Assembly (NCBI GenBank): GCA_005789565.1
Contig: SXXL01000036.1
Coordinates: 1-44,458, forward strand
DNA from: Bacteroidota bacterium
Lineage (GTDB): Bacteria > Bacteroidota > Bacteroidia > Chitinophagales > Chitinophagaceae
DNA: 44,458 nucleotides
Direction of reading: 5' to 3'
Part shown: piece by piece, positions 1 to 44,458 of the stretch
How positions within the stretch are numbered: position 1 is the first letter of the stretch
How the letters are laid out: the number at the start of each line of letters is the position of its first letter
Notes under the pieces: generated by a model
What the model was told of the DNA's origin: nothing
Databases searched by the model: none
Seen by the model: the letters and a program-made list of their open reading frames with translations, nothing else
Translations under genes and position numbers: made by a program

Positions 1-826
<826 letters not shown>

Positions 827-830
<4 letters not shown>

Positions 831-3163
831 TTCTCTTTTCGTAATTGGGCGGCGCTTCGCGGCGTGGTATCCTTGCGATCGGGGGGCAACTTGGGGTCTG
901 ATCGTTCGTTGGGTTGCTGTTCCTCATAATCCTCGGCAGTGCCCACGCCGGTATTCTCTCCGGTGGCACCGGGCAGGGGGTCTGTATCGCTGATGAGGAT
1001 ATCGGCCGGACTTATTTGGGTGCCGAGGTTCTCGGGCACCAGAAACCGTGCAGTTTTTTCAATACCGGTTCGGGAGTCGGACAGCACTTTCCCAAAGAAA
1101 TACTCACAGATGGGACGGGCCATGCGTGATCCGTCGCCTTGGTTTTTGATGAACCGGTCATCAAACCCGACCCAGGCACCCACCAGCAGTTGGGGGGTGA
1201 ATCCGATGAACCAGGCATCGGCATTGTCGTTGGTGGTGCCGGTTTTTCCTCCCATTTCCAAGGCGCCTACGCGGGCGCGCATGCCGGCAGCCGTTCCTTT
1301 ATCCACCGCCCCTTGCATCACGATCGACATGGTATAGGCCGTGGCTTCACTCACCACTTCCTTTCGGTCGGCCAGGTAATCGATCTCCTTGAGTATGCGT
1401 CCGTTTCGGTCCTCAATTCGGAAGATAGAGCGGGGTTTGATCGAGAAGCCCCTTCCGGCAAAAATGGTATAGCCCCATAACATCTCATAGAGGGATAGAT
1501 CGCAGGACCCGAGACAAATGGAAGGATAAGGAGTGATGGGGGTGGGGATATTCAGCCGTCCCAAAAAATCGGCAAAGGCTTCGGGCCCCACTTGTTTCAT
1601 GATATATGCCGTGGCACAGTTTTTCGAATAGGCCAGGGCATTGGCCAAGGTGATGGATCCGCCACCGCACTCCCGCTGGGCAGGCACCCAACCGGAGCCC
1701 GGAAAAAATTGGGCTACGTTCTCGATCTCGCTCTCCGGTCGAAAACCTCTTTCCTCTATGGCTTGCGTGTAGAGCAAGGGCTTGATGGTGGAGCCGACTT
1801 GACGTTGGGTCTTGATATTGACGTGGTCGTATTTATATCGTTGGAAATGGATACCACCTACCCAGGCACGGACCGCACCCGTGACCGGGTCCATCGCCAG
1901 AAAGCCGGCTTGTTCCATTTGTTTGTGGTACTTGATGGAATCGATCGGACTCATCAACGTATCGGTCTCTCGTTTTTCATTCCAGGAAAAGACCCGCATG
2001 GGAACTTTTTTCTGGAAGGCCACCTTGATCTCGGATTCGCTGTAGCCATCTTCTTCGAGGTTTCGCCAACGATCTGAATCGCGCATCGCCCTTTCCAGAA
2101 TGGATGCTTTGTCCTTCCAGATCGATCCATTTCGAACCGATGGGCGATTGTTCACCGATTGTTGCAATTGCGTCATTTGTCGGGCTACGCCCTCTTCGGC
2201 GTATTGTTGCATCCGCAGATCGATGGTGGTATAGATGCGAAGTCCGTCTTTGTAAATATTATACTCCTCCCCATCGGGCCGTTTGATGTCTTGGAGCATT
2301 TCGCGGATCTCCTCTTTCAGGATCTCGCGGAAATAGGGTGCATCGCCGGTATTCTCGTCCAGTTTGCGATAATTAAGGGTAATGGGCAGGGCCTTCAACC
2401 GTTCGGCTTCGGCTGCATTGATCTTTCCGTTGACTTCCATTTGCCCCAACACCACATTTCTTCTTCTCAGTGCCGCGGCCGGATTGCGAATGGGATTGTA
2501 GAGGGTGTTCCCTTTCAGCAGTCCGATCAGCAAGGCCGCTTCCTCCGCTTGAAGTCCGATCGGTTCTTTTTGAAAGAAGGTCAGTGAGGCGTTTCGAATG
2601 CCATACAGGTTGTTCCCGAACGGAACCGCGTTGAGGTAAAGGGTGAGGATCTCTTCCTTCGAAAAATTTCGCTCCAGCCGAACGGCTATGATCCACTCCT
2701 TCATTTTCTCCACGACCCGCCAAGCTTTGTTCTTGCTGCCTTGTGTCAACAGGGCTTTTGCCAATTGCTGCGTGATGGTGCTGCCGCCCCCTTCGGTGCC
2801 CAGGGTGAACAGGGCTCGGAGGGTGGACTTAAAATCGATTCCGTTGTGGCTATAAAAACGTTCATCTTCCGTTGCCACCAACGCATCGATCACCTGAGGC
2901 GAAATATCCCGGTAGCGAACCGGGGTGCGGTTGCCTCGCTCGGTGTAATATTTGCCCATCAGCGTACCATCGGTCGCATAAACCTCCGAGGCTTGTACAA
3001 TGTCCGGGTTTTCTAACTCGGCCAAGGAAGGCATGTAGCCAAATACGCCCCAATTGGCCAGGAGGATGAACAAAGCCAGCAGTAAAAAACCGATCCCGAA
3101 ACTTTTCCAGAACAATCGATTCCAGGGGTGGGCGGCAGTGGCTTTCGGGGGAGCAGATTTCAT
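827..3163 (-). CDS. mrcA: Class A penicillin-binding protein 1A (transglycosylase/transpeptidase)
   Basis: A 778-residue bifunctional murein synthase of normal family length. A single N-terminal membrane anchor (about residues 20-42) precedes the glycosyltransferase domain, with the catalytic EDE at 99-101 and the GGSTITQQLAK motif at 126-136. The transpeptidase domain carries the SxxK motif S458-T-I-K461, the S513-K-N515 motif and KTGT from K640. The C-terminus is a charged, low-complexity tail rich in P, D and K. It polymerises lipid II and cross-links peptidoglycan in the periplasm. A TAATTTTG -7 box lies seven bases before the ATG, giving a very short leader. The gene runs into the GNAT gene with an ATGA overlap and follows sprE on the same strand after 57 bases. 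Confidence 0.96.
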
Positions 3164-3170
3164 GCGATCT

Positions 3171-3178
3171 CAAAATTA
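3171..3178 (-). promoter_or_regulatory. -7 box of the pbp1A promoter
   Basis: The reverse strand reads TAATTTTG, an exact match to TAnnTTTG, ending seven bases before the pbp1A ATG. Transcription from it would start at or within a few bases of the start codon. I see no convincing -33 TTTG at the usual distance. Confidence 0.5.
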
Positions 3179-3220
3179 CTGTATCGGACGTACTATTCCG
3201 GAAAATAGAGGGCCCCTGCG

Positions 3221-6109
3221 TCAACGAAACAGATCGGGGTATTCGCCGAGCATAAAATTCTCGTACGCCTCGAAGCTGCCCGCGGACTTCACCCGATCGA
3301 GGTTCTCCGAGTCGATGATACTAAAGCGATAGCGGGTGACACTGAGCCAAGAAAAGATCTCGGAGGGCGCCACGCGTCTCATTTCTTTGAGGTAGACACC
3401 GGCCGCGTCTGCCTGGGCAAAAGGCCGGATCAGCAACAGTTGTTGTTTATCGCTCAGCTTGAACAATTCGATCTCAAAGGGGGTGTTGTAATACTGCACC
3501 CGGTTGTAGCGGAAGACGGAATTCTTTGCTTCATTGGCAAACACCTGATCCACTTCCTGTAATATCACCACGACCTGATGGGGTTTACCGGGTCGGTAGA
3601 CATAAGGTGATCGGTTGCGATGAATACGAGTACTATCGGTTCCACTACTGTCGGTGCGGGGCTGCGCGGCAGCTGGTATCGATGCAACGGGTGGGGCCGA
3701 GGGGGGGCGTCCGCTCACGGTGGGCGCAGCTTCGGTTTGAGTCGACGAGTAGTTTCGCAATTCCTGTTCGATGCTATCGCGACGAACCAGCACCCGGATC
3801 AGGGTTTCGGCTTTGGCTGCGAGGGGAGAGGACTGAAAATGTTGTATGATATGATTCAGCCGGTCGATGGCCAGGCTGTCGGATCGTTGTTGGATGCGGT
3901 ATACGGCCTCTACGTACAGTAATTGAGGGGTCCAGTAATGTTTTCCGTACAGCGAGTCGGCTTGCTTTTTCAAGGCTATGGCCTCGGCATACTGACCGCT
4001 GAGAAAGCGATCGTATATCGATTGGTAAAAGTTGGTCGCTTGCCTCTTTTTTTCGGCTACCGGATCTTTTCCGGATAACACCAATTGGGTCTTTTCCGAG
4101 GCGGGAAAATCTTTTTCCAACATCTGTCGGATCGTTTGGGCCTTGGTGGTGTCTTGGTTTTTTCGGTAGCAATAATAGAGCAGGAAAAGGGCCTCGTCCA
4201 TAGGTTGAAAGGCCGGATATCGGTCGCGAAGCAGCTCCAGTGCCCTGGTACCATTGGCACAATCTTCCAGGCGTTGAACGTAGGCTTTACCGAGTATGAA
4301 CCAGGCTTGTTGCAGGGAATCGTGCAGCGGTACTTGTTGTTCGGGTAGCAGCGGCAGCTTTGAATAGAGGGATTCGAAACTGAGTTCATTGTCGGCGGGC
4401 GGCGTTTGTCCGGCACCACCTGCATTTCCGCCGCCGGTGGGTTGTTGCCGGGCAATGTTGATCGCCGCGATCCGTCGCCATTGATCCACGTTGGGGCGAT
4501 TGCCCCAGCGCGCTTGGAACTCGGCTACGCCCCGCGACCGGGAGTTGGCGTTGTAGAAATACCAATCGCCTTTGGTGTCATTTCCGGCCCCAAATACGGT
4601 GGTGCCGCCGCCGCCACCCAGGCTGGTTTGTCCGCTGTCGTCTTTGAGTCCCTGTTTGCGACGAAGTTCCTTGACCAGCTTGCGGATGAATTCTTTTCGT
4701 GCTTCTTCCGGCAGGGCGACGATGCGCAGAATACTGTCTTGCCGTTCGATGATCTCGAGTTGCGTGGCGAGTATGCCAAGGGCATCCTTCCACTGGCGGA
4801 TCGAATCGGGGTTAAGAAGTTTGGGGTCGTCCAGTTTGATGCTGTCGTAAAAATTGTAGGCTTGTCGATATTGTTTTTGTTCCAGGCAGAGCCGGGCCAG
4901 TTGTACAAAGGCCTGGTTGCGTTGGGAGGGATTATTGGAGGGCACTTGCAGACTGCTCATCAGCAATTCCTGGGTAGCGGCTCGGTCGCCGGTTTGCCAT
5001 TGCATTTGTGCGGCCATGTAGTAGATGATGTCTCGGTAATCGGCGTACTTATCACGCTTGGCCATTTGCCTTAGGTCGCGAATGTTATTGGCGATCACGT
5101 CCTGCGTTCCATCTCGGTTGGTTCGGATCGATCCCAGTCGGGCATAGATCTCCAAGATGGGATTGGTGGTGCGCGGGATACATCGACGATAGAATTTTTC
5201 AGCTTCGCTCCACTTCCCGCTGCGCTCGTACAATTGTCCCAATAAATATTCCCAGCGAGCCCGTTCATTTGGGTCGTTCGCTTGATCCAGGGCCAGACTC
5301 AAGTGTTTGGCGGTGCTGTCCCATTGTTGTTGTTGATAGTACAACCAGGCTTGTGCTTCATGCAAGTCCAACGAAAGTCGTTCCGGAAAAGCCGGATCTC
5401 GTCGCAGGGCCTCGATCAGGCTGGCAGCCTCGGCGAGTTTGTCCTGTGCGATGAAATTTCGGATCTGCCAAAGGAAGGCATCGTTTCGGCGTGGGGGTGT
5501 TTTGGAAAATAGCTTTTGCAGCCGTCCCTCTTTTTCGGGTGTGGAGATGCTCAGGGCATTGTTGCCGTCTCGCGCGCTGCCGATGGTTTTGATGTAACCA
5601 TCTTTCTCGCGTGGGGCATAGGCTTGGTTGATGAATTGAAAGAGGATGCGGGCCGAATCAAATTTGCGTTGAAAATAATATGCGGCACCCCAGAGCAGAT
5701 AGAGATCGTCCGTCCAATCGTTTCGCAGGTCATGCAGCACCACACCCGAGTTGCTTTTCCAAATGATGGAGTCCAGCTGCACGGCATCTTCCGCCGTTTT
5801 TTCCAGGGTGTATGGGTAGAAGGGCAGGAGTTTGGTGTAGTCATCTTGAAAGGCCTGTTTGGCCCGGTCGATCACCTCATTGAGCTTTTGGGAGGCATTG
5901 AAAAAATAGTTGTATCGGGTGACGGTGTTTTGCAGCATACGCTGCGGCAACCGGATCTTTTGGTCCGGGGTCCGTTCGCTGCGCAGCAACCGGTCCTCGT
6001 ACTCCTTCGGCTTTTCCAGTTTGATCTCATAGGCCACTTGCGCATGAGAAACCCCGGTGGTCAGGGCGACCCACAGCAGCAGAGACCGTAGTGGCAGGCG
6101 GTGAAACAT
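3221..6109 (-). CDS. sprE: SprE/PorW-like TPR protein of the type IX secretion system
   Basis: A 962-residue exported protein. An N-terminal signal peptide (about residues 1-23, ending SHA before QVAYEI) is followed by many helical TPR-like units, for example LAEAASLIEALRRDP and KWSEAEKFYRRCIPR. A low-complexity linker rich in S, P and A (about 780-830) leads to a C-terminal domain that begins HQVVVILQEVD and ends with a YENFML/EYPDLF segment. This architecture and C-terminal domain fit the SprE/PorW proteins, which link the T9SS core complex to the outer-membrane translocon. Known SprE/PorW proteins are lipoproteins, but this signal peptide has no lipobox cysteine, so the anchoring differs or the assignment is only to the wider TPR family. 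The position upstream of pbp1A on the same strand is compatible with an envelope role. Confidence 0.72.
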   Translation of the reverse strand: MFHRLPLRSLLLWVALTTGVSHAQVAYEIKLEKPKEYEDRLLRSERTPDQKIRLPQRMLQNTVTRYNYFFNASQKLNEVIDRAKQAFQDDYTKLLPFYPYTLEKTAEDAVQLDSIIWKSNSGVVLHDLRNDWTDDLYLLWGAAYYFQRKFDSARILFQFINQAYAPREKDGYIKTIGSARDGNNALSISTPEKEGRLQKLFSKTPPRRNDAFLWQIRNFIAQDKLAEAASLIEALRRDPAFPERLSLDLHEAQAWLYYQQQQWDSTAKHLSLALDQANDPNERARWEYLLGQLYERSGKWSEAEKFYRRCIPRTTNPILEIYARLGSIRTNRDGTQDVIANNIRDLRQMAKRDKYADYRDIIYYMAAQMQWQTGDRAATQELLMSSLQVPSNNPSQRNQAFVQLARLCLEQKQYRQAYNFYDSIKLDDPKLLNPDSIRQWKDALGILATQLEIIERQDSILRIVALPEEARKEFIRKLVKELRRKQGLKDDSGQTSLGGGGGTTVFGAGNDTKGDWYFYNANSRSRGVAEFQARWGNRPNVDQWRRIAAINIARQQPTGGGNAGGAGQTPPADNELSFESLYSKLPLLPEQQVPLHDSLQQAWFILGKAYVQRLEDCANGTRALELLRDRYPAFQPMDEALFLLYYCYRKNQDTTKAQTIRQMLEKDFPASEKTQLVLSGKDPVAEKKRQATNFYQSIYDRFLSGQYAEAIALKKQADSLYGKHYWTPQLLYVEAVYRIQQRSDSLAIDRLNHIIQHFQSSPLAAKAETLIRVLVRRDSIEQELRNYSSTQTEAAPTVSGRPPSAPPVASIPAAAQPRTDSSGTDSTRIHRNRSPYVYRPGKPHQVVVILQEVDQVFANEAKNSVFRYNRVQYYNTPFEIELFKLSDKQQLLLIRPFAQADAAGVYLKEMRRVAPSEIFSWLSVTRYRFSIIDSENLDRVKSAGSFEAYENFMLGEYPDLFR

Positions 6110-6285
6110 GTCGGTCGACTAATAACTCCTTTTTGACGGATTTAGTATGTGCTGCTACCGCTAAAAAAGCCGCTCCCGGAGGCCTGTTTAATAGCAAGGT
6201 GGCAACCCCGGCGAAATTACCCCTTTTGGGCACAAGGTCCGCTGCCGGAAAAGGTTGATTTTCCTATCTTTATACAAAGGCTTTC

Positions 6286-6684
6286 ATGATCAAGTTGGAT
6301 ACCGCCTCGGCTTGGAAAAGGTTTCAGAACCGCTACCGGATGGTGGTCATGAACGATGACACCTACGAGGAGCTGACCAGTTTTCGGCTCACCCGTGGAA
6401 CGGTTTATGTGGGCATGAGCATGGTGTTTGTGCTCTTGGTAGGGTTGACCACGGCCCTCATCGTATTCACGCCGCTGAAATATTATATACCCGGGGCAGG
6501 GGATAACTACCGGTCGGTGCGCCAGCTTCGTCAATTACAGTTCCGGGTCGATTCACTCGAACGACAGGATGCGTACAAGGCGCAATACATTTTGGGATTG
6601 AAGAAAGTCCTCTCCGGCTCCAGTGCCGCGCCCTTGGATACGACCGCCCTTCAAATTCCCGCCCCGGAAATTATCACCGACTAA
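6286..6684 (+). CDS. Short single-pass membrane protein resembling the N-terminal anchor of an M23 peptidase
   Basis: A 132-residue protein. A short cytoplasmic segment with NRYRMVVMNDDTYEELTSFRLTRG (about 16-40) leads into one strong transmembrane helix (about 45-66, MSMVFVLLVGLTTALIVFTP). This is followed by LKYYIPGAGDNY and a short predicted coiled coil with VDSLERQDAYK. The same N-terminal layout occurs in Bacteroidota M23-family DD-endopeptidases that sit beside bactofilin genes, as I recall from family knowledge. Here the protein stops after the coiled coil with a proper TAA and no LytM/M23 catalytic domain. The bactofilin gene follows after 12 bases. It may be a bactofilin membrane partner that has lost, or never had, peptidase activity. 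Function is inferred from the neighbour only. Confidence 0.75.
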   Translation: MIKLDTASAWKRFQNRYRMVVMNDDTYEELTSFRLTRGTVYVGMSMVFVLLVGLTTALIVFTPLKYYIPGAGDNYRSVRQLRQLQFRVDSLERQDAYKAQYILGLKKVLSGSSAAPLDTTALQIPAPEIITD

Positions 6685-6696
6685 AAAAATATCATT

Positions 6697-7113
6697 ATGT
6701 TCACCTCGAAAAACAAATCTGAAACTATGGCCTCCATTCCGGCTTCCTCTCCATCAGCTACCCTGATCGGAGCGGGAACAACCCTTAAGGGCGACATACA
6801 CAGCCAGCAAGACCTGCGCATCGACGGAACCGTGATCGGAAATATCAAGAGTTCCTCGAAGATCATCATCGGACAGGGCGGCGTGGTCGAAGGCGACCTC
6901 GACAGCACACAATGCGACGTGAACGGTAAAGTCAACGGCAACATCCGTTGCCGCGAGTTGCTTCAGCTTCGGGGCGAATCGGCCGTAACCGGAAACTTGT
7001 ATGCCGGCAAGTTGCAAATTGAGCCCAGTGCCACGTTCAACGGACAATGTCATATGGGCGCCAACATCGTGGAGATGGGAAGCAATGAACAAGCCAGCTC
7101 GGCCGTCATCTGA
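6697..7113 (+). CDS. Bactofilin (polymer-forming cytoskeletal protein)
   Basis: A 138-residue protein of typical bactofilin length. After a flexible N-terminus (about 1-25) comes the beta-helical core (about 26-120). Its repeated six-residue rungs include TTLKGDIHSQQDLRIDG, TVIGNIKSSSKIIIG, GVVEGDLDSTQCDVNG and KVNGNIRCRELLQLRG. Bactofilins assemble without nucleotides into filaments at the inner membrane and recruit cell-wall enzymes. It follows the M23-anchor-like membrane protein closely, and its last 29 bases overlap the start of the AtpZ-like gene in another frame. That arrangement suggests one operon for the 6286-8361 block. Confidence 0.95.
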   Translation: MFTSKNKSETMASIPASSPSATLIGAGTTLKGDIHSQQDLRIDGTVIGNIKSSSKIIIGQGGVVEGDLDSTQCDVNGKVNGNIRCRELLQLRGESAVTGNLYAGKLQIEPSATFNGQCHMGANIVEMGSNEQASSAVI

Positions 7114-7297
7114 TAATCGCTCGCCTTGGCGTTATGTGGGACTGGCCACGCAGATCATGGCCTACCTCGTCTTGGCCGTTTGGGTCGGATATCGGTTGGA
7201 TAAGTTCCTCGGGATCTTTCCGGTGCTCACCGCCCTCTTCCCCGTACTCATCCTGCTGATTCTTTTTTATAAACTCATTCGCGAAACGCGAAAATGA
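7085..7297 (+). CDS. AtpZ/AtpI-like small membrane protein
   Basis: A 70-residue protein read from the ATG at 7085, inside the end of the bactofilin gene. Earlier in-frame starts would only add an unlikely extension overlapping bactofilin further. It has two transmembrane helices (about 17-36 and 44-64) around a short loop reading YRLDKFLGIFP. This is the signature of AtpZ-type accessory proteins, which assist FoF1 ATP synthase assembly or Mg/Ca uptake in other bacteria. In many Bacteroidota this gene stands between bactofilin and the atp operon. Here atpB is not downstream; an AtpI-like gene and an SprT-like gene follow instead. Confidence 0.8.
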   Translation: MNKPARPSSDNRSPWRYVGLATQIMAYLVLAVWVGYRLDKFLGIFPVLTALFPVLILLILFYKLIRETRK

Positions 7298-7304
7298 TTC
7301 CCGT

Positions 7305-7718
7305 ATGATCAAACTGTTCTCCGATAGAACGTCCATCCTGGCCCCCTTGCTTCTCCTTTACACCCTGCTGGCGGCCGGGATCTATTTTTTCAGCGGAAGA
7401 CTGGTGGCCATGGGCGCGGAGGTGCGCGTATTGCACGGTGCCAATACGATCGTTTTTCTGGCAACCTTGGCGGCCTCGTTATGGCTCACGATCCAGTTTC
7501 AACGATCGGGCGGACAAGCGGCCCTGAAAGGTCTCTATGGCGGATTCATGATCCGTTTCTTTCTCATCGCCCTGTCGGCCTTTGTTTACATTTTGCTCAA
7601 ACGAAAAGAGGTGAACGTACCCGGACTGATCGGTGGAGCGATCTTCTATGTTTTGTATTGGTTGGTCGAGATCCGAAACTTGCCAAGCAAAATGAAATCC
7701 ACTTCCCACCATGCCTAA
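7305..7718 (+). CDS. Four-helix membrane protein, AtpI-like
   Basis: A 137-residue integral membrane protein with four hydrophobic segments (about 11-29, 45-66, 77-96 and 104-121). It lacks obvious catalytic residues and has a basic C-terminus ending STSHHA. Position and topology match the uncharacterised ATP synthase subunit I-like proteins that follow AtpZ in Bacteroidota. It begins eight bases after the AtpZ-like stop and overlaps the SprT-like gene by eight bases, so it belongs to the same transcription unit. I assign it by context and topology rather than by a specific motif, and it could be an unrelated small membrane protein. Confidence 0.65.
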   Translation: MIKLFSDRTSILAPLLLLYTLLAAGIYFFSGRLVAMGAEVRVLHGANTIVFLATLAASLWLTIQFQRSGGQAALKGLYGGFMIRFFLIALSAFVYILLKRKEVNVPGLIGGAIFYVLYWLVEIRNLPSKMKSTSHHA

Positions 7719-8361
7719 GAAGGAAGTTCCGCTGCAGACCCTCGCGGATTTTCTTCCTCCGGCCACCACGGAGCCGGTGCTGGATTACTTGAATCGATTT
7801 GGCGTTCACCTCACCATCACCCGAGCCCGTCGCTCGGTGTTGGGTGATTACCGACATCGGTATCAACATCAGCCTCACCGGATCTCGGTCAACGGAAATC
7901 TAAATCCCTATGCCTTTCTGATCACGCTGCTGCACGAGTTGGCGCATCTGCTCACCTACGAACGTTTCGGAAATCGGGTATCGGCCCATGGCACCGAGTG
8001 GAAATCCTGCTTCGCCGATCTGTTGCAGGTGTTTTTGCTGAACCGATCGTTTCCGCCACCGCTGGAAAAAGAATTGCAGCGAACGATGCAGAACCCTGCC
8101 GCCAGCAGTTGTGCCGAGGAGGGATTGATCCGTGCCTTGCGCCTCTACGATCGCTCCGATCAAAAACAGACCGGCGTGCTGGTGGAGGAATTGGCGTTGA
8201 TGGCTGAATTTTCTACCCCGGATGGAAGACAATTTCGGGTAGAGAAGAAAATGCGGAAACGTTACCTCTGTACTGAGCTTAGGTCCGGTAAGCAATACGC
8301 ATTCTCGCCGGTATATGAAGTGATCCCGCAGGCCGGATCAGGCAACGGCCTCGCGCACTAA
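7711..8361 (+). CDS. SprT-like zinc metalloprotease-domain protein
   Basis: A 216-residue cytoplasmic protein. The zinc-binding motif is clear: LLHELAHLLTYE with H75, E76 and H79, and the third ligand candidate H93 in SAHGTEWKSCF. This H-E-x-x-H plus H-G-x-E-W arrangement defines the SprT/Spartan-like family. An arginine-rich segment, RARRSVLGDYRHRY, precedes the active site. The C-terminal half has a small domain with FRVEKKMRKRYLCTELRSGKQYAFSP. Bacterial SprT-like proteins are poorly characterised; the eukaryotic relative Spartan cleaves DNA-protein crosslinks. The start overlaps the upstream membrane protein by eight bases. The 3' end overlaps the convergent sucC gene by 24 bases. Confidence 0.88.
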   Translation: MPKKEVPLQTLADFLPPATTEPVLDYLNRFGVHLTITRARRSVLGDYRHRYQHQPHRISVNGNLNPYAFLITLLHELAHLLTYERFGNRVSAHGTEWKSCFADLLQVFLLNRSFPPPLEKELQRTMQNPAASSCAEEGLIRALRLYDRSDQKQTGVLVEELALMAEFSTPDGRQFRVEKKMRKRYLCTELRSGKQYAFSPVYEVIPQAGSGNGLAH

Positions 8362-9549
8362 GGCCGCGGCCTCACTGAGCAGAATGGCCGAGCGTACTTT
8401 CAGGCCGCTTTCATCGATCAGTTTCTTTGCTTCCGGGGCGTTGGTGCCTTGCAAACGTACAATGATGGGGATGTCGATGTTGCCAAGATTCTTATAGGCA
8501 TCGATGACGCCTTGTGCCACCCTATCGCAACGAACGATACCGCCAAAGATGTTGATGAGGATTGCTTTGACGTTCGGGTCGCGAAGGATGATCTTGAAAC
8601 CGGCCTCTACGGTCTGGGCATTGGCCGTTCCGCCGACATCCAAAAAGTTCGCCGGCTCACCACCACTGAGTTTGATCATATCCATGGTGGCCATGGCCAA
8701 TCCGGCCCCGTTCACCATGCAACCTACGTTGCCGTCGAGCTTCACGAAATTCAAATTGAATTTACCGGCTTCCACTTCGGTGGGGTCTTCTTCCGATTCA
8801 TCGCGCATGGCCGCTACGTCCGGATGACGCATCAGCGCGTTGTCGTCGATGTTCATCTTGCAATCGACCGCCAAAATCTGGTCATCGGCCGCTTTGAAAA
8901 GCGGATTGATCTCCAGCATCGAGCAGTCCAATCCTACATACGCATTGTACAGGTTCGTGACGAATTTGACGCAATTCTTAAAAGCATTGCCGGAGAGGCC
9001 GAGGTTGAATGCGATCTTGCGGGCCTGGAAGCCGGGTAGTCCACCGCCGGGATGTACCCATTCTTTAAAGATCTTTTCGGGGGTGTTGTGTGCCACTTCC
9101 TCAATGTTCATGCCTCCTTCCGTGCTGTACATGATCACGTTCTGACCCTTGCTGCGATCCAGTAGTATCGAGAGATAAAATTCCTGGCGCTCACTGGGCC
9201 CGTCATAGTACATGTCTTGTGCGATCAAGAGCCGGTTCACTTTTTTACCGGCGGGTCCGGTCTGTAAGGTCACCAGCGTACCCCCCAGGATCTTTTCGGC
9301 ATATTCCTTCACTTGATCGAGCCCCTTGCCCACTTTCACCCCGTTGATGCCGGTTTCCGTGACGGTGCCCTTCCCGCGTCCGCCGGCATGGATCTGAGCT
9401 TTGATCACGGCGAAGGGACTGCCGCTGACCGAACGGATCTGCTCATATGCGGCGACGACTTCTTCCACCGTGGCACAGGCCACGCCCTCTTGTACGGGTA
9501 CCTGGTATTTTTTCAGTAACGACTTGGCTTGGTATTCGTGAAGATTCAT
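8338..9549 (-). CDS. sucC: Succinyl-CoA synthetase beta subunit (ADP-forming)
   Basis: A 403-residue protein read from the ATG at 9549, beginning MNLHEYQAKSLLKKYQVPVQ as SucC proteins do. Open frame continues upstream to 9846, but that stretch is proline-rich nonsense inside the divergent porin gene. The ATP-grasp nucleotide-binding part includes KAQIHAGGRGKGTVTETG. The C-terminal ligase domain shows the NFLDVGGTANAQTVEAGFKIIL block and the INIFGGIVRCDRVAQGV segment of the CoA-ligase fold. With SucD (not in this window) it makes ATP or GTP from succinyl-CoA in the citric acid cycle. It stands alone here, with a near-consensus -7 box (TATCTTCG) 16 bases upstream. Confidence 0.97.
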   Translation of the reverse strand: MNLHEYQAKSLLKKYQVPVQEGVACATVEEVVAAYEQIRSVSGSPFAVIKAQIHAGGRGKGTVTETGINGVKVGKGLDQVKEYAEKILGGTLVTLQTGPAGKKVNRLLIAQDMYYDGPSERQEFYLSILLDRSKGQNVIMYSTEGGMNIEEVAHNTPEKIFKEWVHPGGGLPGFQARKIAFNLGLSGNAFKNCVKFVTNLYNAYVGLDCSMLEINPLFKAADDQILAVDCKMNIDDNALMRHPDVAAMRDESEEDPTEVEAGKFNLNFVKLDGNVGCMVNGAGLAMATMDMIKLSGGEPANFLDVGGTANAQTVEAGFKIILRDPNVKAILINIFGGIVRCDRVAQGVIDAYKNLGNIDIPIIVRLQGTNAPEAKKLIDESGLKVRSAILLSEAAALVREAVA

Positions 9550-9565
9550 ACCGGAAATTTTGCCG

Positions 9566-9573
9566 CGAAGATA
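9566..9573 (-). promoter_or_regulatory. Probable -7 box of sucC
   Basis: The reverse strand reads TATCTTCG, one mismatch from TAnnTTTG, 16 bases before the sucC ATG. It lies in the 82-base gap shared with the divergent porin gene. Confidence 0.35.
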
Positions 9574-9618
9574 AGTCCATCTTAACAGTTTTTTCCGTCG
9601 ATTCTTGTCCAGGGAAAC

Positions 9619-9626
9619 TAGCTTTG
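9619..9626 (+). promoter_or_regulatory. -7 box of the porin gene
   Basis: TAGCTTTG matches TAnnTTTG exactly and ends five bases before the porin ATG at 9632. Transcripts would be leaderless or nearly so. Confidence 0.45.
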
Positions 9627-9631
9627 CGCCC

Positions 9632-11686
9632 ATGCGTCCCGCGCTCCTTGTTTCACTGTTTTTGCTGCTGTTTACCGCCTTGTCGGAGATCCAAGCGCAA
9701 GACCCCGGCATACGGGGATTGGGCGGGCGCTTGGGGCCGGGTGGGGGAATGCCCGGTGGGGCTGGCGGACGTTTTTCAGGTATGGGTGCTTCCGGTGGAG
9801 GCGACAGCCTCAAGCGACGCAATCGCCAGGAAGACTCCCTCACCATCCATTACCGGTACCTGGAGCCGCCGACCGTTCAGTGGCTCGATTCCACTGTCAA
9901 CGAGATCGACCGGCGTTTTCCACTCCGCTCCGATTGGATCCATCTGGGCAACCTTGGTACGCCCGCCCGTCCGCTCGCCTTCACGCCCCGAATGACCCCT
10001 GGTTTTGATCCCGGTTTTCATGCGTTGGACAGCTATGCCTGGTCACCCGAGCGAGTGCGATACTACCAAACGACCCGTCCCTACACCGACCTAAACTACC
10101 TGCTGGGCAGTCGAGCCGAGCAGATTATCGAACTGCTCCACACCCAAAATATCCGGCCCCAATGGAATATCATGGGCAGCTACCGAATGATCAATGCCCC
10201 GGGTTTTTTCCAAAATCAGATCAGCAACCACCATAATTATGCCCTGAGCAGCCGCTATCAATCCGATAACTTGCGCTACACCCATTATTTCTCCATCACC
10301 TCGAATAAGTTGCAGGTCGGGGAGAATGGCGGGGTGACCGAAAACGGCAACCTGCTCAACGATCCGGTCTATAAAGAGCGCTATACCTTGCCCACCCAAT
10401 TGGGAGGCTCCAATACGTTTTCCGCGAATTTTTTCAGTACCCAGATCCGCACCGGTAATTTTTATCGCAGCACCCAATATTTGTCCCGGCACCAATATGA
10501 TTTCGGCCGAAAAGATTCGTTGGTCACCGATTCCACCGTCATCCCGCTGTTCTTTCCACAGTTCCGCCTGGAGGCCACTCTTCGGTACGACCAACTGCGG
10601 TTTAATTTTCGGGATGAACGAGGCGATTCCAATTACTACGGTCCGAATTACGATTGGCGCTGGCTACAGCGATACGATACGGTAGACCTGCAGGACGAAT
10701 GGAAAGTACTGGCCGGTGAATTGGCCCTCTATCAATTTCCCGACCCCCAGAACCTCCATCAATTCATCCGCGCCTCGGCCAAGGTGCAATCGTATCAAGG
10801 GGTCACTACCTTTTTCAATCCCTCCTTTGTCAATACTTCCGTTCAAGGTGAGTACCGGAATCGTACCCGCAACCGGAAATGGGATCTGCTGGCCGCCGCC
10901 ACGTTCTACCTGACCGGATTCAACCAGGGCGATTATCATTTGCAAGCCTCGATGCTTCGGACCCTCCCCAAACAGCAAGGTTCCCTGCGGCTTCAATTTG
11001 AACAAGCCAATCGTCAGCCGGCGTTTTTATTCGATCCCCGAAGCAGCTTTCATCCCCTGTCTTTTTCTTTCGAGGCAAAAAAAGAAAACCTTACACGGCT
11101 TTCGAGTGAACTGCGATGGGACCGGATCGGACTGGAACTCAGCGGAAACTATTACCTGATCAGTCAATGGGCTTATTGGACCCGGTACAACCAACCCGGG
11201 CAAACCGATGCACTTTTCAATTTCTTGCAGATACGGGCTGCCAAAACCTGGCGGTTGGGGAAGTTCTGGCGGTGGAACGCCGAGATCCTCTGGCAACAAC
11301 GGATCGGCTCGGCCCCGGTCAATGCCATTCCTTTTTTCACCCGCCACAAGATCGGGTATGAAGGTAATCTCGGATTCAAGAACCTTCAATTGGCCACGGG
11401 GATCGAGATCCGATACCGACCCCCTTATCAGGCCGATGGGTACTCGCCTGTACTGGGACAATTCTTCTACCAAGACAGGATCACCATTCGCAATCCGTTG
11501 CCCGACCTGGCCGTGTATGCCCATTTCCGGATCAAGCCCTTCACCGCCTTTGTAAGGGCCGAAAACCTTAATACGGCCCGTGACTTGGACGGGTTTGGCT
11601 TTACGCGTAACAATCCGGTGGCGCCGGGCTACTATCTTCCCGGCTTACAGGTGCGGGTAGGGGTGTTTTGGCGGTTTGTGAATTGA
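9632..11686 (+). CDS. Putative porin, Porin_10-like outer-membrane beta-barrel
   Basis: A 684-residue exported protein. I chose the ATG at 9632 because it starts a clean signal peptide (about 1-21, MRPALLVSLFLLLFTALSEIQA before QDPG). A glycine-rich stretch (about 24-56) and a charged DSLKRRNRQEDSLTIHYRY segment follow. The rest is an amphipathic beta-strand-rich barrel with the family-typical phrases RYYQTTRPYTDLNYLLGSRAEQ and NIRPQWNIMGSYRMINAPGFFQNQ. These match the Bacteroidota putative porin family known as Porin_10. The C-terminus, GLQVRVGVFWRFVN, is a plausible last strand. The role is presumably outer-membrane passage of an unknown solute. It precedes the metal operon but has its own promoter, and a separate promoter follows it. 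Confidence 0.88.
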   Translation: MRPALLVSLFLLLFTALSEIQAQDPGIRGLGGRLGPGGGMPGGAGGRFSGMGASGGGDSLKRRNRQEDSLTIHYRYLEPPTVQWLDSTVNEIDRRFPLRSDWIHLGNLGTPARPLAFTPRMTPGFDPGFHALDSYAWSPERVRYYQTTRPYTDLNYLLGSRAEQIIELLHTQNIRPQWNIMGSYRMINAPGFFQNQISNHHNYALSSRYQSDNLRYTHYFSITSNKLQVGENGGVTENGNLLNDPVYKERYTLPTQLGGSNTFSANFFSTQIRTGNFYRSTQYLSRHQYDFGRKDSLVTDSTVIPLFFPQFRLEATLRYDQLRFNFRDERGDSNYYGPNYDWRWLQRYDTVDLQDEWKVLAGELALYQFPDPQNLHQFIRASAKVQSYQGVTTFFNPSFVNTSVQGEYRNRTRNRKWDLLAAATFYLTGFNQGDYHLQASMLRTLPKQQGSLRLQFEQANRQPAFLFDPRSSFHPLSFSFEAKKENLTRLSSELRWDRIGLELSGNYYLISQWAYWTRYNQPGQTDALFNFLQIRAAKTWRLGKFWRWNAEILWQQRIGSAPVNAIPFFTRHKIGYEGNLGFKNLQLATGIEIRYRPPYQADGYSPVLGQFFYQDRITIRNPLPDLAVYAHFRIKPFTAFVRAENLNTARDLDGFGFTRNNPVAPGYYLPGLQVRVGVFWRFVN

Positions 11687-11696
11687 CCTAACTTTG
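11667..11696 (+). promoter_or_regulatory. Bacteroidota-type promoter of the metal/thiol operon
   Basis: TTTG at 11667-11670, an 18-base spacer, and TAACTTTG at 11689-11696 form a good match to the Bacteroidota -33/-7 promoter. The -7 box ends seven bases before the ATG at 11704. The -33 part lies inside the last codons of the porin gene. Confidence 0.6.
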
Positions 11697-11703
11697 TGCT
11701 GTC

Positions 11704-12099
11704 ATGCGAAAAGGGATCTATGCCATAGTCGTTGCGCTCTACCTCCTGCTCTCCTCCGGAGTGGTACTGCAGTTGCATTATTGCATGGACCGCCTGTCCG
11801 AGATCGGTCTTTTTACGTCCGATCACAAAGATGTCTGTGATGATTGCGGTATGGACATGGATGCAGACAACGATTGTTGCCATGACCGCACCGATGTGAT
11901 CAAACTGGTCCAGGACCAAACCTACCAGTCGGGATCCATCTCCTTGTCCAAAATAATTATCACGGAATTACCTGCCTCCCTATCGATTCCGGATTTGGTG
12001 CACCATTCACAAAACGACTCCCCGTTGGTTGGTTCGGATCCGCCCGAACCACGCTCGGGTCGGTATCGTTACCGGACCTTGCAGGTGTTTAGAATTTGA
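11704..12099 (+). CDS. HYC_CC_PP family protein (small metal-associated protein)
   Basis: A 131-residue protein with an N-terminal signal or anchor helix (about 5-24) followed at once by H25-Y26-C27. Next come a cysteine pair, C45-x-x-C48, then C58-C59 in DNDCCHD and a P113-P114 pair near the C-terminus. This H-Y-C ... C-C ... P-P pattern is the one that names the HYC_CC_PP family of Bacteroidota, which is usually found beside heavy-metal genes. The D/C/H-rich middle (about 40-61) looks like a soft-metal site. It heads a run of HMA, HMA, thioredoxin and barrel genes. It probably acts on the periplasmic side in binding or sensing copper or a similar metal, but no member's function is established to my knowledge. 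Confidence 0.8.
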   Translation: MRKGIYAIVVALYLLLSSGVVLQLHYCMDRLSEIGLFTSDHKDVCDDCGMDMDADNDCCHDRTDVIKLVQDQTYQSGSISLSKIIITELPASLSIPDLVHHSQNDSPLVGSDPPEPRSGRYRYRTLQVFRI

Positions 12100-12164
12100 T
12101 CGGAGCACAAGATTTATCACCCTTGATTGTTGCTCGTTTTTTAAATCACTCAATCACTCAAATC

Positions 12165-12653
12165 ATGAAAAATATTCTCACGTTATTGGTCCTGGTTCTC
12201 TCCCTGAACCTCGCCGCTCAACAAACCACCACGTTTGCCGTATCCGGAAATTGTGGTATGTGTAAATCTCGTATTGAAAAGGCCGCCAAAGAAGCCGGTG
12301 CTACAGAAGCCAACTGGAACGATGAATCCAAGATGCTTACCGTTACTCTGCCCGCCAGTGTAACCCTTTCCGCCATCCAGCAAAAAGTGGCTGCCGTCGG
12401 ACATGACAATGCCGGTGCCAAAGCCCCGGATGAAGTATACAACAAGCTTCATGGTTGCTGCAAGTACGATCGTGCTGCCGCCGGAGCCGAGGTCAAGCAA
12501 TCTTGTTGCCAATCCGGTGAGTCTTGCAAAAAGGGGGAACATAAATCCGCCGATTGCAAAGGCAAGAAATGCAGTACAAAGGATAAGTGCACGAAGGACG
12601 GCAAATGCAGTGCGTCGTCCAAAGACAGTAAAGATTGCTGTAAGAAATCCTGA
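12165..12653 (+). CDS. Exported heavy-metal-associated (HMA) protein with a cysteine-rich tail
   Basis: A 162-residue protein started at the ATG at 12165, where a proper signal peptide begins (MKNILTLLVLVLSLNLAAQ). The HMA fold follows, with the metal-binding loop GNCGMCKSRIEKA (C30, C33) and a ferredoxin-like beta-alpha-beta-beta-alpha-beta pattern to about residue 95. The remaining 65 residues are a lysine/serine-rich tail with eleven cysteines (98, 99, 114, 115, 121, 131, 136, 142, 148, 158, 159), reminiscent of a metallothionein. It likely binds copper, zinc or a similar ion in the periplasm. The stop overlaps the next gene's ATG by one base (TGATG), which implies coupled translation. The metal cannot be told from sequence. 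Confidence 0.85.
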   Translation: MKNILTLLVLVLSLNLAAQQTTTFAVSGNCGMCKSRIEKAAKEAGATEANWNDESKMLTVTLPASVTLSAIQQKVAAVGHDNAGAKAPDEVYNKLHGCCKYDRAAAGAEVKQSCCQSGESCKKGEHKSADCKGKKCSTKDKCTKDGKCSASSKDSKDCCKKS

Positions 12654-13171
12654 TGATAGCGAAACGACTCAGTAAGGTCACCGCCTTGGCGGTGGCCTTA
12701 CTCTTGTTTTCGTTCTCGTTGCGGGCACAATTCAGTCAGGGCCGTCTGCAGGCTACGGGACTGACCTGTGCACTCTGCAGCAAATCGATTCATCAGGCAC
12801 TTGATCAGCTTCCGTTCATTGAATCGGTCAAGCCCGAGTTGAAATCCTCCTCATTCGACATCCGATTCAAGCGCGAACAGTCCGTTTCGGTCCAGTCGAT
12901 CCGGGCCGCCGTGGAAGATGCCGGATTTTTTATTGGTCAGCTCACCCTTGAACTTTCCGAGGTTGCTGCCGATTCGTTGCGTTCCGGAAATCGATGGCCC
13001 GGTGAGGCATCGGCCTTTCGGGTGTTGGGTGAATGGAAGGAAGGCCAATCCCTTCAAGTGATCGAGAAGGGGTTTCTGTCGGAAAAAGAATTCAAGCGTA
13101 TCCTCAGCCGTTATCCCGAATCAGAAAAAGAGTTGGGCAAGGGGATCTGTTTACTCCCGATAAAAAAATGA
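12653..13171 (+). CDS. Exported HMA-domain protein, divergent
   Basis: A 172-residue protein with a signal peptide (about 1-25, ending LRAQ). An HMA-like domain has LQATGLTCALCSKSIHQAL, where C39 and C42 form the CxxC metal loop. The domain then continues through IESVKPELKSSSFDIRF and IRAAVEDAGFFIG. The last 70 residues form a separate small domain without recognisable motifs. Compared with its upstream neighbour it lacks the cysteine tail. The start overlaps the upstream stop by one base and the end overlaps the thioredoxin gene by four bases (ATGA), so it sits inside a translationally coupled set. A periplasmic metal-carrier role is inferred from the fold. Confidence 0.78.
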   Translation: MIAKRLSKVTALAVALLLFSFSLRAQFSQGRLQATGLTCALCSKSIHQALDQLPFIESVKPELKSSSFDIRFKREQSVSVQSIRAAVEDAGFFIGQLTLELSEVAADSLRSGNRWPGEASAFRVLGEWKEGQSLQVIEKGFLSEKEFKRILSRYPESEKELGKGICLLPIKK

Positions 13172-13656
13172 TCATGTTCATCCGACTTTTTATGCTTGCG
13201 TGTGGCTGGGTAACCGTGAGTGTGGCCAGTGGCCAGTCTTTGGACGGAAAACCTGGGTTCCCCATCGCATTGAAAGACCCTTCCGGAAAAACCATTTCGT
13301 TGGACTCCTTTAAAGGGAAATGGGTTTTGGTGGATTTTTGGGCTTCCTGGTGTGGCCCCTGCCGGGCTTCGAACCGGGTGGTTCGAAAGATCTATCCAAA
13401 ATGGAAGAAAAAAGGGATCGAGGTACTGGGGGTTTCGCTGGATGAAGATCGGTCCCGATGGATCAAGGCAATAAAAAAAGATCGGATCGCGTGGCCACAG
13501 GTCAACACGCCGGCGCAGTGGGACAGTGAACTGATCCTCCAATGGAAAGTGGAACGGATCCCCACGACCTACCTGATCGATCCGAACGGGGTGATCCGGG
13601 CAACCGATCCGGATCCCGGGAATATTCTTTCCATGGTATCAAAAATGAATCCATGA
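13168..13656 (+). CDS. TlpA-like exported thioredoxin
   Basis: A 162-residue protein started at the ATG at 13168, which overlaps the upstream stop as ATGA. A second in-frame ATG at 13174 is possible. A signal peptide (about 1-23, ending VSVASGQ) precedes a TlpA/ResA-type thioredoxin domain. It has FKGKWVLVDFWAS followed by the W61-C-G-P-C65 active site, and the cis-proline loop RIPTTYLIDPNG with P132. It would keep periplasmic cysteines reduced. Here the likely clients are the CxxC and CC sites of the adjacent HMA and HYC_CC_PP proteins. It ends in another ATGA overlap with the next gene. Confidence 0.92.
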   Translation: MIMFIRLFMLACGWVTVSVASGQSLDGKPGFPIALKDPSGKTISLDSFKGKWVLVDFWASWCGPCRASNRVVRKIYPKWKKKGIEVLGVSLDEDRSRWIKAIKKDRIAWPQVNTPAQWDSELILQWKVERIPTTYLIDPNGVIRATDPDPGNILSMVSKMNP

Positions 13657-14474
13657 CTCGTTGTTGTTTGCTGTTGTTTCTGTTTCTTGCTCGGGTCGCC
13701 TCGGCACAGGAACTCTATGTTTTTTCCGATCCGGCTTCCAATATCCCGGCTCGTTCGGTCAATGTCAAGCTGAAGGCCCATGGCGTCGGAAACGATATGA
13801 TCTTTGGTCGGAATAGTTACCGCTTCATGCCTCAGGTGATGGCCGGGGTCAGTAAAAAAATACAACTGCGTCTTTCCGCCTCGGCCTCCAACATGCACAC
13901 GGCCTCCTTGGAGGCGGAATCGATCGGCTTGGGTGCGAAGTATCGTTTCTTGTCGCTCGACGGTGTTCACCAGCATTTTCGATTGGCCGCTTTTGTTGAT
14001 GGCAGCCTGACCCGGATCCCGTATCATTATGAGGAGATCACGTTGATGGGGGATAAGTCCGGGGTAGAACTTGGCCTGATCGCCACGCAGCTTTGGCATA
14101 GACTGGCGGTATCCGGGACGGTGAGTCGGACCGAGGTATTGGACAGATCCCGAAACGACGGCCAGGCCTATTTCCCCCAAAGGCAATACCAGTCGCTCAA
14201 TTACTCTATTTCCGCCGGGTACCTGCTTTTGCCTCGGGAATACCGCGATTACAAACAGCCCAACCTCAATCTTTATCTTGAGCTCATGGGGCAGCGATTG
14301 ATCGGCTCGGATCTTTTTTACATGGACCTGGCACCGGCCTTACAATTGATCTTGAACAGCCGGACCAAGATCAACGTAGGTCGGCGGTATCAGCTACGGG
14401 GCAACATGCAGCGAATGGCACGGCAAAGCTGGCTGGTGAGTATCGAGACCAGTTTCCTGCAAGCGTGGAAATAG
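13653..14474 (+). CDS. Outer-membrane beta-barrel-like protein of unknown function
   Basis: A 273-residue protein begun at the ATG at 13653, which overlaps the thioredoxin stop (ATGA) and opens a signal peptide (about 1-18, ending VASAQ). The rest shows alternating hydrophobic/polar strands and aromatic-rich ends. Examples are SVNVKLKAHGVGNDMIFG, IQLRLSASASNMH, LNYSISAGYLLLP and a closing SWLVSIETSFLQAWK, which suggests a small barrel of about 12 strands. Its place as the last gene of the metal/thiol set suggests an outer-membrane part of that pathway. I do not recognise a named family. The stop lies one base from the stop of the convergent transporter-like gene. Confidence 0.7.
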   Translation: MTRCCLLLFLFLARVASAQELYVFSDPASNIPARSVNVKLKAHGVGNDMIFGRNSYRFMPQVMAGVSKKIQLRLSASASNMHTASLEAESIGLGAKYRFLSLDGVHQHFRLAAFVDGSLTRIPYHYEEITLMGDKSGVELGLIATQLWHRLAVSGTVSRTEVLDRSRNDGQAYFPQRQYQSLNYSISAGYLLLPREYRDYKQPNLNLYLELMGQRLIGSDLFYMDLAPALQLILNSRTKINVGRRYQLRGNMQRMARQSWLVSIETSFLQAWK

Positions 14475-14475
14475 T

Positions 14476-15252
14476 TTATTTCTTTTTCGTGGGCGTCCGG
14501 AAGGAAAATCCAATCGCGAGGTAATAATCGGTCGCCGTCTCGGTCAAGCCGTACGAACCCGAAAGGTCGATCTTGGTATCATCCGTAAAATAATAGGCCA
14601 GGCCTCCGGCAACGGAGTGTTGCGGACTGCTTCCTTTTCGGACTGATCCCCAAAGCTCGACGTACGCATAGCCGTTTTTACCAAGGTTGTATCCGGGGGC
14701 GAAGGTGTAGATCCAGTCGGGCGTCGAACTGAATCCATCCCATTCCGCACCGACGTTGTATCCGAGTGCGGCCCGATCACTCAGGGTATTTTGCATTACA
14801 AAGCGAAAATTGGGCGACCAGTTAGGCGTCTGAAAAACGGCACCGCCCCAGCGCGGCAACGAGGTATGTGCGATCAACGAGGTCTTGGGTCGCCAACCTT
14901 TTTCTTCCATCAGGGCCAGTTTGCCTCCGAATTGGAGGGGAAGCACACCGGTCTTTCTGTTGGCGATCGAGGTGTCTGACTTGATCTGGATCGTTTGCAT
15001 CTCGGTGATCATCCGAAATTCGAATCGCTCATTCAGCCCATATTTCCAAAGGGCCGTGGGATGTACCCATTGTGTGAGCCCGTCCACTTTCTCCAGGTTA
15101 AAACCAAACTCGGCTTGTAAATAATTTTTCTTTGTCAGATAAGGCGATTCAGTCTGATCCGGTCGGTCGGTTTCCATGCGGCCCGTCTGCTGCGCATATG
15201 CCCCTTGACAAAACAGCAAGAGTAGGATCAGGTTTATGGAAACTGTTTTCAT
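14476..15252 (-). CDS. Outer-membrane transporter-like barrel (MetA-pathway type)
   Basis: A 258-residue exported protein with a signal peptide (about 1-20, ending GAYAQQ). The mature start, METDRPDQTESPYL, with the motif TDRPDxT, is characteristic of the Bacteroidota 'transporter' proteins grouped with the phenol MetA-pathway barrel family. The remainder alternates strands and turns, ending with LSGSYGLTETATDYYLAIGFSFRT. It starts nine bases after the ATP-grasp-like gene and is probably the last gene of the minus-strand operon that begins at 21160. If so, it may pass the cluster's product or substrate through the outer membrane. Other members of this family are often found without such context, so the link is inference. 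Confidence 0.75.
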   Translation of the reverse strand: MKTVSINLILLLLFCQGAYAQQTGRMETDRPDQTESPYLTKKNYLQAEFGFNLEKVDGLTQWVHPTALWKYGLNERFEFRMITEMQTIQIKSDTSIANRKTGVLPLQFGGKLALMEEKGWRPKTSLIAHTSLPRWGGAVFQTPNWSPNFRFVMQNTLSDRAALGYNVGAEWDGFSSTPDWIYTFAPGYNLGKNGYAYVELWGSVRKGSSPQHSVAGGLAYYFTDDTKIDLSGSYGLTETATDYYLAIGFSFRTPTKKK

Positions 15253-15261
15253 CGGGGTTAT

Positions 15262-16458
15262 TTAGGATTCAAAAAAACACAGACTACCACCTACCCAAGT
15301 TCTGTCTTTGTTGTAGCGGGTTCCGATCATTTTGCCTTTACTGAGTCGGGCCAGGTTCAGGGTGGGCATGGGCCTGCTCGCCTCTGGTGGCCAGAAATAA
15401 AATATCCGGATCTCCACCTTGGCCGGATCATCGGGCGTGGGGATCACCGGGGCATAGTTCACTTTTCGTTGCAAGATCCAGTTTTCCGGATCGGGGATGG
15501 CAGCGAGGTGCTCCGGACGCAGGTCAATGATCACACCCTGTCCGGCAAACGAGAACAATGGTTTCAGTACGTAGGATTCCAGGTCTGTCGGCACCTGGGT
15601 GATCTCATGCAGGAAATAGGTCTTGGGGATATTCGGATGATGCAGAAACGGTAGTAGGAATTTGCTAACCCGATAAAACCAGTCGGGGTGCGGACACCAT
15701 TCCAGCGACGGACATCGTAGTAGCAGGTCGCCTTGTTTACGGATCGGATCCGGTTGCTGCTCCAACTCATCAAAAATGATCCGGTTATAGATTCGTTTGA
15801 TGGGATGCCAGGTGCCGGCCCGCTCGTAGAAGAGTTCTCCATTTTTCTCCCGGAGTTCGGTGAGGCAAACAATGGGAAGGCTCAGGCTTTCGGCCGTGAT
15901 GAGAAAATCGATCCTGGTTTTTTGCTGATGCGGTAAAATTTCCAGCAACACCACTTCCGGTGGGTCATGCTCACCAACGATGATGCGTCGCAGCAGTTGG
16001 TGATAGGTGTCGGGATCTAAGCCACTGAGAAAAGGAGTGTACGAGGGGTCGATCGAAAAAAACTGCTGGTACCAACCGGCCAGTCGTGCTTGATATCCGA
16101 ACAGCGATGGAAAACCCTGCAGCTCGATGAGTTGGGGACTGAGTTGTCCCGCTTCATCCGTACAGACACCAAAATCAAAGGCGAGAAAATCAGGTCTTCC
16201 GATAGCGCCGGGGATCTTCCAGTCGCGCGGGATCGATCGCTCGGTTGCGGCCATGAAGCCGGGCTCCAGGATCCGGTCGATAATGTGCTCGCAGGTATCA
16301 AGGAGTTGCTGTGTGAAGGGGCGATCGACCCAAACGGGTGTCTCCGCCACACGAAAATCCAACGCCCCCGGATAATTCTTTTCGATCGCTTGTAGCAGGC
16401 CTTTGTAGGCTGCGGACTCGAACGCACGATTGAAGGATTGACGGATGTGTGAGATCAT
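15262..16458 (-). CDS. ATP-grasp-like protein, glutathionylspermidine-synthase-type (tentative)
   Basis: A 398-residue cytoplasmic protein without signal peptide. Segments that recall circularly permuted ATP-grasp ligases are a middle PQLIELQGFPSLFGYQ (like the substrate/metal strand of that fold), LESYVLKPLFSFAGQGV (about residues 309-326, a lysine followed by a glycine-containing nucleotide loop) and VEIRIFYFW near the end. A C-terminal GTRYNKDRTWVGGSL closes the protein. These are weak matches seen by eye, so the fold call is tentative. It would join a carboxylate to an amine using ATP. It lies 50 bases downstream of the glutamine amidotransferase in an operon with a GCS2 ligase and a second ATP-grasp enzyme, which strengthens the ligase reading. 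Confidence 0.55.
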   Translation of the reverse strand: MISHIRQSFNRAFESAAYKGLLQAIEKNYPGALDFRVAETPVWVDRPFTQQLLDTCEHIIDRILEPGFMAATERSIPRDWKIPGAIGRPDFLAFDFGVCTDEAGQLSPQLIELQGFPSLFGYQARLAGWYQQFFSIDPSYTPFLSGLDPDTYHQLLRRIIVGEHDPPEVVLLEILPHQQKTRIDFLITAESLSLPIVCLTELREKNGELFYERAGTWHPIKRIYNRIIFDELEQQPDPIRKQGDLLLRCPSLEWCPHPDWFYRVSKFLLPFLHHPNIPKTYFLHEITQVPTDLESYVLKPLFSFAGQGVIIDLRPEHLAAIPDPENWILQRKVNYAPVIPTPDDPAKVEIRIFYFWPPEASRPMPTLNLARLSKGKMIGTRYNKDRTWVGGSLCFFES

Positions 16459-16508
16459 CAGACAAATTCAGGTAGTAAGATACGCTTTTGGGCAGACCGG
16501 GTCAAGGA

Positions 16509-17354
16509 TCAAAGGGCAACCTCCAACAAAGTCTCAGCAGCCAACCGAAGGAAGTTGGGGATCACCTGTGAGTAGGTCCGTCGAATCTTGTCCGCATCCT
16601 CCAAATGATCCAACATGCTCTGCCACTTGGCCTCTCCGTGGTGTTCGATCACCTGTTGTTTTTTTTCTTCCTGCAAAAGGTATAACCGCATTCCCTCCGG
16701 ATCGGCCTCCGGATGGAATTGGGTGCCGATCATCCAGGGGTTGAGACGAGCGGCCATCAGTGCTCGCTCAAACGGCACATGTGGTCTTTCTTTTTCCAGA
16801 CAAAGCGACCTGCCGCCCATTTCCGCCAACCGGTGCTCGTTCGGATGAATGACCTGATAATCGCGGCTATCCACCACGTAGAATGGATCCGACAATCCCT
16901 CAAAAATGGATTCTTCTTTTCCACCCATGAGCCGGTGTACCGGAAATACACCAAAGGCGGTGCCATGCCTTTTGCAGACCATGCCCAGATTCAAATGCCG
17001 GCAGGCCAGTTGAAAGGAGTGGCAAATGAAGAAGACAAATTTTTTCTGATGCGAGTCAGGATTTTGATTATGACGCATGAGGGCATCTAACCAGCGACAC
17101 CAAGCGATGTCCCAATCTTCATAGCGGGAAGAAAGCGGATCACCCGGTCCCCCGGTCGAGAGGTACACGTCATACTCCATTCCGGGGAGGGCCCCCGTCA
17201 ATCGAACCTCAAACGTATCCACGCTGAGTTCGATCTGCTCCCGGGTCGACCATTCGTCCAAGATCTGATGAATACAGCGCATGCCCTGATTGGGTGCTCC
17301 TTGATAGAGGTCCAAGATGGCCACGCGCAAGCGCGGATTATCGGAAGCAATCAT
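16509..17354 (-). CDS. Class I glutamine amidotransferase-like protein
   Basis: A 281-residue cytoplasmic protein. The Rossmann-like start VAILDLYQGAPNQGMRCI is followed by an oxyanion-type STGGPGDP (66-73). The nucleophile elbow is FFICHSFQLA with C111, and the catalytic pair H214/E216 sits in QFHPEADPEG. The complete Cys-His-Glu triad means an active glutamine amidotransferase or gamma-glutamyl hydrolase is likely. A helical extension (about 230-281) lies beyond the domain. In this operon of ligases it could deliver ammonia to one of them, or hydrolyse gamma-glutamyl linkages. It is 71 bases downstream of the amidohydrolase and 50 bases upstream of the ATP-grasp-like gene. Confidence 0.88.
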   Translation of the reverse strand: MIASDNPRLRVAILDLYQGAPNQGMRCIHQILDEWSTREQIELSVDTFEVRLTGALPGMEYDVYLSTGGPGDPLSSRYEDWDIAWCRWLDALMRHNQNPDSHQKKFVFFICHSFQLACRHLNLGMVCKRHGTAFGVFPVHRLMGGKEESIFEGLSDPFYVVDSRDYQVIHPNEHRLAEMGGRSLCLEKERPHVPFERALMAARLNPWMIGTQFHPEADPEGMRLYLLQEEKKQQVIEHHGEAKWQSMLDHLEDADKIRRTYSQVIPNFLRLAAETLLEVAL

Positions 17355-17425
17355 GCCACAAACTTACTCGAATTCAATCCCGTTCAGGAGGATCGGTTGC
17401 CGCGGATTCTCCACAACTTGTGGAT

Positions 17426-19090
17426 TTATTTTTTCTGATAAACGGCTTGACCGTTCATGAATGTGGCGAGGACCTTAGTTTGTAAAATTTTTTCGGATTC
17501 GACCTGCATTAAGTCCTGATCCAACACAATAAAATCCGCCCATTTGCCTTTCTCCAAACTTCCCTTTGTTGTTTCTTCAAAGCTTCCTTTGGCAGCCCAG
17601 CTCGTCATGCCCCGCAGGGTTTGCTCCCGCGTGAGGGCGTATTCGGGTAAGAACCCATCGCTGGGCCAACCGGCGGCATCTTTTCGGACCACGGCGCTGT
17701 AGAAGGTTTTGATGGGTGAAATATCCTCCACCGGAAAATCAGTTCCCAATGGCATCCATCCGTTTTGCTCCAGCAACGGTTGATAGGCATAAGCATTTTT
17801 GATGCGGTCGCTTCCGAGTCGTCGCTCAGCCCAATACATGTCGGATGTGGCGTGCGTAGGTTGTACGGAGGGGATCACCCGCAGCTGACGAAACAGGACC
17901 AGGTCGTACGGATTCACCACTTGTGCATGCTCGATGCGCCAGCGCAGGTCGTTACGCTTGGGCAGATATTTTGCATAGGTATTCAGGATGACGCGGTTGC
18001 CGCTGTCGCCGATGGCATGGGTGCAGAGTTGCCATTGGTGTTGGAGTGACCAGTGGGCGATCGAGTCAAAATGTGCCGGGTGGCTCAGTAAAAAACCATA
18101 GTGGCCGGGTTTATCCTGATAGGAGTGGAGCAAACAGGCGCCTCGTGAGCCCAGGGCTCCATCTCCATATACTTTGATGCTGTGTACCGTGAGCCGGTCT
18201 GTTTTTATTTTTCCGTTTTTCTCTGCAAATCGATAATTGGAAGGGTCATCGCTTAGCATAACGTTCAGCCGCATCCATAATTTATCCTCGGCTTGGAGTT
18301 TTTTCAACTTCTCTACCTGTGTGTGATGCAACCCGCAATCGGTGATCGAGGTGAGTCCTACGGCGAAGCAATTGGACTGGGCCTGCATCAGGGATTGCGT
18401 ATATTCCTCCTCGGTCGGTGTTGGGATCAGTCCGGTTACCCGATCCACCGCGTTATCGATCAGTAATCCGGTCAGCGCACCGGCTCGCGTTACAAATTCA
18501 CCTCCTACCAGCGTGTTGCCGGGTTGAATACCGGCGAGGCGCAAAGCTGTTTCATTGGCCAGGGCGGCATGTCCGTCGATCCGGATGAGCACCGCGGGTC
18601 GGTCAGGATACAAGGTATTCAAGTCAAGGTTATCGGGAAACTCTTTGACCGGCCAATCGTTTTGGTCCCATCCTCTTCCGATCACCCAGCCATCGGGCCG
18701 GTTCGTGAAAAATGTTTTCACGCGTTCGATGGTTTCGGTCCAACTGGTGGCACCCACCAAATTCGCTTCCCGAAGTCCCAGCGCGTATTGAACAAAATGG
18801 GCATGGGCATCGTTGAGTCCGGGTACGATGGTACGTCCATTCATGTCCAGCACGGTATCTGCCGCATATTTTCCTTCGAGCAATGCCCGGGTGCCGGTTT
18901 CCAGAATTTTACCGTCCCGAATTGCCATGGCTTCCGCCACGCTGAATAAAGAGTCGACGGTATAGATGCGGGCGTTGACGATCAGGCTATCGGCTTGTTT
19001 ATTGAAGGCGCAAGCATGGAGCACCAATAACAAGCCCACGGCACACAGTGGCCGCATCGAAGAGGAGGCGGGGAATGTTTTAGAGTCCAT
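17426..19090 (-). CDS. Amidohydrolase family protein (YtcJ-like, probable lipoprotein)
   Basis: A 554-residue metal-dependent hydrolase of the Amidohydro_3 group. The N-terminus has a hydrophobic segment ending LVLHAC with a possible lipobox cysteine at 27. If the ATG at 19057 (residue 12) is used, the signal peptide is shorter and more typical. The first metal motif is PGLNDAHAHFVQY (H96, H98), later histidines sit in THAIGDSGN and WRIEHAQVV, and an aspartate in PLGTDFPVE closes the site. It would hydrolyse an amide or related bond in the periplasm if the signal is real. As written it overlaps the upstream ligase gene by eleven bases. An exported hydrolase in a cytoplasmic ligase operon is unusual. 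Confidence 0.85.
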   Translation of the reverse strand: MDSKTFPASSSMRPLCAVGLLLVLHACAFNKQADSLIVNARIYTVDSLFSVAEAMAIRDGKILETGTRALLEGKYAADTVLDMNGRTIVPGLNDAHAHFVQYALGLREANLVGATSWTETIERVKTFFTNRPDGWVIGRGWDQNDWPVKEFPDNLDLNTLYPDRPAVLIRIDGHAALANETALRLAGIQPGNTLVGGEFVTRAGALTGLLIDNAVDRVTGLIPTPTEEEYTQSLMQAQSNCFAVGLTSITDCGLHHTQVEKLKKLQAEDKLWMRLNVMLSDDPSNYRFAEKNGKIKTDRLTVHSIKVYGDGALGSRGACLLHSYQDKPGHYGFLLSHPAHFDSIAHWSLQHQWQLCTHAIGDSGNRVILNTYAKYLPKRNDLRWRIEHAQVVNPYDLVLFRQLRVIPSVQPTHATSDMYWAERRLGSDRIKNAYAYQPLLEQNGWMPLGTDFPVEDISPIKTFYSAVVRKDAAGWPSDGFLPEYALTREQTLRGMTSWAAKGSFEETTKGSLEKGKWADFIVLDQDLMQVESEKILQTKVLATFMNGQAVYQKK

Positions 19091-20189
19091 GTAAGAATTG
19101 TTGGTTTATATACTGGGCAACGGTCCGTAGGTCATTAGATTCCTGGTGGATGCGGAGTTGCCGGTCGGCGCCCGTTCCATTTTCCAAGATGTCTTGTACA
19201 CGCTCTACGCGGTGGCGGCTGCCGAGTTCATCGAGTACGTGATCGAGGAAGTCCAGTAATTCGCCCAGCAGGATGCGGGCGCTTACTTCCTCTTCTTTGC
19301 CGAAGTCGATCAGATTTCCATCGACGCCATATCGGCTTGCCCGCCATTTGTTCTCGTTGAGCAGGGCGCGTGAATATTGAATGAAATTGAGGTTCTTGGA
19401 GCGCAGCATGTAAATCCGGGCACAGATGGCTTGGAACAGGGAGGCGATGGTGATGGTTTCATCGACGGTCATGGGTATGTCGCATATCCGGAATTCAACC
19501 GTGTTGAAGAACGGGTGTACGCGGAGGTCCCACCAGATCTTCTTGGCGTTGTCGATGCAGTTGGTCTTGATGAGCAGTTTTACATAATTGTCATAGGCCT
19601 CGATGCTGTCAAAGGCATCGGGGATGCCGGTGCGCGGAAATTTATCAAACACTTTGGTGCGGTAGGATTTGTAGCCGGTCTTACGTCCTTCCCAAAAAGG
19701 CGAGTTGGTGCTCAGGGCGAAGATGTGGGGCAGAAAATAGCGGGTGCTGTTGGCGATGTGGTTGGCCATTTCCCGGCTCTCCATACCCACGTGCACGTGC
19801 AGGCCAAAGATGAGGTTGCTGCGGGCCGCATCTTGCAGCTCGTTGACGATCTCGCTGTATCGGACGTGTTCGGTGATGAGTTGGCTCTCCCAGTGACTGA
19901 ACGGGTGTGTGCCGGCGGCCCCCATGGCATAGCCTAAATCTTTCGCGATCCCGTGGATCGTTTTCCGAAGATTGGACACATCCTGATAGGCCTCATCGGC
20001 ATCGGCACAGATATCGGTACCCACCTCCACGACGGCTTGGTGCATCTCCGCCTTCACTTTTTCCTTGAGGAGTTTATGCCCTTCGTGTACGATCTGCTGT
20101 TGGTGACTTTTCAGTTCCAGCGTAGTGGGGTCGAGCACCATGTACTCCTCTTCAACTCCGATCGTGAACGTTTTGTAATTCAGTGGCAT
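19080..20189 (-). CDS. Carboxylate-amine ligase (GCS2 / YbdK type)
   Basis: A 369-residue protein of the glutamate-cysteine ligase 2 family, of normal length. The N-terminal TFTIGVEEEYMVLDP carries the metal-binding acidic cluster E13-E15. Further family blocks are AAGTHPFSHW, the GLHVHVG strand (about 131-137), HPFFNTVEFRICD and NKWRASRYGVDG. These enzymes use a glutamine-synthetase-like fold to join a carboxylate (often the gamma-carboxyl of glutamate) to an amine through an acyl phosphate. YbdK of Escherichia coli has weak glutamate-cysteine ligase activity. It follows the ATP-grasp gene after 17 bases, so the pair resembles a glutathione-like two-step synthesis. Substrates are unknown. 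Confidence 0.93.
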   Translation of the reverse strand: MPLNYKTFTIGVEEEYMVLDPTTLELKSHQQQIVHEGHKLLKEKVKAEMHQAVVEVGTDICADADEAYQDVSNLRKTIHGIAKDLGYAMGAAGTHPFSHWESQLITEHVRYSEIVNELQDAARSNLIFGLHVHVGMESREMANHIANSTRYFLPHIFALSTNSPFWEGRKTGYKSYRTKVFDKFPRTGIPDAFDSIEAYDNYVKLLIKTNCIDNAKKIWWDLRVHPFFNTVEFRICDIPMTVDETITIASLFQAICARIYMLRSKNLNFIQYSRALLNENKWRASRYGVDGNLIDFGKEEEVSARILLGELLDFLDHVLDELGSRHRVERVQDILENGTGADRQLRIHQESNDLRTVAQYINQQFLHGL

Positions 20190-20206
20190 AGGAGGGGCAT
20201 TTGAAA

Positions 20207-21160
20207 TTAAATCAGCGGTTGTTGATGACTGCTTCGCTTAACGTATTCGCCCCAGGTCAGGTTATCTTTTCCGGCTTCTTGTGTCAGGGCTTTTTCGATC
20301 GCAAATTGCGCGGCGGTCTCCACCACCCACTCAAAATTTTCCTCGCCCACGCTAGCCCGGTCGGCATCGGGGGCAGGGTTACAGAAATCGATGGCATAGG
20401 GAATTCCGTCGCGCACGGCCAGCTCCACGGTATTGAAATCGTAGCCCAGGTACCGGTTGATGGTGAGTACGATGTCGGTCATCTGTTGGAGGCGTTCCGG
20501 TGATGGCGCGAAATCGGCCACGTAGCGCAGGTGGTGGGGGTTGCGGGGTTCATAGGGCATGATGCGGACGTATTTTCCCCCGATGCAATAGCAGCGGTAA
20601 TATTCGGTGAAAACGATCTCTTCTTGGAGCAGCATCACGAGCTGACCGGTTTCCGCGTGTTTGCTGTAAAATTCTTCCGGGCTACGAAGCTTGTAGACAT
20701 GTTTCCAGCCACCGCCGGCAAAAGGTTTCATGTAGGCCGGAAATCCTACGTAGTCAAAAATGCTTTTCCAGTCGAGCGGATAGGACAGGTTTGCAAAGGA
20801 TTCGGGGGAGGTATCGTCGGGCAGTTCCCGGGAGGGACTGATGGCGGTTTTGGGAACGGGTACACCGAGTTGGGTCATCAGACAGTTGTTGAAATACTTA
20901 TCGTCGGCGCTCCACCAGAAGGGGTTGTTGATCACGGCCGTGCCGGTGACAGCCGCATTTTTCAGCCAGGTACGATAGAAGGGAACGTCTTGGGAGATCC
21001 GGTCCACAATGACGGCGTAGCCGCTGGGTTCTCCTTGCATGGCTTTATCGAGTCGGACCGGCTCGGCCTGCACGCCGGCGATGTTTTTGCTGTTGATACG
21101 CGATACAAAAGCTTCCGGGAAGCTTCGCTCTTTACCGTGTAGAATTCCTATTTTTTTCAT
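20207..21160 (-). CDS. ATP-grasp ligase, glutathione-synthetase-like
   Basis: A 317-residue protein read from the ATG at 21160, opening MKKIGILHGKERSFPEAFV. A TTG nine bases earlier lies inside the -7 box and is unlikely as a start. The ATP-grasp features run in order. They are a pre-ATP-grasp domain (about 1-105), a substrate-like loop NNPFWWSADDKYFN, the nucleotide-binding lysine and glycine loop in YMKPFAGGGWKHVYK, the LLQEEIVFTEYYRCYCIG strand, and the metal-binding FNTVELAVRDGIPYAIDFCNP. It would make an acyl-phosphate-driven amide bond. It is the first gene of the six-gene operon and has a near-perfect promoter. The likely partner is the GCS2 ligase that follows. Confidence 0.88.
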   Translation of the reverse strand: MKKIGILHGKERSFPEAFVSRINSKNIAGVQAEPVRLDKAMQGEPSGYAVIVDRISQDVPFYRTWLKNAAVTGTAVINNPFWWSADDKYFNNCLMTQLGVPVPKTAISPSRELPDDTSPESFANLSYPLDWKSIFDYVGFPAYMKPFAGGGWKHVYKLRSPEEFYSKHAETGQLVMLLQEEIVFTEYYRCYCIGGKYVRIMPYEPRNPHHLRYVADFAPSPERLQQMTDIVLTINRYLGYDFNTVELAVRDGIPYAIDFCNPAPDADRASVGEENFEWVVETAAQFAIEKALTQEAGKDNLTWGEYVKRSSHQQPLI

Positions 21161-21166
21161 ATGTAT

Positions 21167-21198
21167 CAAATGTATTTTGTCGCCCGCATTTTGGCAAA
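21167..21198 (-). promoter_or_regulatory. Strong Bacteroidota promoter of the amidoligase operon
   Basis: On the reverse strand TTTG (21198-21195), a 20-base spacer and TACATTTG (21174-21167) match the Bacteroidota -33/-7 consensus in both boxes and in spacing. The -7 box ends six bases before the ATG at 21160, so the transcript should have almost no leader. Confidence 0.75.
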
Positions 21199-21228
21199 AG
21201 AAATCGAGGGGCTCGGCTTTCGTTTCCC

Positions 21229-21236
21229 TATTTTTA
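21229..21236 (+). promoter_or_regulatory. Possible -7 box of the divergent esterase
   Basis: TATTTTTA, one mismatch from TAnnTTTG, ends four bases before the esterase ATG. No clear -33 box is seen. The 80-base gap would carry promoters for both directions. Confidence 0.3.
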
Positions 21237-21240
21237 CCCG

Positions 21241-22053
21241 ATGTCGGAATCGATCTCTTCCTTGGTAACCGGACCGATCGTCCGGGAGTGGAACTCCGCT
21301 ATTTTGGAGCGGATGGTCCGCGTCGATCTGTATTTGCCCACGGGACCATTGCCTGAATATTGTCCGCTACTCTTGGTCAATGACGGGCAGGATCTCCGCA
21401 CCATGCAATTCGAACAGATCATCGGCGAATTGTGGCGGGAGCAAGCTATTGGTCCGCTGCTCGTGGCCGCCATTCACGCGGGGAAGGACCGACGAATGGA
21501 ATATGGAACCATGGGAGAACCCGATTATCTGGGAAGGGGTAGCCGGGCAGGGGCCTACCGCGATTTTATACTCGAGGAATGCCTGCCCTGGATCACGCGG
21601 CAATACCCTCAGACCAACCAGGCAAAGCACTCCCTGTCAGGATTTTCGTTGGGGGGATTGTCCGCTATGGACCTGGTCTGGCATCATCCCGAAAGGTTTT
21701 CTTCCGTGGGCGTATTTTCCGGTTCCTTTTGGTGGCGTAGTGTGGCACAGGAAGATCCGCTCTATTCGGATGACCGCCACCGGATCCTGCACCAGCGGAT
21801 CCGTCGGGGAGCCGGTGCTTCCGATCAACGTTACTTTTTTCAATGCGGTGCGATGGATGAGCAAAAGGATCGAAACCGTAACGGCATCATCGATTCGATC
21901 GATGATACCCTCGACTTGATCGAGGAGCTCGTACGCAAAGGGGTATCACGTTCTACGCAGATCTATTACTTGGAGTTGGCCGACGGAAAGCATGACATCC
22001 CCAGTTGGGCCAGGGCCTTTCCATTCTTTCTTCGATGGAATTTCGCTCCATAA
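21241..22053 (+). CDS. Alpha/beta-hydrolase-fold esterase (esterase D-like)
   Basis: A 270-residue cytoplasmic protein of the PF00756-type esterase group. It shows VRVDLYLPTG and LLLVNDGQD early, then the nucleophile elbow SGFSLGGLSA with S136. The catalytic histidine candidate is H251 in ADGKHDIPSWARAFP, and an acid candidate is D206 in CGAMDEQKD. A segment D210-R-N-R-N-G-I-I-D218-S-I-D221 resembles an EF-hand or dockerin calcium loop. It is transcribed away from the ligase operon, across an 80-base gap, and ends at a strong bidirectional terminator. It could hydrolyse an ester or thioester on the cluster's metabolite; that is inference from position. Confidence 0.85.
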   Translation: MSESISSLVTGPIVREWNSAILERMVRVDLYLPTGPLPEYCPLLLVNDGQDLRTMQFEQIIGELWREQAIGPLLVAAIHAGKDRRMEYGTMGEPDYLGRGSRAGAYRDFILEECLPWITRQYPQTNQAKHSLSGFSLGGLSAMDLVWHHPERFSSVGVFSGSFWWRSVAQEDPLYSDDRHRILHQRIRRGAGASDQRYFFQCGAMDEQKDRNRNGIIDSIDDTLDLIEELVRKGVSRSTQIYYLELADGKHDIPSWARAFPFFLRWNFAP

Positions 22054-22058
22054 AAAAA

Positions 22059-22077
22059 CCCCGATCATCGATCGGGG
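22059..22077. terminator. Bidirectional intrinsic terminator between esterase and oar
   Basis: CCCCGATC-ATC-GATCGGGG forms a perfect eight-base-pair stem with a three-base loop, preceded by a run of A and followed by a run of T. It can therefore stop transcription from both the plus-strand esterase and the minus-strand receptor gene. Confidence 0.92.
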
Positions 22078-22100
22078 TTTTTTGTATTCGGTTGGATCTC

Positions 22101-25100
22101 TTAATTGAACAGGTAGCGTAAACCAAACTGCATGGAATACGTAGAGAAGACACTCACGTTGTCGCGGAACGTACGCGTGATCATCTCGTTTTGGGCAGTG
22201 GCCAACTTGAAGGTTGGTACCACGGCACCACCCGGGATCAGTGAGCTTTGGTTCTGCGGGATCAGGATGGAGCTGTTGTTGATGGACTTCAACTTGCCCC
22301 AGCTCGGGTTGAGCAGGTTTCCGAAGTTGAAGATATCCACCGTGAACTGCAGGGTGTTCTTGGTCTTGCCCACTTTGGTGAAGACATCCTGTGCGAATTT
22401 CACATCCAGACGATTCAGCCAGGGAAGTTGGGCACCGTTACGCTCGGCATATTGTCCGCGGCGACCACGCAGGTATTTGTCCTGCTGGATATAAGCTTCA
22501 AACAAATTGCGCTGGGCTGTTTGATCGTAGGAAACGCCGTTTTGTGTATGGCTTACGAATTGCATTTGCTGCAACTCGGCTGCCGTGGGCACATAGATCA
22601 GGTCGTTTCCGTTCACCCCATCGCGGTTGAAATCACCGTTGTAGGTGTAAGAGAAGCGTCCGTTGATACCACCATTGTAATAAAGCGAAATGGAGGTAGC
22701 CAGGTGCTTGAAATATTCTTTGCGGTAAGCCAGTACGGCAACGACGCGGTCAGGAATCACGTAATCGGCGTAGGAGAGATTCTGATAGTTGGATCCCGCG
22801 ACAGAGGCAGTACCCTGCCATGCGGAGAGGGGCTGGTCGCCACCACCATCGAACAAATTACCGGCCATCGACTTGGTGTAGGCTACCGAGGCAGAAAGTC
22901 CTTTATTGAAGGTCTTCTCCAGTTTGGTGGTCAGGGAGAAGTAATAACCGCGGGAGGCGTTATCCAGAATGACTGGGTTGAACTGGTTGGGGGCTCCGGC
23001 TGCAAATACACCTGTACTTGTAAGTGTATTGAGGAATCGAGTTTGAACCGTTGCTCCATACATCGGACGGCTGTCGGGGTATCCGGCCACGTTCAGGGGA
23101 ACGGGGGGGCGGATGTTGGCATGACGGAAGAGAGCAGTGACTAGGTCTTTATTAAAGATAGCCTCGATGGTAGCGATGATGCCGCCGGGCATTTTAGCAT
23201 CCACTGCCAAACTTGACTTCCAGGACTGAGGATTTTGGAAATCATTAGCCAGCGCAGTGATCGATGTAGGGATAATGGTTCCGGCTTGGGGTACAACAGC
23301 CGGACGATATGCAGCGGGATTCGGATTGAATGGGCCGGGAGTATTGGCCTGTCCATTAAATGCTTGTGTAATTTGAAGCATACCGTTGTTTCCTGATTGG
23401 CTCACAATCCATACAAATGGTACACGTCCGGTAAATATACCTGTTCCACCACGGATCTGCAGAGAGCGATCGCCGTAGAGATCCCAGTTAAAACCTACGC
23501 GCGGAGACCACATGATCTTTTTCTTAGGCAGCACGCCGGTATTGATCTTTTCTCCGCCAACGAACGTAGCGGAAGCGATCAATGGATGAGTGACAATCTG
23601 TGGTGCAAATGGATAAGTGGGTAGATCGGCACGCAGTCCCACGGTCAAACGGAAGTTTTTGTTGACAGCGATCTCATCCTGTCCGTAGAGCGAGTATTGA
23701 GCAAAGCGGAAGGCGGAGAAAGCAGGGGCAAAGTTAGGAGAAAGTGAGTAGGTGAGAGCGAAGTCGCGTGGCTTTGCACGCAAGGCCGGATTGGGATTCA
23801 ACGCACTGGCGAAATCTGCCCAGGTATTGAATACGTAGTAACTAGTCGCAAATGGCTGGAATCCATTAATGGTTTGGCTATAATCAATCTGTCCGCCAAC
23901 AGTCCAATTGTGTTTGTTTTTGGTCCAATTAAAATAATCTATAATCGAGTAAGTTTTAACTTTACGTAGGTTGCCAAAGCTGAAAAGTTCATATCCAAAT
24001 GATGTGTAAGGAGCAGATGAAGCTACGCCGGTGGTGCTCAATATGTCTACAAAAGGGAAAGTTTGATTAAAGCCGACAGTAGTAGGTTGGCTCTCGACGG
24101 AACGAGAGTCATTCTGGTAGGTGAAGGTACCGCGCAGGGTATTGGAAACTTTACCCCAATTCGAGTTCAACTCAGCAGCGATGGAATAAAGGTTGGCACC
24201 CTGGAAATAGTTGGAGTTTTTAAACCACAGGGAGTTAATGTTCGTACGGCCCAGTCCGGTAGCGTAATTAAATCCGGCATTGGTGGTGGAGCCGGAGGGA
24301 GTGAAGGGTTCACCGCCTTCTACTTGGCTATACCGGATATTGAAACGATGATGATCGTTGATGTTCCAGTCGATGCGCGCCAGATATTTGGTACGCTCGA
24401 TGTTGGGGGTGTAATTATCGAAGGGCCCTGTCTCATATCCATAGTTGGTGAGCAGGTATTGACGAATGAAGTTCAGGGAGTCGGCCGAGGGGCGGGCGAT
24501 ATTAGGACTGCTTCCGAAAGTGGCAGCTGCCGTAGCGGCTACGTTGGTCTGCAATTGCTTCGGGGAGGTCTCCGTTTCGTAGTTGAAGAAGAAGAACAGT
24601 TTGTCCTTGATGATGGGTCCGCCAATTCGGAATCCGTATTGCTTGAATTCTTCCGCAGCTGGTACGAAGTATGTTTTTTCGACCCGACGACCACGCTGGT
24701 TCTCATTGCGGAAGTAGGTGTACACGGAGCCAGAGAAGGTATTCGTACCGGAGCGGGTAACAGCATTGATCGCACTACCGATGAATCCGGTTTGACGAAT
24801 ATCGAAAGGCGTGATGTTGACGGAAACTTCTTCGACGGCATCGATCGAGATCGGAGATCCGCCGGCCGGCAGGTTGGATCCGATACCGAAGCTGTTGTTG
24901 AAGTCGGCACCATCCACGGTGAAGTTGTTTTGACGATAGTTACCACCGGCAACGGAAGCACCGTTAGCTTGCGGGGTAATACGGGTGATGTCGTTCAGTC
25001 CCCGGCTGATGGTCGGCAGCTGATTGATCTGGCGAACCCCGATGTTGGTGAGGGCTCCGGTGCGGCCGGAGTTCAGGATCGCGTTTTTACGACCGCCGGT

Positions 25101-25457
25101 GATGGTTACCCCGGTCATGGTCGTGGATGTTTTCTCCAGCCCCGGATTCAGCAGAAAGGATTCGGCGAGTTGGAGGAAAATATTCTCGTATTTCTCGGTG
25201 TTGTGCCCTACGAAGCTGACCTCGATCAGGTAGGGGCCACCCACGCGCATGTTTTGGATGGAGAACTGTCCACCCGCACGGGTAATGGTGGTGTACTTGG
25301 TACCGGAGGGCTGGTGCGTGGCAACGATGGTAGCCCCAACCAGGGCTTCATCGGTGCTGCTTTTAACGACGCCGTTGATCGCCGAGGTGGTAATCTGGGC
25401 GAAGGTCTGGCCGGCCACGAAAACAAGCGCGAACAGAACGAGGATTCTCTTAAGCAT
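22101..25457 (-). CDS. Oar-like TonB-dependent receptor
   Basis: A 1118-residue outer-membrane receptor, read from the ATG at 25457, where a signal peptide (about 1-21, ending GQTFAQ) begins. A carboxypeptidase-regulatory-like beta-sandwich (about 23-110, SAINGVVKSSTDEALVGATIVATH) comes first. The plug follows, with TNIGVRQINQLPTISRGLNDITRITPQAN and the FTVDGADFNNSFGIGSNLPAG segment. A long barrel then ends AQNEMITRTFRDN...MQFGLRYLFN, with a terminal aromatic residue near the end. The 'ARIDWNINDHHRFNIRYS' block is typical of Oar proteins. It imports an unknown ligand or acts as a surface component using TonB energy. It is flanked downstream by the terminator at 22059. Its barrel contains an A/T-rich stretch around 23.8-24.1 kb, unlike its neighbours. 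Confidence 0.93.
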   Translation of the reverse strand: MLKRILVLFALVFVAGQTFAQITTSAINGVVKSSTDEALVGATIVATHQPSGTKYTTITRAGGQFSIQNMRVGGPYLIEVSFVGHNTEKYENIFLQLAESFLLNPGLEKTSTTMTGVTITGGRKNAILNSGRTGALTNIGVRQINQLPTISRGLNDITRITPQANGASVAGGNYRQNNFTVDGADFNNSFGIGSNLPAGGSPISIDAVEEVSVNITPFDIRQTGFIGSAINAVTRSGTNTFSGSVYTYFRNENQRGRRVEKTYFVPAAEEFKQYGFRIGGPIIKDKLFFFFNYETETSPKQLQTNVAATAAATFGSSPNIARPSADSLNFIRQYLLTNYGYETGPFDNYTPNIERTKYLARIDWNINDHHRFNIRYSQVEGGEPFTPSGSTTNAGFNYATGLGRTNINSLWFKNSNYFQGANLYSIAAELNSNWGKVSNTLRGTFTYQNDSRSVESQPTTVGFNQTFPFVDILSTTGVASSAPYTSFGYELFSFGNLRKVKTYSIIDYFNWTKNKHNWTVGGQIDYSQTINGFQPFATSYYVFNTWADFASALNPNPALRAKPRDFALTYSLSPNFAPAFSAFRFAQYSLYGQDEIAVNKNFRLTVGLRADLPTYPFAPQIVTHPLIASATFVGGEKINTGVLPKKKIMWSPRVGFNWDLYGDRSLQIRGGTGIFTGRVPFVWIVSQSGNNGMLQITQAFNGQANTPGPFNPNPAAYRPAVVPQAGTIIPTSITALANDFQNPQSWKSSLAVDAKMPGGIIATIEAIFNKDLVTALFRHANIRPPVPLNVAGYPDSRPMYGATVQTRFLNTLTSTGVFAAGAPNQFNPVILDNASRGYYFSLTTKLEKTFNKGLSASVAYTKSMAGNLFDGGGDQPLSAWQGTASVAGSNYQNLSYADYVIPDRVVAVLAYRKEYFKHLATSISLYYNGGINGRFSYTYNGDFNRDGVNGNDLIYVPTAAELQQMQFVSHTQNGVSYDQTAQRNLFEAYIQQDKYLRGRRGQYAERNGAQLPWLNRLDVKFAQDVFTKVGKTKNTLQFTVDIFNFGNLLNPSWGKLKSINNSSILIPQNQSSLIPGGAVVPTFKLATAQNEMITRTFRDNVSVFSTYSMQFGLRYLFN

Positions 25458-25624
25458 AATGGTTTTGGTTTTCGATTGCAAAGAAACGGAAAATTCCTAG
25501 GTAAATATAGGCAAATATCCAGTTTCCGCCTTGAAAAATAAGGAATTACGAACGGCGAGTTCTCCACAGAAAATTCCAGACCTCAGCCAGCAGGCCAAGC
25601 CTGATCGATATTTTCATAAACCCT

Positions 25625-25639
25625 TGTATTTCAAATACA
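25625..25639. promoter_or_regulatory. Perfect palindrome upstream of the Oar-like receptor gene
   Basis: TGTATTT-C-AAATACA is a perfect inverted repeat with seven-base arms and a one-base centre. It lies in the 197-base gap between tamB and the receptor gene, about 170 bases upstream of the receptor ATG. It could be an operator. A weaker six-base-pair hairpin (25644-25660) that includes the tamB stop codon lies beside it, without a real U-run. No promoter with both boxes is evident in this gap. Confidence 0.35.
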
Positions 25640-25654
25640 TGAAAACTGATGATC

Positions 25655-28600
25655 TCAGTTATCCGCCTGTTTCTTCTTTTTGCGGAACAGGCCCCGGAAC
25701 AGGTCACCCAGGTGATCGTAGTCTTTTTGGTAGGATAAGCTGCCGCCGGCTCTGCGGGCGGTGATGGGGTTGGTATTATTGGTCAGGAAGTCGTTGCTTT
25801 TTCGGTAAAAGAAACCGACGCGTAAGCTTCCGCTCGGATTCAGCAGCCATTCCATGGTCACATCGGGCAGGAGTTGGATGCTTTGGGAGAGGTTGGCGTT
25901 GGTAGAGGATTGTCCCAGCGGTGCGTCAAATCCCAAGCCTCCGGAAATGATGAATCGGTTGTTGAAAAAGGATCTTCCGATCGAGAAGTTGATGTTGCTG
26001 CCGAGGTTCAGGGCATTGGTGCTGGCCGCCATCCAGTCGCGGTTGTAGAGGGACGTATTCAGGTTAATGGTATACTTGTCGCTTTTGAGCAAATTGCCCA
26101 GGAGTTTATTGATCTGATCACTGAGTACATTCAGCAACACGCCGGAGATGGTGGAGACACCGAGTCCGCTGCCGATCGGATCACCGGCGAGTTCGCTGGG
26201 GGCAAAACTGTTGAAGACGATCAGGTAGGTAACCTGTCGGTTCAATTCATTTGGATTTTTTTGTAGCTGGTTCACCAGCAGGGCCAGTTCCTGATTGCGG
26301 TCCACGACGCTGTTGGGCGGAAAGGCCAGCGAGAATCGGATCTGGGGTTGAAATAATTTTCCGGTGAGTTCGGCATTCACCCAAACATCGCCCCGTGCAT
26401 TGTTGAGTCCGTTCCCTAAATTGAGGGAGCTGGCCAGGGGTGCGAAGCTGACATTCTCGGCGCGATACACGGCCTCGAGCTTGATGTTTGCATCATAGGG
26501 GTCACCACTCCATTCCAGATAATGTTGGCCTCCTTTACGGATCTCGAATGGCTTTTTAAAAAAGGATTGGAACGTGAACAGGTAGTTCCCTTCGTCGATG
26601 TTGTAGCGGCCTCGCAACGTAAGCGGTTCGTTGCTGCCCGAACGAAGCTTCAGGGTGCCACTTCCTTTTCCGCGGATCACATCGCCCGTCAGTTCGTCCA
26701 GCACCACTTTAGCATTCACGAGGGGCGTGGCGGTGATCTCCATATCAACGGTGAAATTATCCGCCACCGAGAGGTTGTCGTTGCCCGACATTTCTCTTCC
26801 GTATTCCCGCTCCACGAGAAAATCTGCTTCTCCCGATTCCCGGCTGTCCTCCGACAATAAAGTGATGTAGCTGCTGTCTCGGTCCGATGCCCGCGCCTGC
26901 ATGTTCATGAGCAGGTTCGATTGGGGACCGCGCAATTGCAGGGCCAGCGTTCCCCGGGCTGTTCCATAGTATACTTCACCCTGCGATCGGTCGGTGTTGA
27001 GCAGCAGCACGGGGCGATCTGAATTGGTGACCAGCGAGCGGGTGGTTGCCGACAGATCGTAATACATATTCCGGAACGACTCGTGGGCAATACCGCCGCG
27101 GATGAAGATCGGATTTCCGGTAGCCGAGTCTTTCAAGACCCAACCGTCGAGGTCGATCAGGTTGGGCGTGATGTCGATCTCCGCGTCCTGTATCGAATAG
27201 AAGCAATTGGTGTATTTGATCCGCAGCCCGGCACCGATCAATCGCCCGCTGCCATAGAGTGCGGGGTTGTTTAGGTCGCCGAGGAGTTCCACCTCGCCGG
27301 TCAGGTTGCCCCGAATGTCAGTGAACAGATCGCCCAGGAATCGTTCCAGTATCTGAATCGGGTAGGCGTTGGCCTGCAACAGGATGCGGTTGCTGTCGAG
27401 CGGACCATTCAGCCACAGCCGGGCATCGAAGGTCAGGTGCTCCTGCGGATTTAGGGTCTCGCCCCAGGCGGTCAATTGTTGGGTCACCGGATCGAAGGCC
27501 AGGGAGGCACCTACTTCGCCGATCGAGTCGTTGTCAAATCGGAGCAGCCGGGTTTGGATGCTGTCGGCCTCAACGCGAAGTTGGCCGGTGGGGTCGAGGA
27601 GACGAACCTTGGCCGAGAGCAGCCCCTCCAACTCATTCGAGGGCAAAAAGAAAGGAGCGATGTCATGCAGATTCAAAGACTGGATCGAGATCTCGATATC
27701 ATTGTCCCCTTCCCTTTTGGAGGGGATGGTTCGAAGGTCGATCCGCTGATCACCCTCGCGCAGGCTGATTTTTCCGAGCGCCGGTTCGCCTTGGCGGATC
27801 AGCAATTGTCCGTTCTCATCGATCGACCAGAGTTTTCCTTGCACCAGAAAGGTGGATGGTGCCAGATCCAGCTTCAATCCGTTCGGGTAGGCGATCAATC
27901 GGCTGCGGATATCGGCTTTGTCGACGGCCTGGCTCAGTCCCGCCATTAACCGTAGGTCGGCGGTGTCTTGATGTGCCGTCAATTCAATGCGTGCTTCCGG
28001 TATGCTGATGCTGTCATTCCAATGAATTTTTTGGATCGCCCCAACGAAGCGTAGCGAGTCGCGGTTGCCCGTTGCTTCCAACGAAGTGCCTTCTAATAAA
28101 TATGTTCCGTATTGTAGTTTGGGGAGAGAGGCTTTTAGTTGAGAGCGTCCGTTGGCCGATTCCAGACGGCCCTCTATTTGGGCGTTGCTGAGCCCGCTGA
28201 TCGGCCAATGCAGCAACTCGAGATAGGATTCAATGTTGTAGGATCGAAGCGAGAAGGATACTTCATCGGTTCGTTGTTGGGGTGGGGGGGCTTGTATCCA
28301 AGCGGGGAAATATTTATTCCCCACCTGCAGTGCCAAGTTCGGCAAGGCATCCCAGGTAAATTGTCCGCGGATCGAAGCATCCATTTCATTGGAGCGGAGG
28401 ACCAAACTGCGCTGTCTTCCTTGTTGTTCCAGTTGCAGCTCAAAATCCTGTAAGCTCATCGGCACGCCGTTTCGGGCCAGTTCCAGCGAATGTCCCTGCA
28501 ACGTACCATTGAGGGTTTCGAGGTCGTTGCCCCGAAAAGAACCCCGCAGCGATCCTTTCAGGGTCAGGCCATCCGGATTCCAGCCGAGGCGGGTAAGGTC

Positions 28601-30385
28601 CATAGCCTCCAACCGCGCCTCCAGATCGTACACCGGGTCGTTGGAAAATGGTTCAGCACTGATTTGTATGATGCCGTTTAGGTTCGGGTCGCGTGTATTC
28701 AACGTGACGAGCCAAGTAGGTTCGTTCACGTCCAATTGATATTGGATGGGGCTAAATCGATACGTAGAAGTTTGCAGCTGATTCAACGCGCCTGTGGCCC
28801 GGATGGTTTGGGTGCCTTTTCCTGTGAGTGTCAATGAAAGTTGAGCCGACCGCACACCGGCCTCCGGAAAAACATTGTTCAGTCCTTGAAGCTGTCCGCT
28901 CAACGAAGCCCGATAGGTCACCGTTTGTTTCGGGGCATAGCGCGCTTCGCCTTGACCCGTCAGTGAACCCAACTGGGTGCGCAGGTTTCCACTGAACGAT
29001 GCTTGATCGGCGGTGAGCAGCCCTTTTCCCCTCAGCTGCGCAAAGCCCAGTTTCTGTAACATAGTTTGTTGCGAGGATGACACCGACAGCCATTTCAAGG
29101 AAGTCTTGGCATCCGCGAATACTTCTGCCCCTTCCAATTCCCATCGCCAGTTCTGCCGACTTCTCCATCGAAGGCCTGTCAGGTCGCCGCTGAATCGTAA
29201 CCCCTGGCCCCACTGTGCCCAAAGACCGCGTGCCTGAAGACGATCCGATTCCACCAGTATCTTTCCGCGCACTAGCAGGGGGGCGCTCAGGGGTAATGTT
29301 TCACCGGTCAACAGATACACGTCAGCCGGACTGATCTCCATCACCGCGTCCGCTATCTCCACGCGCGAGCCGGTATTGGTTTGTATCCATTGAATTTGTT
29401 GGCGGCATTCACTTTGGCCAGTCCGTAATTGAAAATCCTCCCAAGCCCAACCGGTTGGCCGACCTTTTACTGTGCCCGACAAATTTTTTAATTCGAATCC
29501 GCTCGACTCCTTGCCAGAAAGTACGATGGGCAGTTGAACCGAATCTGGAGAAGCCTGCAGGTCTGTTACCGCCAATTGCAAGTCGGTCCATTCCATATGC
29601 TGCGGATTCAATCGATCGCGGTACCGGGCGACGCCTCTTTTTTTCCAAGACACCTTTCCGTTCTTGATCCGTACTTGATCGATTCGTCCAGCGGGACCCT
29701 CCCAGCCGGGTTTCATGGAGAAGAAGTCAGTCGGGGCAGACACGGGTTGGGCCGGACGTTTTCCCTCGTATTCCTCTATCGCCACTATGGGCTCCCGGAG
29801 CAAGACCTGTTGGATATCGAAAACGGTATCGGCCGGGTCCAACCGCTTGGCTTGAACCGATAACTCACTAAAAGCGGCCGAGGCATTCATGCCGCTCCAG
29901 GCATCGCGCATGACAACAGACGAGCGCAGGATCACCACTTCACGCAGGTTGAAATGAGTGCCTCCACCGCTCGAGGCCGATGTGTCGGCTGGTCCAGTCA
30001 GTCGGCTCAGCAACGTGGCATGCTGCCACACCGAATCCTCTCGTTGAAGAATGATGCGTGCATCTTCGAGTCGGATCGGTCCCAGTTCATTTCGGCTCCG
30101 AAGAAAAAACCAGTTGGTCACTTGCACCTCTACGAGTCCGGCGTGCAACAAGGTGTCCTGTTCGCTGTCGTAAACTGTGAGTCCTTCCAACCGCAGCCGA
30201 TCGAATAGCGAGAACCGCGCATTTTTCAATTCGATCTTGGTTTGCCACTGCTGCGACAAGTATTCAAGTAGTTGTTGCGTCAGCCAATTTTGTCCGAAAG
30301 GAGATTGCAGGAACAAGTAGGCGGAAAGGATCAGGAGCAGCAGCACTCCGATCGCCCATTTTGATATCCGCCTGAACTTTTTCAA
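25655..30385 (-). CDS. tamB: TamB-domain translocation/assembly module protein
   Basis: A 1576-residue AsmA/TamB-like protein. One N-terminal inner-membrane helix (about 9-30, ISKWAIGVLLLLILSAYLFLQ) precedes a very long repetitive beta-rich periplasmic region. It includes NARFSLFDRLRLEGLTVYD near the start and the C-terminal TamB (DUF490) domain with GKGSGTLKLRSGSNEPLTLRGRY and INFSIGRSFFNNRFIISGGLGFD. Such proteins bridge inner and outer membranes, work with a TamA-type Omp85 protein, and may move lipids. The start codon is TTG: an in-frame TAA lies seven codons upstream and no ATG precedes the helix. A candidate TamL-type partner is at 35989-38319, about 5.6 kb away. Confidence 0.93.
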   Translation of the reverse strand: MKKFRRISKWAIGVLLLLILSAYLFLQSPFGQNWLTQQLLEYLSQQWQTKIELKNARFSLFDRLRLEGLTVYDSEQDTLLHAGLVEVQVTNWFFLRSRNELGPIRLEDARIILQREDSVWQHATLLSRLTGPADTSASSGGGTHFNLREVVILRSSVVMRDAWSGMNASAAFSELSVQAKRLDPADTVFDIQQVLLREPIVAIEEYEGKRPAQPVSAPTDFFSMKPGWEGPAGRIDQVRIKNGKVSWKKRGVARYRDRLNPQHMEWTDLQLAVTDLQASPDSVQLPIVLSGKESSGFELKNLSGTVKGRPTGWAWEDFQLRTGQSECRQQIQWIQTNTGSRVEIADAVMEISPADVYLLTGETLPLSAPLLVRGKILVESDRLQARGLWAQWGQGLRFSGDLTGLRWRSRQNWRWELEGAEVFADAKTSLKWLSVSSSQQTMLQKLGFAQLRGKGLLTADQASFSGNLRTQLGSLTGQGEARYAPKQTVTYRASLSGQLQGLNNVFPEAGVRSAQLSLTLTGKGTQTIRATGALNQLQTSTYRFSPIQYQLDVNEPTWLVTLNTRDPNLNGIIQISAEPFSNDPVYDLEARLEAMDLTRLGWNPDGLTLKGSLRGSFRGNDLETLNGTLQGHSLELARNGVPMSLQDFELQLEQQGRQRSLVLRSNEMDASIRGQFTWDALPNLALQVGNKYFPAWIQAPPPQQRTDEVSFSLRSYNIESYLELLHWPISGLSNAQIEGRLESANGRSQLKASLPKLQYGTYLLEGTSLEATGNRDSLRFVGAIQKIHWNDSISIPEARIELTAHQDTADLRLMAGLSQAVDKADIRSRLIAYPNGLKLDLAPSTFLVQGKLWSIDENGQLLIRQGEPALGKISLREGDQRIDLRTIPSKREGDNDIEISIQSLNLHDIAPFFLPSNELEGLLSAKVRLLDPTGQLRVEADSIQTRLLRFDNDSIGEVGASLAFDPVTQQLTAWGETLNPQEHLTFDARLWLNGPLDSNRILLQANAYPIQILERFLGDLFTDIRGNLTGEVELLGDLNNPALYGSGRLIGAGLRIKYTNCFYSIQDAEIDITPNLIDLDGWVLKDSATGNPIFIRGGIAHESFRNMYYDLSATTRSLVTNSDRPVLLLNTDRSQGEVYYGTARGTLALQLRGPQSNLLMNMQARASDRDSSYITLLSEDSRESGEADFLVEREYGREMSGNDNLSVADNFTVDMEITATPLVNAKVVLDELTGDVIRGKGSGTLKLRSGSNEPLTLRGRYNIDEGNYLFTFQSFFKKPFEIRKGGQHYLEWSGDPYDANIKLEAVYRAENVSFAPLASSLNLGNGLNNARGDVWVNAELTGKLFQPQIRFSLAFPPNSVVDRNQELALLVNQLQKNPNELNRQVTYLIVFNSFAPSELAGDPIGSGLGVSTISGVLLNVLSDQINKLLGNLLKSDKYTINLNTSLYNRDWMAASTNALNLGSNINFSIGRSFFNNRFIISGGLGFDAPLGQSSTNANLSQSIQLLPDVTMEWLLNPSGSLRVGFFYRKSNDFLTNNTNPITARRAGGSLSYQKDYDHLGDLFRGLFRKKKKQADN

Positions 30386-30398
30386 TTCTTGATTTGGG

Positions 30399-30406
30399 TA
30401 AAATTA
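30399..30406 (-). promoter_or_regulatory. Possible -7 box of tamB
   Basis: The reverse strand reads TAATTTTA, one mismatch from TAnnTTTG, 13 bases before the TTG start of tamB. No -33 box is clear. Confidence 0.3.
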
Positions 30407-30473
30407 CAGTATGCGGTGGCCCCGGCCAATTCACGGCCACCAGGAATTGTTAGGATTGATGTAACATTGGGAT

Positions 30474-31529
30474 ATGCAATCAAACGCACTCAAACGCCTG
30501 CTGGTGATCGGCATGGTGATACTATGGAATGTTCTTTGCCCGGTATGGGCCCAGCGGACCACTTCCTACACGCTGGTGATCCATGGCGGGGCTGGCACCA
30601 TCACGCGGGCCAACATGTCGGCCGAGATGGAACGGGCATATCATCAATCCTTGCAACGGGCACTCGATCTGGGCGAGAAGATGCTGGCCGGTGGATTGCC
30701 CGCCTTGGAGGTAGTCGAAAAAGTGGTTCGTCTACTGGAAGATGATTCTCTTTTCAATGCGGGCAAAGGAGCTGTATTGACAAATGCCGGCGAGCATGAA
30801 CTAGATGCGGCGATCATGGACGGAAAAAATCTCGGGGCCGGATCGGTGGCCGGTGTCAAGACCATCAAGAACCCCATTTCGGCGGCCCGTGCGGTAATGG
30901 AAAAAACCGAGCACGTGATGCTCAGTGGTTCGGGGGCTGAGGCATTTGCTCGACAGATCGGTTTGGAAATGGTGCCCAATTCTTATTTCAGTACGGAGTC
31001 CCGGCGCCGGGGACTGAAAAGGGCACTCGAGGAAGAGAAAAAGAATACACCCAATGCTCCCCAACCGGCTGCTGGCATCTCCTCGGTGCGGGTCGATTGG
31101 AAATATGGCACGGTAGGAGCCGTGGCGTTAGACCAGCAGGGAAACCTGGCGGCGGCCACCAGTACGGGGGGTATGACCAACAAACGTTACGGACGGATCG
31201 GGGATGCGCCGCTCATTGGTGCCGGCACGTACGCCGACAGTTTAGTGGCGGTGAGTTGTACGGGCTGGGGAGAATTTTTTATTCGAATGGTGATGGCTAA
31301 ATCGCTCGCCGATCGGGTTCGTTTCGGTAATCAATCGCTTGTCAAAGCCGGTGACGAACTTATTCAGATAGCTCTTCCGGCACTGGGCGGGGATGGGGGA
31401 TTGATTGCGGTTGACCGAAACGGTGAACCGATCATGCCTTTCTGCACCGAAGGCATGTATCGCGGGTATGTCCGGAAAGAGGCCGGATCCGACAAGGTCA
31501 AAAGGGTTGTGGCGATCTACAAAGATTGA
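30474..31529 (+). CDS. Isoaspartyl peptidase / L-asparaginase (Ntn-hydrolase)
   Basis: A 351-residue precursor of the plant-type asparaginase family. A signal peptide (about 1-26, ending PVWAQ) sends it to the periplasm. The alpha chain has YTLVIHGGAGTI and FNAGKGAVLTNAGEHELDAAIMDG. Autocleavage should occur before T213 in DWKYGTVGAVALD, which makes T213 the nucleophile. The beta chain has ATSTGGMTNKRYGRIGDAPLIGAGTYAD and the CTGWGEFFIR block. It hydrolyses isoaspartyl dipeptides and asparagine. It is a monocistronic gene divergent from tamB, with a weak TAACATTG box four bases before the ATG. Its TGA directly abuts the stop of the convergent FadL-like gene. Confidence 0.95.
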   Translation: MQSNALKRLLVIGMVILWNVLCPVWAQRTTSYTLVIHGGAGTITRANMSAEMERAYHQSLQRALDLGEKMLAGGLPALEVVEKVVRLLEDDSLFNAGKGAVLTNAGEHELDAAIMDGKNLGAGSVAGVKTIKNPISAARAVMEKTEHVMLSGSGAEAFARQIGLEMVPNSYFSTESRRRGLKRALEEEKKNTPNAPQPAAGISSVRVDWKYGTVGAVALDQQGNLAAATSTGGMTNKRYGRIGDAPLIGAGTYADSLVAVSCTGWGEFFIRMVMAKSLADRVRFGNQSLVKAGDELIQIALPALGGDGGLIAVDRNGEPIMPFCTEGMYRGYVRKEAGSDKVKRVVAIYKD

Positions 31530-33089
31530 TCAGGAACCAAGTTTTACCCCGAAGGTCAGCACCACTTGTGCGCCTTGTTGCTGCAAACGGGCCATCGGAA
31601 AATTCCCATTCGCCAACCGATATGGGGCGTGAACGTCTTTGCCGGTAAGGTGAACATAAGTCAGGTCAACGTAAAAACCTCGGTCGCGATAGCCCAGTCC
31701 GCTGCTGATCTGCATCCGCGATCCTTTTTCGCCATATAAGTTCTCATACGGGTTGCCCAAAAAAGCGGCACCGCCACGAACCATCCACGTGTTGAATTTC
31801 AATTCGCCTCCGAACCGCACATTGAAAACACCCCGATAAGTCCGATCGATGGCTTGGTTCAGAGCCTTCAGGTAATTTTTGGTGTCGGTACTATTGTCGA
31901 CTTCAGTATCTGGGGAGTATTGAACGGCTCGTAGGTTTACGTATTCCAGGTCGGCGGTCAGAAAGCCTTTTTGTTTTCGGATGTCTTTGGTCGACCGCAA
32001 TACATAGGATACACTGGCGATGGCCCGATAGGGGGTGCTCATCATATATAGAAAATCGTTGGGAGCCCCGTTGTTGAATTGGGCGGAGCTTTGGGTCTGC
32101 TCTCCCTTGTAATTTTCCGTATCCGTTGTCACGACCGTGCGGTAGGTGTCCTTCATCGAGAACCAGGTGGGTGTGTGGAATGCCAGTCCGAGACGCCAAT
32201 ACAAGTTGGGACGGTACAGTAAACCCAATTTGAGGTTTACGCCAACGCCTTTCGATTCGAGGTAATCGGTGACGCGTGCAAAATCAAAATTGTTCAGGGT
32301 CGTACCCGCATCGGCTTCCGTGAATTGTCCCGCGCGTTCATATTGCAAGAAGGGGATGCCCACCGTGGCACCGTAGTATAGCTTTTCATTCGTAGCGCCA
32401 CCATAGCCGATGGCCAGTTCTGTGATCCCGCCGGATTGCCGAATGAAATTTTCTTGCAACAATCCGCTCGCGATCGGGGCACGGGTCTTGAATTGAAAAT
32501 TGCCGTTGGTGCCGCCCGCTACCGTGTCGATCCAATAGGTATTGAAGGCCAGGCTGGATCCATGCGGATAATTGTTGGCTACGGCATTGGCGTCCCGGAT
32601 TCCCTGAATCTCCTCTAAGAATTTTTGGGAATAACTGGATCGATTGTTTTGTCCGCGATACAAGATATTATTTCGAAAATGCGCGGTGCGGTTGATGGCC
32701 AGCGACAGCACCGAAACTTGTTTTTTCCCTTTTCGGTTGGTTTGGACATCGGCGAGGACCAATCCGCTGGTCCCAAAGCTCATTTGCTTGCGGGTTGCAT
32801 TTTCTTTCCGGTTCAGGAAATCGGATTGTTGACGGAGCTGTTGAAAGGCAGGGGAAAGAACCAGATCGCCGGTTCGGAAAAAAGCCAGTCCCGCCGGATT
32901 CACGAACGTAGCGGAAAGATCGCCTCCCAGGGATCCCATCGCACCGCCGATGGCTTGTTGACGGGCCGTGCCACTGGGCAGGGTCCAACTCCAACGTAGG
33001 GCATCGGTGGGGTCTTGTGCAGCTGTCTCCACCACCGGTAGCAAGGATAGGCTTCCAGCCAACAAGGCAAGTGCGAAAATGGACTTCAT
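31530..33089 (-). CDS. FadL/OMPP1-like outer-membrane transport protein
   Basis: A 519-residue exported barrel. After a signal peptide (about 1-24, ending ETAAQ) comes the FadL-type N-terminal phrase SGTARQQAIGGAMGSLGGDLSATFVNPAGLAFFRTGDLVLSP. Its NPAGLA motif is diagnostic for the OMPP1/FadL/TodX family. The strands continue to LQQQGAQVVLTFGVKLGS. Family members let hydrophobic molecules pass the outer membrane. T9SS proteins PorV/LptO belong to the wider family but are shorter, so I do not call it PorV. It follows the lipoprotein gene after nine bases and likely shares its transcript. Confidence 0.9.
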   Translation of the reverse strand: MKSIFALALLAGSLSLLPVVETAAQDPTDALRWSWTLPSGTARQQAIGGAMGSLGGDLSATFVNPAGLAFFRTGDLVLSPAFQQLRQQSDFLNRKENATRKQMSFGTSGLVLADVQTNRKGKKQVSVLSLAINRTAHFRNNILYRGQNNRSSYSQKFLEEIQGIRDANAVANNYPHGSSLAFNTYWIDTVAGGTNGNFQFKTRAPIASGLLQENFIRQSGGITELAIGYGGATNEKLYYGATVGIPFLQYERAGQFTEADAGTTLNNFDFARVTDYLESKGVGVNLKLGLLYRPNLYWRLGLAFHTPTWFSMKDTYRTVVTTDTENYKGEQTQSSAQFNNGAPNDFLYMMSTPYRAIASVSYVLRSTKDIRKQKGFLTADLEYVNLRAVQYSPDTEVDNSTDTKNYLKALNQAIDRTYRGVFNVRFGGELKFNTWMVRGGAAFLGNPYENLYGEKGSRMQISSGLGYRDRGFYVDLTYVHLTGKDVHAPYRLANGNFPMARLQQQGAQVVLTFGVKLGS

Positions 33090-33098
33090 GGATTCCGT

Positions 33099-33701
33099 TT
33101 AGAATTTACGTACCGGAGCGGCGGGGGTGGAAGAGGAGTTGCTCGGCGGGTTGGAGGTGGAGGATGATTGGCCCGAGTTGGTATTTCCGTTTCCGAAAAT
33201 ATCCCGGAGTCCGCCTCCAATGGTGTTCAGATTTTGATTCGGCCGGTTCGTAGTGGTCGGTCGCACTGGGTTCAACTTCGGGTTGCCCGCGTTGACGGTC
33301 GTGGTGCCGCCGTTGTTCGGTGTTTGGAACGTGCTCAGGTTCGATAGGCGGGGACGGTTGGGGGTGCGGGGGGTGGCAACGCCCACGCCCCAATAGGGAT
33401 TGTGGAATACGTTCCAGTTATAGAAGGGATGAAACGGTGTTCCGAAACTGTAATTCATGCCGTAGGTCCACCGCTCGTACGCATACCAATCGTTCAGGTC
33501 GCTCCAGTGCCGGCGGTTCCGCACTTTCATGCGCAGGTATCTGTCTTCGTCCGTGTCGACTCGCTCGTAATCGTTGCCGACCGATTCAGGGGAGTAGTAC
33601 ACATCGTCCGGTGTTTGTGCCTCGGGAAAAGCCGTGCGGCAGCTGCTCAACGAAAAACCAACCAGTAAAAGAAGGAGGAGGGTGTTTTTCATGGGTTTCA
33701 T
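33099..33701 (-). CDS. Lipoprotein of unknown function with a low-complexity tail
   Basis: A 200-residue protein with a lipoprotein signal peptide, LLLLLLVGFSLSSC, where the lipid-anchored cysteine is about residue 21. An alternative ATG at 33692 gives a slightly shorter leader. An acidic, tyrosine-rich head (DDVYYSPESVGNDYERVDTDEDRYLRMK) leads to a W/Y-rich middle (DWYAYERWTYGMNYSFG). The last 60 residues are rich in S, P, N, T and G. It is probably anchored in an envelope membrane. It is the first gene of a pair with the FadL-like gene, nine bases downstream. I do not recognise the family. Confidence 0.75.
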   Translation of the reverse strand: MKPMKNTLLLLLLVGFSLSSCRTAFPEAQTPDDVYYSPESVGNDYERVDTDEDRYLRMKVRNRRHWSDLNDWYAYERWTYGMNYSFGTPFHPFYNWNVFHNPYWGVGVATPRTPNRPRLSNLSTFQTPNNGGTTTVNAGNPKLNPVRPTTTNRPNQNLNTIGGGLRDIFGNGNTNSGQSSSTSNPPSNSSSTPAAPVRKF

Positions 33702-33838
33702 TTTTGAGGCGATGAACTCGTTAATTTTGAGCCGCCGAAGCGGGTTTTCTATATAACAAAGATTTGAAGTTTTGGGTTCGCGTTGGCTGAATCGTTGTTA
33801 AAAAATCCACAAATGGCCATCTTGATAAATCATCCTTC

Positions 33839-35317
33839 ATGAGCAAAGCTATCACTTCTCGCGCAACGGATTATTCGCAATGGTACAACGACCTCGTGTT
33901 GCGAGGCGAATTGGCCGATTATTCGGCTGTGCGCGGCTGTATGGTCATCAAGCCCTATGGATACGCCCTGTGGGAGAACATGCGCGATGCACTCGATCGG
34001 ATGTTCAAGGACACCGGCCACGTCAATGCTTATTTTCCCCTATTCGTGCCCAAAAGTCTCTTTGAGGCGGAAGAAAAGAATGCGGAGGGATTTGCCAAGG
34101 AATGTGCCATCGTTACCCATTACCGGCTCAAGGCGGATCCGGATAAGAAAGGAAAACTGATCGTGGATCCCGAGGCTAAATTGGAAGAGGAGCTGGTGGT
34201 GCGTCCCACCAGCGAGGCTATCATCTGGAACACTTACAAAGGTTGGATACAATCTTACCGCGATTTACCCATCTTGGTCAATCAATGGGCCAACGTGGTT
34301 CGGTGGGAGATGCGCACCCGATTGTTTTTGCGCACGGCTGAGTTTCTTTGGCAGGAAGGGCACACGGCCCATGCCACCCGTGCGGAAGCCGTGGAGGAGA
34401 CGGTTAAAATGCTCGAGGTCTATGCCGACTTCGTAGAGAATTGGATGGCCGTGCCCGTGATCAAAGGAGTCAAAACCCCTAACGAACGATTTGCCGGGGC
34501 GGAGGATACCTATTGCATCGAGGCACTGATGCAGGACGGCAAAGCGTTGCAAGCGGGCACCTCACATTTCCTGGGACAAAATTTTGCCAAGGCCTTTGAC
34601 GTGAAATTTTCGGATCGCGACAATAAATTGGATTATGTATGGGCGACCAGTTGGGGTGTCAGTACCCGACTGATCGGAGCCTTGGTGATGGCACATAGCG
34701 ACGACCAGGGATTGGTTCTGCCCCCTCGGATCGCCCCGTGGCAAGTGGTGATCGTGCCCATCTACAAAGGCGAGGAGCAAAAAGCTCAGATCGATGCCCG
34801 GGTCGACCAGATCCTCTCGGAGCTCAAGGCCGCCGGCATTCGAGTGAAATATGATAACAGCGATCAAGCCCGTCCCGGCTGGAAATTTGCCGAATATGAG
34901 ATGAAAGGGGTTCCGGTTCGGCTCGCCATCGGTGCACGCGACCTGGAGAACAACGTCGTCGAAGTAGCCCGTCGCGACAACCAGACCAAAGAGACGGTCT
35001 CCCTCAACGGCCTCACCGCACACGTTCAATCCCTGTTAAGCGATATTCAGCAAAATCTCTTCGACCGCGCCAAGGCCTATCGCGACGCGCACATCACTCC
35101 TGCGGATAGCTGGGAGCAGTTCGAGCAGCTGCTGGATGAAAAAGGCGGATTTATCGCGGCCCATTGGGACGGAACGCCGGAGACGGAAGAAGCCATCAAG
35201 GAAAAAACAAAAGCGACCATTCGCTGCATACCGCTTAATCAATCTCCGGAAGCTGGTACCTGCATCTTGACCGGAAAGCCCTCCACGCAACGCGTACTCT
35301 TCGCCCGTGCCTACTGA
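33839..35317 (+). CDS. proS: Prolyl-tRNA synthetase (archaeal/eukaryal type)
   Basis: A 492-residue class II synthetase. The catalytic core shows [18 protein letters not shown] (motif 1 region), [18 protein letters not shown] and [23 protein letters not shown] (motif 2 loop). The anticodon-binding domain has [13 protein letters not shown] and the following [22 protein letters not shown] (motif 3 region nearby). A C-terminal zinc-type domain ends with [32 protein letters not shown]. The enzyme charges tRNA-Pro. The compact form without an editing insertion is the ProS-type-3 architecture common in Bacteroidota. The truB gene follows ten bases after its stop, so the two are probably co-transcribed. 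Confidence 0.97.
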
Positions 35318-35327
35318 TCTCCCGAAT

Positions 35328-35999
35328 ATGACAAAGGTCGATTATGAGGCGGGGCAGGTCTTGTTGTTCGATAAGCCGTATGAGTGGACTTCCTTCGATC
35401 TGGTACGAAAGGTTCGCGGTTTGATCCGAATCAAGAAGATCGGACATGCCGGCACCCTTGATCCGTTGGCGACGGGACTCATGATCCTTTGCACCGGAAA
35501 ATTCACCAAGCGGATCAATGAGTTCATGGGGCAGGAAAAAGAGTACATCTCGGAAATGACCCTGGGTGCCGTTACGCCCACTTACGACCTGGAGTCAGAA
35601 CCGGAGTCCATGAAAGTGGTGGAAGACTTTTCCAACGATCGGTTGGAATCGGTGTTTCAGTCCTTTCGCGGTCCCATTCTGCAAATTCCGCCCGCACACT
35701 CCGCCATCAAAGTGGGCGGGAAGCGAGTGTATGAATTGGCCCGGGCCGGAAAGGAAGTAAAACTCGAGCCGCGTCCGGTTACCATCCACACCTTAGAATG
35801 TTTGCAACGGCAGGAAGAACGGATAACGCTTCGGGTGGTCTGTTCTACCGGCACGTATATCCGAAGCCTGGTACATGATATCGGGCAAGTCTTGGGTTGC
35901 GGGGCCTATCTCAGCGGACTCACCCGCACCCGCATCGGTACGCAACATCTTTCCGATGCCTGGTCGGTGGAGGCATTTGAAAAATCCATCAAAGGATAA
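35328..35999 (+). CDS. truB: tRNA pseudouridine-55 synthase
   Basis: A 223-residue protein from the ATG at 35328; a GTG seven codons earlier at 35307 overlaps the end of proS and is less likely. The TruB core is complete: VLLFDKPYEWTSFDLVRKVRGL, then GHAGTLDPLATGLMIL with the catalytic aspartate at about residue 45. TYDLESEP, PPAHSAIKVGGKRVYELARAG and CSTGTYIRSLVHDIGQVLGCGAYLSGLTRTRIG follow. It converts U55 in the T-loop of tRNAs. It sits just after proS, so two tRNA-related genes are paired. The stop overlaps the convergent TamL-like gene by eleven bases. Confidence 0.97.
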   Translation: MTKVDYEAGQVLLFDKPYEWTSFDLVRKVRGLIRIKKIGHAGTLDPLATGLMILCTGKFTKRINEFMGQEKEYISEMTLGAVTPTYDLESEPESMKVVEDFSNDRLESVFQSFRGPILQIPPAHSAIKVGGKRVYELARAGKEVKLEPRPVTIHTLECLQRQEERITLRVVCSTGTYIRSLVHDIGQVLGCGAYLSGLTRTRIGTQHLSDAWSVEAFEKSIKG

Positions 36000-38319
36000 A
36001 AGGATAACTGATCCCCAATTGAAATTGATCGGCATCAGACCATTTCTGGTAGCCAAACCATTTGTTCTGGACGTTCGCGTTGGCGGGGGTGGGACTGGGA
36101 TCCTTGGCTTTATAAGAATAATCGAGCCGCACTACAAAAAAGCTGAAGTCGATCCGCAGTCCGGTTCCTACACCTACGGCCAGGTCTTGTCCGAGCCGAC
36201 CAAAGGAGAAGATCTCCTCCGGAGCTCTTCCCGGAGCTTTTTTGAGATACCAAATATTGCCGATGTCGGAGAAGAGGGCTCCTTGAACTTGAAAGCCGGC
36301 AAACCGGAAAAAGGGGAATCGGTATTCGATGTTGGCTTCCAGTTGCATATCACCGTAGCGTTCGGGTAGTCCCCGATTCCCGAAATCCTGGATCGAGGAG
36401 CCGGGTCCGAGTTTACGAAGTGACCAGGCCCGCATGCTATTGGGACCGCCTGCGAAATATTGCCGGAATAGGGGTAGATTACTTCGCTTGAGGGGATTGC
36501 GGGTGGAGTTGAGCGCCCATCCGGCACCGGCGAACAGGTGCAAGGCCAACGATGTTTTCTTGAATTGGATCTTATGGGCCAAGTCAAGATCGAGTTTGAG
36601 AAAGCGAAACAGGTTCGAGTCCAAGAATTTATTACGGACCATGCCGGTGATCAAGCCGGATTCCTCCGCATTGAGGCGGATGTTGGTGGTACGGTTGTTG
36701 CGTTGTTTGGTCCAACTGGCTCCCGCCATGCCGGACACGATCAATCCGTCGGCAAAGATGTTTCGCAACAGGGCGTTGCTGTCGATCAGTTCTTCCAACT
36801 TTTCCCTTCGTTTGATGAAAGAGAGTTCGATGTTGGGCAGCCGAAAGGTGAAAAGGGTGTTGCGCACGCGAAAGTCATATCCCCAGGCGGCGTTCAGGTT
36901 GGTGACATTGACGAGAAATCTACGTTCGGTATTGGAGGCACTGATGGAAAGGATCGAACGGAAATTATCCAGGACGCTGTCGGGCAACCACCGTAGGGCG
37001 GGTACGGCGCGGGGAAAGTACAAGTTGTGGCTGAGCGAGATCTGTTGAGTTTGTATGAACCGAACATCCGTGACGGTGTCTCGCCCGGCTTCCACGCCGT
37101 AGCGAATGTTGGTGTTGGATTGTATGGCGCGACGGGCCAGGTTCCGATTCTGGAATCCCACGTTCACCGCCAAGCCGAACAGGTTCCCAGAGAGGATACT
37201 TTGATTGTTGCTGCCTTCAACGTTGGCCTGGAAGGCTCCTTTTTTCCCGGGGATCATGCGAATCAAAAAATCAGTCGTATCGGTACCGGCCCGTGGGAGT
37301 TGGTCGATGTTCACCAACCGCCAAGTGCCCAGGGCATTCAATCGGTTGAGGGTATTGGTATAATCACGCTGATCGTATCGTTGTCCCGGATGCAGATAGA
37401 TGTTGGGTTCCAGGATGCGGGGAATGAATAGATTTCGTTTGCTGACCACGGTCAGGTTTTCGGTATAGGCGGTATCGCCTGTTTGCAGGGATTCATTGCC
37501 TTCTAGATCGGGGTATACGGTGATCCGCCCCACGTGGTAACAAACCAATTTGGCGGAATCGATCCCGTCGCGCAAGATCCATTCCAAGTTGGCGGTCGGA
37601 TTCTCCTTTCGGGCCCGGAGTTTTTCCAGTTGACGTAATTCCTCGAAGGGGTCGAGGGTGGGGGTGAGCACGCTTCTGTCGAGCGTATCCCAGATCGCCA
37701 GCAGATCCTCCCGTCCAAAACGCAGGTAGCCGTTGTTTCGGAAAAGGGTGACCAGCCGACTCAACTCCAGGCTGATGGTTGATTTGGCAAAGGGGTCGCC
37801 TTGTTGAAGGAAAGATTCGTTGGCGTGTTCGATGGCCAACCGTTGGAGATTGCTGTCTTTGAAACGGTAACGGATCGAATCCAGCCGAACCGGTTTTCCG
37901 GGCCAGACCTGAAAGCGTACCGTGGTGCGTTGTTGGTGATCGCCTACTGGCTTGACGGTGGTGTCGACTCGTATCGAGTCGTGATAATACCCCTCGGCCA
38001 CCAGCAGGTTGCGCATAAAGCCTATGGATCTGTTGGCCGCAGTGGATTCATAGCGGGGCGGTTGCTTGAGTTCGCTGTAAAAAAGCTTGGAAACGGTGCG
38101 CACGCGCAAGCTATCATCCAGCTGGCCTTTGAGTCGGCTGGCCAAGCGGTTTTTTTCCGTATTGGTAAAATTGCCCTGAACCTGGATATTTGTCTGATAA
38201 ACGAAGGGTTGGTCCACGGGATATTGCTTCGGAATCACACCACAGCCAGTGCCGATACAGATCCCGAGTAGCGAGAGTAGCCGTCCGTTTTCCCGGAGTA
38301 CACGCCCAAAAATCCTCAT
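35989..38319 (-). CDS. TamL-like Omp85 outer-membrane assembly protein (lipoprotein)
   Basis: A 776-residue protein from the ATG at 38319, where a signal sequence with a possible lipobox (GTGC, cysteine about 26) begins. Open frame continues 49 codons upstream into the divergent gene but without credible coding. A POTRA region (about 35-360) is followed by the Omp85 barrel. The FAGGPNSMRAWSLRKLGPGS block is the Omp85 substrate-loop motif, with MRAW in place of the usual (V/I)RG(F/Y). The last strand is DQFQLGISYPFIL. TamA-type proteins that carry a lipid anchor (TamL) are known in Bacteroidota and work with TamB. Only 12 bases separate it from the divergent methyltransferase gene. Confidence 0.82.
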   Translation of the reverse strand: MRIFGRVLRENGRLLSLLGICIGTGCGVIPKQYPVDQPFVYQTNIQVQGNFTNTEKNRLASRLKGQLDDSLRVRTVSKLFYSELKQPPRYESTAANRSIGFMRNLLVAEGYYHDSIRVDTTVKPVGDHQQRTTVRFQVWPGKPVRLDSIRYRFKDSNLQRLAIEHANESFLQQGDPFAKSTISLELSRLVTLFRNNGYLRFGREDLLAIWDTLDRSVLTPTLDPFEELRQLEKLRARKENPTANLEWILRDGIDSAKLVCYHVGRITVYPDLEGNESLQTGDTAYTENLTVVSKRNLFIPRILEPNIYLHPGQRYDQRDYTNTLNRLNALGTWRLVNIDQLPRAGTDTTDFLIRMIPGKKGAFQANVEGSNNQSILSGNLFGLAVNVGFQNRNLARRAIQSNTNIRYGVEAGRDTVTDVRFIQTQQISLSHNLYFPRAVPALRWLPDSVLDNFRSILSISASNTERRFLVNVTNLNAAWGYDFRVRNTLFTFRLPNIELSFIKRREKLEELIDSNALLRNIFADGLIVSGMAGASWTKQRNNRTTNIRLNAEESGLITGMVRNKFLDSNLFRFLKLDLDLAHKIQFKKTSLALHLFAGAGWALNSTRNPLKRSNLPLFRQYFAGGPNSMRAWSLRKLGPGSSIQDFGNRGLPERYGDMQLEANIEYRFPFFRFAGFQVQGALFSDIGNIWYLKKAPGRAPEEIFSFGRLGQDLAVGVGTGLRIDFSFFVVRLDYSYKAKDPSPTPANANVQNKWFGYQKWSDADQFQLGISYPFIL

Positions 38320-38331
38320 GTAACAGTCGCC

Positions 38332-39060
38332 ATGATTAGCAAGGCCATCATCAAAGATATTCAAAATCTGTCCCACCGGGAGGCGCGTGCCGCACAGGGA
38401 GTTTTTCTGGCCGAGGGAATCAAGTGGGCCGAGGAATTGTTGCTTCATGCCCGACACCAGATCCAAGCGATCTATGCCGAGCGGAAATGGATTGACCGGT
38501 ATGCGTCACAATTATCAGGCATCGCGGTGCAGGAAGTGGACGACGTGTTGCTGGGCCGCCTGTCGCAACAAAAGTCACCGCAGGAGGTACTGATCTTGGT
38601 CAAACAATTTTCACGCACCCTTCAGCCATTTCGTGGGGGAATACACTTGGTGCTGTCGACCATACAAGATCCGGGTAACCTGGGCACGATCATCCGAACG
38701 GCCGACTGGTTTGGGGTGCAACAGATCCTCTGCAGTGCCGATTGCGCCGACCCATACCATCCCAAAGTCGTGCAAGCCTCCATGGGCAGCTTGATTCGAA
38801 TGTCGGTTATCCAAACCTCCTTGCCCGACTGGTTGGGCCAACAAAAAGACGTTCGGAAATGGGCTGCGGTGCTGAACGGGGCTGATTATACTACGGCCAC
38901 TGGCGAGGGTATCTTGATGATGGGAAATGAATCGAAAGGTCTTTCCCGAGATTGTATCGAGCTGGCCACCGACCCCATCACGATACCAAAAATTGGAGGG
39001 GCTGAATCCTTGAACGTGTCGGTAGCGACGGGCATCTTGCTGGCACAACTTTCCCGATAG
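38332..39060 (+). CDS. SpoU-family RNA methyltransferase (TrmH-like)
   Basis: A 242-residue SPOUT-class enzyme. An N-terminal substrate-binding domain (about 1-95, IKDIQNLSHREARAAQGVFLAEGIKW) precedes the knotted domain with motif 1 IQDPGNLGTIIRTADWFG, motif 2 GILMMGNESKGLS and motif 3 PKIGGAESLNVSVATGILLAQ. It likely 2'-O-methylates rRNA or tRNA using S-adenosylmethionine. The N-terminal domain is of the RlmB/TsnR-like type, but the exact target cannot be named. Its stop is one base from the stop of the convergent permease gene. Confidence 0.92.
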   Translation: MISKAIIKDIQNLSHREARAAQGVFLAEGIKWAEELLLHARHQIQAIYAERKWIDRYASQLSGIAVQEVDDVLLGRLSQQKSPQEVLILVKQFSRTLQPFRGGIHLVLSTIQDPGNLGTIIRTADWFGVQQILCSADCADPYHPKVVQASMGSLIRMSVIQTSLPDWLGQQKDVRKWAAVLNGADYTTATGEGILMMGNESKGLSRDCIELATDPITIPKIGGAESLNVSVATGILLAQLSR

Positions 39061-39061
39061 A

Positions 39062-40309
39062 TCAGCGGAACCGGATCGCTTGCACCGGCTGGATGCGACG
39101 CACCAGCCAGGAGGGTATCCAGGCGATGGCCAGCGAGACCAATGCCGTTCCGCCCAAGATGGCCAACACCTCTCCCCACACGATCTTGACCGCGGCCCGA
39201 TCGATGTAGTAAGCCTCTTCGGGGAGGCGAATGAATCCGGTGCTCATTTGCAGGTATAATAATCCCAAGCCCAGCAGTGTACCCAGAGCAATGCCCCAGG
39301 CCAGGATCCATCCGATCTGCTGGAGAAAAAGTTGTTGGATGCTGCTGTCGGGTGCTCCGAGTGCTTTGAGTACACCGATCATGCGTACGCGATCGAGTAC
39401 CAAGATCAGCAAACAGGTGATCAGGTTGATGACCGCTACGGCGATCATGAGGGTGATCAAGAGAACCCGGGTATTGTCCATCAACGAAAGCCAATCGAAA
39501 ATATTGGGGATCAGCCGGGTGATCGGAGTGGGGTCCCAAGTCTGCGGAAAATCCCGGATCGCATAGATCTCGTCGGCCACTTTTTCAGCTTGCCGTGGGT
39601 CCTCCACCATTAATTCATAGCCCCCGATACGGTCGCCGGACCATCCGTTCAATTGCTGGATCAGCCGCAGGTCGGCCAAGGCATAGAGTCGGTCGTAGGT
39701 GTCGATCCCCGTTTTAAAAATGCCGGCGATCTGAACTTGACGGGGACGAGGGGCCTGTTCTGCCTGTAAAAAATATAACACCAAACTGTCACCGGTCGAT
39801 TGCCGCAGGCGGTCTGCCGTGTGTTGCGAGATCAGGATACCCCGACTAAAGCCGCTGTCGGGCCAGGCTGGGGCCTTTCCTTTTTTCAGAAAGACCGGTA
39901 ATTGATCGAGAAAGAAAGAGCGGTCGACCCCTTTGATCATCAAGCCCTCCATCTCCTCGTTCGTTTTCAATACGCCGTACCGCGTGGCAAAAGCGTGTAC
40001 CGAGCGAACATTTTTCTTTTTGCGGATCGAATCCAGCAGCACCGTGTTTTGCAAAATGGGAAATTCTTCGGAGAGGAGTGATCGGGGTGCTTGTCGTTCT
40101 TGGATGCGGATATGTCCCCAAAAGCCGAAGACCTTATTCTGAATCGCCTCTTGAAAACCATTGACCAGCGAGACGGCGATGATCATCACGGCCACACTGA
40201 TGGTAGTGGCGATGATGGATATCCGCAGTATGAATCGCGCGAAGCTGCGATGCGGACTCCAAGCGATTCGCCGGGCTAAGAAAGGGATCAAGGAAAAGGA
40301 GCTGGACAA
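39062..40309 (-). CDS. LolC/E-type ABC transporter permease (FtsX/MacB-PCD fold)
   Basis: A 415-residue inner-membrane protein. It has an N-terminal helix (about 27-50, LRISIIATTISVAVMIIAVSLVNGFQ), a long periplasmic domain (about 55-260), and three C-terminal helices (about 275-300, 322-345 and 378-400) with the FtsX signature. The family motif VRMIGVLKALGAPDSSIQQLFLQQ is present. It fits the permeases that release lipoproteins from the inner membrane with a LolD-type ATPase, but no ATPase gene is adjacent. Translation starts at TTG: an in-frame TGA lies six codons upstream and no ATG is available. Its -7 box is 16 bases before that codon. Confidence 0.88.
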   Translation of the reverse strand: MSSSFSLIPFLARRIAWSPHRSFARFILRISIIATTISVAVMIIAVSLVNGFQEAIQNKVFGFWGHIRIQERQAPRSLLSEEFPILQNTVLLDSIRKKKNVRSVHAFATRYGVLKTNEEMEGLMIKGVDRSFFLDQLPVFLKKGKAPAWPDSGFSRGILISQHTADRLRQSTGDSLVLYFLQAEQAPRPRQVQIAGIFKTGIDTYDRLYALADLRLIQQLNGWSGDRIGGYELMVEDPRQAEKVADEIYAIRDFPQTWDPTPITRLIPNIFDWLSLMDNTRVLLITLMIAVAVINLITCLLILVLDRVRMIGVLKALGAPDSSIQQLFLQQIGWILAWGIALGTLLGLGLLYLQMSTGFIRLPEEAYYIDRAAVKIVWGEVLAILGGTALVSLAIAWIPSWLVRRIQPVQAIRFR

Positions 40310-40325
40310 GGTCCGCGTGTTTGCT

Positions 40326-40333
40326 CAAAATTA
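40326..40333 (-). promoter_or_regulatory. -7 box of the LolC/E-type permease gene
   Basis: The reverse strand reads TAATTTTG, an exact match to TAnnTTTG, 16 bases before the TTG start at 40309. It lies in the 63-base divergent gap with the T9SS plug gene. Confidence 0.45.
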
Positions 40334-40372
40334 GTCGACCCCGGCCTATTTATTGGTTAATATTGCGTTGAG

Positions 40373-41662
40373 ATGCGATCGTTTTTTCTTTTACTGCTGC
40401 TCCAGCTTCCGGGCGTCAACCCATGGTTGTCCGCGCAGTCCGCTGATAAGGTCTTCTCGAGTAAGATCCGCTCCGTCAAGGTCTTTCGGGTGGGCGACCC
40501 CGCCTCGTATCCAATCCTGTACCTGAACGCGAATGAGCAATTGGAGTTGCATTTCGATGACATGGACGGGGATGTAAAATTTTACTACTATTCTCTCCAG
40601 TTGTGCAATGCCGATTGGCGTCCGGCCAATCTGCCGCCCTTCGATTATTGGAGAGGATTTCTTTCGAACCGCATCGGCACCTACCGCTTGTCGAATCTCG
40701 TGCAAACTCGATACACGCATTATCAGGCGGTATTTCCGGAGCGAAACAGTGGTCCCACCCGGGGCGGCAATTATTTGTTGCGGGTATACCTGAACGACGA
40801 CACCAATCGGGTGGTCTTCACCCGGCGCATCTTGGTGGTCAATAAAAAAGTAACCGTCGGTGGCACCGTGCTTCAAGCTTTTCGGGGCGAGTATTTTCAA
40901 ACCCATCAGCGCGTGCTGGCAACCGTTAACACGCAAGGGTCTAACCTGCAGACCTTGTCGCCACAGGACCTCAAGCTCACCCTGCTGCAGAATTACACGT
41001 GGCCGACGGCACAGACCCTGGACCGCCCCACGATCTACCGATCCAATTATTATGAGTACGCCGAGGAGGAGACGACACGTTTTCCGGCCGGAAAGGAATG
41101 GCGTTGGGTAGACCTCAGAAGTTTGCGGTTGCGCAGTGAGCGGGTCAGCCGTATTGTGGACAGTGATACCAGCCGACGCATCGATGTGTATGTTACACCG
41201 GATGAGGATCGGGGCCGACAAGTCTATCTTTTTTACCGCGACCTCAACGGACTCTTCCTGACCGAAAACCGCGACAATCCCAACCCCTGGTGGCAAAGCG
41301 ATTATGCCTGGGTACATTTTACCTATATCCCCCCGGGGTATAAACCACTGGCGGGTAAACGTATTTACCTGCAAGGAGAGCTCTGCGGTTATGGAGCCGA
41401 GCCCGCTCAGGAAATGAAATTCAATGACTCGCTGGGTGTTTATCAGGGGAAATTGTACCTGAAGCAAGGATTCTACAATTATCGTTATACGGCGGTGTCG
41501 GACCCCAACCCGCAGTCAGTGCCTCCCATTGCCTCGCCCATTGAGGGTGATTTTTGGGGTACGGAGAACCACTATCTGTTGCTGTTGTATTTCCGTCCCT
41601 TCGGAGCTCGGGCCGATGAACTCATTGGCGCCGCCGAACTGCGTTCCAATTTCATGCGCTGA
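40373..41662 (+). CDS. Type IX secretion system plug protein (DUF5103)
   Basis: A 429-residue exported protein with a signal peptide (about 1-22, ending WLSAQ). The opening block IRSVKVFRVGDPASYPILYLNANEQLELHFDDMDGDVKFYYYSLQLCNADWRP matches the DUF5103/T9SS plug family. Other family phrases are NRIGTYRLSNLVQTRYTHY, GGNYLLRVYLNDDTNRVVFTRR and the C-terminal EMKFNDSLGVYQGKLYLKQGFYNYRY. It closes the periplasmic side of the SprA translocon. Together with the SprE-like gene at 3221 it indicates a functional T9SS. A TAATATTG box (one mismatch) ends seven bases before the ATG. Confidence 0.93.
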   Translation: MRSFFLLLLLQLPGVNPWLSAQSADKVFSSKIRSVKVFRVGDPASYPILYLNANEQLELHFDDMDGDVKFYYYSLQLCNADWRPANLPPFDYWRGFLSNRIGTYRLSNLVQTRYTHYQAVFPERNSGPTRGGNYLLRVYLNDDTNRVVFTRRILVVNKKVTVGGTVLQAFRGEYFQTHQRVLATVNTQGSNLQTLSPQDLKLTLLQNYTWPTAQTLDRPTIYRSNYYEYAEEETTRFPAGKEWRWVDLRSLRLRSERVSRIVDSDTSRRIDVYVTPDEDRGRQVYLFYRDLNGLFLTENRDNPNPWWQSDYAWVHFTYIPPGYKPLAGKRIYLQGELCGYGAEPAQEMKFNDSLGVYQGKLYLKQGFYNYRYTAVSDPNPQSVPPIASPIEGDFWGTENHYLLLLYFRPFGARADELIGAAELRSNFMR

Positions 41663-41681
41663 ACGCGATGCGTTATCTTTG
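41650..41681 (+). promoter_or_regulatory. Promoter of the SRP RNA gene
   Basis: TTTC at 41650-41653 (one mismatch from TTTG), a 20-base spacer and TATCTTTG at 41674-41681 form a Bacteroidota promoter just before the predicted RNA start at about 41684. The -33 part overlaps the last codons of the plug gene. Confidence 0.65.
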
Positions 41682-41683
41682 CC

Positions 41684-41788
41684 CCGGCAGGTCTTACACG
41701 ACCAGCTCCTGCTGAACCCTCCCAGGGCCGGAAGGCAGCAAGAGTAGGTGGTTGAGCGGTGCGATGTAATAAGCCTGCCACTTTTTTT
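41684..41788 (+). ncRNA. ffs: Signal recognition particle RNA, small bacterial type
   Basis: The sequence from 41684 has the SRP RNA signature. The internal-loop region GGCCGGAAGGCAGCAAGAG (41726-41744) is the conserved symmetric-loop motif bound by Ffh. The ends pair through GGCAGG (41686-41691) and CCTGCC (41774-41779), and a T-run (41782-41788) follows as a built-in terminator. No other gene in the gap explains the conservation. With Ffh it targets nascent membrane proteins to FtsY and the translocon. The exact 5' end is estimated from the -7 box. Confidence 0.92.
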
Positions 41789-41808
41789 ACACCTCTTTAT
41801 TCTACTAT

Positions 41809-42462
41809 ATGAAATTTTTCGTTGACACCGCCAACCTCGCACAGATCCGGGAAGCACACGAGCTCGGGATCTTGGATGGCGTAACCACCAATCCCTCCCT
41901 GATGGCCAAAGAAGGCATCAAAGGCGAGGCAGCGATCCTGAATCATTACAAGACCATCTGTGAAATGGTTGATGGTGACATCAGCGCGGAAGTGATCAGC
42001 ACCGAGTACGCGGCCATGGTGGAGGAAGGAAAAAAACTGGCGGCCATCCATAAGAACATTGTGGTGAAAGTGCCGATGATCAAAGATGGCATCAAGGCCA
42101 TCAAGTGGTTCTCCGATAACGGGATCAAGACCAATTGCACGCTGGTGTTCTCGGCGGGTCAGGCCATTCTCGCTGCTAAAGCCGGCGCAACCTATTTGTC
42201 TCCTTTTATTGGTCGGGTGGACGACACTAACTGGGATGGCATTGAACTGATCGCGCAGATCTCCAACATCTATTCCATTCAGGGATTCAAGACGCAGATC
42301 CTGGCCGCCTCGATCCGTAACGCCTTGCACATCGTTCGATGTGCCGAGGCTGGTGCCGATGTTTGTACCTGTCCGCTGGACTCCATCCTCGGCTTGCTCA
42401 AGCATCCGCTCACCGATATCGGGTTGGCGAAGTTTCTGGAGGATGCCAAGAAAACGGCCTGA
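41809..42462 (+). CDS. fsa: Transaldolase / fructose-6-phosphate aldolase
   Basis: A 217-residue TIM-barrel enzyme of the short FSA/TalC type. Diagnostic segments are MKFFVDTANLAQI, GVTTNPSLMAKEG, the Schiff-base strand KNIVVKVPMIKDG with K87, and TNCTLVFSAGQAILAAKAGATYLSPFIGRVDD. RNALHIVRCAEAGADVCTCP lies near the end. It moves or cleaves a dihydroxyacetone unit between sugar phosphates. Whether transaldolase or fructose-6-phosphate aldolase activity dominates cannot be told here. It lies 20 bases after the SRP RNA T-run and is followed by a strong terminator. Confidence 0.95.
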   Translation: MKFFVDTANLAQIREAHELGILDGVTTNPSLMAKEGIKGEAAILNHYKTICEMVDGDISAEVISTEYAAMVEEGKKLAAIHKNIVVKVPMIKDGIKAIKWFSDNGIKTNCTLVFSAGQAILAAKAGATYLSPFIGRVDDTNWDGIELIAQISNIYSIQGFKTQILAASIRNALHIVRCAEAGADVCTCPLDSILGLLKHPLTDIGLAKFLEDAKKTA

Positions 42463-42486
42463 TCCCTTCTTTGAAGACATAAAAAA

Positions 42487-42503
42487 ACCCCGGACGATCC
42501 GGG
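42487..42503. terminator. Bidirectional intrinsic terminator between fsa and glnN
   Basis: CCCCGGA-CGA-TCCGGGG forms a perfect seven-base-pair stem with a three-base loop, with A-run before and T-run after. It can end transcription from both convergent genes. Confidence 0.93.
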
Positions 42504-42529
42504 GTTTTTTTATGATGGGGTTTTTCTGC

Positions 42530-44458
42530 TTAGCGGAGGAACAGCATCTCGCGATATTTGGGTAGATCCCACTCGCGGTCGTCTACGATCAATTCGAGTT
42601 TGTCCACCTGATAGCGGATCGCATCAAAATAGACATCCTTAACTTTTTCCTGGTAAGCGATGGCCTTCTCGCGCGTATCGGACAGGGCGTTGCAATCTTT
42701 TCGGGCCGCGATCATGCCGTCGACCAGCTGGCTGATCTGATTCACATGCTCGGAGATCTTCGAAAGAAAGCCGCTTTGGGTAGTAAAGGCACTGTTGGAC
42801 AGTCCCGCCTCTTTCAACCCCCGGATATTTTCCGATAGACGGCTTTGGTAGCGCAGCGCCGCGGGGATGATGTGGCTGTGCGCCAATTCTCCGATCATGC
42901 GGCTCTCGATCTGTACTTTCTTGATATACTTCTCCAGTTCGATCTCGTGGCGGGCCTCCAATTCTTCGTGCGTGTAGATGTGGTGCTCCTCGAAAAGTTT
43001 CTTGGCTTTTTTGGTGACCATGGCATCCAGGGCGCGCGGGGTGGTCTTTATGTTTTCCAATCCGCGTTTTGCGGCCTCTTTCTCCCAGGCATCGCTGTAT
43101 CCATCGCCTTCGAATAGGACGCGCTCGCTGTCGACGATGTATTGGCGGATCACATGCATCACCGCGATCTCCTTTTTATCTCCTTTCTCGATGTGGGCAT
43201 CGACATCCTTCTTGAAACGTTTGAGGGTATCGGCCATGATGGTATTGAGAACGGTCATGGGATTGGCGCAATTGGCCGAGGAGCCTACGGCCCGGAACTC
43301 GAATTTGTTGCCGGTGAAGGCGAAGGGGGAGGTTCGGTTGCGGTCGGTATTGTCCATCAGCAACTCCGGGATGCTCTTGTGGATATCGATCTTGAGCAGA
43401 CTCTCGTCGGTCTCATCCATTTTTTCGGATACCCGCTCTTTCACATCGTTGAGCACTTTACTCAGGTATTGTCCGATGAACACGGAGATGATCGCCGGTG
43501 GTGCTTCATTGGCTCCTAGACGATGGTCGTTGGGGGCCGATGCGATGGACGCACGAAGAATATCGGCGTAGTCGTGTACGGCCTTGATGGTGTTGACGAA
43601 GAAGGCCAGGAACATCAGGTTGGTCTTGGGTGTTTTACCCGGGGCCAGCAAATTCACGCCCGTATCGGTGGCCATGCTCCAGTTGTTGTGCTTGCCGCTT
43701 CCATTGATGCCCGCGAAAGGCTTTTCATGCAGCAACACCCGCAGGCCGTGGCGACGGGCTACGCGGTCCATCACATCCATTAACAAGGAGTTGTGATCGA
43801 CCGCTACACTGACTTCTTCAAAAATGGGGGCACACTCGAACTGGGCCGGGGCTACCTCGTTGTGTCGGGTGCGCAGGGGGATGCCCAGCTTGTAAGATTC
43901 GGCTTCGAAGTCGCGCATGTACGCATATAAGCGTTCGGGGATGGAGCCGAAGTAGTGATCTTCCAGCTGCTGGTTTTTGGCCGAGCTCTGTCCGAATACG
44001 GTGCGACCCGTCATCACCAGGTCCGGGCGGGCATTGAACATGTTCTCATCGACCAAGAAATACTCTTGCTCCCATCCCAGGGTGGGGATCACCTTCGATA
44101 CATTTTTATCGAAATAATGACAGACATCCACCGCCGCTTTATTGATGGCCTCGATCGATTTCAGCAAGGGGGCTTTGTAGTCGAGCGATTCACCAGTGTA
44201 GGATACGAAGATGGTGGGAATGCAAAGGGTCTTACCGGCACCGATCTCCATAATAAAAGCAGGAGAGGAGGGATCCCAGGCCGTATAACCGCGCGCTTCA
44301 AAAGTGGCTCGAAGTCCCCCGCTCGGAAACGAAGACGCATCGGGCTCCTGCTGGATCAAGGCATCTCCTTCGAACTGTTCGATCGGGGTGCCATCACTTT
44401 TCAAGGTAAAAAAAGAATCGTGCTTCTCGGCGGTGGTACCGGTGAGCGGTTGGAACCA
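42530..44458 (-). CDS. glnN: Glutamine synthetase type III, C-terminal main part (start off the window)
   Basis: Coding frame stays open from the stop at 42530 to the window end at 44458. At the edge it reads WFQPLTGTTAEKHDSFF, a conserved GSIII block, so about 643 residues are visible and the N-terminus is outside. Catalytic-domain hallmarks are GWEQEYFLVDE, RTRHNEVAPAQFE, INGSGKHNNWSM (the latch and ATP-binding strand) and DRNRTSPFAFTGNKFEFRAVGSS. The helical C-terminal extension particular to GSIII follows, with KKVQIESRMIGELAHSHIIPAALRYQ. It makes glutamine from glutamate and ammonia. It converges on fsa with a shared terminator. Confidence 0.96.
   Translation of the reverse strand, partial: WFQPLTGTTAEKHDSFFTLKSDGTPIEQFEGDALIQQEPDASSFPSGGLRATFEARGYTAWDPSSPAFIMEIGAGKTLCIPTIFVSYTGESLDYKAPLLKSIEAINKAAVDVCHYFDKNVSKVIPTLGWEQEYFLVDENMFNARPDLVMTGRTVFGQSSAKNQQLEDHYFGSIPERLYAYMRDFEAESYKLGIPLRTRHNEVAPAQFECAPIFEEVSVAVDHNSLLMDVMDRVARRHGLRVLLHEKPFAGINGSGKHNNWSMATDTGVNLLAPGKTPKTNLMFLAFFVNTIKAVHDYADILRASIASAPNDHRLGANEAPPAIISVFIGQYLSKVLNDVKERVSEKMDETDESLLKIDIHKSIPELLMDNTDRNRTSPFAFTGNKFEFRAVGSSANCANPMTVLNTIMADTLKRFKKDVDAHIEKGDKKEIAVMHVIRQYIVDSERVLFEGDGYSDAWEKEAAKRGLENIKTTPRALDAMVTKKAKKLFEEHHIYTHEELEARHEIELEKYIKKVQIESRMIGELAHSHIIPAALRYQSRLSENIRGLKEAGLSNSAFTTQSGFLSKISEHVNQISQLVDGMIAARKDCNALSDTREKAIAYQEKVKDVYFDAIRYQVDKLELIVDDREWDLPKYREMLFLR

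Follow-up and report, generated by a model that had tools for sequence, protein, structure and literature searches.

Organization of the locus

The window, a 44,458-nucleotide stretch of Chitinophagaceae DNA, contains a run of six minus-strand genes at 14476-21160 (Table 1). In the ORF map of the window, intergenic gaps in this run span 9-71 bases (AG1-GCS, 17; AMH-GAT, 71; GAT-AG2, 50; AG2-BARREL, 9), with a single overlap (GCS/AMH, 11 bases). EST is divergent from AG1, the two start codons lying 80 bases apart. This is the layout given in a preliminary description of the same DNA: six closely spaced same-strand genes, with an esterase diverging across an 80-base gap. The best AG1 start is the ATG at 21160 (mechanical ORF start, TTG at 21169). 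Purifying selection acts on all seven genes (dN/dS 0.028-0.092 in comparison with the single nearest relative tested, L049).

Table 1 Genes and promoter-like site of the amidoligase locus.
Feature	Position	Strand	Assignment
AG1	20207-21160	-	ATP-grasp ligase, RimK/LysX/D-Ala-D-Ala ligase-like
GCS	19080-20189	-	YbdK-type carboxylate-amine ligase, GCS2 family
AMH	17426-19090	-	Amidohydro_3 hydrolase, PF07969 E 6.5e-82
GAT	16509-17354	-	class I glutamine amidotransferase-fold hydrolase
AG2	15262-16458	-	predicted glutathione synthetase / glutathionylspermidine synthase-fold ATP-grasp ligase; no Pfam cut-off passed
BARREL	14476-15252	-	outer-membrane barrel, PF13557 (Phenol_MetA_deg) E 2.1e-19
EST	21241-22053	+	enterochelin-esterase/esterase-D-like alpha/beta hydrolase, PF00756 E 7.3e-27
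promoter-like site TTTG-N20-TACATTTG	21198-21167	-	pattern match and aligned upstream regions

The operon had been described as running from a strong promoter. A match to TTTG-N20-TACATTTG, the Bacteroidota promoter type, stands only 6 bases ahead of the ATG of AG1, and the AG1 operon transcript may therefore be leaderless. The pattern match by itself lies within chance (two in the window versus 0.70 expected, with 18 of 100 shuffles reaching two); what stands of the promoter claim is the conservation of both boxes across 11 of the 12 upstream regions aligned, that of the window included (counted by eye). Sigma-70 and terminator scans gave counts close to, or somewhat higher than, the average of shuffled sequences (7 versus 5.5 and 13 versus 8.6) and were given no weight.

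Three ligase families

GCS is assigned by sequence to the YbdK-type GCS2 carboxylate-amine ligases, in agreement with the earlier call: it scores above the curated cut-offs of NF010039 (521 versus 371 bits) and TIGR02050 (292.2 versus 176.4 bits), matches PF04107 (E 3.7e-59; 200.9 bits, cut-off 21) and matches ybdK in the PDB (1r8g, E 1.7e-65). Its substrate is putative, and gamma-glutamyl chemistry is plausible for the set.

AG1 matched no Pfam family at E 0.01 in a profile search and fell below the cut-offs of all three NCBIfam models matched, the RimK/LysX models being far from theirs (RimK-family alpha-L-glutamate ligase TIGR00768, 28.9 versus 143.4 bits). Membership of the R2K clade of ATP-grasp ligases, considered from excerpts of PMC4431377, was set aside on scores below cut-off (R2K_3, 14.7 versus 26.3 bits; R2K_2, 13.9 versus 26.2 bits). 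In predicted fold and ATP-grasp-type residues AG1 resembles RimK, LysX/ArgX and D-Ala-D-Ala ligase: Foldseek top matches are RimK (5zk6), Ddl (3r5x) and ArgX (3vpc), the graspetide ligase PsnB is within the first ten, and K148, E249, D261 and N264, whose putative roles follow from position, are invariant in 28/28 sequences. AG1 differs from these enzymes in its sub-cut-off HMM scores and in an apparent D-x-x-N where E-x-N is usual (28/28 sequences, aligned by position).

No Pfam or NCBIfam cut-off was passed by AG2, which also matched no Pfam family at E 0.01; its top PDB sequence match, YgiC, is weak (E 0.012), and its sequence likeness to characterised ligases is marginal. The AlphaFold model (pLDDT 93.9) matches 22 PDB chains at E <= 0.001, with TM-scores of the best at ~0.5-0.6, comprising glutathione/homoglutathione synthetases, GspS-like proteins, YgiC/YjfC, GSS-like nematode proteins and Cp1B. 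At the head of the list stand yeast GSH synthase (1m0w, E 1.6e-14), putative GspS (3n6x) and human GSS (8fbz); YgiC (7uk8) and Cp1B (9cjn) are also on it. The predicted overall fold of AG2 is that of the glutathione synthetase/GspS class; for AG1 and AG2 alike, predicted fold bears out the original ATP-grasp call.

Eukaryotic-type glutathione and homoglutathione synthetases share this predicted fold with AG2, whose operon also has a GCS2 ligase, whereas AG2 is 10-15 % identical to them in structural alignments, lacks a Pfam match over cut-off and occurs alongside bshC. Glutathionylspermidine synthase, YgiC and YjfC, termed peptidylpolyamine synthetases in excerpts of PMC12568646, also share the fold, but the AG2 score against PF03738 (glutathionylspermidine synthase) is far under the cut-off (11.5 versus 29.3 bits). 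According to the same excerpts, Cp1B is the ligase of the fungal E-64 pathway and makes a pseudodipeptide without an NRPS; like AG2 it was a hypothetical protein without a Pfam domain, proved to be a ligase of AG2-like fold, and is paired with another amide-forming enzyme. Cp1B is fungal and its partner is an ANL amide synthetase, whereas AG2 is accompanied by GCS2 and RimK-like ligases, and in contrast to the E-64 pathway as given in those excerpts (PMC12568646) the core of the Bacteroidota set has no oxygenase.

Conservation of the set and its accessory genes

The ligases form a conserved amidoligase set of fixed order in many Bacteroidota families. Among 55 AG2-centred stretches, hand-picked for spread out of 115 AG2 matches, all three ligases are present in 24 (13 of 26 families), invariably in the order AG1, GCS, (GAT, peptidase or nothing), AG2. 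The expectation of conserved gene order therefore holds for the core, which includes neither an enzyme for amino-acid tailoring nor a conserved transporter; the seven-gene order with the barrel recurs only in L049 among the 55 stretches, and in 2 of 80 AG1 loci. The latter are the best 80 of 584 confirmed stretches among the matches listed; they are close relatives, 27 have fewer than 6,000 bases of downstream sequence or 1,500 of upstream sequence, and at least one contig is shared with the 55 stretches. Among cultured carriers, Flavihumibacter petaseus NBRC 106054 has EST, AG1, GCS, AMH, GAT and AG2 side by side at locus L170, like the window, and Niabella pedocola and Sediminibacterium ginsengisoli have EST-AG1-GCS. 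Gene maps were built from six-frame ORFs of at least 90 aa picked by length, a procedure that masked real genes, later recovered, in GC-rich loci L190 and L195.

Across 395 Bacteroidota genomes, 114 carry AG2, and of these 110 also encode AG1 and 109 encode GCS (raw counts, kinship ignored; one further AG2 match, in G423 at E 4e-4, contains stops and was removed). AG1 is absent from 4/114 and GCS from 5/114, the latter weighing against gamma-glutamyl chemistry. AG2 may be undercounted, as it was queried with one sequence and AG1, GCS and GAT with alignments. The three ligase genes also co-occur when widely separated along a single contig (G080, G096), and in 18/55 stretches, a few of which end at contig edges, AG2 has no same-strand partner of the set. 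AG1 is present without AG2 in 24 of 134 AG1 genomes. In six of the seven AG2-less AG1 loci read another permuted ATP-grasp ligase is found, in the order AG1-ligase-GAT, so that the pairing of AG1 with a permuted ligase persists; the match between AG2 and this stand-in is weak (hhalign E 0.0017, probability 15.6). A plasmid-borne set was rejected, as neither AG1 nor AG2 had a tblastn match at E 1e-5 among 72,556 plasmid records.

The class I glutamine amidotransferase call for GAT is upheld by a Cys-His-Glu triad (C111, H214, E216) invariant in 27/27 sequences. PF00117 scores fall on both sides of the 22.8-bit cut-off: just under it in the window (E 2.8e-4, 21.1 bits), 20.7 bits in L193, and over it in the L078 homologue (43.9 bits). 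GAT was found in 78 of 370 Bacteroidota genomes searched, 77 of these also with AG1, and is lacking in many carriers of the set, its position being held in other lineages by an M29 aminopeptidase or nothing. Peptidases in or adjoining the set include an M29 cluster (5/55 stretches) and an M17 cluster (3/55).

AMH, correctly recognized as an amidohydrolase, has a PF07969 domain and is a lineage addition: it separates GCS from GAT in 2/55 AG2-centred stretches and is paired with AG2 alone in 6/55, the paired copies being 30-35 % identical to the AMH of the window. A core step for AMH was ruled out on these counts, and in the window its N-terminus is lipobox-like, a lipoprotein-type start (by eye). 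BARREL, present in 2/55 AG2-centred stretches and 2 of the best 80 AG1 loci, is likewise a lineage addition, probably outside the core pathway, and outer-membrane export as a core function was discarded; of the ‘transporter-like barrel’, the barrel family stands, the qualifier having no basis beyond PF13557. EST, without an evident signal peptide (by eye), precedes AG1 on the opposite strand in 77 of the best 80 AG1 loci, with c5 between them in 4; EST labels are loose (26-30 % identity) in L074, L079-L081 and L106. Clusters of ABC transporters and of short-chain dehydrogenases, both large families, each occur in 8/60 stretches (the 55 plus five GCS-centred ones, L104-L108).

A putative amide-ligase pathway

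The evidence at hand consists of predicted folds, residue invariance, gene order, co-occurrence and selection, and both the pathway and its product are putative. On balance we favour a cytosolic, NRPS-independent amide-ligase pathway that would build and turn over a small gamma-glutamyl or pseudo-tripeptide amide. GCS would couple an amine or amino acid to a gamma-glutamyl (or similar) carboxylate; AG2, resembling glutathione synthetase, GspS and YgiC, would then convert the free carboxylate of this product to an acyl phosphate and attach a third building block, either an amino acid or a polyamine, and AG1, like RimK, LysX and Ddl, would make or extend the peptide part, the order of steps being presumptive. 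GAT is more likely to hydrolyse a glutamyl amide than to supply ammonia, and EST would recycle the compound, a role presumably taken elsewhere by a second alpha/beta hydrolase and M17/M29 aminopeptidases. Counting against this reading are the AG2 genomes that lack GCS or AG1, the AG1 genomes that lack AG2, the stretches where AG2 stands apart from the set, the carriers without GAT, the missing tailoring enzyme and conserved transporter, and the marginal sequence likeness and TM-scores of ~0.5-0.6 of AG2. Of the earlier proposal that the cluster makes, trims and exports a gamma-glutamyl or peptide-like compound, synthesis agrees with the amide-ligase folds, the GAT triad and the conserved order, while trimming by the amidohydrolase and export through the barrel drop out of the core.

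The combination of a GCS2 family member and a glutathione synthetase fold in one operon could instead indicate a glutathione-like redox thiol, GCS making gamma-Glu-Cys and AG2 completing the tripeptide in the manner of eukaryotic glutathione synthesis; a GshB (PF02955) search of the window's own genome (94 % complete) found nothing. This is rather unlikely: BshC is found in 384/395 genomes, that of the window included, so bacillithiol is already predicted there and a replacement main thiol is not expected, some AG2 genomes lack GCS, and AG1 and GAT would have no role. The Puu putrescine pathway is a gamma-glutamylation-based catabolic route, and a similar amine or amide catabolism, with GCS tagging, GAT deglutamylating and other hydrolases degrading the remainder, would account for the intact triad of GAT, the several hydrolases associated with the set and the short-chain dehydrogenases, with the caveat of family size. 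Two more ATP-using ligases are unexpected in a catabolic path and no oxidoreductase lies inside the core order (0/24 complete stretches), making this similarly doubtful.

Protein or peptide tagging, in which AG1 would append residues to a protein in the way of RimK, or act in a graspetide (RiPP) pathway, is suggested by RimK as its best fold match and by the rank of PsnB. It is improbable, as GCS and AG2 are small-molecule ligase types and gaps of <=71 bases leave no space for a precursor gene inside the operon; one may lie outside it, where the neighbourhood maps cover ORFs >=90 aa. Variable content around the core and the frequent separation of AG2 might point to unrelated housekeeping genes sharing one transcript, a highly improbable reading already contradicted by the order recurring in 13/26 families and by co-occurrence even of dispersed genes.

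The 2009 amidoligase survey of Iyer and colleagues reportedly predicted neighbourhoods of ATP-grasp and other amidoligases with peptidases, the same class of context as the AG1-GCS-AG2 set, and may have mentioned this neighbourhood. The neighbourhood is not described in the literature searched, among the matches listed (subscription papers fell mostly outside this scope), nor in the excerpts considered of PMC4431377, PMC8939145, PMC12568646, PMC6282198 and PMC2922099.

About one third of the sampled Bacteroidota genomes (134/395 with AG1) carry at least part of the set, and what it makes is therefore likely to be useful to Bacteroidota in general. Beside bacillithiol, these bacteria may, we suggest tentatively, possess a widespread amide-linked gamma-glutamyl or pseudo-tripeptide compound (a cofactor, osmolyte or signal) made by three ligase families, one of them bacterial but of eukaryotic-GSS fold. 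Identification of the compound would give functions to several conserved families together, and AG2 would be a bacterial representative of the glutathione synthetase fold class that possibly acts beyond glutathione and polyamine chemistry and may be of use as a biocatalyst.

Operon layout and flanking regions

A check of open reading frames across the window bore out the positions that the preliminary description had given for six minus-strand genes and a divergent esterase (EST); 80 bases lie between the start codons of AG1 and EST. The window makes up contig C28 in a genome of 1.88 Mb and 94% completeness. All seven genes are under purifying selection (dN/dS 0.028–0.092, window against L049, the sole relative with synonymous change unsaturated), and identity to L049 is highest for AG1 and GCS (94%) and lowest for AG2 and EST (78%).

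Features of the window and of related loci (L numbers), with distance to the next operon gene in bases
Feature	Position	Strand	Type	Gap
AG1	20207–21160	-	RimK/LysX/Ddl-like ATP-grasp	17
GCS	19080–20189	-	YbdK-type GCS2	-11 (overlap)
AMH	17426–19090	-	Amidohydro_3	71
GAT	16509–17354	-	class I glutamine amidotransferase fold	50
AG2	15262–16458	-	glutathione-synthetase-fold ATP-grasp	9
BARREL	14476–15252	-	PF13557 (Pfam search)
EST	21241–22053	+	PF00756 (Pfam search)
TACATTTG box	21160–21175
Cys-rich run	11704–13656	+	small proteins
Large outer-membrane barrel	22101–25481		PF25183
L189 long frame	4613–7237		putative fusion, 875 aa
L199 neighbour	12545–14122		histidine ammonia-lyase-like
L200 neighbour	3624–5228		histidine ammonia-lyase-like

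AG1 is preceded by a promoter-like site, TTTG-N20-TACATTTG, a pattern that by itself occurs at a frequency within chance; an alignment of 12 upstream regions shows both boxes conserved in 11, that of the window among them. Only 6 bases separate the TACATTTG box from the AG1 ATG in the window, L109 and L104 (a GCS-centred stretch), and leaders are longer in the other relatives with this box. As read from the sequence, the AG1 transcript may be leaderless in these three, possibly a change from longer leaders.

The Cys-rich run, upstream and with a heavy-metal-associated look by eye, is followed by a TlpA/thioredoxin-like protein (Thioredoxin_8, E = 6.8e-21); together they may serve in the handling of copper or other metals. 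The large barrel beside EST carries a carboxypeptidase regulatory-like domain; a similar barrel was seen by eye at 43 of the best 80 of 584 AG1 loci, and the PF25183 cluster (c10) in 5/60 stretches (55 AG2-centred, 5 GCS-centred).

Ligases and hydrolases

GCS scores above the cut-offs of two models for YbdK-type carboxylate-amine ligases (521 against 371 bits, and 292.2 against 176.4 bits), and its profile matches the solved YbdK structure (E = 1.7e-65). AG1 matched RimK/LysX models with scores under their cut-offs; the structures nearest to its predicted model (pLDDT 89.5) are RimK, D-Ala-D-Ala ligase, ArgX and PsnB, with LysX lower in the ranking. K148, E249, D261 and N264 of AG1 are invariant in 28/28 sequences, giving D-x-x-N where the usual ATP-grasp end motif is E-x-N (residue roles inferred from position). 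No Pfam or NCBIfam model matches AG2 at E 0.01 (GSP_synth reaches only 11.5 bits against a cut-off of 29.3). At E ≤ 0.001 the predicted AG2 structure (pLDDT 93.9) has 22 matching PDB chains, which are glutathione and homoglutathione synthetases, glutathionylspermidine synthase types, YgiC, YjfC, glutathione synthetase-like nematode proteins and the E-64 ligase Cp1B. Cp1B offers a precedent: a protein of this fold, lacking any Pfam domain, that forms pseudodipeptides independently of an NRPS (PMC12568646). The long frame of L189 places AG2 behind a sodium-solute-symporter-type membrane protein (by eye).

The GAT residues Cys111, His214 and Glu216 are kept in 27/27 sequences. We favour hydrolysis over ammonia supply for GAT, because other lineages have an M29 aminopeptidase or nothing in its slot. 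AMH is probably located outside the cytosol, judging from an N-terminus that looks lipobox-like by eye.

Occurrence and gene order across Bacteroidota

With a single-sequence query, AG2 matched 115/395 Bacteroidota genomes, or 114 after removal of one doubtful match; AG1 was found in 134/395, GCS in 129/395 and GAT in 78/370. In counts that ignore kinship, AG1 is present in 110 and GCS in 109 of the 114 AG2 genomes, AG2 in 110 and GCS in 114 of the 134 AG1 genomes, and AG1 in 77/78 GAT genomes. The three ligase genes are widely separated on one contig in G080 and G096.

Among 55 AG2-centred stretches picked by hand, 24 (13/26 families) contain all three ligases, invariably ordered AG1-GCS-x-AG2, where x is GAT (12), AMH-GAT (2), an M29 peptidase (5) or nothing (5). 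Partial sets are GCS-GAT-AG2 (3), AG1-GAT-AG2 (2), GAT-AG2 (2) and AMH-AG2 (6), and AG2 has no same-strand partner in 18. An alpha/beta hydrolase (c5) occurs in 14 of the 55, immediately ahead of AG1 in 13 of these, an M17 peptidase cluster in 3 and an additional ATP-grasp cluster in 4. In the six AMH-AG2 stretches (L087, L089, L092, L097, L100, L101) a different Amidohydro_3 protein (Pfam assignment from L100) is followed directly by AG2, with AG1 and GCS absent from the stretch; these pairs connect the two families in a second way.

The best 80 of 584 confirmed AG1 stretches have GCS in 77, an opposite-strand EST before AG1 in 77, GAT in 18, AG2 in 16, AMH in 7 and BARREL in 2. Of 24 genomes with AG1 and without AG2, AG1 loci were examined in seven. 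Six (L190, L193, L195, L196, L197, L198) have the order AG1-ligase-GAT, the ligase being CP_ATPgrasp_2-like (Pfam match in two of the six, under cut-off) and weakly resembling AG2; L208 has neither this ligase nor GAT at its AG1 locus. In those six genomes, all of them without AG2, the operon has an alternative form. From the gene-order counts and these loci it follows that AG1 and a permuted ATP-grasp ligase form the old core, in most cases with GAT, joined by GCS in the majority of AG2 carriers; AMH and BARREL seem to have been added late. The L199 and L200 neighbours (by eye) each adjoin an AG1 that stands alone, and both genomes belong to the same family.

Proposed product

This neighbourhood is classed with the amidoligase operons. 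Among the literature matches listed there was no published account of it; the survey of Iyer and colleagues (2009), the most relevant one, was outside that scope. Short-chain dehydrogenase and ABC transporter clusters each occur in 8/60 stretches.

GshB was not found in the window's genome. The product is unlikely to serve as the main thiol, because BshC is present in 384/395 genomes, the window's among them; one Bacteroidetes strain, Polaribacter sp. MED152, has been shown to contain N-methyl-bacillithiol (PMC6282198). A gamma-glutamyl core in the product is suggested by the presence of a GCS2 ligase together with a protein of the glutathione synthetase fold. Since three ATP-using amide ligases adjoin amide- and ester-cleaving enzymes, the enzymes of the operon would assemble a small compound stepwise and recycle it.
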